This document shows positions 1-64,000 of a stretch of 64,000 bases of DNA, piece by piece (positions within the stretch are counted from its first letter, which is position 1; every line of letters begins with the position of its first letter). Source of the stretch: Polytrichum commune (Eukaryota > Streptophyta > Polytrichopsida > Polytrichales > Polytrichaceae). The notes below the pieces were generated by a model. The model did not search any database, was not told the origin of the DNA, and worked only from the letters and a program-made list of their open reading frames with translations. A program made the position numbers and the translations under genes. The stretch covers positions 50,926,758 through 50,990,757 of the forward strand of contig OX485805.1 of assembly GCA_950295325.1 (NCBI GenBank), given 5' to 3'.

Positions 1-967
1 GTAAACTAACATTCTTCTTCATGATGCACTTCCATAATTATGGATGCAAGGAAATCAATATGCTAGACATCAATGTAGTAGATCATAATCATGCATCATA
101 CCTTAGAGGGCGTTCTATTTCACCTCTACTAGTGTCGGAATGTAGTTTCCATGCATGGTTCAAGAGAGTCTCAATTTATGTAGGATTGACACATGGCAAA
201 ACTTGAGGGAAAAATTATAAGTTTTTGTCAGAATAGAGAGCCTTCTATGGTAGCTAATATCAAAACAACGACCATCATAACCATGAGAATCAAGTTGACA
301 ATTGGATGAATCTTCTACTATCAACATTATCTAGTGTCAAATAGTAATAAGCATCATATGGACCCTCATTATTGGGACAAGTGAACGAGACATATGTATA
401 GTAAGAAAATTGAGGGGGTAAGGTTGAGACATTTATAACTGATAAAACAAGAGAGTTTGCATATGTTTAAGAGGAGTAACAATGGAGAATTATTTTGAAT
501 GCAATTATTTAAAAAAAATCATGAACGTGGAAATTGCTACAATTTTCGAAGCATAAATTTTAGGGTTACGCATAAATGAACTTGGTCGATTATGGATGCC
601 TCAGCCTTATGGATTACTCAACTGATAAACAATGTTTGGTTACCCTGACTTCAAATGTCTTAAGCATTGAGATTCTAGCATCCGAAATCTTTAATCTTTG
701 GAATCAACTACTAGGCCATGAACACAGCTTATCAGTTGAGTAATAATGTTAAGGTCGATTACCAAACGTGAAGAAAATTGGCCTTATTTCTTTACGTTCA
801 GTGAGGCCCTCGCCGCAGGGCATTTGAGAAGCCTGCTTGGTCAAAGATGGATGAACTTAGGACGGAGTTCATCCAACAGGGTTTAGGGCTCGGGAGATAG
901 AGACAGAAGGGCGATGGCTATGGCGAAGCACAGCAAGGGAAGCAATTGAGTTCGCAAATTGGTAGCC
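1..967. other. Upstream intergenic region with a small hairpin
   Basis: No supported gene. The only structure seen is a perfect 16-bp inverted repeat, ATTACTCAACTGATAA at 613-628 and its complement at 729-744, which looks like the remnant of a small foldback element. The last few hundred bases should hold the promoter and 5' leader of the MMS19 gene that starts at 968. Confidence 0.5.
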
Positions 968-3900
968 ATGGCGACGCTCGAGTCGGTTATCGAGCTCTAT
1001 ATGAGCGATGATCGGCCCGCTTCCGAACAGGTCGGATAATGCAAACCAATTCTCAGTTCTTTCGCATGAGCACCTTCTAAGGTTAAGGGTTTGAAGCAAC
1101 AATCAAACCTGTTCTATCAATTCAATCGGAAATTATTTTAGGAGTTTTGAAACTAGAAATTCGGAATGCTAACATGATATGATTGAGTTTATCACGTTCC
1201 GAATCGTTAAGGTAACGATCAATGTCAGGCAACTACGAATTTGATGATGTGAGAAAATTGGAAACTGATGTAGGGGTCTTAGAACCACTATTGTTGAATG
1301 GAAAACGTGTGCTGGAGAGAGAGATTGGGATACACATGCTGGTAGCTTGGTAAATGTTCTGCAACCTTTCATTTGTTAGGGCACATGTATGGCACATGCT
1401 CGCCAGAGCAACAATGAATTTGATGATGTGAGAAATTTGGAAACTGTTGTAGGGGTTTTAGAACTAGAATTGTTGAATGATAAACGTGTATTGCAGAGAG
1501 AGATAAAAACGTGCCTGAGAATTTCACATCCTAGTAGCTTGTGAAGTGTACAGAAACCTTCAACTTTTCAGGACGCACGTGCTCTTGAGGACACCATTGA
1601 ATATCATGAATTGAGAAAGTTGGAACTAGTAGCATGAAATGATAATGCCTTTGAGAAATGTGAGCTACTTTGGGGCGACCGCATGGTATTGGAGTGTGGT
1701 GCAAGGATAGTGAACAAGGATTTGGACATCCGAGTGGGCTTGGTCCGAGGGGTTTGTTTGATTTCTCATTGGTGGTCTGGTATAAGTAGAATGGTGAAGG
1801 TGTTGGGGAATTGTGAGGCGGCGAATTTTGCTCATTTGATGGCTTGCTTGGTATGGGGATACTAAAATGTCTGGTAGGTGCGTGGGTTGGACAGGCTTCG
1901 AGCTGCAAGGCGATCGCTAAACAGGTTGCGCATGGCAATCTTACAATGCAGAACCTGGTGTGTAGTTCTCCCCCATCATGCAGTTCTGTCGAGGAGCTTT
2001 CGTACTTGCTGCATTGGACTTTGTGTGATGTCTTCACTGTCAAATACTGTTGAGCGGTGCAGGATTGGTCCTCAGGGGAATTTTAAACGAACTAGGGCTT
2101 TGTGGGATGTATGAACTCAAATTCATGCTGTTGAGGCAATTTGGGTCATCACAATCAATTAGTGCTCCCAGGATCCGCTCTAGCTCTGACATCTCCATGA
2201 GCTGACAGACACATATAGGCTAAACATTCAACCTGGAGAATCTACCATGGAATGTTGGTTGGGGATACAGTACTAGAGGTTTTTGTTGTAGTGGAATGTA
2301 CTTCTCAAATTGCACACGGATTGCACGGATGCACATGGATTGCTGTAAACTCTTACTCTATTCTTTGTTCTTACTTCCTTCACAAATAGAAGGGAGAATT
2401 TTAAGTTGCACATTTTGGAGTGCAGGTGCTTACTCTTGGAACATACTTGACCACAACTGACAACATTGTTAGAGCTCGTGGTAAGATTCCTTTCTTAGTG
2501 ATCGTGGTCAAAATCTTATAGATCTCAAAAGTGATATCTCAGAATGTCTTTACAATTCTGGAATTAGTGGGTTTGTATAAAGTGATCAACGTGGACATTG
2601 CGATCAACTTGTACGAAGTGACCAGGATCATCAATTTGGAAATTGTTGTGGAATTGGAGTCATCATAGAGGGGTTTCTATCAGGAATTTCCAGGTGGTGT
2701 AGATCCTGACACTCTTGAAACTAGTCTTAGAAATTTAGGATCTTCTCCTATATATAAGAAAGCTCCAGATTTAAGAAATTCACAAAACCTGCTTTTGGAT
2801 GTTCACAGGCACTTTGCTACTTTCAGAAATACTTGCAGTGCTTTCTGCCACTGCTCTGGAGGACACAGCTATCAAGAGTCTCAGCAACTTCTTCAGTTCA
2901 AGACTTGTAAGTTCAATGCCTTTGCAATGGAACACTTTGTTCTCTATTTGATCTGTAAGGTGCAACCTTTTTGTTTGGAGCGGACTAAAGTAATTCAATC
3001 TGCTTGTTCAGAATGCTAATGATTGAATTTGTGATTGTTAGTTTTAAAAAATAAAAATTTAAGATGTTGTGGCAAGTCACAGGTGATTGAGTTCCATACT
3101 ATCACGCATTCTACTATTTAGCTTATTCTGAAGAACGTGGTCATGTCAAAGCTAGAGCATGATTGATTAAGTCCTTTCTTGTTGCCATCAAACACTAATT
3201 TTTCCTCAACTGAGTGTATTCTTTGACTCTGCTTAGGGCGACTGGCATTGTTTGCGAGGTGCTCTCCATGGTTGCCTTGTCCTTCTAAGGAGGACATCAA
3301 GTGTGGGAGCAGTGGAGGTGGAAGGAGCCAAGGAAATGGCAAACTCGGCCTTGGAAAACCTTCATGTTCAGGCATTAGCCCAACACGATCGCAAGGTAAC
3401 CTCTTCTGGTCCTCACAGAGGCATTCCATATGTTCTTTGTATCTGATGCGTTCAACAGTTGAGGTTCTATGCTTCACCTGTAAAATATGAATTTTAGAAT
3501 GTTTGGTATTTGTGACAACCCTGGCTGCTCCAAAGCAGGGATGTTCTGTATCTGGCCCTACATCTTTGGTTGGTTAGTCATGAAGTGCAGCTACAGCACA
3601 GGTGGACTAGGAAAGTTTTACATGAAAAATGACTGAACCTGAATCTTTGCTGGATGTTTTTCAGCTCTGCTTGGAGCTATATAAATGCCTTCTGGACAAG
3701 CATTCTGCTGCAGTTGCTCCATTGGTATGCTCTGCAAAATTCCAATATACTTCTCATTTCCAGATCTGAACAATCCCTCTTTCTTCTAGACTTGGTCCTC
3801 TGTGATGCATGAAATATTCTTCTTAAAGCAATCATCTTGAGACATGAATAGCTATTAGTCAGATTTGTAGCGCCTCTGCTGAATATTTCTTCTATGCAGG

Positions 3901-6900
3901 AAGGCGACCTTGTGTTTGGAGTTGTTGCAGCCATTGAAGAAGAAAAAGACCCACGGTGTTTGTTACTTGCCTTTCAGCTCATAGAGCAACTGTCACGTCT
4001 CTACCCAGACCCTGATGGGCCAGTTGGCTCATGCGTGGAAGAGCTTTTTGATGTTGTTAGTCGATATTTTCCAATCTCCTTCAACCCTGTAAGTAGCAAT
4101 GAAGGCTATTTTACTCTTAGTGCTAGGTGGAAAATTGGTGAAAGCATATCACACATAGGCAAGGTATGCATAGGGGGGGCATTGTGATTATCCTGTTGCT
4201 TGTTGCTGTTAGCGCCTCCGAAAATCTGCTCAAAGATCAGGATGTTTTGGGTTTGTAGGGTGTTTTAATGCCTTTGTTTTTCTAATTGTGTCTCCCGATG
4301 GTTCACTTTTTGCTGCAGCAACCTGGTAGTCCGGATGTAATTACAAGGGATGATCTAGCAACAGCCCTAAAGGTTAGCTTTCTCCTAAAATCTACTTTAT
4401 TTCTGGTTGGAACTTTAAATTTCAGTGATCAGCTAAGGAGACAATCTAGTCTTGCTAGTTGTTTGTTTTGCTTACTGCTCTGCTGCAGCTTGTTTTGGTG
4501 GTGACTTCTTTTGTGTGGTCCTTTGAATCTTTTGTGGCCACTAGTTCCATTATTGGCAGTGCACTGTAACAGAAGTTCACAAAATCTGTATTATGCATAC
4601 TTTGTGCCATTCTTGAAGTGCATGCTGAGATGACAATGACTAGACTGAAAACCTTTGTAGAAGCAGATTTCTCATACTTGATTGATTGTGATCGACAGAG
4701 AACCTTTTGCTGCACACCATTATTTGCTCCATTTTGCATACCGCTGCTGCTAGAAAAACTGTCATCAAGTCTTCGAAGGGCAAAGGTGGGAGCAAGTCCA
4801 CCAATCACTTGTGATTGTAATATGGAGTCACCATGAATGTCTTGTGTGGCTGTGAAGTCTGCTAGTTCATTGTTATCTGAACACTATGACTTGGAATACC
4901 TCTTGTTGCGTCTCTGATTTTAGGAACCAACAAAACTGTTGGGATAGTCTGACTGCAAGTTATTGCCATGTATGATTTTTTTCAACATCCATGTACAGTC
5001 ATCAACTATGTCTGCATTGGTGAAGCAGAGGTTGTGTCATTTTGAACCCTTATCCATTTTGTGAATGTCTTCACTTGTCACTAATGTTGAAGTTTACCAA
5101 CTTCAATCCAGAACATAGTGCTTGTTGTTTCAGTGCTTTGCATTGAGTGTGAAGAGATTGTTTCAGGATAGATTGCTGATTTGTTATTAAGCCGTACAGC
5201 TAGGTCGTTGTGAGGTATACTGAAGTGAAATTTTCCTTTTCTGTAGCTGGACTCACTGAGTTACCTTGGCCATTGTGCACTCGCTTATGGAGCCAAAGCT
5301 TTAAAACAATATTCACTTCCAGTTTGGGAGGCCCTCAAATCAGAACTTTTGCCACCATCAGTGCCCACTTCAGCAACATCCTCAGAACCTAAAGATGCAG
5401 AGATTGTCGAAGAGGCCACGAGTTGCTTAATTAGCTGGATTGCAAGTTTCCAAATTGAAAAGGACCTGTCCCTAATAGCTATGAAGAAAGCTGGAATTAT
5501 GGAGGCTGGAGATTTTTTGCATCTGATATTGAAAGATGAATGCATTGAGGACCTTATTATCTGTGTGAAGAATGACATCTGTGGCCCAGAAAAGGCCAAT
5601 TATGATCTTGCGTCACTCCTGATGAAGGACCGTGCCAGACATCAAGCTCAGGCGATAGGTCATGTCCTGGCAGCAGCTGCTCGGGCGTCCCCATCCTCCT
5701 GCTTTGTGATTTGCAACCAGGTTCTAAAACGTCTTCTTGCTGTAAATGAAATTGCTCCAAAGGAAGGAGATCTGAGGAGTGGAGATGCCGTAAATATTAA
5801 TATGGACAGTGATTGGAGTAACTTTAGGAGTGTAGGTGGATTGAACATTGTGAATCAAATTATATTAGCAGCTCGCAGCTTAGCAGAAAAGTGCTTTAAG
5901 GGACAGTGGCCTGCCACACAGTCTCCAGCAGAGACATCAGGAACTTGGATGGATCCACTTAGGGAACAATCAGAAGGTCTTTCAACTATTTTCCATCAAA
6001 GTCTCCTTGCTACTTGGTCAAATGACCTTCGAGCAGTTGGAGGTAGTTTTTCTCTGCATATTGATCCTGTCTCTTATTCTTTAGGACATACTTAGGTGCA
6101 TCTTATAAAAGTCATACAGGCTATCTGTAAATCTCGTATGGTGTTGTAAATATTGTCATCAGTCCTGGTCAATGGTCATTATCTTATTCTGGAGTCATCG
6201 TCTTTCATCTATTGGGGGTCATTTTTTGACAGAAATGCTCAATTGCATATTATTTGTTTGTTTCATACTGATGGTGTTTAAAGGAGAAGAAATGCTGAAG
6301 TGGGAACTAGTCTATTCTGAAGGTTTCATGTGCGAGCAGTGACAGGATTACAGGTTTTGGCATCATTCCCTGCACCGCTCTCTCCTCTCAGCATCGACCA
6401 ATTGAAATATATCCTGTTAACTTTTAAGAAGCTGTTGATTTCTGATAGCGAGCAACAAGAATTCTATGCAGACATTCTTACAGCTGTAGAGAATATCAGT
6501 AATTTGGAGGAACAATCTGGAAGAATGGTGGAAGGAGACATTAGCGTCTTGACTGTTATTATTCCAGAGGTCTTGGAAGCAGTTCGACAAGCCAAAACAG
6601 AAATCTCAGTGAATAGGCCATTGAGGGCTCTTGCCACAATTTGCGGCCAAAGACCAATTGCTCGTCAATTGGTGATTGGAGATCTTACACAAATTATCTG
6701 TCTTGATATCTCAGGTGCTGATGTAAGCATTCAGGAACTTTCCTTCTGCTTCAAGAGGTGAAATGATTATAGACTGGCAGTTTATATCTATTTATTATTT
6801 GATGGATTTGCGGGGCATTGCCACAGGGTAGGGAAGATGCAGAGGAGATTTCTGGGAAGTTGGTGGGTGTCTTGAAATGTTTGTCCGAGTCCATACTTCC

Positions 6901-9900
6901 CTGGTTCGTTACTGCAACTCTATTGATAATCTTTTGTTGTTACAGTTTAGCAACGACTTGCTTCTTTTCTTTTTCTGCAGTTGTATTTTATGGATGGGAT
7001 CAAATTTATCATGTGGCAGCATCTACAATCTGCTGTTTTATGTAATTGCTATGGTGAGTGGATCCTAACTCTTTGGTTGTATTGATGTAATGACACAGGT
7101 GTAATGACACAGGGAAGGATCAACTTGCAGCAGCGAAATTGGCTATGGAAATCTGGAGTGTCTTGTATACACAGGGCCTTAAGGCCCATCAAGAAGTAAG
7201 ACATTTTCTCACATTGGGGTTGTTGCGTTAGTGTAGATCATCCTCCTTAGTGTCACCTAATGTGGCAACTGGATGTTAACTACCTCAGAATTGTGATTGT
7301 AATTGTGTGATTTATAGGTTGTTTTGTATCATATTTAATTATTTTCAATGTGCAGGTTCTAAAATGGAGTATGCAAGCCATACGAGCTGCTGTTGTGAAG
7401 TGTGATGCAGCAGCACAAAGAGACATCCTATTGAATGGCTTGGAGCACTTATCATGTACAGAAACCTTTCAGTTACAGCACATTAGTTCTTGTTTTGAGG
7501 AGAAAGTAAGAATGAGCCAGTCCAATCCCAACAAGAGGAAAGCATATGAAGAGGAGAAAGGTTGGTCAGTTGCACTTGTAGCTTCAGTTGTTGTGTCACT
7601 GAGACCAACAACAGAAGTGTCTGATAAACAAGTTCTTATGGAAATGATGATGCGGGCTGCTCAGTCTGAGGAGTCTCCACTTATATCTGGGACAGCAGCT
7701 CAGGCTGTAGCATCCTTATTGAACAAGTGGGTGGATGTGTCCACGGACAAGGTGTGTCATTTACAAGAATTTCCACTTTCTATATTAGTTTGTAAGACTT
7801 TGTAATGTCTTTGTAGCTCATAAGTATCTGTAGAATCCAATTTGAACCCTGAATGACTATGTATTTCTGCCCAGCTTTAAGTGGATTAGCTTTATTATTC
7901 TTAAAGTGGAGTTCATCAGAGGTGAAGAATATCTTGTTTTGCTGAAACTATGAGCCCAGTCCAATATTTAGCTTGTGTAGGCACTTAGGGCACCTCAAGT
8001 AAGTTGCAAAATCTCTCTGAACGTGTGATCTGCTGGTGCTGGTGATTTCAGACTGGCACTTTCACAATGGAAGATGCTATTGATATGGTACTAGAGAAGG
8101 GGTGGTTATCAGGAATTACGAGCCACAACTCTATTCCACATTCTCTCTCTGGAGAGTCTACATCAGTCAGGTGTGTGCGACAAAAGGTGTGTGGGGTTCA
8201 AGCAGTTGCATGGGTTGGGAAAGGTTTGGCGATGAGGGGTCACAGCAGAGTTGCCGGTGTAGCCTCTTTCCTCCTGGAGCTACTTCTATCAGGAACTTCT
8301 GAGGTTTTTCACTGCTCCTCATGTCCTTGCTGAATAGCCATAAATTTTGATTTCAGAAGTATTGGGAGCTTGGTTGCAATTGTTCTGATCTATTACTGCA
8401 GCAATGGGTTCACTTGTTTTTCTCTACTGTAGTTTTTTCAAGGCGTACCTATATGTGTCTTATGGCAGAAAATATTTCACCTTTCGTGAGCATGTTCATA
8501 GCGATGTCTAGCTATGAACATTGATTTGTATCTGCTGGTGACAGGAAGGAGAAGGCTCCAGCCTAGCTTTGGCTGCAGCTGAAGGACTGGGGACAATTGT
8601 GAAGGACACTCATGACTGCTTGAACAAATTCCATCATGCCATTGTTCGACCTCTGTACAAACAGCGTTTCTTTAATAGCATGCTCTCCCCCCTTGTGGAA
8701 GCTATTCGTACATCAGGCGACACTTATGTGAGGTGAAAAATCTAGGCCTTCAATGTATAACCTCCTCCTTGGACAGAGAGACAGTTCAACCTGTCTTGAA
8801 AGTTACAGATGCAGTTTATTCTCTTCTCTTTTGTCTGTGTTGTGCTCTCTAAAACATGAAGTCCTTGGAATTCTCTGCCAGATACAACCCCTGTTTTATC
8901 CTGGGAGGTAGAGTTCTTTTTCTCCGAGCTATAACTCTAGCTGGGCCTCTTGCAGGTTGTGGTTGCATCGAGGTATTGCACAGTTGATCTCTGGGATTCC
9001 CCATGTTGCTCTTCTGGCTGATGGGAAAAAGGTGAGCATGGGCATATCTGAGAGTTTATTGTGTCAACTGTTGCACATCATCCTAGGCTGGAGTAAGTGA
9101 GTCTATTTCCTTGTGGACATATTCCTTGACTTGTTTGTGGTTAAAGCCCCGCCTTATTTCATGTCACAGGTCATGTGTTGTGTACTCAAGGATCATGTCA
9201 ATAAGAAATGCTCAACTGGAAGCAGAAAGATTCTTGTCAGCTGCTTGATGCCTTGTGTTTGGTGTTTTGGAATATGTTGTTTTCCAGGCTTTTCCAGTGC
9301 TTTTGGGAGCACTACCGTTTTTATCCACAGACTCAAGGGACTCGGATCTCCTTCTCTCTACCTTGCTGGCATTATCTGCATTCCTTGTAGATGTAGATCA
9401 TGGTGAGGGTTTACACTAAACAACTGTTGCTGTTTTGTTGCGTTGATCAATCCTTACATGTCATGTCTCTTCACTCCAGCTATGTATTTTCCATTTTCTT
9501 GTCTAAGCCATTTCTGAGAATTGTATTATACCATAAAATTGTTTGTAGTTATTTTCCGGTGAGGAAATGTACTAATTTGATTATGATCATGTTGGTCTTG
9601 CAGGGAGGTCAATAGCCGAGGACCATGCCTCCAGCATTGTGAAGCATTTACTGGCTCTGATTCGGTACCAGTATTCAGTGGTAAGTTTGATATATACACT
9701 TCTGTCTAGGGATTATTTGGAGTGTCCTGAACATTGGTCTGAAAATATAAAGAGGCACCAACAAAATTAGCTGATGCACTTATTCCGTCTTTCCAGGTAG
9801 TAGATCCTTCATTGCCAGTTACCTCTCTTGAACTATCAAAGCCTTCTGCATTGATGTGATGCAATTGTCAAAGAGGGATTCTGTGCTAAATGTTCATTTG

Positions 9901-10495
9901 ATGTACAGGTAGTGCGAGAGACTGTTCTTCAATGCTTGACAGCTATTGTCGGCCTTCCTTATCCTCGACTATACCCTTTGCGACAAGAGGTATGGTGAAA
10001 GTATATGATAGGTTAACTAGGGAACTTTTTTTACAGCTTCTTGCATTTGACTCAAGAATTCAGAACATGCAGCTGACTCGAACAGACTGAAGTGCTCAGA
10101 AAATAAAATAATTTAAATGATTTGGACTCCCTGATTTGGCAGGTCCTACGAGGAATGTCAGTTGCAGTAGACGATAAGAAGCGTGTTGTGCGCAAAGAAG
10201 CTGTGCGATGTCGACAAGCCTGGTACATCTCTTTTGCTGTTCCGATTGGATTACAAATTGCTGTATCACTTGATACAAGATGTAAGATATCATAGAGCTA
10301 TATAATGAAACCTCAAGATAAACTACATTGCAGCCATATGCATCCTGGTTTCCTCCCAATCTCATGGAGAACGTTGGTGTAATGCCAGGAGTGTCCATGC
10401 TGGACCTTAGTTTCATAATATGGCTTGTTGGTAATTTCTGGAAGCTTTACTTAAATATTGCTGGTTTTGGCAGGGCTGCTATTACTTCTAAGTAG
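968..10495 (+). CDS. MMS19: MMS19 homologue (cytosolic Fe-S cluster assembly / genome maintenance HEAT-repeat protein)
   Basis: MMS19 is the HEAT-repeat adaptor of the cytosolic iron-sulfur targeting complex and delivers clusters to DNA polymerases, helicases and primase. I built the model from splice sites that keep the frame: exons 968-1030, 1895-1957, 2426-2480, 2809-2906, 3237-3395, 3665-3724, 3900-4088, 4319-4372, 4699-4785, 5247-6042, 6340-6722, 6827-6903, (6981-7053), 7113-7195, 7356-7751, 8052-8303, 8545-8732, 8956-9031, 9288-9402, 9604-9680, 9909-9989, 10143-10222 and 10474-10495. Recognisable stretches are YLTTTDNIVRARGTLLLSE, EEEKDPRCLLLAFQLIEQL, CIPLLLEKLSSSLRRAK and the C-terminal EAVRCRQAWAAITSK followed by TAG. 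The total is about 1,175 residues, close to plant MMS19 length (about 1,100-1,150). The start is the first in-frame ATG, giving MATLESVIELYM. The exons between 6.9 and 7.2 kb are uncertain because their phases do not join cleanly. No disabling change was seen elsewhere. Confidence 0.92.
1233..1600 (+). repeat. Tandem ~180-bp duplication in MMS19 intron 1
   Basis: The segment beginning GAATTTGATGATGTGAGAAA at 1233 recurs at 1413, followed in both copies by related GGAAACTG, TAGGGGT, TTGTTGAATG and GAGAGAGAT blocks. A weaker third start lies near 1603. It sits inside the first intron and has no coding meaning. Confidence 0.7.
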
Positions 10496-11603
10496 TTCTG
10501 CTTGCACCCTCAGCTTTTTATTGGTTCTTAACTGCAAAGCTGCAATGCTTGTACTTCGGAGACCCAAAATCAAGGGTATGGGAAGGACAGCCTCACCAAA
10601 AACGAAGCACTCAAGACCCAGTTCCATGATGGTGGTGCAGGTGAAGTCTTGAAACGTGGATCCTACTTTTAAAGGAGTTGCAAGTTATTGCCAAAATAAG
10701 TGCATCCATTCACTCTAAACTGAATGATTGGCAACCCTTTAGTGTAATAACTTTCCACCAAGGTTGAAATTTGAGACATAGGCATGTGTTTTGGGGCACT
10801 TTTCACAAGTGTGCTAAAGGAAGGTCACCCATTTCTTAGGACCCTGACCACCTTCATTTTCTGGCTGTGAGAATATTCGAACTGGGCCTGTATGACACCC
10901 AAGCATATGGTGGGCAGGAGTGTTTGGGTTTAAATAGAGTTGCAATCCCATTGAAGCGTTTCTAAACTACTCTTCAAGAAGTCTTTTCGCAGACCTGACA
11001 CTGTTTGTGAAGATTTGGATGAATATCTTCTACAACAGAAGGATGCAGAATAATGCTGATTAGGCCTAGAAGTAAATGAGGTCTTTAAAGATATGCAGAG
11101 GTCTTTAATTTGGTTTCACTGGTCCTTCATGGCTAAGAAACTCTTGGGAGCTATGTATGAATCGAAGGTGCCATACTCAGCTGACAATTTGTCATGTATC
11201 GTTTTGTTGCCAAGGTTACTCCAGATTGCTAAGGGTGAAGGTGAGCAACATGAGTCAGTAAGCATTGATGTGCCTTGTTAATTGTGACTAATTATAATTT
11301 GCAATCCAAGGTATCACCAAACAATCTGGAAAAGTGTTGCAATGAATGGCTCAGTAACTTTTGGACCCTTGGTTAATTTGTAGCTATCATTGTCCAAAAC
11401 TTTGCTCTCTTGGACCAATCCAAACATTTTTTCTATGCCCGACAGAAAATCTATGAACTGCAGGTGAGAGCACATTAAATTGCATACCCTGTGCAGATCC
11501 TGACATGACATGAACTTGACTTGATCTGCTCAGCATGTAATGGAAGGGCTAGCACAACGGGAAATAATTCCATTTTGGTTTTCTCAGCATATTTTCCACT
11601 ACT

Positions 11604-11817
11604 CCGTTTATGGTATGTAGTGTCACTTACTATTTGGAATTACGCAATGCTATAATTCATTCTAAGATTGTTTTTCTACTAGCAAAGGTTGAATGAGTTT
11701 TTCAAAAAATTTCAGAACAAAAATAACTATAGTTGATCAAATCTTACATTCTCTGTAATAGCATGTTATAGCTTTGAGGAATTCTGATTAGTAAGTGACA
11801 TTGAATACCATAAACGG
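11604..11817. mobile_element. Small TIR element (MITE-like) downstream of MMS19
   Basis: The left arm at 11604-11657 starts CCGTTTATGGTAT and contains GTCACTTACTA and GCTATAA. The right arm at about 11765-11817 is its imperfect inverted copy, with TTATAGC, TAGTAAGTGAC and ATACCATAAACGG. The arms are about 53 bp and the interior about 107 bp, with no coding capacity. Related end sequences occur at 60306-60530. Confidence 0.65.
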
Positions 11818-12000
11818 TGGAGAGAAAAGAGCTGTCCAATTTACAATCCAGGAATTCTGAATAGTAAGTGACACTGAATACCATAAACGGTATAGAGAGA
11901 AGAGCTGTCCAATTTACAATCTTGGAATTCTGAATAGTAAGTGACACTAAATACCATAATCGGTGTAGAGAGAAAAGAGCTGTCCAATTTACAATCCAAG
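11779..12000. repeat. Minisatellite of about 73-75 bp, three units, built from a TIR end
   Basis: The block GGAATTCTGA..TAGTAAGTGACA..GAATACCATAA..CGG followed by AGAGCTGTCCAATTTACAATC repeats three times, with the AGAGCTGTCC anchor at 11828, 11901 and about 11976. The first half of each unit is the right arm of the adjacent TIR element, so the terminal repeat appears to have been amplified in tandem. Confidence 0.75.
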
Positions 12001-12258
12001 CAACTCGAGAAACAAACAAGTACTGCAATTAGCAGCAAGGATACATGACGGTAACACACTCAAAAAGGTGAATCACAAAAAGCTGTGGCACTCCTGTGCG
12101 CACGAGGACACTGGAACTTATATTTGCAATTTCTTAGAAGTATAGTGTGCTCCAACCCTCTCCTCCACAAGGATGAGCACATCTGTCCTGCATGGATTAA
12201 TTCATGACTAATCCCCTAAGAAATACATGTCAACCTCCTCAGCGTAATGCAGTGGTTT

Positions 12259-12705
12259 CTAGTGCCAGGGCTGAATGAAGGAGTACACATGGTCCTTGAG
12301 GTTGGCTCGGTAGAAGCCGTTTGCCTTGATCTGCCAAAGACAGTCATTGCAAGGAGTGAGGTTGAGCATCAAATTCCGCCGTGCGCCAAATACACCCTCC
12401 CATACCTTCACATCTTGTTTGTGGATATCACACCCGCGGCCGACGACGCAGGATGCGTTGTCGATCCATTCGAAGTGGCAGGTCCAACCCTTGGAAAAAA
12501 GGCTGATAGGAAACTGCCACATGTGGCTCTCTTCAACGCCGAGGTTCACTGGGCCGTGGTGTGCGTTGGGGCCGAAGCAGTCTGCCGTGATGGGATCGCC
12601 CACCAGGTTGAACAGCGTCACGGAGCCTTGTACGTCGGCGTTGACTGCTGTGATGGCGGACACCAAAAGAAATGCAAGGATGGCGGCAACCTTGGTCGAC
12701 TTCAT
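12259..12705 (-). CDS. Secreted S1-family protein (plant self-incompatibility protein homologue, SPH type)
   Basis: A single-exon 148-residue protein. Residues 1-24 (MKSTKVAAILAFLLVSAITA..) form a typical signal peptide, with cleavage likely after VNA. The mature part follows the S1/SPH layout: an N-terminal strand with VTLFNLVGD, an early cysteine (TADCFG), the aromatic HMWQFPISLF followed by WTCHFEW, and a C-terminal CLWQIKANGFYR block. There are seven cysteines in the mature part, consistent with extracellular disulfides. In poppy the founding member is a stigma ligand, but most SPH proteins have no known role, so no self-incompatibility function is implied here. The length is normal for the family. 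The ATG is the first in frame and directly precedes the signal peptide. It lies alone, about 1.8 kb beyond MMS19 on the opposite strand. Confidence 0.8.
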   Translation of the reverse strand: MKSTKVAAILAFLLVSAITAVNADVQGSVTLFNLVGDPITADCFGPNAHHGPVNLGVEESHMWQFPISLFSKGWTCHFEWIDNASCVVGRGCDIHKQDVKVWEGVFGARRNLMLNLTPCNDCLWQIKANGFYRANLKDHVYSFIQPWH

Positions 12706-15700
12706 GATGCTGATATTAATTCTGTCTGTCGGTGGCTGATTCTATGTATCCTGTACGTAGACAAAAGGCTTGATCAATTGAGCTTAGTTTACCACAAGGA
12801 GTGGACCATTTATTCACATGGAAATGTACACCAAATCATCTTTTATGAGTACAGGATGACTTGACTGTCGCCATTTCATAAAAAGAGGGATATCCTGAAG
12901 ATTACGGCCACGACCTCAAAGAGGAAGACTGTTTGGGATGTGCAAATTAAAGGGTAAAGGCAGGAAGATATGGAAAGTCAATTGATCTGAATCGGCTGCA
13001 CAATTACACCTGTACTGCTCAAGAGATGAGGATAATTTCATCGAAAGTCCGACTCATACACCTGCGATAATTTGCTATGTGAATAACCTACCGGTAAAGA
13101 CTGCTGTGCGATCAATGCACAAATCCTTCAAGCAAGTTTACAGAACTAGGCTGCTTAGGAACATCAATATGCCAGTAGAAAATCCATGTCCAAGAGAAGT
13201 GCGGTATGTACCTGGGAATTTGTCGCAAAAGCCTTCAGCACCGACGAATTCGGTCGATTTCAGACCGCGGATCCGCAAAGATGGAAAGTTTGGGTAGGCA
13301 AGAGTGCTCATATAGTCATGTTTTGCAAAGGGTGAGTCGCCACTGTCGAGCCCACCCCCTCTCGCCCGTCACTGCCTCGATGTGTGGCATCTTTCATCCT
13401 GGCGACCAAACCTCGGGGGCTGAGAATTTTTTGTTACTACTACTCTCGAGAGCCTCGACAATGTAATTATGAGTCGATGTCCTGTGGACGAGCCAACCTC
13501 GAGGGCTGGAACTACATTCGAATGTCCTCAGTCAAGCGCTAATTAAGAGGCCGGGGCTAATTCATGCTTTCAAGATTCATAACTCGCTACTGCATCTCTC
13601 ATGCAGTCTTTTTTGGATTCAGTGGGAGCTTATAATGTGTTAGTTTCTCCTGATTAGTTAATTAGTGAGTAGTCATTCTAGAAGCTACCAAGAAACATTG
13701 ACTTCACCACAAGTCCCTGGCACCGTGATGAGTGTGTTCTTGTTACATAAATGAATAGAAAATATTGATGTGTTGTACTGTGATTAGTGGTTGTGTTTCA
13801 GTGATGTATTGAGTATGAATGTAATGATAATATCACAGTTTTAAAAAGTCTTGAAATGGACATAGCTGTATCCTAACGTCCTCAAGATCAAACACTCACT
13901 TTCAATGTGCCCTGTATACATTTACACGGATTGATGCATATTATACGCCGCGGAGAAATATGGAGTAAAAGATGAGCATCCTAACCTTCCACGACTGCAT
14001 CCCCAAGAAAGGGATGCCAAACTTCCACCCTCTCAGATTTATACATGAAGCGGCAGTTCCAGAGTTTCTCAATCAGCTGGCAACGAATAATAACCTGAAT
14101 CAAGATCAGAGACAGGACAGGCTCCATCCAGTCGTAGGTTTCAATCGCGATGGTGTGCAAGTCCTACGAATGAATCGAAATGCACTTCAAAGTACTTCAG
14201 AACTATATAATATCCATACTCTGCGTAGTTGGTTGGGCCCCTTTGGGGGCAATCCAAAAAGTTGGCCCTGCCGGCAGGTGTACACAGCACACGGAATTCT
14301 CTAGTGAAAGGAGAAAGTATACTGTAGTTGGCTTTGAGCTGAGCACCCGGCTGTTGGTTATTCGGTAGGGGAAGAGGGAAAACTATGTATGATTTGTGGT
14401 TTCAATTCGCCGCTGAAATGCATGGGCCATATAGATTTGCCGCTGACGAGGTCATTCCAGAATCATTGTGGAGTTCTTCTCAGAACACAACCAGGAAAAT
14501 GGACATAGAGGGCACGAAGTCGGTCTATACAATTTAGCAATCAAAGAATGACATGCTTAAGCTGATAGTCACTCTCCCTAATTAGACCTGGATTGGACAC
14601 TGGGGAATATCGACCTATTGAATCCTCAACTTATTTTCAAGTTTGTTCAGAGAAGAATAGACGAAGTGCAGTTTCCAACGTTACCAATTTGCAAGCTAGT
14701 GAGCAGATCCAAACAAAGTTGTCATCTACAGAATGCATTGAAATTCAGACAATTATGAAATGCTCTTCATGGTCTTCAAGATCAAGAATTAAATGCTCAA
14801 TACTTCAGCACAATACATTATCCCACTTCTCATGGGAACATAGCACGAGAGAAGACGCTTTCACTTTAGACCAATTGTGACCACTGATTGTAGTAAGCAG
14901 TTTACGTGTTCCGGTGTCTCAGAAGGTTAGGCTTTAGAGAAATCCACTATAGTACACTTTTTGCACACAATGTGTGATGAGGTTGCACAAAGAATAGATA
15001 AGTACTATCAAGCTCCCTCTGCGTATTAATTATGGGGCACCAGGTGCACAAGAACCTTATGGTTATTTGCACAAATCTATGCATGTGTTTATAAACACAA
15101 GGTATCAGTTTTGAAGCTTAAATCCCCAGGTCTAGAAGTGTTAAAAAAAACTATTCTTCTTCACATGGTCAACTTCCAAAATCAGACTCAAGGTGCAGAA
15201 ATTCTTCACCGCAGTTGCACCATGGGAGTACCTTTCCTTACTTTGATAGGCATATTTGAAATATTTGTTATGGTTCTGGGGATGATCGTGGGCATAACTA
15301 TTTTGGAAAGTCTGTCCTACATTGTTTGGTGAACCAAGGGGGAGTAGGTTCAGGGAAGTTAATATAAGGTGTATTTAACGGGCTATAATTTGATCAAGGC
15401 GTATAGAGCAGAGGCACCCATAACCAAACACGTAAGGGATCCTACGCCAGATCTGGAGAAGTGTAAGGTGGTGCAAATTTTTTCATGTAGGAAGATAGAA
15501 ATAAGGAAGACTCTAAATGTTTTGATAATTGAAATCTTTGAAGTCAAGAGTTGGTTTGAACATATTACCACTGTCTAGAGCATGTCATAATTGTTCATGT
15601 AAACAACACATTCCTCCTCACTTTAGCACTCAAAACCAAGACATGATGTCATGGCACTATTGGTTCGGACTTGATTGAAATTGAGTCCCAACTTGATCAA

Positions 15701-18171
15701 AATTTTGGTACACTATAGATTGCCAATGGGGTCTTGATCGAGAATAGGCACCTTTACTATAATGGGCAAACATGCCCCTAATATACATTATTACACCACA
15801 TGTAATGATATAGAGTAGAGGCACCCAACCGATCACTTAAGATCTTTTACGTTAGGTTTGGAGAAGTATAAGGGGGTGCATGTAGGAAGATAGAAATAAG
15901 GAGGACTACAAAATTTTCAATAATTTTATTCCTTAAATTGAAACTAAAAATCTTTGAAGCCAAAAGTTGGTTCGAACATATTACCAATGTCTAGAGTCTA
16001 CCATAACTGCTCATTTTAATCATTCATTCCTCCTCACTTTAACACTCAAAACCAAGACATGTATCATGCCACTATTGGTTCAAACCTAATTGAAATTGAG
16101 TTCCAGCCTTATTGAAATTACGGTACCCTATAAATTGCCAATGGGATTCTAATCATGAATAGGCACCTCTACTATATTATGCCTTGTGAGCCCTTGCTTT
16201 CCTTTGAAGATTTACTGACCACCAGAATTGGGGATGATATTGATTCCACATGTTGGGAGCTAACCTGCTTCTTCAATCTGACATGCAGAATGCATTTAAA
16301 AACAACATGAGCTACTTATGTTTTTCTCACAATGGAAATTATTGTACATTGGGTGCTCTAGACTGATGACACAATGTTCTAACACAATTTGTAGAAGTGT
16401 TCCGAGTGTGGACGGTGGGTTTCTTTTAAGACTTTGTCATTCAATTTGGTGGAATAGGTATTAATTACAAATTATGAATGTTGTATCCTTGCAGTCCTGA
16501 GAAAATGTCCGAGTGGTGTATCTCAAGGATGAGTGTTACAAGAGCATGGTGTCTTGGCTCATTGCAACTTGTGTTGGATTCAATTTCCAAGGGTAACTCT
16601 TAGGAGTTTGTTTATCCTTCCATCTAAGCTAATTTGGGTGAGTTTGGGCATCTGTTGTAGGATTAATTCTTGGGGTTTTGTTGTTTATATGTACTTAGGT
16701 TGCGAAAATTAGTGGTTGATGATATTTCAGTTTTTGTTTGTTGAGTATAAGAAGGTGAGGTATTTGGTAGGTATCAAGTGTATTTGTTACATGCATGTAT
16801 GGGCATTCAGGGGATGCAACATTGTTTGAAAAGGTTGGGGATGTTCAGGTGGATGCTTCTTTGGATACATGTGAGGATAGTGAGTGTTACATAGCGTTTG
16901 GCATCTTCTAGGGTGTCTACCACGTTTTTTTTTCCTCCCCCCCCCTATTAGGCAACGGTAATGGGGTCACAATCTTGGCAAAACGTGTAACCAATGAATT
17001 CTAGGCTCAAATTTTGGGTAGTATAATTTTTAATTTTCTATGGGGAGGTGGTGGTGATGATAAGGATGTCAGGTTTGAGTCTAGTAAGGCATTGGCATGG
17101 TTTTGTGATGTAGAGGCACATGGAATAGCCATGCAAGGAATGTGTTCTTTGGGGGCCTTCCAAGGTGGGTGCATGCATTCTTTAGGATTGTGTCTCTTGT
17201 TGAGGAGTGGGAGAATAAGAGTTTGTGGATTTGCCATACCGCATTGTCTTGTCTATTTGTTCAAATGTTATTGAGGATGATGTTTGTGCACATGAAGAGA
17301 AGATGGAGGCATGTGTTAGTTTCTTATAGTGGGGAAAGATTGTAGAGGGGGGAGGGGAATTGGGTGGGCCAAATGGGGTGTTTTCATCGGTTTCCAGTAT
17401 TATCTATATTGTAGTTTAAAGATTTGTGTGATTTGTGAATTTGTGCATTGTGGTGCTGACCATAAGAAGTTGAAGACGGGAGAGTGAACTAGTGGGTTGT
17501 TGAGCCATTTTGCTACATATGGGTATTGAGGTAGGATTGTGGTCATGAATTGTCAAGTGTATTTCTTATGTATCTAGGGTTTGAGATGCATGATGAGTAT
17601 AGTGTGTAGGTGTTCAAAAATCATTTTTGAGTGCTAGAAAGGACAATATGTAATACCATATTAGATTACTTAAACTTTTCATGATGCATGGGAGCGTCTA
17701 CTTTTGACTGATTGTAATTGATCATCACATTAACTAGATTATACACTTAGAAGGCCAAGTCGGACAATGATAAGTGCCACTCAATACTTGTCAACTTGGA
17801 AGAAATTTCCACGTCATCTTGATGACAACTTGGACATCTTCACCAAGGTTGACATTCTAGAAGCAGGATACTTCCAAAAGGTTCAAAATGAGAAACAATC
17901 ATCCCTTCTGATACATGTATCTAGCATTGCAACTCCAATTTGATAGTAGGACACGCATATATTTACATGACTATGGCTATGGATAAACAAGTCATTTTCA
18001 CATCATGGCATCATGAAAGAGGTCTTGAAGGCAAGATGAAGTTAAATTCAATGTCATGATGTGAAAATGACTTGTTTTGTTTTGATTTTCAAAAGGAATT
18101 TGTTTGAGTTGACTGTCACTAGCCACAAAATGGGCTAAGTTTTCAATAGCATTAGGTATGCCCCCTATTAA
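12706..18171. other. Gene-poor stretch
   Basis: Only short ORFs without recognisable domains occur here, including a 110-codon one at 13972-14304 and an 86-codon one at 17014-17274. I see no splice-supported gene. The clearest structure is the tandem duplication at 15398-16180. The rest looks like old decayed intergenic sequence. Confidence 0.5.
15398..16180 (+). repeat. Tandem duplication of a ~370-bp block
   Basis: Two direct copies at about 15398-15762 and 15808-16180. Shared blocks in order include AGAGGCACCCA, GGAGAAGT, CATGTAGGAAGATAGAAATA, AATCTTTGAAG, CATATTACCA, TTCCTCCTCACTTTA, CACTCAAAACCAAGACATG, ATTGCCAATGGG and GAATAGGCACCT. They are diverged by substitutions and small indels. 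No ORF is conserved between the copies, so this is probably an intergenic duplication or two remnants of one transposon. Confidence 0.75.
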
Positions 18172-18514
18172 GGGCGGGTTTAGACTTGGAGTTAGGGCTC
18201 AAAAATGGGCTGGGGTGCAAGAAATCCACTCCTCTCATTGGTAGAGAGGTTGGGACTCGCCTCTTCAAGTTTACATCATGAGTTGGGGCCAATTAACAAA
18301 TAAATTATTTTATTCATTATGACAATGGCCTCAAGCCTTGGAAAAGAGAGCTCCCAACCTTGTGAATTTTTTCCCTCTAGTTGAGGCCATTATCAGAGCT
18401 TTTATTTGCTTGTAGTAGTTTATTCTTTGAGCATTGAATAGGAGGGGAGAAATTCTAAATTTATTATACTTTAATCATTATCCATAGAATAGTTCATGAG
18501 TACGTTGGTACGTG

Positions 18515-19621
18515 CAGGCCATAAATTTGACACCCTAGCCAAATTTCCAGGGGACACCCTGTCCCAAATTTTGGGTGTCCCAAGGACACCTTGCTCCAAT
18601 TTTTGGGTGTCCTCATAAATTTCTCTTAAATTTTTTTTTGTCAAAATAGGTACAATTTTGAAAAATATATAATATCATTTCAAAATCTCAATTAAAAATC
18701 AAAAAAATCACTACATATCATAACTTGCAATGCAAATCAAACCTACAAGCGGCGGCCTTTCATAGCACACCACTTTACCCATACTTGTTCAAAGTCAATG
18801 GCCTCTATGGGGATTTTTGCCATTGCAACTCTCATTTGTGCTTCCAAAGTCTCTAATACCAAACTACACCGTAAAGTAGATTTAATATGATTTTGAGTAG
18901 AAAATCCTCTCTCACAAGAAGCTGTACTAGCAGGAATTACAAGAACAGCTTGCCACAACTTTGTCATATGAGGATATCTTCCAACATAGTCCAAATTGGA
19001 AGAATAAACCATCCAAGCTTGGTGCATTTTAAGACCACCACATGAAATATGAAGTGTATCCAAAAAACCTCGAAGCTTTGATTTTAAACCACACTCATCA
19101 AAAAGATTCCCTCCATTAGTGCAGAAGTGGTCAATGAAACTCTGAAGCCATAAACGAGCATTTCGATGAAGAAGTGTCAAGTCTGTTGAAAAACAAACAG
19201 GGCTAAATAGCTTAGCTGCATTGAAGAGCTTCAAATCAGGATATCATTGCTGCAATGATTCTATCACCTTAACCACATAGGCCTGTGCAATCACCTTGCA
19301 CCCATGGAGGGTACCATCACCACCAAACTCAATTGCATGAGGCAATGGTGCATAATGCAATATATGTGAATGCACCACTCCTGTAGAGTCTTGAAAATGG
19401 ATCTCACCACCTCTAGAAATGTCCAAAAATTGTGCCACAAATTTGGTATCCGCTGATAGGCCCTACAAGTACAGGGGACACCCTGAATTTTTTTTGGGTG
19501 TAAAAAGGACACCCTTGTAGGATTTTTGGGTGTCCTCGGGGACACCCTGTTTGAGATTTGGGTGTCCTAGGACACTCTAGGAAGCAAAATACACCCCCCA
19601 GGGTGTCAATTTTATGCCCTG
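18515..19621 (-). mobile_element. hAT element, internally deleted, with perfect 8-bp target duplication
   Basis: The terminal inverted repeats are CAGGCCATAAATTTGACACC at the left and its near-complement GGTGTCAATTTTATGCCCTG at the right. The 8-bp direct duplication GGTACGTG is perfect (18507-18514 and 19622-19629). CAGGG-type ends and an 8-bp duplication are hAT hallmarks. The subterminal zones, about 18535-18620 and 19475-19605, are packed with GGACACCC / GGGTGTCC motifs in both orientations, as expected for transposase binding sites. The 1,107-bp interior keeps only the C-terminal part of a transposase. Confidence 0.93.
18743..19438 (-). pseudogene. hAT transposase C-terminal fragment (dimerisation domain)
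   Basis: The 5' part at 19438-19244 reads FLDISRGGEIHFQDSTGVV and runs in frame, through one TGA at about 19241-19243, into 19234-18743. That downstream part contains the hAT C-terminal dimerisation signature: MTKLWQAVLVIPASTASCER, GFSTQNHIKSTLRCSL and ETLEAQMRV. The DDE catalytic core and N-terminal zinc finger are missing, so it cannot be autonomous. The single internal stop is consistent with a CGA-to-TGA change (QQ-[R]-YPDLKLFNAA). Confidence 0.85.
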
Positions 19622-20332
19622 GGTACGTGGATAAGCCTCTCATAATTGCAGCCTCCAAATGGCCCCAACCCCACCTAAATAGATTTACTCATGAAAGCAA
19701 TGAATGGAGTTAGGTTACTTTCTTATTAATGGCCTTGGGGGCCCATTTGCATGCCACATGGGACATATTGGCCTTCGTTCCCAATGGCCTTGGCCCCAAG
19801 TCTAAACATGCCCTAAGACCATGCAAACCGTGGGAACAAAGCAAGCAACCAAACAAACTAGGGAATTTAAAATATAGGCTATAAAAATGGAATAAACAAG
19901 TACCTACCAACTAGAAAGAAATTTACAAATTCAAACAATGATCCTACCCTGGGGGTGGACTCTTCATTGGAGACCTAAATAACATGCGTGGGTCACTATG
20001 AATTTAAATCCCCTATATACAAGAAGTTTATAAAGAAAACAAATGTATACATATTAATGACATGTTAACAAATGGATTCATGTATTTATATCAAGTTTTT
20101 CAATTTAATATGATAAATGCCTCCACTACATATACAAAATATAAATCATGAATTGAATCAACCTATATTACATTGGAAAATCCACTTTTTCTTTCCAATG
20201 AGAAAGTCATTGAACACTTTTTCATCCATAGCATGCAACTCAACAATTGCATCAAACAAACAAAGACAAGAGCACAGTAACTTAGCCACAATTTGGAGCG
20301 TAGAACACAAGGAAGACCATGAGTGCTCCAAG

Positions 20333-23300
20333 GGGGAGTGCTATCTTATGAGCGATGAGTGATAACTTGTGAGTGGAGAGGAAGGTAAAACATTTGGTAA
20401 TAGGCCCACTAGTATCCTATAAAATGTGGTATTTTGGCCTAAATAATAACAATTTTAGGGTTCATCAATGAGAAGGGTGGGGAGGATAAATAATATGAAT
20501 AATCTCAATAAATGCCAAAATAATTAATTAAAGTCAACAAACACATACTTGGTACAAGAAATAGAAAACATATCTAATATTGTAGGTAGATTCCACATCC
20601 ATTCATTCAAATATATGCAAGCACAAATTCAAACAAGATTGCTCTTAGAAGGAAATGCATATTAAATCAACTTAAGTACTTGGACATAATTATTTAAGTA
20701 CTAAATTTTAGTCAATTTTTGTGATACCCATTCAATAATATCCAATGTGTAAGGCATTCAAGTCAAAGATACAAGACAATGTGTCACACAAATCACAATC
20801 CACATTTACTGGATGTTTTATTACAACCAAATAATTGCCACACTAAATCAAAAGCATGTGCACACTCACACAAAATAAGAGAAATCATATCTAGGAACTT
20901 CTCATGTACCCAAATCCATATTCAAATCATCTTCACTACTACCATTATGTTCTTGAGCCTCTACATCAACAAATAGCAAGACACAAAAATAATAATGTAT
21001 AGATTTAATTAGTCTTTGAGGTGTAATGGCAGTTGCCATCCGTGCCGCCTCATACTTGGCATAAATAGGAAGAACAAACTTGTGATATTACTTCATTTTC
21101 TTGCACAAAACATCCAAGAAGGTTAGACACAACCAAGAAGGACGAAATATTTTACAATAACGAACAAAAGTTTTAAACCGTGTGAACCAATAAACGTACG
21201 CACCCAATCGGGATTTCCTTTGAACTTTTCGAAAAGGCTCTTTGTCATCTTCTACGACTATGTTTGAGGATTGCAAGTGGCCAATCAAAGGAGTTGGCGT
21301 TGGATCGAGCAAAGGGGCCAATATGGTATTAAACATGACAGTGTCTTTCTCAAATGCAAGAAGGTGTCGACCACTATGCCAACAAGCATGAGTTGATGCG
21401 TTTGCAACACGCATGAACATTGATAGCGTAAGCAATTGGGCATACATGATGGAATTCAACCTAAATGCAACAAATCTTAGACCAAACAATTACTTTCACA
21501 TGTAGATGCGTAAGCATCAAGGACAACACCTCCCTGCTTAGTCAACACTTTGATTAGGAATTGGAGTTTGGGTCTCTCTCACGTAGACCTCTCTATGGGA
21601 TATTTCCATGCATTAGATGCGTATTTGTTGTAGTATGATTGAAGAAGATATCCAATGATTCCACCTCGGGTGCAGAAAGACCACCCAATTTGTTGAAAAT
21701 AAATTATGGACATGGCTCATTATGGAAGAATAATATGATCCGAAATCATCATGTCTGCAAGCATCACAATTCAATTAGTATGAAGCAACAAATTTAAACA
21801 TTTCATATGACAAAAAATAACAAGTGAGTATTTTAGAGACATTACATATTGTTAGTGTTGTAATCCTATGGGAGCATAAAGGCAACTCATTAATTACCCA
21901 CCAATCCTTTGCCAATGAAAAACCATATGATGCAACTTATGTTCTCACATCATCCCTCATTTTTTGAGCTTTGGAAGAAACAAAAGTAACGGAGCATTAT
22001 CAATCAAAATACCATCTACAAACCCAAACAATGCCTCTATGTCCTTAGGGTTGTGTTCATTCCATGGGGGAAGTGAATTTGGTGGAGATGACACATTTGG
22101 AAATGGCAGAACCTTTGGCGAGTCAATGATGATCAAATCAAATCCACCAAATCTGTAAATGTCAGATGTAACTTGAGTCTTCCAAGCATGACTAACTTAT
22201 GAACAAATATTACATAAACTGTGATTTAGAGTACTATGCAACACTTCATTGAACCTTGAATAAACTCCCAAAAACATGAAGTTAATTCAATAAAAAGTTT
22301 GACATGACCACTAACCTTTTTGACAAATTCAAAAGCCAAAATCAACATGGAGTTTTATGTTGCTCTATTCTCCAACATGTTGGAGATGGAGGAATTTTTC
22401 ACAAACGTTGAACCATTAGTGAATTTGGAAGCCACCTATTGAGATTGAATTATAGAAGAAAATGGTGTAAAAACAATACCATGCTAGGATGGACTTAGAG
22501 TTAGAGCAATGTCATCAAGGTGTAAAACATTTTTCCCTTGTCATTTTGGGTTGTACTGGGGGGAGGAGGTGATGATGGTGGAAGAGTGGGATGTATACTA
22601 GATGTTGCATGTTTAGCTTGTGTAGTGTCCATTTTTTTCATGCATTTGTTACCTTTCCCAGTCAACTCAGGTTCTTCCTCTGATTTTTCCTTCACTTCTT
22701 GTGAAGGCACCACAGACGATCTGAGAGCCTCTTCTTTAGATGAATGGAAGTTTGTTGGACACTCAATAAACCACGGACAAAAAACCAATGAGTCATGAGT
22801 CCACAACATAAGCTGCAAAGTTGAGAATATGCAAAGGTCACTAGCCTTGTCAACCAAGAATATAGGGTTGATGAAAGGGCTTACAATGGAATAACTTTGC
22901 AAGTATGCAACTCTCTTGTGAGGTACCTACATGACAAGAAATATCCATGTAGTCAACCAATGTGATATTATATGAATATAATTTAAGCAAAAGTTCATGA
23001 CATGAAATACACTTGTAGATCATACGTCTCATAGTTGATTCCCCTTTGGAACAATTCAATAGAATTGTAGATTTTGTGAAAGGTGTCTTCCCCTAGAAAA
23101 ATGGAATAAAAACCTTCACCCACTGGAGACATCGCCAACGTTCCACACAATCCGTAGGTTTGAGAACATTCTTTCAATTGACCATGCCCAACTTAGGCAG
23201 AATGCCACCAAACTCTTCAATGACAACCTCCTCCAACTAGGACGTCAAATACACTATAAGAAAACATCTATAAAAACAATGAAAACAAAAAAAGATTACA

Positions 23301-24600
23301 ACATATGAATTCCAAAGGGTGAAATCATTTATATTACCCATGCCTAGAAACTTGCTTTAACTAATTAAGCCTCAAGGTCAGTGTCCCTAAAATCAGGTGG
23401 TAGAAATCATAAGGATTCACGTGACATCAGAGTGGAGTTCCACCACATTATTTTCCTTTGTATTTGCCGTTCATGGGAGTAGTTGCAAGCTTCTGCAATT
23501 TCTATAGAGACATTTTCGGTTTAGGATTGTTGCTCCAGTGTATGTTTATCTGCAAACCAACAAGCCCGTTTTTATAAACAAGGAACTCGCTATATTTAAA
23601 CTATATTTCAAAGTATGTATAAGCTTACCTCATTAAGAAAATCCACTTCATTTTCCAAATCCGCTACCGCAAGGAGTTTGTCAAATTCCTTAGACCTCCA
23701 AGCTCTCACTTTTCTTCACCACATCATTCATAGCCTTCAATTCAAGAATTGGGGATCTCTTGTCTTTGTATTTACGTGATGCTTCCTCTAAAGCTGCCAC
23801 CACATCACGCTAATGACAATCCAACATGTGAATGTAAATCAATCCTTCAAAAAAAAAAGATTCAAATCACAAACATAAAAGAGGTTGTAGCCTCACCTTA
23901 TAAACAAACCTTGCAAATACATCCAAGATAAGAAGGTACCAAGTACTCCCTAAATGTTTTTTCTCACATCTTGCATAATCACTAGGTGTTAGAAGAGTCT
24001 TAAACTCATGGAGCTTCAAAACTCCAAAACTACAAATCCGATGTATCTTATGCACCAAGTTCATTCTAACATGGTCACTCTCCGTAAAAATGTATTTCAA
24101 GCAAACAACAAATTTGAACACACATGAAGCAAAACATGCAAATATATGTAAGTTAATACCACATGAATTGAAATCTAACATGTTAATGTCATTCATTACA
24201 TCAAGGAGAACAGTAGTGGCACTAGTTGGATCCAAGCATATACAAGCAACACTGAGGTGCCAATCTATCTCATTCCCGTGATATTGGTCAATGTGGCACC
24301 ATCATGCAGTGACCCTATGGTTGCCCTCCCCAACCATAACATATTTCCTTTGAAGATTATCAAATCCTTGTCCACTGAGAATGTTTTCTCAAAAATATCA
24401 TTTACTTACTACCAAAGTGGACTCCTAGTTTTCAACATCAATCTCCAGTATTTTCCTTACAAGCAATAATGGCTCCAAACAACAAATAGGAATCAAAAAA
24501 TCACAATTTGAGAAAGGGTACATCCGTGAGTTGAAGTTTGTCTTTTCTTTGACAAATCAAAATCTCCCAAAGTGTCATGTTCAATATTCAATTCCTCCCA
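20333..24600 (-). mobile_element. Second, decayed copy of the ParB/methyltransferase-carrying MULE (one end present)
   Basis: The left terminus at 20333 reads GGGGAGTGCTATCTTATGAG and is nearly identical to the inverted right terminus of the 43510-54935 element. Homology continues inward for about 150 bp (TTGGTAATAGG, CCAC.A.TATCCTATAA, TTTTGGCCTAAA, ATTTTAGGGTT). The ParB/methyltransferase pseudogene then follows with its 3' end toward this terminus, the same arrangement as in the other copy. I could not find the opposite terminus, the palindromes or the transposase, so the copy is truncated or eroded somewhere beyond 24.6 kb; that end coordinate is approximate. Confidence 0.8.
21230..24460 (-). 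pseudogene. Degraded ParB-like / beta-class methyltransferase-like gene (copy 1)
   Basis: Read on the - strand, this parallels the gene at 48439-54750. Around 24430-24180 lies a ParB-like core, RSPLW..NDIFEKTFSVD then KYVMVGEGNHRVTA, a stop, WCHID and TTVLLDVMNDINM; the counterpart is FFIWDGNHRFFAW..LLTAMYDIN. After an intron at the same position comes SDYARCEKKHLGSTWY (counterpart RSYKRCEEKSVETWY), then FDKLLAVADLENEVDFLNEV near 23650 (counterpart FTKQLAIADNNLTRAFLEEV). Near 22140 FDLIIIDSPKVLPF gives a motif IV-like D-S-P, near 21550 GGVVLDAYASTCES gives the SAM-binding loop, and near 21350 GRHLLAFEKDTVMF follows. In-frame stops, for example TGA right after GNHRVTA where the other copy has Trp, and several frameshifts show it is dead. 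Confidence 0.8.
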
Positions 24601-25780
24601 AGTCTCAGCCTAATCCTAAAACACCAAACAAATGGAATTAGACACAAATTACACAAGAGAGCAATTCACAACAACCACAATTTTTTTTAAACAATACCAC
24701 AAAAAACGGAAATTAACTATTGCCAACATAACTACATTCCACTTAGTATGCTAATTTTTTGTTTTTCAATCCGCAATACAAAAACCAATTCAACATAAAA
24801 TGGTACACATACACCACAAAACACTCAGAAACCAAAAAGTTATGGGGTAGGAGGCCAAAAAAAGCCAAAAAAAGGACTAGACAATGTAGATGCTAAAATA
24901 GATGTTGAAATAGAAAGTGAAAATAGTGTGCAAGTAGATATATTAAACACTTGATTATCGAGAATTTGTCTAAAACAAGATAAAAATTACTTTATTTTTT
25001 TATAAATAACTTTTTGTAATGGTGCCCTCAAGTTTATAACGAATTCAAAGAATATGAAAATAAATGTAACTTCAAAATATTTAAGGTCATGAAATCAATG
25101 TCCAAAATCAAATTTAACCATTACCTTGTGAGTAATACTTTTAATGATAACTTTTGAAGATCTCATCTTGATATTCAATGTTTGAGTACCTAACACAACA
25201 ATAGAGGGCACCATGAAAAAAATCCAATTTAAACAACACTATGCTACTACTTTTAGGCAATTGACCAAAAAAATTATGGTTTTAAGTATATTGGAGCATT
25301 TTTTTCCATTAACTTGACTGTGCTTGCTCTCATATAAAATAATTTTTATTTAATTCAAGATATGTATTTGGTATATGCATTGGAGGCATTTAATACTATA
25401 CGTCAAAATGCTTAGTACAAATACACAAGTCCTTTTTTAAGCTTATTTTTAGGACCCTCCTTTTGTACATCTATCTTTACTCCAAAAATATTAATAGTCT
25501 TTTTAAATCTACACACTAGAAAAAAATAACACCTCTCCCTTATGTATACTATATATGGTAATCCCTTAATTAATACCCCATCTTACACTCACGTTGTTTC
25601 ACACATGATACAAAAAGTCCACCTTCCCTGGATCCATTCCTAGCCAAGTGGAAAGGCTTCCATTTTTTGAAAGTAACTTCTTTGTCCTAAGCACCGGCAA
25701 GAAGCACTTTGCGAGGATTATGCAAAAGCTACAATCTTGTTTTCTTTTCATTTCTTCTCACGCTGCAACAGGGCTTGGGG
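24600..25780. other. AT-rich stretch without genes
   Basis: Very AT-rich DNA with oligo-A/T runs. No ORF with recognisable content. It may be the eroded remainder of the element to its left. Confidence 0.4.
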
Positions 25781-25988
25781 AGAATCGGTGATGAGTTATA
25801 GATGAACCGGTTGAGTGTGAGAAATAACCAGTTGAAGTTTGAGACTTCAAGAGAATTACCGATCATTTGAGATGAATCTATAGAATATACCTCAAATGAA
25901 TAAAGCAAAACCGGAAGATGTCAACATGTAACCGGCTGGATTCAGAATCACCATGATCTTGACCAACTATGCCCAAAAATTTCCTGGG
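25781..25988 (+). repeat. Interspersed repeat, copy 1 (left flank of the trpA pseudogene)
   Basis: About 205 bp including GATGAACCGGTTGAGTGTGA, GAAATAACCAGTTGAAGTTT, GAGAATTACCGATCATT, GTCAACATGTAACCGGCTGG and the right end CTATGCCCAAAAATTTCCTG. A direct-orientation copy lies at 30705-30908 and a longer, diverged copy at 59850-60295. The family is not identified. Confidence 0.85.
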
Positions 25989-26650
25989 CACTGCGCTGCA
26001 TATATTAATTTTGTGTTTTTTTTATTGTTGTATTTAAAGGGGAACATCACAATGAAAATTAAATTGTGAAAGCCCGAACTCTACGGAAATTTTTCGTTCT
26101 GAAAATTCAACTAAGAAAAGGGATGTCTTGAGAAAACGTAAAATCTCATGTTTGTCGAAATCTACTTTTCAAAATAAAATGAAATATGATTCGTATAATC
26201 GAAACCGCCAGGAAGGACGGTAATGCCAGCCGGCTCACGCGAAGGCTAAGCGGTTGGGAGAAGATTCTTTGTTGCACATTGGGCCTCACACCGCCGCTTC
26301 TGTTTGCTTTCTCCTCCGTTGTTCGATTCATGCCTACTCATGCCCACTTGGCATCATCATCAACAACATGATGTGAGAATCTTGCACAGTTGACATCAGA
26401 AAGAGTCAAGGTTTAGACATTTCAAATTTCAGAAGCTCCCTTCGAGGCGGGGCCCTTCTCTGGCACTGTGGCTGCGGACAAGACAACGGCGGCGATATGC
26501 CTCTTGGGGACTTGATATGGTGTTTCGGTCTTTACTTGAGAAGATGTTGAGCGAGCGCAAATGTGATAACTTGAGTCGGAGTTGCATAGAATTGGAAGGG
26601 TTTGGGAAATTTCCGTTTCAGGTCGTGTGGTGCAGACACCTTGAACTCTC

Positions 26651-29600
26651 ATGGCGCTCGCAATGGCAGTTACACTTTCGAATGCTCTCCATAGCTCTCC
26701 ATGCTGGCGACTTTCAACTTCATTTGGTCGCAATATTGCGGCCGCATCCAACGTGAGACTGGTGGTGGTCCGAGCTGGAGCCTCTAAAAAGCAGTCTAGC
26801 AGGACCTGACTTGCCGACAAATGTGCAGACCACAAGAAGCAGGGGAAGGATCTTACATTCTACTTAGACTGGATATTCAGGGGTTTGTTTGTCAATCATA
26901 ATGCTCAAGCTGTCGAGAAGTGATGGGCTAATTGCATGCTGATCGATCTCCTGGGAGACCGCACTCATCCCTTACATACCTCTGGAGTCCCTGCCATGGA
27001 AACAACGGCACTGGCACTCCAGGTGCTGGATGCGTCTGGAGCAGATATCATAGAGCTTGGAGTTCCTAACTCAGACACAATCGCTGATGGCCCTGTCATC
27101 CAGGCATGTTCTTAACCAAGCTAATTCCTGAACTCTGAATCGCCTCCCCTTTACTCGCATTGATGTCGTTGCCTTTGTTGTGTGCCCTATCCTGTAGAGC
27201 CGGTCTTGGCAGATCAAGGGCTCATCATGATCATGGGATAGGATGGATTATATCTTGCAGCTTGAAAATTCTAGTTGCAAATCTGTGATTCGTATTTCTC
27301 GGTGTCATGTGGAGAAAGTCATATATAGATAAAGTCATAAGATTAAGGCTTGAACAGCTACTCCTGGTAGACATGGTCACAATGATCACAATACAAGAAT
27401 TTCAGTCTAGTTTCAAGCGGTGCAGGTCAGAGCCTGTCAAGTAAAGCATTTCTGACTGCTCATGGCAGGCGTCTGCAACAAGGTCATTGAGAAAGGGCGC
27501 TTCTATGGACAAAGTTCTGACTATGTTAAGAGAGGTGAGAATACTGCTATAAAGCTCGATTTTAGGATATCTCCTGTTTCGTAAAAGAACAAACACAGAC
27601 GATTCGTCGTTATACACTTGATTCGTTGTTGCTTGTCACTGGCCGTGGACTTGAAGGTACAACTGTGAAATTTTCAGGAGGAACTGGTGGAGATTCTTAG
27701 TTATCGTGCATAACTTGGCAGCAACTAATTTCTGCCACAATTCTTCAAATTATGTGCAAAATTGGTGTTCACATTGAGTGTGATGCTCACGTTTTGTGAT
27801 TATCGCATCCTTCACCAATATGCATTCAAAACTGGTAAACCCGTTAAATTTCAGTGTTACACTTTTGTTTCAGAAGATGATCAGGTCACAGATAGGCCCA
27901 GTACAAACATTGTGAACCTTTCTCCCTTCAAAGTTGTCGAGGGCAAATGTTCCTGTTACTTGGGTGATTCTGCTTACGTATGTTAGACATCATTATTACA
28001 TGTAGTCTTGAACAGAGTCCTCAAAAGCTGCACCCTATTCTCCAATGACTAAGCTTTCACAAAGCAGAGGACAATAACCTCATACACCGTTCTCAATTTT
28101 GCAGGTGGTGCCGAAATTGGAAGCCACCAGTGGTGCTTTTCACATATTACCACCCAATTCTTCACCATGGCTTGAAGGCTTTTGTCAAGGCCATAAAAGA
28201 TTCTGGTGGATCCGGTACTGACATTGTGCTGGAATTGATATTATAAGATTAACTACAACCATACAGAATATCCTATAAATTCAATAATTATCTCTCAATG
28301 TTTTGATTTGTTCCCAGCATCTGTTCGTACAGATAAATCTTTCAACAAACTAGTGTTTCTGTAGTGATGTTCTGTTGGACGGAAGGTTCTCCCCTCATCA
28401 CTCTAATAGCCGGACAAAGAGGGGATATACAGTTCTTGAATAGAACCCTCCTCTCCGATCACCTCAAGCTATCAATGTCCAAAATTCATACTCTTCAACG
28501 TCAACTCCCGACCACCACCATCCGGTCGCTATCGGCAGGTATTCTCGATTAATAGAGAAACTGGAAACCAAAACCCACCCCTCCGAAACACCCCATGACT
28601 ATGAAAATGAACCTCGGTATTTTGTACACTAACCATGTGAAATTAGTTGGTAGATACCGCTAATAGTCTCATTCAAGGGATAACAAATTTTCATGTGTCA
28701 CTAACTCTCAATGGTCTCTCGGGGTTGTGAACTCGGACCTTCATGGCTGTCACACCACGGTACTTGTCAACTAGCTGACCCAGCCCCGAAGTACTCGCGC
28801 CCCATGTACTTGAGTGACACCCACTGCACTGCCTTTACTACCAGCCAAGGAAAACAATTGACCTGAATATCTTACATAGAGGCCACCCGTGAAAGGGAGA
28901 AATAGCCGCGGGCAAGGAGGCTCTTTATTCATATCTCTATACATACTTACTCCTTGAAGAGATGGCGTTTTATCTATCTATTTGATGAACTACAATCATA
29001 CAAGAAAGTCAATAATTAGCTCTCAATTTACTTTTTGTTCCCAGCATCTTATACAGATAAACATTTCAACAAACCAAAATATTTTGGTAGTGATGTTCTC
29101 TTGCTCATAAGTTAATTCGTAATATTGCAGGCCTGATAGTGCCGGACTTGCCAGTTGAAGGGACAGGAGAACTCGGGTAACTGTCTATTGCCTTTGGCCT
29201 TGAGCTTGTTAGTCACTTAAAAACTTGTTGGCTACTAATTACTTTCTGGTCCTTCTTCGTGTCACATGCTGGATTTCATCACTTCTGGTTGACCACCTGC
29301 CTGTTTTCCATTGTTGAATCTACAGGCAGTCTGAATTTAACAAAAGAGCTAACTATAATGATCTCAGGTGTTCATCAAATTGTTGTTTGTCTAGATACTG
29401 ATGGCATCACCTACGACATCCAAAGATCGGATTGGAGTGATTGCAAATGCATCCAGAGGTTGTCTTATTGGTGAATATAGAATTTATTCATGAGCTGATT
29501 TTGGTTAGAGAGTTTTGTGACCAATCTTCCTCTAGCAGCTGACTTCTTTGAGGAAAATAAACCAAGTCACAAAATGCGGACATGTAGATGTTGGGTTAGA

Positions 29601-30704
29601 GATTTCTCAGCTAACAAGAGCATTTTTAAAATGTAGTTGTATCACAAAAGGACTTTCAAGTCAAGGATCTCAATTTACTAGAAATACTTTAGGGTATAGT
29701 GAGAAGTCTATATATATCCTATCTCTGACTAAATTAAATTTCAATGTGGTCAACCTTTCTGATTCCCCCCCCCCCCCCCATCCCTCATGTAAGTAGAGTA
29801 CATGATTCTAAGAGTGGAAATGGAGCATAAATTTGGGTTTGGCAATCTGCAGGTAAGCTGTACTGGCGTTACAGGGGCATACTCTTTGGTCCAAATTGGT
29901 GTGAAGGGTCTTTTGGAAGAAGTCAAGCAGGGATTTGTATAACAAACACTATCCTGAGGTTATAATTCTCTTGATACTTTGTCTCCCTTTGAGTGCTGCA
30001 CATTTTCTAGAGTAGAGAAGGTTCCTGTTTTCATTTTCTGAAGGTCCCAGGTTTTGTAAGCTAGTTCTACTTTCCTAAAGTGTTCTATTCGAGTGACCAA
30101 ATTGTGAACGTTATTAAACTGTCATTGAAAATTTTCTCATGATATGTGAATAAAGTGCTCAAGCTAATTGCAGGCGACTGACAAGCCAATAGCTGTTGGG
30201 TTGGCATTTCAACTCCAGACCAAGCTGCCCAAGTAAGATTTGCACTCCTTACTTTCCTGGAGTAGTTTTCTTAACCTACAGTCTAAGCACTGATCCCCAA
30301 ATTTTTGGAAAATTTTGGTCCTTGAGGAATTAGTTTCTGCAATCAAATGAGAGACCAAAGAGCATTTCAGGATTTAGAACAAATCTCTGAAGATTTGGAC
30401 TTCATTACTGTATTTGCCTTATTCCTTTACTCACTCACCAAGTCAATATTTACTCAGTCAGTAAGATTACTTGTAATTTGGCAATTGGTGTGAAGAAGTG
30501 TCAAAATCTAACCATCTAAGATAGGGTATGTTCTGTAGGTAATGATCGTGAAAATGTATCAAAGTACTCATGAGGTCAACGTGGTGTGGGGTGCAGATCA
30601 TCCAGTGGGGGGCAGATGAGGTGATTGTAGGCATTGCCATGGTCAAAGCTCTAGGAGAGGCTGAAACGGCCAAAGAGGGTCTGGTTCTATGTCCAGGAAG
30701 AACT
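26651..30704 (+). pseudogene. trpA: Tryptophan synthase alpha subunit (plastid), pseudogene
   Basis: TrpA cleaves indole-3-glycerol phosphate to indole in plastid tryptophan synthesis. The 5' end reads as a transit peptide (MALAMAVTLSNALHSS.. to VRAGASKKQSS), then TGA at 26805-26807. Exon-like blocks follow: ALIPYI, then in another frame [18 protein letters not shown] and DGPVIQ (to 27102); ASATRSLRKGASMDKVLTML (27469-27534); VVLFTYYHPILHHGLKAFVK (28105-28214); GLIVPDLPVEGTGELG (29131-29176); ASPTTSKDRIGVIANAS (within 29368-29470); CTGVTGAYSLVQIGVKGLLE (from 29853); ATDKPIAVG then GISTPDQAAQ (30174-30234); and WGADEVIVGIAMVKALGEAE (from 30597). Single-base frameshifts interrupt it near 26983, 28126 and 30205. 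The catalytic Glu and Asp positions appear as ELGVP and PDLP. Introns are kept, so it arose by DNA duplication, not retroposition. The C-terminus runs into a repeat. Confidence 0.9.
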
Positions 30705-30908
30705 GGCAGTTAGTTACAGATGAACCGGTTGAGTTTGAGAAATACCCGGTTGAAGTTGGAGACTTAAGGAGAATTACCGATCATTTTGATGAATCTATAT
30801 AATAAACCTCAAATCAATGAAGAAAATTTGGAAAATGTCAACATGCAACCGGCTGGACTTAGAATCACTAGGATCTTGACCGACTATGCCCAAAAACTTC
30901 CCGGGCAC
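30705..30908 (+). repeat. Interspersed repeat, copy 2 (right flank of the trpA pseudogene)
   Basis: Direct-orientation copy of 25781-25988: GATGAACCGGTTGAGTTTGA, GAGAATTACCGATCATT, GTCAACATGCAACCGGCTGG and GACTATGCCCAAAAACTTCC, ending at a shared GGGCACT. It begins where homology to the TrpA C-terminus stops. Confidence 0.85.
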
Positions 30909-31639
30909 TAGTCTGGTTGCACTTGAGAAACTCACTCATATTATTAAATCTTCCTCACTTAGATAACATGCCTTCAATCTCGGGGGGTGCACTGTACTAA
31001 ACATGTACGAATATACGTGAGTGCACAGGAGGGGTATTGATTTGGACCTTGCCGTATTACGTATACATAAGGTATACATGTTATAATTTGTAGTTACGTA
31101 CATATATGGAAGGCCTTTAAAAAGTATACAATAATTTTACTTGTATGGTATTGTTATTATACTGCATATCATAAGTTTTCATATTGGATGAAATTAGGAT
31201 GAACTAGGATTAACGATTTTCGTTAGCAACCTTATAGGGTAGTATGAACCATGTACAAGGTGTCAAGGTAATATCGGGAAAACACTACTAGAGATTGTGT
31301 ACAATCTAGACATATAACAAGACATTTATTGAAGTAAACAAAGACGTGACCTAATAGCATATATTACTAGAAAGTATGTTGTCTACGACATGTCTTGGGG
31401 GACCATGCCCTACACCCCATGGATTGTCTATTTGGACATAGCCAATATGTTTAGGACCATTGCTTATGATGTCTAAATATACTAAAAGTTTTACGGGCTC
31501 CAAACTAAATTATTACTTAACGTTAAAGTGTGCCACATAGAGGCCTTAGCCACTAAGCCAACACTCCGCGCATAATATATTAGAAGTATTTAAAACATTT
31601 GTATATAGAGACGCCAAGTTACTCTTTATTTTTTATTAA

Positions 31640-33060
31640 CTGTACACAATATAATATCAACTATGTACGGCATATATTATTTACCGTCTATTATTTACTG
31701 CTTATAATTTATTATCCAATATTTGTTGTATGTTGCCTATTATTTATTATTAAGTGTCTTGTATTTGCTATTTACTGCCTCGTATTTACTGTCTATATTA
31801 TCATATTTACTATATACTGCCTAATATTCATTATTTATAGTTTATTAGTTTGTATTTTTTGTATTTTTTATTTTTTATTTTTTATTTTTAGTATGTTATT
31901 ATTATCTATTGTATATAGTATAGTATTTATTATTTATGATATGATATTTATTATTTATTATTTATAGTATACTATTACTATTAATGGTATGATGTTTATT
32001 ATTCTTTATTCTTTATTTTTTATCTTTATTCTTTATTATTTTCAGTATGTTATTATTATCTATTGTATATAGTTTATTATTTATTATTTATAGTATGATA
32101 TTTAATTTTCAATATTCATAGTATATTAGTACTATTAATGGTCTTCTATTTATTATTTATAGTATTTTATTAGGGAATTGTTAAAACCACCACGCCCTTT
32201 GTTAATGCCACCACGCTCGTGATTTGTAGTCACGTCATTTGGGATTTTACGCGCGATGTCAGAGTATCTTAAATTAAACTAATCTCTTGGCGGGCCGGAC
32301 GAGGGCCGCTATATGAACCATTTATGGCGGGGGAAGATCTTTACTATACGCGGGCCGGTTCTAGGGGGGCGGACATTGGTGGGGCTCACTTATGCCGTCG
32401 GCCTCATGTCTTATTTCGGGGAGCCCACCTTTAGGCTCTTGTTGGGCTAGGCGGACTCGGTGGCTACGTGGCTACGTGGCTAGGCGGATTAGGCAACTAA
32501 GTATAATTCCTTTCTAGGCCTACTTATTACTAAATAACTAGTTGCTTAGGCCTACTTACTACTTAATAACTAGTTGGTTAGGCCTACTTACTACTAATTA
32601 ACTAGTTGCTTAGGCCTACTTACTACTAATTAACTAGTTGCTTAGGCCTACTTACTACTTATTAACTTCTTGGTTAGGCCTACTTACTACTAATAAGTAG
32701 TTCGTTAGTCTTACTGAAATAAGACATGAGGCCGACGGCATAAGTGAGCCCCACCAATGTCCGCCCTCCTAGAACCGGCCTTAAAATCTCAAATGACGTG
32801 ACTACAAATCACGAGCGTGGTGACATTAACAAAAGGCGTGGTGGTTTTAACAATTCCCTTTTATTATTATCTACTTTATATAATATATTATTTATTATTT
32901 TCAATATGTTATTCTTATTTATTATATGTAGTATATTATTTACTATTTACGGTCTAATATTTATTATTTTGTTATATTAGTTCTATTAATGATGTGCTAT
33001 TCTTATTTACTATTTATTTTATTTTATTTTATTATTAACGGACTTTTATTTATTATATAC
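31640..33060. repeat. AT-rich microsatellite-like tract (TATTTATTATT type), interrupted by a nested element
   Basis: Irregular tandem runs of TATTTATTATTTATAGTAT-like units occupy about 31640-32172 and 32859-33060. The long apparent ORFs here, such as 31599-31967, are translations of this repeat (I/Y/F-rich) and are not genes. Confidence 0.85.
32173..32858. mobile_element. Foldback element with 143-bp arms and 8-bp target duplication
   Basis: The outer arms GGGAATTGTTAAAACCACCA at 32173-32250 and its complement at 32781-32858 differ at about 3 of 78 positions. The inner arms at 32353-32417 and 32716-32780 (GGCCGGTTCTAGG..GTCTTATTTC) differ at about one of 65. The arms are contiguous on the right but separated by about 100 bp on the left. 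The flanks repeat TTTTATTA (32165-32172 and 32859-32866), though the host DNA is AT-rich. The centre (about 32510-32700) is a tandem array of a roughly 33-bp unit with TTAGGCCTACTTACTACTA and TAACTAGTTG. It is GC-rich in an AT-rich host and has no coding capacity. Confidence 0.9.
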
Positions 33061-33747
33061 TGGAAATTGTCTACTATTTACTGTGTACATGATTTTCCAC
33101 ATACGTGCTAAAAATTCCCGACCATAATTCACACAATCTATTGGGCAAATTGTCTGATTGTTTATAAGACGATGTGAGTCGTCCTATAAACAACATCGGG
33201 GCGTCAATGTGTCCACAATGACTATTTTCCAACACTTATGCTAGAAACATGTCGATTTCCTTTTTTTCATGAAGTGTTGGTCCAATAAGCACATGCTTGC
33301 TAAAACACTGTACTAAAAACCTTTGTTTTTCTTGTAGTGAAAGAGGCAGTATTGGGGTTTTGAAATGATCTTACTGATCATTTGATGGTAGACTTAGAAA
33401 CAATAATTGTATTGGCTACAATGACATATATTGGTGAATCAAATATTTATGAGTTACATCCGGGAGATAAAAAAGTTTTCAACATCTTTGTTGATAAAAG
33501 CTAGGATATTTTGTTATACATATTATAGGCGTTGGTTATTGTTCAAAAGTGTATTTGTATACTTATGTTAATGACTATATATGAATGGATGTTTTTTTGT
33601 GTATATATATTGGCACTTGTATATTTATTGTTGCAATTGTATGTGTATTACTTCATTTCACAAAAAATAACTTGTATATAGGAGGTTTTTAGAGTATGCA
33701 GTAAACGCACGTGATTCTAGGTTTTAATGAAAGGTGCACCCCCCGAG

Positions 33748-36700
33748 CCTTCAATGTGGACAGCAGACAACATATGTATCTCTAACTGAGCAGAGCATTT
33801 AAAAGTCACTGCATGTCAATCTCTTCAGGAACGGTGAAGATTTGTATTATTAAGCATGCATTAATTGTCTTCTACAGTCCTACCTCTTTGATATGACACG
33901 TTTGGGAAACAAGAAAATCGTCGTATTATTGAGGTGTCACAGATTCATAATATGACAAATTGGACCTCTTTGACATGATAAGAAGGTACTTCATGAAAAC
34001 ACACATTAGATATTTTGTCACATAAGCAAAATCAATCTTTTTACAAATGTCTTTACAAATAGGCAAATTTCTCTCATGAAATCCATGTGAACTTGAAGAA
34101 GTATTCAACATTTCATTGATATTGACACTTCAAATTAGCAACATATATCTTATTGAGCTTCTCTGATATGGTCTATAATTGGTTTGGCACAAAATAATCC
34201 TAAAAATAAATGTCAAAATCTTTTGAAAATGATAGACGCATTTTGCCCAAAATTAATTAATTTACCCTCACACATTTGCCAGAATATGGTAAATCCTCTC
34301 TTTACACAAACCTATGTAGTGTCAATAATGCATTGTGGAGAATTAGATGGAGGGGTTCACATTATATTTCAAGTCGTTCATAGTCATCCCAAAGAATATG
34401 GGTTGACATGATTGCAAGACTGTGTACTAAGAACTTGATCTATATCCTCAATAAATTTTCAAACCTTAATTCCACATAGAAGAAGCACTTATTTGGGATT
34501 GTATCCAACTAGAGAAAGTTGGTAGATGAAGTACTACATCCAACAAAAACTTTATGATTTGAAAATTTCATGCAAAAGGTATGAACGAATTTTAGCAAGC
34601 ACTTTTGAGAAGTGAAGAAGTTTGAAAAGAAAATGTGCTATGAGGAAATGTTTGGAGCTTGATTGTGGTAAGGAGATTTTTTCTTTTTGAAGTTGTGTCG
34701 AACTAATAAATCTTAGATAATCAAACATAATACTGAGTTGCCTTTAACAAAAACAATTGCAATTTGAAGTTGTTATACAAAAGATGTGGACAAATACATA
34801 CAAGAGGACTACCGGAGCTTCACCTCTCAAGTTTACATATCCCACATGGATTGTGGACACCACATGGAGAGGAGTTATATACTAAAACTTATCACCAATA
34901 TAATGCACAATGTCAACACCTTATCCCTATTAATATTGTGAACTAGCCAAAATTGTAAACGTGTGATATGAAAAGTGTTGAGATTTTTTTAAATTTATTA
35001 TTTTGAAGTGGCACACTTATTTTTGGCACATTAAATAATTATTTGCCACAACCATGCCGGACCCGCTATCAACCTACGGTATGCAAATCAAAAAGATCAA
35101 ATCAACACTAACCTCGGAATGTGCAAAAGTAGATCGTTGTCTTGAAATCAACTTCTAAAAGTCAACCATGCTTCAAATGCTCATAACTTTGCCAATATAA
35201 CTTGAAATTGGACAAAACTACCATCAAAAAAGGTGAAAATTCAAGAGCTTTCCAACAATATGCAGATCCAAGCAATCCGGTAAAAAATTGAGTTCAAAAT
35301 GCTAGAAAATAGGTTGTGCACCTTGGTTTAGGGTTTAGGTGAAAAACTCGTGCAAAAGAGATAGAAGCTAATGAGTCTCTGGATTAGATTTTGAGATAGA
35401 CAACCTCTCTTAGTTCCCATGTTTTAGCATCACTTTACATTAAAGAAGAATTTATCCACATCTCATATGTGAAGTATACATAAACTTAACATTAACTACG
35501 TACTCGTACATGTGTGGGCATTACCATATATGCATTTATTACCTTTATCTTATGACATTTAAGGGGTTCAAGAGGGGGGTATTAACAATGTCACGGTCGT
35601 ATCATAGAGGTAGATTTTAACTAGAAAGTTCGATTTACAAACTTTGTGTCATCATATCGAGGTTGTTGTATTATTGAGTGTCGTATAAAAGACGTAGGAC
35701 TATACTAGCAAGTTGCTATCCAAAGACATGCCTTCTCTTTAAGACAAACATTCAGGGGGGAAAGGAAAATAAAAGAACAGAAAAGAAAAAGGATTGTGCA
35801 CGACTACTATGGATGTGGTTAAGCAACCAATCTGTCATGCCCCGATCACACCACAATATCCGTTTGGTTCTGACCCTGAAATCGCTGAAGATTATGTTAA
35901 GAAATAGATGTTGGCCCAGCACTTTTCACACTATTCCAACCGAAGATGCCGACGAGTGGTGTCAGAAGAGGTCAGTGTGATCAGCCCCAGTGAGTATGAG
36001 CACGTATGCAGTGGCTGAAGCTTGTGTTGCACATGTGGGGATGGAGTGCGAAAACAACCAAGCGTATCCAGTGAATGAAGATCCCATTGTGGTGAATGTG
36101 CTTTTCAATCACATCAGGAGTTGTGAAATATATCCTATGAGTATATCCACAGTGGACTCCAAACGCACATGTTTTCGATGCAAAAAATATATATATTTGC
36201 GCAAAGGCCTTTTAGCCCACGTGGAACTATATATATCTGAAACTAGGCTCCACACCGTCATCTGCTGACATGTATATTCTTATATCTGAGTTGGCGAGGC
36301 CGCTTAATTACTTGCATATTGCTCCACATGTTCATTTATACACACACTACACTGCCGGCCTTCACTTGTTATCTGAAACAAACGAAGGTGGATGCCAAAC
36401 AAGACGTCGACACTACATCACGTGCAAGATTCAGCCTTCATGAAACACTAGAGTAAGAGAGACTTCTGAAGGACATACACGTCAATGGTACACCATTTAT
36501 TTCCAATGTTGCGGGCACTGAAATAGTGTGGATAACAAGGTGTTGCAAAACGTGAGGCAAAATTCATGTTGGTCTCTAAATTAGTGTGGTCCACACCCAG
36601 GGGGGGTGAACTCTTTTGTAAAATAAATCAACCCCGGCCTTTTGTTCATGTCAAATCTAACTCTTGATTCATGTTGACATACATACATAATAAGCTTTTG

Positions 36701-37592
36701 GGACATTATTGTCTTTGTAAATATATCACTTCTATCATTCAAATAGAAATATCTTAAAATACACCTAGCACAATAGTATTTTGATTTCTGTAGTGTTCAT
36801 TTTTTAAGCATATTCGTCGAAACTTGTGAGAAGGGGTTTGAGACTCTGGAGGATTCTCTCAATCTTGCTCTTGCTCATTCATGTCATTATAATTATTATC
36901 CACCAATACATGCATATTTCATAAAATATTTGATTGGTAATACAAGCGGCGTCATCTTTACATTTCGAATGTAATGCGGTTGACCTATAAACTGGATGAT
37001 GACAATAAACAATTAAACTTCTATAGTCATGAGTTACAACTCAAGGGGTGCACCTTTCAAAAAAAAATCTAGAATCACGTGTGTTCGCAACACATTCTAT
37101 AATAATGGTAACACAACCTTTACTGCTCATTCTCCTCTCAATGCTACTGGCTCCTCATCATCCTCCCTATCGGGCTACCAAGCTACCAATTATAGTATAT
37201 CACCAATTATCATCACCCATTGCTACTACCACCAATTCCTTTATTATATCCTAGGTTTATATCCATACTTGAAGTTGCTACTGGCCTTTTCCTCCTACCG
37301 GTATTGACCCTCCCTAGTCAACTACCTTTAATCCCTCCTTGTCATTACTTGATGCTCCTTCTTAATATGACTATCTTACTCCAACCACTCATGTAGTAGG
37401 GTAAGTATGGCAGAAGGTAGTTAACCCCATGAAAAATGTTCCAAACCCTTTCAGTAGTTAGAATATCCTTGTCGCAATACCTTATTAATTTCTCATACCT
37501 TGCTCCCGATATATAGTAGAAACCTATTACCAGATCTCCCCCTCGCTACATTATTATCAACCTTGCTTCTATTACTCCATTCCATTGCTAAG
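33748..37592. other. Gene-poor stretch
   Basis: No recognisable gene. Short ORFs at 35678-35980 and 35990-36268 carry no domain that I can name; a peptide HAPITPQYPFGSDPEIAEDY near 35850 is open in one frame but soon hits a stop. CAAGGGGTGCACCTTTC near 37046, with GAATCACGTG behind it, resembles the inward-reading right end of the 30979-33747 element and may mark another copy. Confidence 0.4.
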
Positions 37593-37716
37593 AACACCAT
37601 ATTCGAAATTTTGGGAGATTTCCAGTCTCCCAATTTGATGACAGTTTAGGTCGACTCAACCTAAACTGTATTTTCCCAAAATCATGGAATTTTCCCAAAA
37701 TTTCGAATATGGTGTT
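37593..37716. mobile_element. Small foldback element (MITE-like)
   Basis: AACACCATATTCGAAATTTT at 37593 is mirrored by its exact complement ending at 37716, giving arms of about 24 bp. The middle contains a second inverted pair, ACAGTTTAGGT and ACCTAAACTGT. Both sides are flanked by TAAG, or TAA if counted as 3 bp. Total length is about 124 bp, with no coding potential. Confidence 0.75.
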
Positions 37717-38365
37717 TAAGGAGTTGCAGTTCTAAGTAAGCATGTGAAGACCTCGTTCATTGGACTAAATTCTTTACCATTACCGAATATCATTCAAGCC
37801 ATGAAATAATGTTATTTTCCTAACCCTTCCTTAAGTCAAGACATCCACATACCCATAAAATCCTTCTTGATACACATACTACAAAAATCTTCAACACCTT
37901 CCTTTAAATTGGTAATTGAACCAGCACCCTCATACAAAATTGAGTCACCCCAGTGTGAGGCCAAACCACCCACCCTTAAGCGTCCTAGTCCGGGTGAGGG
38001 AGTGGGGATCACAGTCATATTAACCTAGCTAAATCATTCCAATGTCATTAATTTCCATTGCATTTCATATCAATGTTGGACACCCCAATTCATTCCATAA
38101 CAAGGTTACAAGTGTTAAGAAACACTCTTCTCCGTAATGGCACTACTAGCGTCCCCAATTACAATCCCACACAACTCAACCACAAATCCACCCCCCTAAT
38201 TCCACCTACTAATGCCTTGTAGTCACCTAGTTTGCTAATGAACTAGCTATCTAATTACTATTAGGTCATAATCCACTTCATCAACTAGCACCTAGTCTAA
38301 TGTAAATCTACGGCTCCTCCCCTTATATCACTTCAATCCTTCACCCAAAATCCTTTGTCCTCGGC

Positions 38366-38715
38366 AGCTGCCTCAACCAGAAGCCTTGAACCTTGGTCGT
38401 TGGCCTCAACCAGAAGCCTTGAACCTTCGGCAGTCTGCCTCACCAGAAGCCTTTGCCTTAGGCCGTCTGCCTCAACCATAAGCCTTGAACCTTAGGAAGC
38501 TCCCTCAACCAAAAGCCTTGAACCTTAGGCCGTTGGCCTCAACCATAAGCCTTGAACCTTGGGCCGTTGGCTTCAACCAGAAGCCTTGAACCTTGGGCCG
38601 TTGGCCTCAACCAGAAGCCTTTGCCCTCGGTAGTCTGCCTCAACTAGAAGCCTTGAACCTTCGGCAACTCCCTCACCAGAATCCTTGCCTTCGGCAGTTG
38701 ACCTCAACCGAATCC
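38366..38715. repeat. Minisatellite, about 34-bp unit, roughly ten copies
   Basis: Tandem array of CCTTGAACCTTGGGCCGTTG and GCCTCAACCAGAAG halves with variants (CCTTCGGCAGTCTGCCTC, CCATAAG). Some units are shortened. It is not coding. Confidence 0.85.
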
Positions 38716-38856
38716 TTATTAATCCCACTAAGCCCTTCCTAATTCCACTAATTTTCCAAACCCCCTACCTAATTTCCCTACTTCACTTCACTAATTCCCT
38801 TCAACCTCCTTACCTAATTCACACATTTTTTCCTAGCTCTAAGAGCTCTAGATCCT

Positions 38857-38942
38857 CAAGAAGAAGAAGAAGAAGAAGAAGAAGAAGAAGAAGAAGAAGA
38901 GAGAGAGAAGAGAGGAGGATAGGAGAGAAGAGGAGAGGAGAG
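38857..38942. repeat. AAG/GAA microsatellite grading into GAGAG
   Basis: A perfect (AAG)n run of about 14 units, then GA/GGA-rich sequence. The poly-arginine ORF over it is an artefact of the repeat. Confidence 0.9.
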
Positions 38943-41900
38943 GGAGTGCACCCAAACCACAACCCCTTAATCTTCTCCTACTTAATAGGACCTTATCCTA
39001 TCCACTAAACCCTCATCCCATAAACCAACAAGAACATGTTCTAATTCAAACATTTAAATCCAAGGCCCTTCCCCTTGCCTCATCAAACACTACACACTTT
39101 AACCAAAACACTCCCTAATATCACTAAGCTTCTAATTAACCACACAAAATAGGCTTAAGGCCTAAAACATAAACCACACCAAGCCTCACTCTTTTAATAC
39201 TTTTGATTGTTTCAATAACACTCCAAATGCAATTCTAAATAAATTCTAAACATAAAACCAATATGAGCAACCATTTTGGGCTCATACCCAGGCATTGTTC
39301 ACCCCCTTAAATATTTTCTTCCACCTTATCTCAACTTCCCTACTTCCATACCTAACCACACTTGCAACAGTGGTTATTCTTCCTTAGAACCTTCTCACTG
39401 ATCCTTATCTAACCTTTGTTTTACTAACCCTTATCCCTTCTTATTTACTTCTACTTTAAGGCTACTTTAGGAAAGGTATCTTTTAACCAACGTTGTCATG
39501 CCCCCATTCTAAACTAGATTTCTTCCTTAGAATTTTCTAAAATGCTACTAGTTGGAGTTGTCATCTTCTAGGTCATTTGGTCGTGCAACTTCATCGATGA
39601 CGCTTGGTTGGTCACTTGGCTACTCAAGTTGATTCCACCGTGTGTTCCTTGACATCTAGTGGGATCGGTGAACAAACACGATTGGTGGTGGAAAGAAATA
39701 CTCTAGTAACCATGCCATAAGTGTTGGGTGAACGAGGAAATAACAGTAGTAGGCTCATGTGAGTAGACCCTCTAAGCCTATTCATCTGGATTTATAGGTC
39801 TATATACATGCCTACCTCCATAATTTTGGGCTACCCATAAACTATTTTGAAGTTAGCTTGATTTATTTTAAATATTTCCCGAAAATATTCTCTTTTGGAG
39901 AGGATGCCCAAAAAAAATTCATTTGGGGGCATCTTTTGAAAAGTGTTTCAATGCCGTCAAGAAAATGAAGAATATGCATTACTACATTTTTTGGCTTTAC
40001 TGTCCAACAAAAGGCGGTACACATCATTGATAACACATATGTGTATAGACATGGGTAATATATGCGTACATTTATCTAGGGTGCTTAGATGTATCATATG
40101 TTCTTCAAGCTGGATAGAGAGTTTTATTTTCACAAACAAATCTATAGTAGCTCCTAGATAAACATATGTCTTAAACACATTTTTACTATATAATAAAGCA
40201 TTTTGTTCTATAAAATTTAGTGAATGTCACAAAGGAAGACTAACATCTCAAACTACCCCCCCCCTTTGAATTTTACTTACTGAAATTGTTATGTGTTGAA
40301 AGTTTACTCAATGCAAATTAAACCCTAGGACCACTACTAAGGAGTCTTTGTAGAGAAGAAGTGCTCCAAGCATTGTTGTGGATAAACATACATTCTTCCT
40401 CATATGCATGCAATACTAATAAAAAAACAATGTATACATGCGTTGACATAAAGCATATGGTTGTATATTACCAATGTTGGAGTTGTGCATCTTTATGAAA
40501 GATGTGCATGAGCATCTTGAGTACTTGTTGACAGTCATGTGGTAATGCTTGCCAAATGTAGCATTGTCATCATTGTAAGCAACATAGATCATGGCATATG
40601 AGGGAGGAGTCAAATCCACCTTCTCCACAATCACCATTTTGAACGAATGGGCAACTGTCATGCACTAACAATGGGCCTTAGAAGGTGGACTGTAATGAAC
40701 GACCTTCCCATCTCGAGACATTGGGGGCTTTGAACTTGGACCTCTTTGCTAGACCAAAGGGTACACTCCAAACCGAGCGACTTTAAACATACCGTCTTCC
40801 AATTTAAAGGCCTCAAACAAGGTCAAATTTGTGCTGATTTGAATAGGCCACACATCAAGAACATGAAGGTTGGGCATTACACCATACTTTGTCTTGCCAC
40901 CCGCACACTCCTTCTAGTTACCATAACAAAACCAGAAGGTTTTAGGAACGTACCTCTTCATGTTCTTGGAATTGAAGATGCCATCATAACATGGCGCAAG
41001 GGTGGAAATGCCAATTTTTCGCCTCGGACGAGCACAAACCAAGCGACTATTTGTGAGCAATCGATACGCTGACAACATGTCCCCCCCCCCCCCACACACA
41101 CACACACATGGACACATGGCGTTCATGGGTTAGCTTGGGAGGTGTCGCATCCACTCAAGACCCTACTTCCATTCCGCCCTCACTCTGCACTTGCTCCGAT
41201 GGGTCCTTGGTTGTTGAAGAACCATTCCTGCTCGGAGACCGAGGTGAGTTAGATGTCTTACATTGTGAATTTGTATTCGGGAATTGAACTTTATTGCACC
41301 ACATCGACTTATGTACAATTTTCATTCCACGTGTGACACCATAATCCATTATCCATTGCAACCACTTTTATTATACAAAATACATGATAAAGTTTTGAAC
41401 CATTACCATAACTTGCAAAGTATAAATACTTATTCCATACGTGTTTTGCATAATAGGATATTGTTTGAACAACTTAAGTGTGGGGCATATTTAAAATAAA
41501 ATCATTGGGTGTTGGTGCTTATTTTGGAAGCGCTACCATATTAAATTAAATTGATTAGACCACAACCCATCAATTTGGAGGTGGTGTGGGATCCCAACAT
41601 TCTTGTTAATCTTGAATGGCAAGATTATAGGGGTATGTGGATATATAGCATTTTCCGAAGGTATATTTTTGGGGTCCCATATATCAGACCTCAATCGAAT
41701 GTCCAAACCAAAGTATGGGTTATGGAAAGAGGCAAGCCATAAGAATTTTGAAAATCGGTGCTAGGAGGTTGGGGGGTACATATATGGAAGGGGGGGGGGT
41801 CAAAGGGTTTGGATCATGGGCATATGCTCATGTGGTTGTGCCAAATGGTGTATGCCGAGGTCATTTTGGGCGCACAAATTAATTGGTCAACCATCGCATG

Positions 41901-42775
41901 TACTAGAGCAAATTTGAAGGCAACATGCGGAGAAGGGTCAGGCTAGGCTAGTTTCGTGCTAGGCTGAGACGTTAGCTGACCGATCTCATTGACATGGCAA
42001 CCTCCAACAAATCCTCCAACGGTGCAAACTTATTTTGATTTTCCTTCCAGTCCCAAGTCATTAACGTCTAGGAACTCTGGCCTCCAACTGTGTACACCTC
42101 GACGATGCAAAGTGGTGTTAGGGGTTCCCGTTGAAACTTGCCAGGCGACAAAGAATCCACATGCCACCACCACATGGACCATGTTTGGTTTGTCCACTAT
42201 CTTCGCCGGTTGATGTGGAGATGACCTCAAAGGTTCCAACACCACCACTAGTAGTTGTTGACAATGACATGGTGGTAGCTATCGCCCCACTATTTCCTAT
42301 CATTCTTGACTAAAAATTAAATACGTTTCCAAAGAAAAATGGCCACATGCTAAAAATTATTAAATTTTTTAAAAAAATACCCCTCTAAACAAACAAGTCT
42401 GTGACCCCACCCCCTTCAAAAAAAATCCATAGAAAATGTGAAAATATATTAAAAATAAAAAATAAAAACCTAGGGGAGGTGGTGGGCATGGAGGGGATGG
42501 TGGGGGGTCATGGGCATGGACACACATGGACACACATGGACATATATGCATATGGGGCTACACATGGGCATGGGGACATATAATTGCATGGGTTAAGGGA
42601 TTGGATAGCCCGAGATATCAATTCATATGCACATGTTGAACATGCTGGGACAGTCATTTGGTTGCATGGGCTTAGAGGTTTGGTGTGGTTCGGACACAAA
42701 TTTATATGTAGCAACGGATTGGGATGACACAGGTCCAAGCTAGTTCAATGCATAGTGAAATCCTTTCTAAAGTAT
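38943..42775. other. Gene-poor stretch
   Basis: Only short ORFs with no recognisable domain. Homopolymer and simple repeats occur at 41081-41108 (C run then (CA)n) and 42486-42560 (CATGGGCATGGACACA repeats). I see nothing else that can be supported. Confidence 0.4.
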
Positions 42776-43128
42776 ACTAAATACGATATTTAGTGTCACC
42801 AATTTATGATTATCTTGCTCAATATCAATTGTGAACTATAGTATAGTGTCACAAACTATCAATCTTAACCCAATGTTATTTGTCATTCCCTGTAAAAATT
42901 TTGGGGGATTATAGATTTACAGTGTTGAAATTACTGTCACTTACTAAGATTTTTCATCCACTTTTCAATCATCCATGACAATACTTCATCCAAAGTTGCT
43001 GACAAGAGAAGGTAGGTTTTGGCCAATGGATGAACCCATCCATCATCCATGACAATATTTTTAAACTTGTTCATAAGAAGTGTCATCCAAGAATGAAATA
43101 CCATATGACACTAAATATCATATTTAGT
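42776..43128. mobile_element. Small TIR element (MITE-like)
   Basis: ACTAAATACGATATTTAGTG at 42776-42798 (plus TCA) is mirrored at 43106-43128 by TGACACTAAATATCATATTT plus AGT. The arms are 23 bp and differ at one position. Each arm is itself nearly palindromic. No coding capacity. Confidence 0.6.
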
Positions 43129-43509
43129 GTAGTAGCACCACTTGAAGGGTTAACTTAATAATGCTCTTCATTTGGTAGACCACGTTTCGGATAATTTATT
43201 TTGGTTCCATGTGTCAAAGGTCCACTATGGCACTCCCTATCCATTCCCTCTTGATCCAATCTTCATTCAATCTTGGGCTAGATTGGTATTTGCATGCATC
43301 ACCTTTCACGGCACTTGTTCCCTATGGTGTGAGAGTTTGATAGACCAGGTTGAATCTTATGAGTTTGTTGGTACTTGCAAGGTTTGGTCTTACATGAGCA
43401 AAACACATAGGTAGATATGTCTAATGCGGTTGCTTCTCGTAATCGGACACCTATATTTGAGTGGTAAGTAGTTTGGTGGGACTTCAAGAACATATATTAG
43501 AAAGGCATG

Positions 43510-43570
43510 GAGGGAAGCTATCTTATGAGCGATGAGCAGTGAGCGGTGAGCGGTGAGCAGTAACACATGA
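43510..43570. repeat. Left terminal inverted repeat of the MULE
   Basis: Starts right after the target duplication. Contains GCTATCTTATGAGCGATGAG followed by repeated TGAGCGG/TGAGCAG units and AGTAAC. Confidence 0.85.
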
Positions 43571-43734
43571 GCAATGAGCAGTAACATATGAGCAATGATT
43601 CCAAATTTAGTAAAGACACACGGGTTTAGGGTACACAACCAAAATTTTGACAAATTAATTGCATATTTTTAATTGTAAATTGCCAATATTTTAAATGAAG
43701 CACAAGTGAAAGGGCCCTATTTCCATGGATCATT

Positions 43735-44500
43735 TAAAACACTTTCAATTCATTGCTGATTTTTATTATAATAATCCAAACCAATACATGTCATTTATTG
43801 ACATCCTTATACATGTAGTTACAACCAACACTTGCACAACTACTCACATTCCACAACACCATCAAGCTCAAGTAGGTGCATAACCTCATTATACGTACAT
43901 GTAGGTGCCATAATTGTGAGCCACTCAAACTGCTCACGGGTTGAATTAAGGCCCAAAATCTACAAATGAAAGGAAATTAGATATTAGAAATAGTCAATAT
44001 GTAGGTAACTACTAGGTTTTGAGACATCCGCCTGTGGATGCGAGTTGTGTAAGAGATTGGTATTAGGTCTGTATCAACCCGGGTTCGAATCCGGTTGGTT
44101 ACATTGACTGGTGCTATCCCAAATTGAGCTAGTGATAAAGCAGGAATAATCTATAGGCGGATACCAAGAAGACGTTACTACGCGGATGTGCGTAGAATCT
44201 TCTCAATTATTTTTTATTTTTAGAAACATTGTTATTATTTATCCATGTCAATCAATCAAACCGCTCACGGTTGGGTCGTAGTCTAAATAGAAATGAAGTT
44301 ACTGAATCATTTGAAATACTTTCAGTCCACTGCTAATTTTTATTATAATAATCCAAACCAAAACATGTCATATTTTGACATTCAAATATATGGTACTTAA
44401 TAGACCATTTGCAATACTACTCACACTCTACAATACCAGCAAGTTCAAGTAGTCGCATGACCTCGTTATAGGTATATGTAGGTGCATGAATGAACTTGTC
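43735..44500. repeat. Direct duplication of the transposase 3' end
   Basis: The block at about 43735-43935 and the block at about 44311-44500 share TTTTTATTATAATAATCCAA, CATGTCAT.TTGACAT, CAAG.TCAAGTAG and ACCTC.TTATA, which cover the last codons and 3' flank of the transposase. The SINE at 44020-44215 lies between them. Confidence 0.75.
44020..44215 (+). mobile_element. tRNA-derived SINE, copy A
   Basis: Contains a consensus Pol III B box inside GGGTTCGAATCCGG, preceded by GGATGCGAGTTGTGTAAGAG as the probable A-box region and followed by GACTGGTGCTATCCC and GAGCTAGTG. It ends in a T-rich tail. An inverted second copy lies at 48790-48990. Both are inside the MULE. Confidence 0.75.
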
Positions 44501-47500
44501 ACTCTCGTAATCCACCTTGCACAAAAATCTAAACACATAATAAAGATGTTTACAATACACCCATTTTCCTTTCTTTCCCGATGCATGAAAGGACATTTTC
44601 GTGAAATCCGGGCATGTGCAATGCGGGATGTCGCCAATTATGACATGGTAGGTGATATCATGCTTGGAGACAATGTTGATTATCATTCCAAAGCCCGGAT
44701 ATGGAATGGCAGTGACCCCAACCACATAGTAACCCTCCATGAGTCTGGCGCTCTCCCATTTGTTTTTGTGATCCGCTAGCGGTGTTGTTGGATTACGACG
44801 CACTGTCTTCCCAAACCTGAATGTAGGGTGGGCGTCCAGGTTTGGTGGCATAGAAAAATGCAAGCGAGGGATGGGGAGAGTTGCGATTGTTGAAAGCCTA
44901 CGACGAGGGGACAATGCCTCCCTCTGCTATAGTTGAAATCCAACATCTTCAAGTGCCAAAACCTCCTCTCGCGATAGATTGGTACCTATCTTCACCGGCC
45001 ACGTGTTGGGTACTATAGGCCAGTCCAATACATATTTCTTCTTACTGCCACTCACAGAACGTTTGATGTCGTCAGGGCAAAACCAAAATTCATACTCCAC
45101 ATTGTTGGGAGAGCGAAATTCCTTCCTGAGCCCTTTGTATGTTGGAGCAGGTATGCCATGTTTCCTAGTCCCGACTTTGGCATTGCACATAGTCCCTGTG
45201 ATGGCCTGCAGTGCCCAACATCGTTTGGCTGAGTTGGGTGGTAATCTTGCAATGTGCCACTTGGAAGCAAGATAATCTGTCTCTAACACGGATGTAGTAT
45301 GAGCCACACCATAAATTGCAGAACTCAACGATTCCTCTATGCGTTGACAAATTGCTCGGATGTTGGGACGAAGAATGGAATAGTTCACTTTGTCGGGTCG
45401 ATGAGAATCACAATCAGCACCCGGTGGTAGGTTGAATTTGCGTTTGGTGGAACCAAAGAGCTATGACCCTTCCAATGCACAATCTCTAGTGTTGACGTCT
45501 TCTGTCCCTCGATAAGACTTCATGGCATCGGCCAACATTTTTGGATCTCCACACCTGGCAGCCGCTTTGAGTTTCAAGGAGGCCGAATCAGGACCTTTAC
45601 CATCAGACCCCCCTTTCAACCATGTCCAGTAATTTGCAATTTGCATGAAGGCACGGATCATGTCGTCCATTGTAGCTTCATATAAACAAGTCATCTTGTT
45701 GCCGGACTGTTGGAGCCATTTGTTGTGTACAGTCTCTGCAAGGTTGCATGTTGGCATTTCCGCACGCTCTTCTATTGTCATATCCTATGAACAACACATA
45801 TATACAAGGATAGGAAAAACATAAGATATATTATATATCAGTGGCAAGATATTGAATGACAGTGAATAATGAAGTTTGATATGTACTTACAAGTAGCATA
45901 TGACCATTCCATTGTCTATAACGAAAGTGCCAAAATCCCAACCACTCTGAAAGGCCAAGGATGCCTTCTTCCGAGGCAGCTCCAGATGACAACCACCAAG
46001 AACGAATCACATGGTACTTAGTCTCAGCGTCGTCCATTGTTTTCGCGTCTTTGTAATCCTTGCATATTTGTTTGTATTGAAACTGCAAGGATGGTTTGAT
46101 ATACTTTTGGGTCATCTTATCCAAGCTTGCAGACCAATGGAAAAGACATGTACGCTCACGTGCAACCATGAGTAGACTTTGATCACCATCCCCGTAAATC
46201 GCCCTCACCGCATTCCAATTAGCTTGAGCACTATCAACCATGAACCCTTTGAAGTTTACGTTTGGTACACCATTTTCTGCCATGACAACATTCAAATTTT
46301 CCCAAAAGAGAATTTGTGTTGCACCATCTTCAGATTGCATGTCACAACACGCAAAAGTCAACACTTTACAGTATCGACTGTCGTACAGATGGCAAGCCAT
46401 GGTCGTCCAGTCCTTCAAACGTTTGATATGGTCAAACATAAACTATGAATTCTCCATGTCCCCACCGACTTGCATCCTCTTCACAAGTTCCACACCACTA
46501 CTTGGAAGGTCTACAGACATCTTGAAAACAAACACTTTGTCCTTTGACTGCCCTAGAAAGCGACTACCATGGACGAACTTGAAAGCAGAGTGGTCTTTGA
46601 GCGCCATAATACTATCCATAGTTCCCATTTTACTACGCAAAAAACGCTTTGATCCAAATACAAAGTTACGACAAGTCGGAGACGCAAGAGTGCTGAATTT
46701 GTCCATGACGACCTCTAGGGATGAACCAACCAAGTGATGGCCTTCGACATTTGCGGGAGATTTGAGAAGGTAATCGGCCAAGATTGTTTGCTTGCTGCCA
46801 TAATTATGGCTGAATTTTTGGCTGTGGGTGTTTTCAATACTTCATTTGCAACGCACTGGTATGCCATGTCCAATGACTCACATCATGTGCCATTGGCCAC
46901 AGGGTGATCATATACACCAATATAAATGCAAGTCTTGGACATTCCAACAGATGTGGAGTGAATGTATATGATTCGAGCATGACATAAAGCAATGCACACA
47001 GGTGTGGAACGACATACCTTACACTCGATAGTGGACCTAGTGGGAGGAACATTACCCACAGCAAATGGGAGACGAGTTGAACCGGCCCATTCGGTGTTGT
47101 TCCGGAGGCCCCCATTGTGATTCATGTAATCACAGTAGTCATTAGAACATTGGAGATGACCAGCACAAGTAGAACGCCGGAAGGACAATCCAAAATCATT
47201 TTGGATATTGATGGTTTTGGTGGTGCACCAAGGGTGACCATCGCACATTTTGTCCATGCCGTCCATTGAGCGGCCATACGTATTTGGAACTTTAAGTGTC
47301 ACAGGGGGTAAGAGAAACAAAACATCACCATTAAAAGAAGATGGTAAGTACTTGACATTACGAACATCTATACTATCAAAATCAATGGATGCAAGATCTG
47401 ACTTTGATCTTTTTCTTGACTTTGTGAGCTTCAAGGCATCAACTATAGTGAACCCTGTAGATGAAGGTGAAGGGTGTAGTGGAGGACGTTGAGAGGGTGA

Positions 47501-48025
47501 GATTAGGGGAACCACCCTCTTGTACATATGACCGCAAGGAGATTTGGATACATGTATAAGAAGTTGCAAAGGAGTAGAATGAACACCTTTAAATGGAAAC
47601 GGCGATGTGTTTGAAAGATCAATAGATGCACAACTGTCATCTTCTGAATCCGATAGCACAAACACACTATCATCAAGGGGTTCTACCTTAACATGTGCGG
47701 TAGAAGGAATTTGAACTGTGGATGTACCGGATTCGTTTGTCAATATGACAGTAGAAGCTTGCATCTGAGACTCAGAAAGACCTATCACCCTATATGAACC
47801 AAGTCCTAAGATCCACATAAAACCAACCTTTGTTCTGTTTTTTTGAACCAAAATCGTTTCATACACCTCTCCATCTGTAGAGTACATCTCCTGCTCTAAA
47901 TACATGGAGCCTATCTGGAGGTTGAATCTCAAACTAAGTAAATCCTCTGAAACACTCACATGACTATCATCTTGAAGTGGCAAAATGAAGGGAACAAAAG
48001 ATCCATGAGCTCTAATGGTAGCCAT
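44417..48025 (-). pseudogene. MULE transposase with SWIM zinc finger, interrupted
   Basis: Read on -, the ATG at 48025 opens 380 codons with an acidic/serine-rich middle (DSVFVLSDSEDDS), a basic KSRKRSKS patch and a Cys/His region (CAGHLQCSNDYC.., CKVC.., GVYDHP) resembling the WRKY-GCM1/FLYWCH-type fingers of MULE proteins. After TGA at 46883-46885 and a frameshift near 46787 comes the catalytic region: LTFACCDMQSEDGATQILFW (first Asp), FKGFMVDSAQANWNAVRAIY (second Asp) and ERTCLFHWSASL (C-x-x-H). An intron at about 45889-45787 is followed by further sequence and a SWIM finger C-T-C..(20)..C-K-H (HCTCPDFTKMSFH..VYCKHLYYVF) near the C-terminus, ending VECE. TAG codons interrupt it at 46443-46445, 45461-45463 and 44927-44929. 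The protein would be about 1,100 residues. It mobilised the element but this copy is inactive. Confidence 0.85.
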
Positions 48026-48438
48026 GGAAAATGGAAAGATGAATTAAACAAGACATCACAAAAATTTGGGTGAATGTTGTTTTTATATAGAGGTGTGTGA
48101 TGAAGTGAATGAAATTGAAAACGCGTGATACAATAATGGATGGTGATGAAAGCGTGTAATATCATAGCATCTAATAATATGGAAGTAAACATATCACAAT
48201 AATAGTTAGAGAATATTTACAAGCAAGATACACACAAAACAGTGAGGCTAGGGTGTCATAAACTTTTGGATTCTATAATAAAAATAGAAACAAAATGAAA
48301 GACGCGTTGAAATATTTCGTTCATTGGACGTCAATTGCAACATGAATGATCGTAATATACACCGGATTTATTTGGGATAGACACATTGGAAGAATAAATG
48401 ATAGTGGACTGATGGAGGACACATTATAGACACCAACG
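48026..48438. promoter_or_regulatory. Divergent intergenic region, presumed bidirectional promoter
   Basis: Only 413 bp separate the ATG of the - strand transposase (48025) from the ATG of the + strand exon at 48439. The stretch is AT-rich with no ORF. No specific promoter motif could be assigned, so the call rests on gene orientation. Confidence 0.45.
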
Positions 48439-48789
48439 ATGGTGGAGAATGTAGAGAGAACACCCGTGAGGCCGAAGAGAAGGCGTAGGAAAGCTTTGTA
48501 TTTTACTTCTGAGAAAAATAGGTTCGGACTGAGTGTAGGAAAGAGGAATGCAAACAAGGAAGGGAAAAGAAACATGTTGAATACGATAGTAGAAACTGTG
48601 AAAGCACTGGATTTTGATATGATGGAGGGTGATGAAGGTGCACATGCAGACGATCGTATATCGGAGTCGGAAATGAAGACGAGTTCAAAGAAGACAACAA
48701 ACAAAAAGGTAAGTCAGCTCAACGTAAATCAACGATATTGTTGGGCATATGTTTTAGTTTGTTCAAAGTAGTCAATTTAACAAAAACTT

Positions 48790-48990
48790 TATTTAGAAGG
48801 ATCTATGCACACTTGCGTAGGAAAGCCTTCTATGTATCCAACCTACTTAATTTCCTGCCTAACCACTAGCTCATTAGGGGATAGCACCAGTCAATGCAAC
48901 CAACTAGATTCGAACCCAAGTTGGAGTAGACCGAAACATCAATCTCTTTAGACAACTCGCATCCATAGGTGGATGTCTATACCATTTTTT
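48790..48990 (-). mobile_element. tRNA-derived SINE, copy B (inverted)
   Basis: The complement of this stretch shares with copy A the blocks GGATGCGAGTTGT, the B box GGGTTCGAATC, TTGGTTGCATTGACTGGTGC (GGTTACATTGACTGGTGC in A), TATCCC, GAGCTAGTG and GGATAC. It lies in the presumed first intron of the ParB-like gene. Confidence 0.75.
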
Positions 48991-49107
48991 CTTACACTTT
49001 TATACATTTGCCGATGGTATGACAGTAGTAAATCCTTGGAATATCGGCGGCCCACCCGAAAAACATTTCTGACAACGAATTAGAAAGCTTAAAAGATAGG
49101 AGGGAAA

Positions 49108-49655
49108 ACCCTGTGCGTTAACGCACAGGGTTGTTTAGGGTATCTAAGTCGCTCCCTAATACCCTCTGCGTTAACGCACGGGGTTGTTTACGCTGTGTAA
49201 GTTGCTCCCTAATACCCTATGCGTTAACGCACAGGGTGGTTTAGGGTTTGTGAGTCGCAACCTAATACCCTGTGCGTTAACGCACAAGGTTTTCCCTCAT
49301 AACTTTTAGGGTATCTAAGTCGCTCCCTAATACCCTGTGCGTTTACGCACATGATTGTTTAGGGTTACTAAATCGCTCTCCAATACCCTCTGCGTTAACG
49401 CACGGGGTTGTTTACGCTGTGTAAATCGCTCCCTAATACCCTGTGCGTTAACGCACAAGGTACTAGGGAGCGACTTAGATACCTTAAAAGTTAGGAGGAA
49501 AAACCCTGTGCGTTAACGCACAGGGTATGTACGAGCGACATAGAAAGTTAAAATTTAGGATGGAATACCCTGTGCGTTAATGCACAGGGTATTAGGGAGC
49601 GACTTAGATACCCTAAAAGTTACGAGGGAAAACCATGTGCGTTAACGCACAGGGT
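49108..49655. repeat. Array of ten 24-bp palindromes (core GTGCGTTAACGCAC), 53/65-bp periodicity
   Basis: The consensus is a perfect 24-bp dyad: ACC, then CTGTGCGTTAACGCACAG, then GGT. Starts are 49108, 49161, 49214, 49267, 49332, 49385, 49438, 49503, 49567 and 49632, giving spacings 53, 53, 53, 65, 53, 53, 65, 64 and 65. Sites 1 and 8 are perfect and the others carry one to a few changes, mostly in the outer bases, while GCGTTAACGC is intact in eight of ten. The spacers share TAGGGAGCGAC / GTCGCTCCCTAA, GGAGGGAAAA and TTGTTTAGGGT, and some switch orientation along the array. HpaI-type GTTAAC lies at each centre. Confidence 0.95.
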
Positions 49656-50159
49656 ATTAGGGAGCGACATAGAAGGTAAAAAGTTAGGAGGGAAAACCGG
49701 TATGTACTTGCGACTTAGAATGTCTAAAAGTAAAAGAAATAGCTATTGTATAAATTGAAAACGTCATGTAAAGTGTTGAAACTAAACATTTGTTCAAAAT
49801 GGGGTTAGAATGTAAAAGATGAGTAATATCCCTACTGAGATATTCATGTAGTATGTGACAGGAGCTAAAAAATGACCAAAAACAATGAAAAAAAATTTTG
49901 TGCCCAGAAATCCAAAATCTACGAGGTGGCCAAAAACAATGAAATAGATAGAAGAATGAGTAAAGAAAACGATATCAAACACAAAAAAAATATTAGAGAA
50001 AGTTGTAGCCACGGAGATTTAGATAATTTACAATATTTTTTTTATTTTTTTTGGACACGATTAGTATTATTTATAGATTTTACAAGTTTTGGCAAATCTA
50101 CCAATTCCATACTAATAAAATAAAATAAAATAAAAAACTTTTTCAAACCTTTGGCATAG

Positions 50160-50314
50160 ACCCTGTGCGTTAACGCACAGGGTCCACGCTAGCAACTTTC
50201 ATACATTTGTAGTCAGGTGCATAGACCCTGTGCGCCAACGCATAGGGTCTACGCCCGCAACTTTGGTAGGCCTCAAAGCTAGGCGCGTAGACCCTGTGCG
50301 TTAACGCACAGGGT
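50160..50314. repeat. Three further palindromes of the same family, 65-66 bp apart
   Basis: 24-bp sites at 50160-50183, 50225-50248 (with CGCCAACG at the centre) and 50291-50314. Here the dyad is longer: the last one extends to 30 bp (TAG on one side, CTA on the other). The spacer is CACGCTAGCAACTTT.. / ACGCCCGCAACTTT.., different from the first array, so the palindrome is conserved while the spacers are not. Confidence 0.93.
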
Positions 50315-50409
50315 CTACCCTAGTTGTTTAGGGTAAGCCGCTACCTTAATCACACAGTACTTAAACTACCAAAGTCACACCTTAAATTTTTTTTTTGTCA
50401 TTCTTCCTC

Positions 50410-50830
50410 TTGTTGGTGGTTCTTTGTTGTTGTGGTGGCTGCTGCTATTGCTGCTCTTCTTCTCTTGTTTTTGCTCATGTATTGCCACTACTTCTAGTGT
50501 TGTTCCTATTGGTTTAGGTGGTATTAGTTCAGATACTAATCTATTGTTCTTATTGTTGTTGTTTGTGCTGCTGCTGCTATTGGTGGTGTTGTTGTTGCTG
50601 TTGTTGCTGTTGGTGTTGGTGTTGCTGCTGGTGGTGTTTGTGTTGGTGTTGCTGATGTTGGTGTTGTTGCTGCTGCTGTTGGTGTTCCTGCTGTTGCTGG
50701 TGCTATTGGTGTTGTTGATCCTGTTCCTATTGTTGGAGCTGGTGTTGCTGTTTGTTTGGCTGGACGTGGTGCTATCCTGTTTTGTGCTCTTCTTCTACTG
50801 TTGGTGTTGGTATTGTTGTGGTTAGAGGTA
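50410..50830. repeat. GTT/GCTGTT-rich microsatellite before exon 2 of the ParB-like gene
   Basis: Long irregular run of GTTGTTGCTGTTGGT-type triplets. The apparent Leu/Val-rich ORF across it (50424-50825) is a translation of the repeat. Confidence 0.9.
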
Positions 50831-53800
50831 CTGTTTTTTCTCTACACCTTTAAGCATGTTCTCTTATGTAATCAAATACCTTTAGAAGATACTACATCAA
50901 GAATATTTCTAAGATTTATGTCATTGTTTGTATTTAGGACCAAACAATGGATGTGGAAAAATCAGTTTCTCTTTCCACGGATGATGATTCCACAAAAACC
51001 TCAACTCAAGATCGTCCATCCAAACAAGTTTATCATGATCAAGACATCTCATCAAACCTTCACAATAAGAATAAGAGAAAGAAAAAATTTACAAGAACCC
51101 CTCAATGATTTTGATTCCGATGAAGACAACGATGGTGATAATAAAACCTATCAACAGAAAGTATGGGAGCTTACGGACAAGCGAAAAGTTAATTCCACTT
51201 CAACAATTTTCTCAATCCGTGCTGGACCGAAATCTCGTTTGCGTGTACCCTTATGTCGCATGGTTCCGATGCCTATTGTGCGTCCTGCTTTGAAAGGCGA
51301 CATCACTAAATTGGAGGCTGATTTTTTCAATGGTTATCGTGATGGTGACCGTGTGTTTTATCTATCAGCTACCCACTCTAAGGGAAATTTTCAATTTGTG
51401 GATGACGAGGTTCGTGCATCTTGAAGCCCAAATTGGGCTCAAGCTAATGCGGTGTTTGAAACTGAATTAGATGCCGATCCTTCATTTACATCATACAAGA
51501 ACAAGATATTCTTCATATGGGATGGTAATCACAGATTTTTTGCTTGGAAAAGTTATATTGACCGCTTGCATACCGAAGATTACGAGCGTCATGTCTTTGT
51601 GAATTCCATCATTTTGGCGCCCGAGCTTGATGACATTCCAAGTTTGTTGACTGCTATGTACGACATCAACAAGTAATGCTCTTACTTCTTTATTTTCATT
51701 TATTTCTGGTTTGAATTTTGTTATTTGAATTATATTATCCTAAATCCATAAATTCAATATTTTTTCAGGTCAACAGAAAACTCTCACGTTTCTACCAATT
51801 TGGTGCATACTTTGTATCGGATGCAAAGTATTGGCACCATGCCTTTGACTTCTTTTAAAAAACAACTGGATCCTAGAAGTTATAAGCGATGTGAGGAGAA
51901 GTCCGTCGAAACTTGGTATTCTTTTACGCGGCCAATTTTTCTTGATTACATGTACACTGTAAGTTTTTCTAGCATTTCCTACTATGTTTTTAATATTTAT
52001 TTATCTTTCATTTACATCACATCTATATGTACTTATTAATTTTGGATTTTGTTTAATTTTTCAGCAAGAACTTGCCGAGGCTAGCGATATTGCTCTCAAC
52101 CTTTACAATGAAACCCATCCTCTTGAACGAACTTCAGAAGGAGTTTCTAAAGCAATGTCCGCAACTGTCAACAAAAAACGTGTAATGTTGTCTTCTAGTT
52201 TTACAAAACAACTAGCGATTGCTGACAACAACCTCACCCGTGCTTTTCTTGAAGAAGTTAAGCATCATTGGGGTTCATTTTCGGTGCCTGAAATGTTACA
52301 AGAGAAACTTCATCGTATTGCTGTTAGTAATGTGGATCCAGATGTCAAAGTCGGATGGCTCAAGCTTTGGAATGGCAATAGATTTGACAAAGATGCATTG
52401 CATTTCCCGAAATTACACCTCTCTGATTCTGCACTTGATGATTGGTTATCAAAGTCTACATATTGGGCACAGTTAGAGAAAACAACTATTGAAGAATTCA
52501 AAGTATTATTTCATCTCCTCTTCAATTGCCTGCAGATGTGCCTACTCTCTCCGAATATATCCAAACCTGGAAATTTGCGGCTTTCAATTCAATATTCTAT
52601 CGTGAATTCAAAAGCGGAAAAGTAAAAAAACACAACGTTTGGGATGAGCAACCGAATATTGATCTTGCTATGAAGCGTGTTCTATACAGGTACAACTTAC
52701 TTTTTACTATTTTTTGATATTTTTTCATTATATTTTACTTTTCATTTAATATTTGGCTCATAATATTTTTGTGTGTAGGTATTTCCGATATATTTTGATT
52801 CCGCACAAATGCGTTATAGGGGAACCTCGTTTTTTTCCAAATTGGCGTGACACTGGTGCGGAAGACTCATGCATGTTCACTACAGAGATTTGTTTGGATT
52901 GGTCGCTCCCACACTATGAGGATTGTGGTTGGTATCTTGATTGTCCTAAAGATGCATGTCCGTCAAGTGAGAAGACAATCCGTCAGATAAATGATGCCAA
53001 AAATGTAGATCCTCGTGATACTACAATTTTGCAAGCACAAATTGTGCAGCTTAAACTTAGAGAGCCAGAAGCAAAAGAGACAAAACGTCGTAAGAGAAAA
53101 CATGTTCCTGAAATTAAAATACAAGGTGAATCGGAAATTTCACAACATGAAGAATTGCTTGTTTTTTCCAATGATTTGGATAAGAATACACTTGGAGGCG
53201 AAAGTTCAAAATCCGGGTGCGATGTATTGGAATTTCATTACTCGAGCACCTATGACGCTATTCATCGTGCGCCAACGAATGTTTTGAGAAAATAGTTATT
53301 CATACTGAAGAACTTTCTCACGCTCTCTTTTGCTCGATCTACTGCTGTCAAGAACAAGTCTGAAGGGGTTGAAGTAGGCCCTCCTGAGTGGATACAATGG
53401 CGGGCATTTCTTGAAAATATAAGTAATCTTCATTTTGTATTTTCTGTAATGTTCTTACTGTCATTTGGATTTTATTTTGTGTCTTATATTGTGATATGTT
53501 GTGGTATTTCAGTTCAAAGACAATCGCAAATTTCATATCATGGGAAGTCCGACTCCATTTGCCGTTGACTTGGTTTTTCTGCAATTTCCGGACGGTCTTG
53601 ACTTCAACCTCTCCAATAGACCTGCTGAAATTCCTCTTTGGAATAAATATGACAATAACTGGATGGTTGCAACAATATCCTTGTGCAAGTCCATCTTGTC
53701 TGATGATGACGTCCTCATAGTATTTTCTGCTATCGATATGCAAACGAAGAAGGTTTTGAATTCAACCTTACACAACGGCAACATGAAAGTTTTTAGGACT

Positions 53801-54869
53801 TTTATTTGCCTCAATTCGTACATGGTGTTCAAGGATCCGGAGTCTCCAACGTACACCGTAAGTATAACACATCACAATTGTTTCTATTTAATTATTTTGG
53901 TGTTATTTGCATTGTATATAGTTTTAACACAATTTATATTTTTTTGTAGACTCCGGCATTTATAACTCATGTCTTGGTAAGGGATTTTACTACCACAAAA
54001 TCCACGAGACAATCAAACTCCACTTTTTTTGGCACTGGATTGAAAAGCAAAAACTTGCTTTTCAATTTTGTGGATGAAAAAAACATGCTTCTTCAAAAAT
54101 TGGGAAGATCTTGGAGGGGGCCATATAAAAAATCGCCGCATTTTTTTCAAGATCTTATTGAATTTTTTACACCATCGAATGGACGCGTTGTTGATTTGAC
54201 ATGTTCCACTGGAACTTCTATCCTAGCAACATGCGCATGTGGCAGACATCTTCTTGCATTTGAGGGTGATAATGACATGTTTGAGCACATATTGAAACCA
54301 CTTTTGGAAAAGGTTTTGAAAGAGGGGTCATCTAAGGAGAATATACAAGATCTCACAAAAGAAGATGATGACCTCTCGGATGAGGAGATGCTTGAATTTG
54401 AGTGTGAGTAAGTTTTGATACAATAAATTTTTATTCAATTCATTGGTTCATTTTTATTTCTTCACATTATTTACATGTTTCATCGATTTGATTTCAGGAA
54501 TACGATTGGAAAGAGGACATGTCTCCCGTTTTGGACACATAGACAATTCCTACGAAGTCCAAGCCGTAGCCCGCGTCTCCCATCATATGCGGAGAATGTT
54601 GCAATTGCAATGTTGAATATCGAAGATTCGGATCCAAATGAAGAATCTTGCTATAGTTCCAAAATCAATTCGCAATGCAAAGGTGCTCGAATATATATAG
54701 ATGATGAGGCAAAAGATAGTTTCATGTCTAGTGCTACTAGTGATGAATAAATATTTGGACTTCATGTTGTTTATCCTTCTCAACCCTCTTATTACTAAAA
54801 CCCTAAAATCATCATTTTTAAGGCCACAATTCCACGGTTATAGGATATTGGTGGCCCTATTACCAAAAT

Positions 54870-54935
54870 TTTCATCTTCCTCACTGCTCATAAGTTACCG
54901 CTCATCGCTCACCGCTCATAAGATAGCACTCCCCG
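54870..54935. repeat. Right terminal inverted repeat of the MULE
   Basis: GTTACCGCTCATCGCTCACC followed by GCTCATAAGATAGCACTCCCC, the inverse of the left end, immediately followed by the target duplication GAAAGGCATG. Confidence 0.88.
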
Positions 54936-55145
54936 AAAGGCATGTGTTCAAAAAGGCCGACTCCATGTTCAAATATTGATAATCATTCTGAACTCATTAG
55001 CCAACATAATTGGGGGGCATTTATGACCATTTAATGAACACAAGAATCTTCACTTTGATCAGGAATAAGATATTTATATGAGCTCTAGAAACTATGAAGA
55101 AATTGGCAACAACCTCAACTTGGATTACTAACCATCTCATACTAA

Positions 55146-55510
55146 GGGCCGGTGCACATGGGGTCCCAAGACCCAACATGGAGACAAAGTCCCAACTTTT
55201 GAGCCTTAAGAAACCCCAAAAATATGGTTCATTTTCATTAGAGTCGGATATTGATTATGTAACATGTGCAAGACTTGTGTTGAGAATTGGGTCTAGCTTT
55301 TTGCTCAACCCAACTTCTCAACACAAGTCCAAAGCCTCACCTTCAGAAAGTGTTGCCATGTAGGCATCCACGTCATACTTGGGACTTGGGACTTGGGACT
55401 CCGTGTGAAGTGGTGAGTCTCAATATCCATGCTCTCACCAATCGAGATTGCACGAAATTGACCTCAAGTGATTTGGGACTTAGGACTTGGGCCCCCATGT
55501 AAACTGGCCT
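55146..55510. mobile_element. TAA-flanked TIR element (PIF/Harbinger-like MITE), 365 bp
   Basis: The left end GGGCCGGTGCACATGGGGTC and the complement of the right end, AGGCCAGTTTACATGGGGGC, are inverted repeats of about 25 bp. TAA lies on both sides (55143-55145 and 55511-55513). The interior has GGGACTTGGGACTTGGGACT repeats and no coding capacity. Confidence 0.65.
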
Positions 55511-55567
55511 TAATGTGTGTTCCATGCCTTAGGAGAAGTAGGCTAGTAAGAGAAAGTAACCAACTAA

Positions 55568-56526
55568 GGGCTAGTTTACACTATGGATCAGGAAGTCGTC
55601 CCAAGGCGATGTAAGAGCGTCGATGGGTTGTTGAACTCGTCATGGGACCACTTTAGTTTACACCAAGGAAAAAATGGCAGAGTGGCCATGGAGATCAAGG
55701 TCCCCAAAAGACATATTTTAAGGCCTTGTTAATACACTAACATGGTTCAACAGGTTTTGCGGTGAGAGAGGCAAGAGAGGTGGTCTAGTAGGAAAAGGCA
55801 AGGGCCCATTGCAGAGAAATGTTGTTACAATACTTTTTTAATGAAATTTTTTTTGGGGGCTTTATACATATTTCTTTCCACTAGGTAAGGCTCACAATGC
55901 ACATTTTTCAACATCTTTGTGGTGTAATGAATCTTGAGAGACAAGTCCGCCCTCTATGTGCCAAGATCATATCATAGCCCATGGGACATACCATTTCTTC
56001 CATGCCCTACCCCTTAAACTTGCTCCCACATGTTTCACCAAACAATGTGGGACATCTAGAACTCAAGAATTTGAGTACACATGGTGAAGCAAGTTGCAGA
56101 TAATGCTCAATGTACAACACAAGGTACATGTCACATGTAAATTACATTGAACATGTACAAATGCCATCACTCATTTTTTTTGTAAAAATTATTGTGAGAA
56201 GATTTGCAAGCCACATCTTCAACACATTTAACAAGAAGTGAAGACAAGTAAAGCCCAAGAGAGGACAAGAGAATGAGCAAACTCGAATTTTTTTTCTTTC
56301 AAAAATGCCTTTTTTGGGCATATATTAAAAAAAATCAGCACATTCACTTTTTGGTGCATGGTCATACTTCTTGGTCCACATTTACTTTACACCTAGTGAG
56401 GGGCCCAAGGCTTTCAATTTTGAGTTTTTAAGAAGTCAGACCATGGAAGTTGAACCATGAACTCGGACCATTGAAAAAGGCCCTCTTCCATGGTCCGACT
56501 TCATGAACCTTAGTGTAAACTGGCCC
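55568..56526. mobile_element. TAA-flanked TIR element (PIF/Harbinger-like), 959 bp
   Basis: The left end GGGCTAGTTTACACTA is mirrored by TAGTGTAAACTGGCCC at the right, with TAA on both sides (55565-55567 and 56527-56529). No transposase was found, so it is non-autonomous. Confidence 0.75.
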
Positions 56527-56529
56527 TAA

Positions 56530-59500
56530 GATCCGTCTACCTTAAGCGGAGAGGGCTCAAGTGATGCATGTACTATCATGCTCTCTTGAGTGGACTTGGA
56601 GTGAGTTTGTGGAGCATTATGAAACACAAAAAAAAGAAAAAAGAAAAACATGGTAGTATAATGAGCCCAATAGAAATCGAACAACTACAACAAATGGTCC
56701 CATGTAACAAACCATAAGTTCGTTTGAGTATAATACATGCACTTGAATCGGTGGTTGTTGTTGGTTGTTCACATTATTAGGTTTGTCACTCACTTATTTT
56801 GAGATATATTGAGGTCATGTCGCTTTAGCTAGGTGTCGGTTCTTGGGTACTTTCAAATTTTGAATTACCTACCTAGCATCTTAAGTGACCGGAAATCATG
56901 TACTTGTTGAGCATCAAAAGCTCCTTTCCAAATTGCGCCGGATACGCACAAAGGGAAAAAAAAAAAGGGCATGGTAAGCTCCTAACGTATTCAGGTTGTC
57001 CAAGATATTTAACTCACAAAGATTCGAGGCAAGGAGATTTGGGAGTCAAATTTTAGCACTCAAGCAACCCACATGCAACAAGAGGAGTCGGGAGGTCTTA
57101 ATAGACCCGTCCTTGCCTAGTTCTTGTCATGATTGGTGCATTGATGCCAATAGAAAAAATCCCATTACAAAAGGACTCGCTTAGGAGGGCCGGGGTTGGG
57201 TTTTGGGATGTCAATCATGAATGTACGTATAACTTATCGCATGCTTATTGGAATAGTAGGTGATTAAGTTAGGGGGACCAATGGACTTGTGAGTTATGGC
57301 AAGTTTCTAGACACTATTTTTGTAAATGATGTCTACCTACGACTTGCTACCTACTACCTACGATTTACTTGCGTGCATGTTGGTTGAGAGCTAAAACTTG
57401 ACTTCCAATTCTCCTTGCTCCAAATCTTCGTGAACCAAAGGAACGACTTTTTGTAAAAACCAGTTGGACACCATAATGATTAAGTCACCCTCAATGCATC
57501 TTGAATAAAGTGGAAATTTTTTATTAAAAAAAATGTTATACTTTGTTTCAAGTCGTTCCATGAAAGGCTTTCCTTTCTATTCATGCAGGATTTTCTTGAG
57601 TTAAACCTTCTACCGAAAAATTCAACTCGTATTTAACAATAACAATATACAGTGTCAAATCGATGGACTTCCGAACCCAAAGCTTTGGGTCAAGACACAA
57701 CTCCTTTGTACTAGTACAATTGGTTGTCCAAGTACATTTAAATATCTCATGCAGACATGTAGTATTTGTTACAACAAAGCTTTGTAGAATACTTTTAATA
57801 TATAATATAGGTATGGACATAGGATGTTGTAGACATATTTATTGCTCCCACCTTAGAGTGCATATGTTTTTGTGCTTCAGAAGCATTGTGGATATTCTTG
57901 TGTATTTGAGGTTTGATGCAATCTCAATTATGTACGTTTGGCAAACCCAATTTTCGATCAATCAAAGAGTGGAACTTACTCACTGTCACACCACTTATCA
58001 TACTTGAAATCATACGCCCCACTACCAAATTTTTTAAAAAAAAAATTATATATAAGCACATTGCACATCATCGAGGGTGGGTCCTATCTACCCAAAAAAT
58101 CTTCACATAATTTGATATCAGTAACACCTTGAAGATATCTAGGTCAATTTGAAGGTTTAAATTTGAGCCTTGCACCATAATTAGCATTCCCTACAAACTC
58201 GAATATTTCAGCTCTTATGGAAACGTGGCCATGCTTGCTAATTACTCCAACCTAAAAACCGATGAAGTTTTACAATGCTTTTAAACAACAAAAGTGAACC
58301 TCAATCTACGGTATATGGAAGCATCTTGGAGTCATCTAGTGTGGATGGATGGCCTACCCTTTGAGTCGATTTTAAGTAACCAAAACTAAATGTCCGACTT
58401 GAGAAATGAAATAAAATACTTGAAATCAAAAGAAGAAAAAAATAACCACCCAATCATGTCTGCATGGCAGTGATGATGTGTACTTCCTTAAGAGCTGAGC
58501 TGACGGGGCGAGGTGGCGGGTGACTATTGGCCCTGACCTTTTTGATCATGCAAGGCTTGTTCCAATATAGGAAAAGGCTTTTTTGAATGGGGTTGCAAAG
58601 AGCCTTTTTCCGAGTGTTAAACTCCGTGGCGGGCCCAGCCATTAAATGCCTTGCATGTCGGATGCCATCAAAAGAGTCCCGGAGCCTTGGGCCTTTACTT
58701 TATGGTGCCTTACGATAACTTAGTGGCCGTGGAGGCTCCAATGAACTTGGAATCACGACAAGCAATAAAAATCAATTTAAAAGGATGCTCAAACTGAATG
58801 AATGATTCATGGCACACCACACGCTAACTTAACACCCCCGAGTTGAGAAGTCACTTTGGACTCAACAACTATGAGTCCTAGGGACTAGGGTTTTGTTGTT
58901 ATTATAAGTTTCTCTTAACCTTCCCTCAAAAGAAAGCACATGGCGTGCGAGAGGACCTTAGACTGCTGGGTGATAGTGAAGAGATACTCAACACCATATG
59001 GAGTGGGTGGCGGTTCGATTCTTGACCGTGAAATCTTATGTGTACTTGATGGAAAAATTAGTCAGGTGGCCACATGCCTCCTATGTTTCAAAACAAAAAG
59101 AAAAAGCACATGGACTCATTTTTGCAATGCCTTGTATCATGTTCCCGAATTCTTTTGATGTCAACAAAATGGTGCACAAATGTTCCTTATTCTATTGATA
59201 GATCATAATTTGATAATTGTTGTTAATTTCTCCTCACATGGGCTCCATCTTCATCCCACCTATATGTCGGATAACTTGTTTTAGCCAAAGTCCATATTTG
59301 AAGCCTCTAGTGGACTTGTGGACACCTCTAGCTTTGTGGAATCATCCAGCCGATGGGTTCAAGCATTAGAAGCTTGAGCATGCTAGCAATTGTGAATCAT
59401 GACCAAAGAATTTCAAATGATTGAAATTGGAGTAGAGGAAGGTGTTGTTGTAGGGGGAACTCCTTTATTGTAAGTGGACAACATCATTAACATATTCTAC

Positions 59501-59849
59501 ATGAGTCATTTGCCAACGCAAACCAAGTTCAATGCCAATATTGGTTGTGTCATGTCTCTAAAGTGGTCACATGTAAGATAAAATGTTGCCAAATTGTTTT
59601 CTCATTATAGAAATCCCACATCACAAGTTGGTCAACACCTCACAACCACATGTTGCCTCCTAATTTGCCCACCTCAGGCTCAAAATATAAAGCGTGTCAT
59701 AGCTCAGTGGATAGCACCCCTCATTATGGAAGATGGTGGGTGTAGTTTGACTTTTGTGAAGGTGACTAAGCCAAATATCATCAAGGTGACGACTACTAGG
59801 CCGCCCACACATACTACTCCGTTCACTGCCACCAGTAAGTGTGGGCGAG
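56530..59849. other. Gene-poor stretch
   Basis: No recognisable gene. TAGCTCAGTGGATAGCACC near 59700 resembles a tRNA A box, and GGTTCGATTC near 59010 resembles a B box, but neither has a convincing partner, so I do not call SINEs here. Confidence 0.4.
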
Positions 59850-60295
59850 AACCGGGGAGAGCCGGCGGTTAGTCCACATGACCTGGTGAGAAATTATCCA
59901 GTTGCAGTTCAAGACTTCAAGAGAATTTGGTACCTAAAGTTACAAAGATGCACTGGTTGAGTTTGAGAAATAACTAGGTTGAAGTTTGAGACTTCACGAT
60001 AATTTTGTGCTTTAAGTTACAAATATGAACCATCGAGTTTGAGAAATAACACGGTTCAAGTTCTAGACTTCATGATAATTTTGTACCTTAAGTTACAAAT
60101 ATGAACCGGTGAATTTGAGAAATAACCCAGTTGAACAAGACCTCACAAAACGTATCAAGTGTTCTAGAGGAATATAGAGAATATACCTCAAATTGATTAA
60201 GAAAAAACCGAAAGTTCACGCAACATGTAACCAATCGGACTTGGAAAGAATAGAATTTTAGCCCATCATGCCAAAAAACCCTCCAAGGACAATTG
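59850..60295 (+). repeat. Interspersed repeat, copy 3, with four internal ~75-bp units
   Basis: Shares GGAGAGCCGG.GGTTAGT, GTTTGAGAAATAAC, GTTGAAGTTTGAGACTTCA, AATATACCTCAAAT and CAACATGTAACC with the copies at 25781 and 30705. Here the AACCGGTTGAGTTTGAGAAA unit is tandemly repeated about four times (each ending GTACCTTAAGTTACA), whereas the other two copies hold one unit. Confidence 0.75.
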
Positions 60296-60305
60296 GTCAA
60301 ATTTG

Positions 60306-60530
60306 ATATTTAGTGTGACTTACTATTTGGATTCACAAGGTGCTATATCCTTTTACTAATGAAATAAAATTTTACCAAGTAAAGTTGTCTATGTTTTATA
60401 ATGTCCAAACTATCAATTTAACATTTGTTGGTAAAATATGAGTTGTACAGTAAATAGATATAGCATTGCGTAATTCCATAGAGTAAGCATTGCCTAAATA
60501 TAATATTCAGTGTCGTTATAGAGAGATATG
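60306..60530. mobile_element. Small TIR element (MITE-like)
   Basis: The left arm (ATATTTAGTGTGACTTACTA..GGTGCTATATCC) is mirrored imperfectly by the right arm (GGAATTACGCAATGCTATATCT and TGACACTGAATAT when read on the complement). GGAATTACGCAATGCTATA matches the left arm of the element at 11604-11817, so the two are probably the same family. Confidence 0.55.
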
Positions 60531-61246
60531 AATTCATGGCCTCTATGTAGACTCACTCATTGCAAAGGTGAAAATGTAGTGATTTATCTCACTTGAAATT
60601 ATCCAGAAGTGAGAAATTATCTCGCTCGAAATTTTCTAATAGTACGAAATCATAAAGGTGTGTGAAATTACCGATTGCAGCAGTGAACGAGCGAGTGGCA
60701 GGACCGATGCGACCAGTCGCCACCACTGCTATAAAGCTCTTTAAAAGTGCGACCTTGCTGGTGGGAGTCGCCAACTGGCCTCACCACCAGTAGGTGTGGA
60801 GAGACTATACATCACTATATTTTACTCACCCACTGTATTAAAACAATTGTACCACCAATTAAAACCCATAAACATGTGTCTTATTAAGAAAGCTAACCAA
60901 ATTAGCCTCACCTACCTTATGTCCTAGGGTTACCACACATAACTTTAGCTCAAACTCAAGCAAGACTATCAGGCCAAGGTAAAAGACTTTGAGGCTTTGC
61001 ATGTACTGAGATGGTGGAGTTTTGTTGTGAGGTTTGTCCAGTCTTTTTTGGATTGATTTTCAACTTCAAGCCAGAACTTGAACTTTTTCTTCTTAATTGC
61101 TTGACATGGTCTTCTTCTTTTTGCACTTTATACTATACCAAATAGATTGTTTGCAGCTCATTGGTTCTCAAATTTGAGTTTGTGTTTGTTTCGTAATAAC
61201 AAAAATGAATTGTCATCATTTTTGCAAATTTTCATTTATGTCCGAC

Positions 61247-61531
61247 CTCGGGGGGTTCACTCCCTCTTATATTTTGCATACTCGTGTGTTCAGGACCTAT
61301 TTATTGGGGGGCTATTTACCTTGCAGAAAAGATTATAAGGTGATTGTATATTACATGTAAAAAGCCTGAAAATATTATATATGATGATATTTTACATGTA
61401 AAAATGTTTCACTATTTTAAAATCCCCTATTTTACATGTACATTTTTTATAAAATTTATCTACAATGAATTTATTGGACCCTATTTTTTATCGCACGTTG
61501 TTCTACGATTTTCGCCAGTGAACCCCCCGAG
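61247..61531. mobile_element. 285-bp TIR element with perfect 8-bp target duplication (hAT-like MITE)
   Basis: The ends are a perfect inverted 15-mer, CTCGGGGGGTTCACT and AGTGAACCCCCCGAG. The flanks are a perfect 8-bp duplication TGTCCGAC (61239-61246 and 61532-61539). The AT-rich interior contains three TTTTACATGTA motifs. The terminus matches the 2.77-kb element at 30979-33747. Confidence 0.93.
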
Positions 61532-61539
61532 TGTCCGAC

Positions 61540-64000
61540 TCCCAGCTCCTTGTTCCATGCTAGGAGTTGGAAGCTAGGGCTTGAGGCAGGCTTGATCCCA
61601 TCCAACATTCCCGGTTGGTTGTTGTCAGCTCAATGGCATTAAACTTGTAGTCATGTCAAATATGATAACTTGAACTTCCAATTGCTTATGTTTTGTATAG
61701 ATAATCAAGGCAATTTAGAACAAGAGTTCAAAATTTCCATATACAAGCATGAGATTGTTTTGGAGTCTATGTTTTGTTCTCTATTCTATCTAGAGTTTAG
61801 TAGTAAAGTTCACTATGCATGCATGCATGTATGTATATATGTATGTATACACCAAAAGTTGAAGAGAAGATCATGAAATTCAAATATCAAGAAACTTAAT
61901 ATTTAAGTGAGTACAGAGCCAATAGAATAGTTAAAAAAATAATGAACATATGTTTCTTTTAAATATGACATGACAAAGAATGAGAAATTTTCCTTTAAAT
62001 AACTAATATTAGATGCTAAGTTTCTTAAGTTATATACTTTTGGTACTTACAAAAAAAAATTGCCAACCTATTTGGTTGTGAAAGTTTTGTATATAGGGGG
62101 TTTAAATAAGGGGTCCCACATGCATTGTGGCTCCGAAACTCAAGGAAGATTGCCCCACCCTTCCCCCCCACCCAACCCAATTTGTAAAATAAGGTTTGAC
62201 CATGGGATCCGCCACCATAAATTGTGGATTGACCTATACAAGGTTAGCTCTGCCCACCCATTCTAGAATGACAAGCTAGAAAGTCAAATTTTAATATCCC
62301 CACGCCACTTTTTAAGAATGATAATTTAAAGTAGTTGACCCATTCATGAGAAGTTAAGCAAGTTAGCATATTTACAGTTAAGATAAGATTGGAGAATATG
62401 ATTCCCTATGTAGAGAAATAAAAATAATAATTAATTCATATTTTTTGCACGATGTTTTTTTTGCAATAATCAAATTATTATGAATTTTCTAAGCGGATAT
62501 TCTCTTCAAACTATACTTGTGATATAGGCTACCCTCTTTTTGATCACTGATTGGTTACAAAACCCAAAACACTTGATACATGCAATCGATAAGTGTGGCG
62601 TATGTATATGCTTGCAATTAAAACCTACATGTCAACTTAGTCGCTAGCATTTTGGCTAAGTTGGATTTCAACCATGACATGCCAACACAGATGAGATATT
62701 GATATTGTGTTGAACATAAATAAGTTGGTCTAGATTGTGAATTGGGGGTGGTGGTCAGAAATGGATTGGCTACCTTAAGCATTGAGAAGATTGGGTGGCT
62801 TCAAGGCTTGTTTACACTAGTGACCAGTGACCATGACCATGACCATGACCACTAGTTTCTAAAATCTCTCATTGCTTGTCAAATGAATAGTTGTCCACTT
62901 TCATTCTATACAAGATCACCAAATATTATGGATGAGCATGTGAACAAATGGATGAGAAAGTGACATGAAATCCTACTTGTCTAGAAATGGATAATGTTTG
63001 ATGGTCACCCAAATTTTGCGGCAAGGAGACCCAAATATGTTGTCTTGAAGGAGAATGAGGCAATCATGTCAAAAAGAATAGCATGTTTTTAAGAACACGC
63101 GTGCGCGCACACACACACATATATAATTATTTAGAGGTATTTTTGAATTTTTGTTAAAAACACTATGTCTTGCTTTAAGTTTGTTCTACAATACGTTCCA
63201 TGACTAATTATTTTAAGCAATAATATGGAATTCTCTTGGTTGTAGTCTTTGGCACACTGCCCATGACTACCAGAACTCCTAAATTATTTTTAATCTCGGC
63301 CCTTGGTCACGAGTGCAAAACAACCCTAATACATAAGCTCTCAAGCTACGTTTTAGCCACTTCACCAGAAGTTTGATGCCAAGAATTTACGCATAACTCT
63401 AATCCTACACAAGTTTGATGCTATGCCAAATATGGAAACATCTTTTTGAGAGCGACTTGGACATACACAACTATTTATGGACCCAGCCTTAAACTATTTG
63501 TTGGGTCACCCTAAAAAAGTAAAGGGTTGCAAAAATTGGGTCGCATTTCTTGCGCTTTCAAAAAAAAGGGATATCTATAGCAAGCATGCACATTTATTAT
63601 TTACCACTTCATTAAGCATTGACTTTGTCATCTTCAAACATCATTTTACCACACATGTATTGGATCTATATTAATACTATTTTTTAATTTGTATTTTGCA
63701 AACACGATGGCTAAATGTTATGAGGGTGAGCATTTCTCACTATCAAGGAGCATACCACGAAAAATATGCATCTCCTCATCAACTTTTCTTAGAGCTAGTT
63801 TAGAGTATGGTGAAGAAGTTCATTGGTCAATCAAGCATTTCAACCCAAGACAAGGTTGCACGAGGAAATGGTTGGTTTGGCAGACAAGATGGAAAAAGTA
63901 AAAAAAAAAAACCCCAAGGTAGAGTTCTTCAGAGGTCAAGTTTTTTGTCCAAGAGTTTGAGGCTGCCTAAGAACTTGACCTCCAGAGAACTCCCCTAGGA
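61540..64000. other. Gene-poor stretch to the end of the window
   Basis: No recognisable gene. GACCATGACCATGACCATGACC occurs near 62830 and a short (CA)n near 63105. TTGTTTACACTAGTGACC near 62808 resembles a TIR of the TAA-flanked family, but no partner was found. Confidence 0.4.

Follow-up and report, generated by a model that had tools for sequence, protein, structure and literature searches.

A transposon family whose accessory gene and palindromic arrays suggest recognition of the element's own DNA

A transposon that carries, opposite its transposase gene, a long gene for a bacterial-style, methyltransferase-like protein raises the question of what the element gains from it. Our analysis suggests that the accessory protein lets each element tell its own DNA apart, perhaps as a means of escape from silencing. 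The element lies in a window of 64,000 nucleotides, by which we mean the whole stretch of DNA that was analysed.

The window element and its family

Positions 43510-54934 of the window form a transposon of 11,425 bp, here called copy W, bounded by terminal inverted repeats (TIRs). The 10-mer GAAAGGCATG flanks it as a target site duplication (TSD) at 43500-43509 and 54935-54944, with 10 of 10 nucleotides identical. The left TIR (43510-43600), which begins with GAGGGAAGCTATCTTATGAG and continues into inner TGAGCRR repeats, and the right TIR (54850-54934), which ends in CTCATAAGATAGCACTCCCC, have GCTATCTTATGAG and the inner repeat in common and are 82% complementary over 45 nt. The first-pass annotation of this DNA had described related TIRs and a 10-bp duplication enclosing an element at 43510-54935; the enclosure and the left boundary are correct, and the right boundary was off by one.

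Both genes lie between the TIRs. The transposase gene, on the minus strand, consists of exon 1 (45891-48025), which is broken in W, and exon 2 (44417-45784), which has a SWIM-like CTC..CKH motif and in-frame stops in W. Read by eye, exon 1 has a zinc-binding-like N-terminal region and a catalytic-like D..C(2)H region, and in copies A and E it is part of a single open frame of 742 aa. The accessory gene, on the plus strand, begins with a basic exon of KRRRRKALYFTSEK type (48439-48708), predicted to be spliced in phase 0 to exon 2; a basic exon is found in the corresponding position in type II, F and the I-type as well. Exon 2 (50938-51672) contains a ParB-like WDGNHRxxAW motif and, in W, one frameshift and one TGA. 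It is followed by the middle exons (51769-53440), which in W are interrupted by one frameshift near 52510 and by a TAG at 53293, and which gave no Pfam match in the part searched (51769-52510). Two methyltransferase-like exons come next: the first (53513-53857) reads DLVFLQFPDGL where motif IV would be expected, and the second (53950-54407), the exon for which homology is best supported, has VVDLTCSTGTSIL at the motif I position; the last exon is at 54498-54750. Frameshifts or stops affect the transposase and accessory genes of W alike. The uninterrupted copy that had been proposed as a check is represented by A and E, in which the exon frames are open. A Self-incomp_S1 gene is also present in the window and fits a plant-like host.

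A second, partial and degenerate related element is found at 20333-24430 on the minus strand, with a terminus and with accessory exons most like those of the I-type and F. It had been taken for a copy with the same terminus and cargo, which holds for the terminus and the presence of accessory exons; the protein is of another type, and the second TIR is not recognisable. No transposase was identified for it. The 10-mer GTGCTCCAAG occurs at 20323 and again at 40361, and we rejected the latter as the far end because a TIR is absent at 40360.

TIRs and a target duplication of 8-11 bp are a feature of Mutator-like elements (MULEs), and both features, with a perfect 10-bp duplication, are present in 10 of 10 delimited elements. 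This part of the earlier assignment to a SWIM-type MULE transposase stands, and the superfamily itself is not borne out by profile searches. SWIM scored E 0.1 (copy E) and 0.97 on the transposase pieces, both below the cut-off, and on one piece it was outscored by DUF6208 (E 0.0043), likewise below the cut-off. The Pfam MULE domain PF10551 was absent from scans of the transposase pieces, and none of the 142 PF10551 places listed (150 out of 271 candidates were scored) came as close as 5 kb to a listed transposase. Canonical MULE homology was also sought with HHalign, and comparison of the transposase with six PF10551 loci gave less than 1%; the profiles were shallow, and for this reason the negative is a weak one. 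We apply the MULE label in a weak sense, based on the TIRs and TSD, the SWIM-like CxC..CxH motif and the pattern FMADSAQANW..RTCLFHW, which by eye is of D..C(2)H type.

The first-pass annotation had proposed a genome search with the terminus and the genes, and had regarded the accessory gene as a stable component of the family. In the 408 Mb assembly, with its seven large contigs, the right-terminus 20-mer occurs 255 times at up to one mismatch (reversed control, 0), and each gene exon tested has at least 150 matches. We delimited ten elements, W and nine others (A-I), with four types of accessory protein. In each of the ten, both TIRs and a perfect 10-bp duplication are present and enclose a transposase gene and, divergent from it, an accessory gene, with some genes broken. 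We then counted 105 distinct accessory loci of the main type on contigs C1-C5. For 84 of them a listed terminus stands on the correct side at a distance of up to 9 kb (chance 0.14% per locus), and a listed divergent transposase lies within 25 kb of 78. The view of the gene as a stable component of a TIR-bounded family, against which accessory genes outside such elements or a lack of co-occurrence with the transposase elsewhere would have told, survived this test: 68 of the 105 loci have both terminus and transposase, and 11 have neither. From the other direction, we looked up to 25 kb upstream of 150 listed transposases; a listed accessory gene is present there for 95 of them, divergent in all 95 cases. 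Elements G, H and I were taken from the other 55, and all three bear a diverged accessory gene, broken in H. The ends of three type III elements (J, K and M) could not be located. In J and M a diverged transposase is present in divergent orientation; in K, one of three extended loci, no minus-strand frame of at least 200 aa was seen in 15.5 kb, and methyltransferase exons were not found in the piece of J examined.

The family is thus abundant and has two divergent genes. Among copies A-E, pooled pN/pS is 0.14-0.34 for accessory segments (0.14 and 0.34 for the methyltransferase exons), compared with 0.41 and 0.14 for transposase segments; the accessory gene evolves under purifying selection. 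Because the duplications are perfect and private and frames are open, the family appears to have been recently active.

Dyad-symmetric arrays and a natural swap

The predicted intron 1 of the accessory gene holds an array of dyad-symmetric sites, and the sequence of the sites differs by protein type. Such palindromic arrays were absent from the first-pass annotation. In W the array has a first part at 49108-49698, with consensus ACCCTGTGCGTTAACGCACAGGGT, and a second at 50154-50318 with three more sites. The distance from array to transposase start is about 1.1-2.3 kb in W and 2.2-3.4 kb in G. The cores of several arrays are palindromic, most type III sites are imperfect dyads, and the I-type has just two sites.

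The independent parts of the array evidence are the genome-wide location of the sites and a natural swap. The site TGTGCGTTAACGCACA has 694 exact matches in the genome (reversed control, 0), and the 50 distinct sites listed, from the first 9.4 Mb of C1, all fall within seven divergent transposase-accessory intervals totalling 94 kb. For type II, 12 of 50 listed sites are not near any listed transposase. The swap is seen in the recombinants G and H. Their transposase segment is 93.4% identical to type I (E-H), and they bear a type II array with an accessory gene that is not of type I: protein identity in an accessory exon is 42.2% between E and G, compared with 92.7% DNA identity there between H and G. 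The likeness of G and H to type I stops just past type I exon 1 and returns after the last exon. Array and accessory gene travel together in this natural swap, and we found no report of type-specific arrays or of such a swap in the literature.

Each of 24 intron-1 regions examined holds at least two copies of the dyad motif of its own type and none of the other types' motifs, save for the near-identical IIIb and IIIc; since the motifs were derived from the same regions in which they were counted, this diagonal table is partly circular. Tandem amplification also makes the sites of an array non-independent. At the level of arrays, dyad enrichment is moderate, with an inverted repeat in the consensus unit of 31 of 70 intron-1 arrays compared with 4 of 14 elsewhere; two of these 4 come from the same kind of intron.

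The accessory protein and its possible roles

The accessory protein is about 1,200 aa long. Its N-terminal exon is basic, a ParB-like region follows, and the C-terminal domain resembles a derived N4/N6-methyltransferase. It had been called ParB-like and methyltransferase-like, and profile comparison upholds the second of these descriptions. Over the last 66 columns, HHalign against phage ParB-methyltransferases gave 92.3 (E 5.6e-7), compared with 0.54 for a reversed control and 0.14 for an unrelated transposase. PF01555 was seen in three of five members (best E 3.7e-4), with scores of 17.2 and 17.6 bits that lie below the cut-off of 26.7, and phrog_67 matched the methyltransferase region with a best E of 5.8e-7. 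As judged by these profiles, the C-terminal domain is a relative of the N4/N6-methyltransferases, and the search of IMG/VR returned no relatives of this region. The catalytic motif IV, [DNS]PP[YFW], is present in all five phage proteins and occurs nowhere in the five accessory rows; QFPDG, DYPDG or DLPEG replaces the phage DPPY or SPPY in all ten elements, in a register set by eye because the 66-column match stops short of motif IV. Motif I reads TCSTG, TASTG or YASTG. As DPPY is missing, the protein more probably binds DNA than methylates it.

The ParB fold that had been ascribed to the protein goes no deeper than a motif. In seven diverse members G, N, H and R, and a W four residues on (GNHRxxxW, a motif of GxxR type), are invariant, and the likeness to ParB is one seen by eye. 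Profile tests were negative throughout: Pfam scans of the accessory protein gave no ParB family, in a genome search with PF02195 no more than four candidates passed, and these lie on contigs C10, C12 and C23, PDB profile searches with the region returned no ParB chain, and HHalign against six phage ParB domains, with whole, box II and insertion-free versions, gave 0.1%. One member matches DUF1015, which we take to be a ParB-like family, across this stretch at E 0.17, far below the cut-off. An AF2 single-sequence model of the region has a pLDDT of 40 and is uninformative. Neither IMG/VR nor GTDB genomes yielded relatives of the region, and a single phage match was non-significant (E 0.9).

We give about even chances to the reading that the accessory protein is a self-targeting DNA-binding protein with an anti-silencing role like that of VANC. 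The protein would bind the dyad sites in its own intron 1, between the two coding regions, probably as a dimer, and this self-recognition would sustain expression of the element by warding off host silencing or lifting it, in the way that VANC acts on VANDAL elements. A more specific version, which we hold tentatively and with somewhat less than even confidence, is that a prokaryote-derived ParB/methyltransferase protein and its parS-like palindrome arrays form an exchangeable self/non-self cassette, whose anti-silencing function arose independently of VANC and converged with it. If true, this would be a second, unrelated solution to sequence-specific anti-silencing, and could be useful as an epigenome-editing tool.

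Alternatively, the protein may methylate N6-adenine or N4-cytosine in its own array or element, and the mark, more than binding as such, would protect or identify the element. This explanation is compatible with self-recognition by binding. Methylase sites are often palindromic, as are several of the array cores; the domain is homologous to the phage enzymes, and its exons are among the constrained segments. The 66-column alignment, which stops short of motif IV and leaves its register to the eye, slightly raises the odds. Self-modification has also been proposed by the authors of the Ectocarpus study (PMC12477816). We have nevertheless lowered it from first choice, because DPPY is missing in the five rows and replaced in all ten elements; the TCSTG, TASTG or YASTG of motif I also counts against it, and we regard it as rather unlikely. 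Conventional control of the divergent promoter, with the protein as a transcriptional autoregulator or an enhancer-binding factor and no epigenetic role, would suit the position of the array between the two divergent genes; it does not on its own explain the swap-like diversification, and we consider it unlikely. Less probable still is a role in transposition, whether in synapsis of the ends, in the choice of target or in partition-like spreading that starts at a parS-like site, with the array as loading site. parS sites are dyad-symmetric, and the ParB-like motif and arrayed dyads resemble that arrangement, whereas the array is internal rather than terminal, ParB homology is absent by profile, and types I and II have almost the same TIRs but different proteins. 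It is equally improbable that the arrays have nothing to do with the protein and arose as neutral expansions of satellite DNA or serve as hairpin-forming triggers of silencing: tandem repeats with no dyad in the unit make up 39 of the 70 intron-1 arrays, yet dyads of different sequence stand in the same place in every type examined, and in G and H they have moved together with the accessory gene. MULEs capture host genes, and we rejected passive capture of the accessory gene in the style of Pack-MULEs as extremely improbable in view of its constant presence (all ten delimited elements, four types), purifying selection and fixed orientation (95 of 95 listed pairs).

Comparison with known systems

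Self-recognition by binding can be set beside several known systems. Phage ParB-domain methyltransferases, such as those of Morganella phage Mecenats66 and Acidithiobacillus phage AcaML1, likewise have a ParB-like region followed by an N4/N6-methyltransferase, and the latter domain is homologous. The five phage proteins have 397-510 aa and DPPY or SPPY, whereas here about 500 residues separate the two regions and DPPY is missing. In all 24 intron-1 regions examined, candidate dyad sites near the gene are reminiscent of ParB-parS. DNA methyltransferases are also carried by retrotransposons of dinoflagellates and charophytes; those described in PMC5890265 differ in being C5-cytosine enzymes and retrotransposon-borne.

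VANC is the anti-silencing protein of VANDAL elements, which are MULEs of Arabidopsis (PMC5735166, PMC10398659). In noncoding regions its motifs form tandem repeats, which vary among related families, and VANC itself is far less conserved than the transposase (PMC5735166). The family described here is similar in that a second gene of a Mutator-type element goes with noncoding tandem arrays that differ between families, while the transposase is steadier. VANC has DUF1985/DUF287 and short YAGTATTAY motifs, unlike the methyltransferase-like domain and long dyads seen here. DUF1985 had no match, at E up to 1, in the 399-aa and 268-aa accessory parts scanned, and for this reason we do not class the accessory protein as a VANC.

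The closest precedent is Sola1-1_Ec32 of Ectocarpus, which encodes a ParB-like and N4/N6-methyltransferase protein of 1,104 aa on the strand opposite the transposase. That protein is proposed to bind DNA of its own element, and relatives from green and red algae are also cited (PMC12477816). The gene type is therefore not unprecedented, and the first-pass statement that no accessory gene of ParB type was known fails for transposons at large. Both systems have an opposite-strand gene of comparable length (about 1,200 aa here) with a methyltransferase domain, the ParB-like region here being recognised by motif only. They differ in the plant-like host, the SWIM-bearing, MULE-like rather than Sola transposase, the missing DPPY and the type-specific dyad arrays of the present family. 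The part of the algal account drawn on here (PMC12477816) names neither arrays nor a binding target, so that binding to the own element was suggested there with no named target, whereas here each type has a candidate cognate site in many copies. With these candidate sites and the natural swap, the suggestion of self-binding becomes directly testable.

Termini, copies and gene content of the elements

The element pairs an accessory gene with ParB-like and methyltransferase-like parts and a divergently transcribed, SWIM-bearing, MULE-like transposase gene. The window copy (W) spans 43510-54934 and is flanked at both ends by the target duplication GAAAGGCATG. The 10-bp duplication around a TIR-bounded element, first proposed for W, was perfect and different each time in all ten delimited elements, namely W, five further main-type (type I) copies (A-E), F with its own accessory type, the type II recombinants G and H, and the I-type copy I. 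These elements measure 11.2 to 15.2 kb, and every one starts with GAGGGAAGCTA and ends with AGCACTCCC. Both genes are interrupted in W; the uninterrupted copies that the first-pass annotation proposed to look for are represented by A and E, which have a 742-aa open frame over transposase exon 1 and accessory exons in open frames. A partial, degenerate second element with an accessory gene of the I-type/F kind lies at 20333-24430 on the minus strand. A candidate far end at 40361, where a 10-mer from the element's flank recurs, was rejected because there is no TIR at that place.

The first-pass annotation also held that the two genes belong together within such elements, and the genome bears this out. 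With one mismatch allowed, the genome contains 255 instances of the right terminus and none of its reversed control. Protein searches, whose counts are lower bounds with about 150 candidates scored in each, matched the ParB-like exon at least 151 times, the transposase exon at least 150 times and the methyltransferase exon at least 151 times. Among the matches listed, 100 termini, all exact and extending across C1-C5 into C6, were compared with these exons. The methyltransferase exon lies 0.5-1.2 kb inside the terminus in 90 of the 100, always in the same orientation (90/90); the ParB-like exon is within 8 kb of 86, convergent towards the terminus in all 86; and a transposase is within 25 kb of 75, in the expected orientation in 74. 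All three exons are near 68 of these listed termini, and none is near 6. Conversely, 95 of the 150 transposases listed have a listed accessory gene within 25 kb upstream, divergent in every case (95/95). The remaining 55 are not taken as lacking the gene: the three that were fetched (G, H and I) all have a diverged accessory gene, broken in H.

With the list of exact termini assumed complete on C1-C5, 84 of the 105 distinct main-type accessory loci there have a terminus within 9 kb, compared with a chance expectation of 0.14% per locus. A listed divergent transposase accompanies 78 of the 105, both terminus and transposase 68, and neither 11. Among other-type accessory loci on C1-C5, 0 of 12 have this exact terminus and 2 of 12 a listed transposase. 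Extension of three type III loci revealed a more diverged transposase in divergent position in J and M, and none in K.

The window corresponds to C3:50926758-50990757 in an assembly that comprises 407.8 Mb in 64 contigs, seven of them large, and the host is plant-like, since the window holds a Self-incomp_S1 gene above the Pfam cut-off and an MMS19-like gene below it. Inverted copies of a repeat (44022-44215 and 48783-48978; 77% identical), with a tRNA B-box-like GGTTCGAATCC recognized by eye, may be SINEs nested within it. The transposase gene has a direct duplication of 184 bp (81%; 43726-43908 and 44303-44485) at its 3' end, which G and H, to judge from their cross-matches with E, seem to share with that copy. 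An identical, unrelated 71-aa frame beginning LVSRLVQMDGDNQSDSRGKC in G (L013:2032-2244) and J (L048:1417-1629) is probably another nested transposon. In copy I, the SWIM-bearing transposase exon (L017:2918-4291, minus strand) matches DUF6208 below the cut-off (E 0.0043), outscoring SWIM. Elsewhere in the window, a hAT-family transposase C-terminal dimerisation region occupies 18743-19243 on the minus strand, and 32-bp hairpin-like pairs at 18552-18612 and 19507-19568 are possibly part of the same transposon.

The accessory protein

Open frames delimited by stops in A and E, together with splice sites placed by eye, give the accessory gene approximately eight exons encoding roughly 1,200 aa. 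In the main type, a basic first exon adjoins the transposase start and is predicted to be joined to exon 2 by a phase-0 splice; type II, F and the I-type have a comparable first exon at the matching place. Among copies A-E, exons 2 and 4 have pooled pN/pS values of 0.20 and 0.18, the middle part has 0.31, and the two methyltransferase exons have 0.14 and 0.34; the corresponding values in the transposase exons are 0.41 and 0.14. These values therefore indicate that the accessory gene is maintained.

The ParB fold assigned in the first-pass annotation stood at the level of a motif, but no profile method recognised the region as ParB. GNHR, with W four residues on, is invariant in seven diverse members of the ParB-like exon, and [DE]GNHR is preceded by W in most types and by C or Y in type III. 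The closest profile match was that of one member, over this stretch, to the ParB-like family DUF1015 (E 0.17). A ParB-methyltransferase probe matched 526 phage records. We retain "ParB-like" as a motif-level label because of the motif, the matching phage domain order and the report from Ectocarpus. ParB_N (PF02195) itself scored above cut-off in the genome only on minor contigs C10, C12 and C23, which may be bacterial contamination.

The methyltransferase domain aligned to five phage ParB-methyltransferases with an HHalign probability of 92.3 (E 5.6e-7, last 66 columns), compared with 0.54 for a reversed template and 0.14 for an unrelated transposase. Single accessory members matched phrog_67 (best E 5.8e-7) and PF01555 (best E 3.7e-4, with the scores seen below its cut-off). 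At the position of the phage ADLVFTDPPYGV-like motif, all ten elements have VDLVFLQFPDGL, VDLIVADYPDGL or LDLIIADLPEGL and close variants instead, and [DNS]PP[YFW] was absent from the five accessory rows compared. On these grounds, methyl transfer has likely been lost.

Type-specific arrays and a natural swap

Repeated dyad-symmetric sites lie between the two coding regions, in what is predicted to be the accessory gene's first intron. In type I copies, CCCTGTGCGTTAACGCACAGGG is present five to eleven times (at up to two mismatches), and A-E additionally carry AGTTTGGGTC-N4-GACCCAAACT, in which the arms are constant and the centre variable. The motif is GGGTGGCCGTTAACGGCCACCC in type II (G, H), GGCATCTCGGATCCGAGATGCC in F and L028, and CAAGCTTGATATTCAAGCTTG, in two copies, in the I-type; the type III subtypes have GGTTTCGG-GA-CCGAAACC, GTGTCTCGG-TC-CCGAGACAC and GTGTCTCGG-CC-CCGACACAC. 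In all 24 regions examined (14 upstream stretches in addition to the ten delimited elements), a type's own motif occurs at least twice and those of other types not at all, except that IIIb and IIIc are too similar to separate; as the motifs were taken from the regions in which they were counted, their presence is circular, but the absence of the others is not. Raw counts of inverted repeats exceed first-order random sequence (80 vs 1.3 in E; only 9 vs 3.0 in L026), and per tandem array the dyad excess is moderate (31/70 vs 4/14).

Genome-wide counts are 694 for TGTGCGTTAACGCACA and 70 for the type II core, with none for either reversed control. Among the matches listed, 50 of 50 distinct type I sites fall within transposase-accessory intervals, and 38 of 50 type II sites, with 12 not, are upstream of a listed transposase. 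In six of the eight dyad motifs (types I, II, III and F), each arm contains a CpG close to the centre; most sites of the AGTTTGGGTC-N4 motif show this pattern too, and the I-type motif lacks it. Recognition could therefore be influenced by host CG methylation.

Copies G and H combine a transposase near type I with another type's accessory gene and array. Over 302 transposase residues, E is 93.4% identical to H, 87.1% to I and 88.4% to F; in the ParB-like exon, E is 42.2% identical to G, 44.8% to I and 47.6% to F, and H and G share 92.7% DNA identity in the ParB-like part. In DNA comparisons with type I, G and H show 89-94% identity across the transposase and 71-83% as far as type I exon 1 extends, and each retains a relic of that exon; the similarity stops there and is back at the terminal region past the last exon. 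The simplest reading of these alignments is that two recombination events, one in intron 1 and one close to the right end, exchanged the accessory half. The array type in G and H tracks the accessory gene, not the transposase.

Candidate functions and known systems

The best explanation is that the accessory protein would act as a dimer targeting its own element through the arrays, because the candidate sites are arrayed beside its own gene, are type-specific, are dyads and move together with the gene. As a dimer, it would bind the candidate dyad sites by its own gene, and this could counter silencing, as with VANC. By analogy with VANC in VANDAL elements, we place anti-silencing first among the candidate functions. 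Three rival roles, not all of them mutually exclusive, are methylation of the element by the accessory protein, plain autoregulation, and participation in transposition.

Transposons with this type of gene are already known, since the sections consulted of an Ectocarpus study describe the 21.5-kb Sola1 element, in which a 1,104-aa ParB-like and N4/N6-methyltransferase gene lies opposite the transposase, and cite green and red algal cases; its authors raise the possibility that proteins of this kind bind and modify the transposon that encodes them (PMC12477816). A limited search of the literature, mostly titles and abstracts, yielded no such gene accompanied by cognate arrays or belonging to a Mutator-type element. 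A parallel for the arrays comes from Arabidopsis VANDALs, in which, according to the sections consulted, short motifs recur in noncoding DNA and are bound by VANC proteins, with consequent loss of DNA methylation (PMC5735166, PMC10398659). Related VANDAL families differ strongly in both motifs and VANC, and their transposase is much more conserved (PMC5735166).

Follow-up and report, generated by a model that had tools for sequence, protein, structure and literature searches.

In maize, the Spm element carries subterminal arrays of a short site that is bound by the element protein TnpA. In bacterial ParB/parS systems, clustered palindromes are found beside the ParB gene. In the VANDAL transposons of Arabidopsis, VANC binds motif arrays in the non-coding parts of the element, which leads to loss of methylation, and related VANDAL families have different motifs (PMC5735166, PMC10398659). 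For phages, fusions of ParB with an N6/N4 methyltransferase have been published (PMC12704722).

Our analysis concerns thirteen 24-bp dyads in a 64,000-nucleotide stretch of Polytrichum commune DNA (the window), all of which fall in intron 1 of the second gene of an 11.4-kb MULE-like DNA transposon (43510-54934; Table 1). Like the Spm sites, these are many copies of a short site (binding is predicted here), but the array is internal and not subterminal. With bacterial ParB/parS the locus shares clustered palindromes beside a gene whose product has a motif resembling the ParB box; it differs in lacking profile similarity to ParB and in being a eukaryotic transposon, and the bacterial parS sequence is unlike the dyad. 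The resemblance to VANC/VANDAL comprises a further gene of a Mutator-group transposon, a short motif arrayed in tandem in the element's non-coding parts, among them introns, a repeat number that varies among copies, and a motif that differs between related families (PMC5735166, PMC10398659). The VANC-type trait found at our locus is the tandem array of a family-specific motif in non-coding element parts. The VANC21 motif YAGTATTAY, however, is non-palindromic and runs in one orientation, whereas the repeats here are dyads of 18-24 bp, and a DGNHR motif and a methyltransferase-like part characterise the second protein of this element. The phage fusions (PMC12704722) share with the second protein the possible order of a ParB-like box followed by an N6/N4 methyltransferase-like part; they differ from it in that here motif IV is lost, the gene belongs to a eukaryotic DNA transposon with introns, and the likeness of exon 2 is at motif level.

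Table 1. Features of the transposon and its dyad array (window coordinates).
Feature	Position	Strand	Details
Left target-site duplication GAAAGGCATG	43500..43509		identical 10-mer at 54935-54944
Element left end	43510..43578		TGAGCGG-type subterminal repeats; first 60 bases as in sister element
Transposase gene, decayed	44417..48025	-	ATG at 48025; tblastn pieces
Second gene, exon 1	48439..48708	+	90 aa, basic PKRRRRK stretch, donor AAG/GTAAGT
Intron 1	48709..50937	+	2.2 kb, holds 13 dyads; acceptor GTTTGTATTTAG/GACC
Array A, dyads 1-7	49108..49461		unit length 53 bp, in two cases 65 bp; minus orientation
Array B, dyads 7-10	49438..49698		units of 64-65 bp, plus orientation
Array C, dyads 11-13	50154..50318		units of 65-66 bp
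Exon 2 with DGNHR motif ("ParB-like")	50938..51672	+	frameshift and in-frame stop in window copy
Exon 3	51769..51958	+	
Exon 4	52065..52511	+	frame shifts near its end in window copy
Exon 5	52780..53292	+	
Methyltransferase-like exon MT1	53513..53857	+	motif IV position reads QFPD
Methyltransferase-like exon MT2	53950..54408	+	motif I position reads VVDLTCSTGT
Element right end	54880..54934		
Right target-site duplication GAAAGGCATG	54935..54944		exact copy of left 10-mer

The original prediction, made from the bare sequence, described thirteen 24-bp dyads, ten at 53 or 64-65 bp intervals and three about 500 bp downstream, and our coordinates reproduce it. The dyads start at 49108, 49161, 49214, 49267, 49332, 49385, 49438, 49503, 49567, 49632, 50160, 50225 and 50291, with start-to-start spacings of 53, 53, 53, 65, 53, 53, 65, 64 and 65 bp, a gap of 528 bp and final steps of 65 and 66 bp. 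Their consensus is ACCCTGTGCGTTAACGCACAGGGT. The statement that all of them share one core is too strong: the 14-bp core is exact in seven of the thirteen and has one mismatch in five, whereas the dyad at 50225 differs at 3/24 positions and falls outside the set of 12 close core matches. Likewise, four dyads are perfect palindromes over 24 bp, but the other nine pair at 9-11 of 12 positions. Twelve close matches to the core compare with 0.06 expected, and a count of twelve is reached in 0/100 shuffles. The spacers of the two groups have indeed diverged, as had been claimed, yet they are copies of a single 65-bp unit to which arrays A, B and C all align. Array A is mostly this unit inverted and shortened by 12 bp; read from the unit alignments, orientation switches at dyads 1 and 7, with five units in plus and six in minus orientation across the array. 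The 20-bp dyad centre has no exact match in the viral_contigs and genome_contigs collections. A second conserved block, GCRACTT, starts 8 bp after the dyad in units of both subfamilies defined below (window 49108-49698; L028, L030-L035), and a TTG-rich low-complexity repeat (50544-50752) lies between array C and exon 2.

MULE target-site duplications measure about 8-11 bp. All eight elements with both ends resolved (the window element, six copies and a sister element) are flanked by an exact 10-bp duplication, and by eye a SWIM-like C-x-C...C-x-H motif is present near the C-terminus of the transposase (PF04434: E 0.17, 11.9 bits against a cut-off of 19.6). The assignment rests on these two traits and is worded "MULE-like" because no MULE transposase model in Pfam matched five window pieces and seven homologues. 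Read through its lesions, the transposase finds 22 homologues in the database, of which the top one shares 79% identity across 62% of the query. Repeats of the TGAGCGG type that lie immediately within both element ends (43510-43578, 54880-54934) are candidate transposase binding sites.

The exon 2 acceptor of the second gene is TTTAG and its phase matches the exon 1 donor. In the window copy the gene is disrupted in exon 2 by a frameshift and an in-frame stop, and among the copies read most carry one or more stops or frame changes in this gene. Exon 1 was found full-length at 72-93% amino acid identity in five of eight other genomic stretches and in pieces in L028 and L033; it was not found in L029. 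Exon 2 alone has 43 homologues in the protein database at E up to 1, whereas the composite second gene has no match there at E 0.001, probably because only single exons are open frames in that database. No relatives of exon 2 and the transposase in viral_contigs, or of exon 2 in genome_contigs, were confirmed, and the exon 2 homologue P0050 has no match in phages.

Exact cores occur 724 times in the 407.8-Mb host genome, against 0 for the reversed control. Copies were sampled from the first 50 of these places as listed, all on contig C1, and these fall into eight stretches (L028-L035). Each of the eight carries parts of the element and seven carry a homologue of the DGNHR exon; in L028 these parts are limited to one transposase end and an exon 1 split into two pieces. 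The dyads are thus tied to the gene and its element, and a free satellite was not seen in the sampled places; neither intact copies devoid of palindromes nor a satellite detached from the gene, the two outcomes named beforehand as refuting, appeared in this sample. L028 and L029 are separated by about 16 kb and may belong to a single interrupted element, for which no ends were resolved. In this region (L028, L046, L029; C1:457000-482900) a family-1 element, as we call the family of the window element, is apparently interrupted by other material, which includes a transposase end and a diverged piece of MT2 type (26%).

Six further complete copies, each with its own different exact 10-bp target-site duplication, bring the number of complete family-1 elements to seven. 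They hold between 9 and 62 dyads each, mostly at steps of 64-65 bp, with 53 bp in part of subfamily I. Most of the seven have a gap of 462-555 bp followed by one to four more dyads, and in five of them one or two dyads lie 214-279 bp before exon 2; in L031 the second dyad group is this group just before exon 2. In 7/7 all dyads (at most 6/24 mismatches) are located between exon 1 and exon 2. The L033 element (C1:4873000-4882900) is 18.1 kb long and has 62 dyads.

The variable number of dyads, 9 to 62 per complete element, resembles ordinary repeat turnover and would suit a neutral tandem repeat hitch-hiking in the element. Conservation speaks against such a scenario, which we regard as highly improbable. 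Within the window, arrays A/B and array C share 0.894 identity in the dyads and 0.460 in the spacers, and only 2 of 100000 column permutations match the observed dyad conservation. Among copies, the comparison suggested along with the original prediction came out in its favour: dyads are more conserved than the spacers of the same units in 28/28 element pairs, with dyad identities of 0.874-0.934 that are biased upwards because resemblance to the consensus (at most 5/24 mismatches) was the criterion for picking dyads. The regular spacing, in which doubled gaps of 129 bp make up only 3 of 151 spacings, suggests that few dyads were missed. Subfamily I comprises the window element, L029 (which contributes one dyad and no unit) and L035, and subfamily II the other stretches, L028 having been placed by its spacers. 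Between the subfamilies (12 pairs) dyad identity is 0.879-0.925 and spacer identity 0.479-0.565, and the two consensus dyads are identical at 24/24 positions. For the second gene, dN/dS is 0.19-0.33 between subfamilies (15/15 comparisons) and 0.53-0.84 within them (13/13), as expected for copies that decay after insertion.

The same copies bear on whether the dyads are kept as RNA. Provided that the gene model holds, transcription of intron 1 includes them, and they could form hairpins that act in splicing or as a source of small RNA. However, the 153 dyads contain 1530 outer base pairs, of which 202 have a one-sided change (77 to G-U, 125 broken) and eight a change on both sides, four of these compensating. 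One-sided changes dominate and compensating ones are few, with no excess of the latter; therefore it is the sequence that is kept and not RNA pairing, and we consider a hairpin function the least probable of all explanations weighed here.

CpG was also considered as a sign of hypomethylation. The observed values are 1.07 in array A/B against 0.48 for the window. Among the seven complete elements, the two of subfamily I have 1.10 and 1.05 in the array, compared with 0.69 and 0.65. Of the five in subfamily II, two show a higher value in the array (e31, 0.92 vs 0.71; e33, 0.80 vs 0.66) and three do not. The idea was dropped: with clear enrichment in subfamily I only, CpG content does not generally argue for an unmethylated past.

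A sister element lies 1.35 kb from the family-1 element of L035 (C1:9409600-9424450; L045:2751 to L050) and has an exact target-site duplication of 10 bp. It agrees with the window element in all of the first 60 bases, and the main blocks of the two transposases share 76-91% identity. The second gene is far more distant: identity is 35% in exon 2, 40% in part of exon 4, 28% in part of exon 5, 28% in MT1 and 36% in part of MT2, and no counterpart of exon 1 or exon 3 was detected. By contrast, identity between the window element and L030, which belongs to the other subfamily, is 83-93% across exons 2-5, MT1 and MT2, with P0023 used to measure exon 2. The family-1 dyad is absent from the sister within 7 mismatches. 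Instead, the sister has its own palindrome, TTGTGCGCNNGCGCACAA, in five copies between its two genes (0 expected), at steps of 103, 128, 102 and 104 bp and with perfect 8-bp arms in 4/5; this palindrome does not occur within two mismatches in the seven complete family-1 elements. Both palindrome types fit TGTGCG-N4-CGCACA and differ in their centres and flanks. Palindrome type thus tracks the second gene and not the transposase or the left end, as seen in one sister copy (n = 1).

This comparison also weighs on the question of which protein might bind. The dyads lie inside the transposon, a few kb from the start of the transposase gene, and might thus be transposase binding sites used in transposition. 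But none of the seven complete family-1 elements has a dyad near either end, the repeats at the ends are of another kind (the TGAGCGG type), and the sister, with its similar transposase and the same left end, has no family-1 dyad at all; transposase binding is accordingly very unlikely. Alternatively, a host transcription factor might bind the dyads, with the element borrowing it for an enhancer that serves both divergent genes; this would fit a conserved palindrome between divergent genes and indeed all of the conservation data. That two elements in the same genome have motifs differing along with the second gene, and not with the transposase, is less readily reconciled with a host factor, which we judge unlikely, though a good deal less so than transposase binding.

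In our opinion the dyads are rather likely the targets of a sequence-specific, probably dimeric DNA-binding protein, most likely the product of the element's own second gene. Three observations point to this predicted target array: it is internal to the element in the sampled copies, its dyads are constrained, and the dyad differs with the second gene. The joint difference in the sister suggests that the second protein recognises its own element.

The original prediction had called this gene ParB-like, a name that holds at the level of the DGNHR motif and lacks support from Pfam, PHROGs, PDB sequences or profile-profile comparison. DGNHR aligns onto the ParB box in the four local alignments obtained, and DGNH[RQ] is kept in 9 of the 18 homologues that reach the C-terminal DxNK. 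Together with the weak N6_N4 methyltransferase match given below and the published phage ParB-N6/N4 fusions (PMC12704722), this would agree with a parS-like array at which a ParB-fold clamp loads and from which it spreads, as in bacterial partition or in those fusions. Against it, profile-profile comparison with 10 phage ParB proteins gave probabilities below 1% in 8/8 runs, and the second protein has no ParB match in Pfam, PHROGs or PDB sequences. Loading and spreading of this kind appear doubtful to us, more so than a host factor. The searches recognised no DNA-binding domain in the second protein.

The catalytic motif IV of N6/N4 methyltransferases is [DNS]PP[YFW]. MT1 and MT2 together match PF01555 (N6_N4 methyltransferase) at E 0.0053 with 17.2 bits, under the cut-off of 26.7, and PHROG 3008 at E 2.9e-4. 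At the motif IV position, six of the seven copies read have QFPD and one has QFLD, so the catalytic motif is absent in 7/7; the same position reads DIPD in the sister and DLPY in a phage relative. Motif I of the sister (DLSVGTGA) is nearer to the usual form than that of the window element. The suggestion that the dyads are methylation sites of the encoded protein is not supported by these data: with motif IV lost in all copies read, methylation of the dyads by the family-1 second protein is unlikely.

If the second protein is the binding partner, it would attach, probably as a dimer, to the dyads in its own intron 1, and the many sites would provide strong, element-specific occupancy. Binding might maintain an open state in the element's centre, between its divergent genes, a VANC-like anti-silencing; alternatively, the second protein might regulate its own gene. 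Autoregulation or a marking of the element, both raised in the original prediction, are possible outcomes.

A wider interpretation, to which we give less than even weight and which we put forward tentatively, regards the second protein, which would combine a ParB-like box with a methyltransferase-like part whose catalytic motif has been lost, as a putative self-recognition device. Each lineage would have a private palindromic array in intron 1, and protein and palindrome would change together while transposase and ends stay similar. The device would serve anti-silencing or self-marking; its origin would be separate from that of VANC and would lie in parts of bacterial or phage type. If true, this would be, after VANDAL/VANC, a second and differently built case of transposon self-labelling with arrays matched to the element's own protein, and it would show what a methyltransferase-like protein that lacks its catalytic motif can be used for. 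The neighbouring element pair makes convergent evolution of self-targeting arrays directly testable. Neither element nor array is described in the open-licence PMC literature searched, which is no proof of absence in print; in PMC6446971, on Mutator evolution, "methyl" and "ParB" both have 0 occurrences.

Some further features of the window were recorded. An inverted repeat of about 196 bp (77%) links 44022-44215 with 48783-48978, the latter in intron 1 just before the array; by eye it is SINE-like, and ARAGORN found no tRNA in the window. On the left side of the element, the 3' end of the transposase gene is partly duplicated (43726-43908 and 44303-44485, 81%). At 20333-20499 there is a solitary right-type end from the same group of transposons (77% to 54934-54761); its interpretation as a complete non-autonomous copy was rejected, as no partner end was found in the window. 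A eukaryotic host is indicated by the introns, by an MMS19 match that scored just under its cut-off and by a match to U5 spliceosomal RNA at 14235-14352 (44.7 bits against a gathering score of 40).
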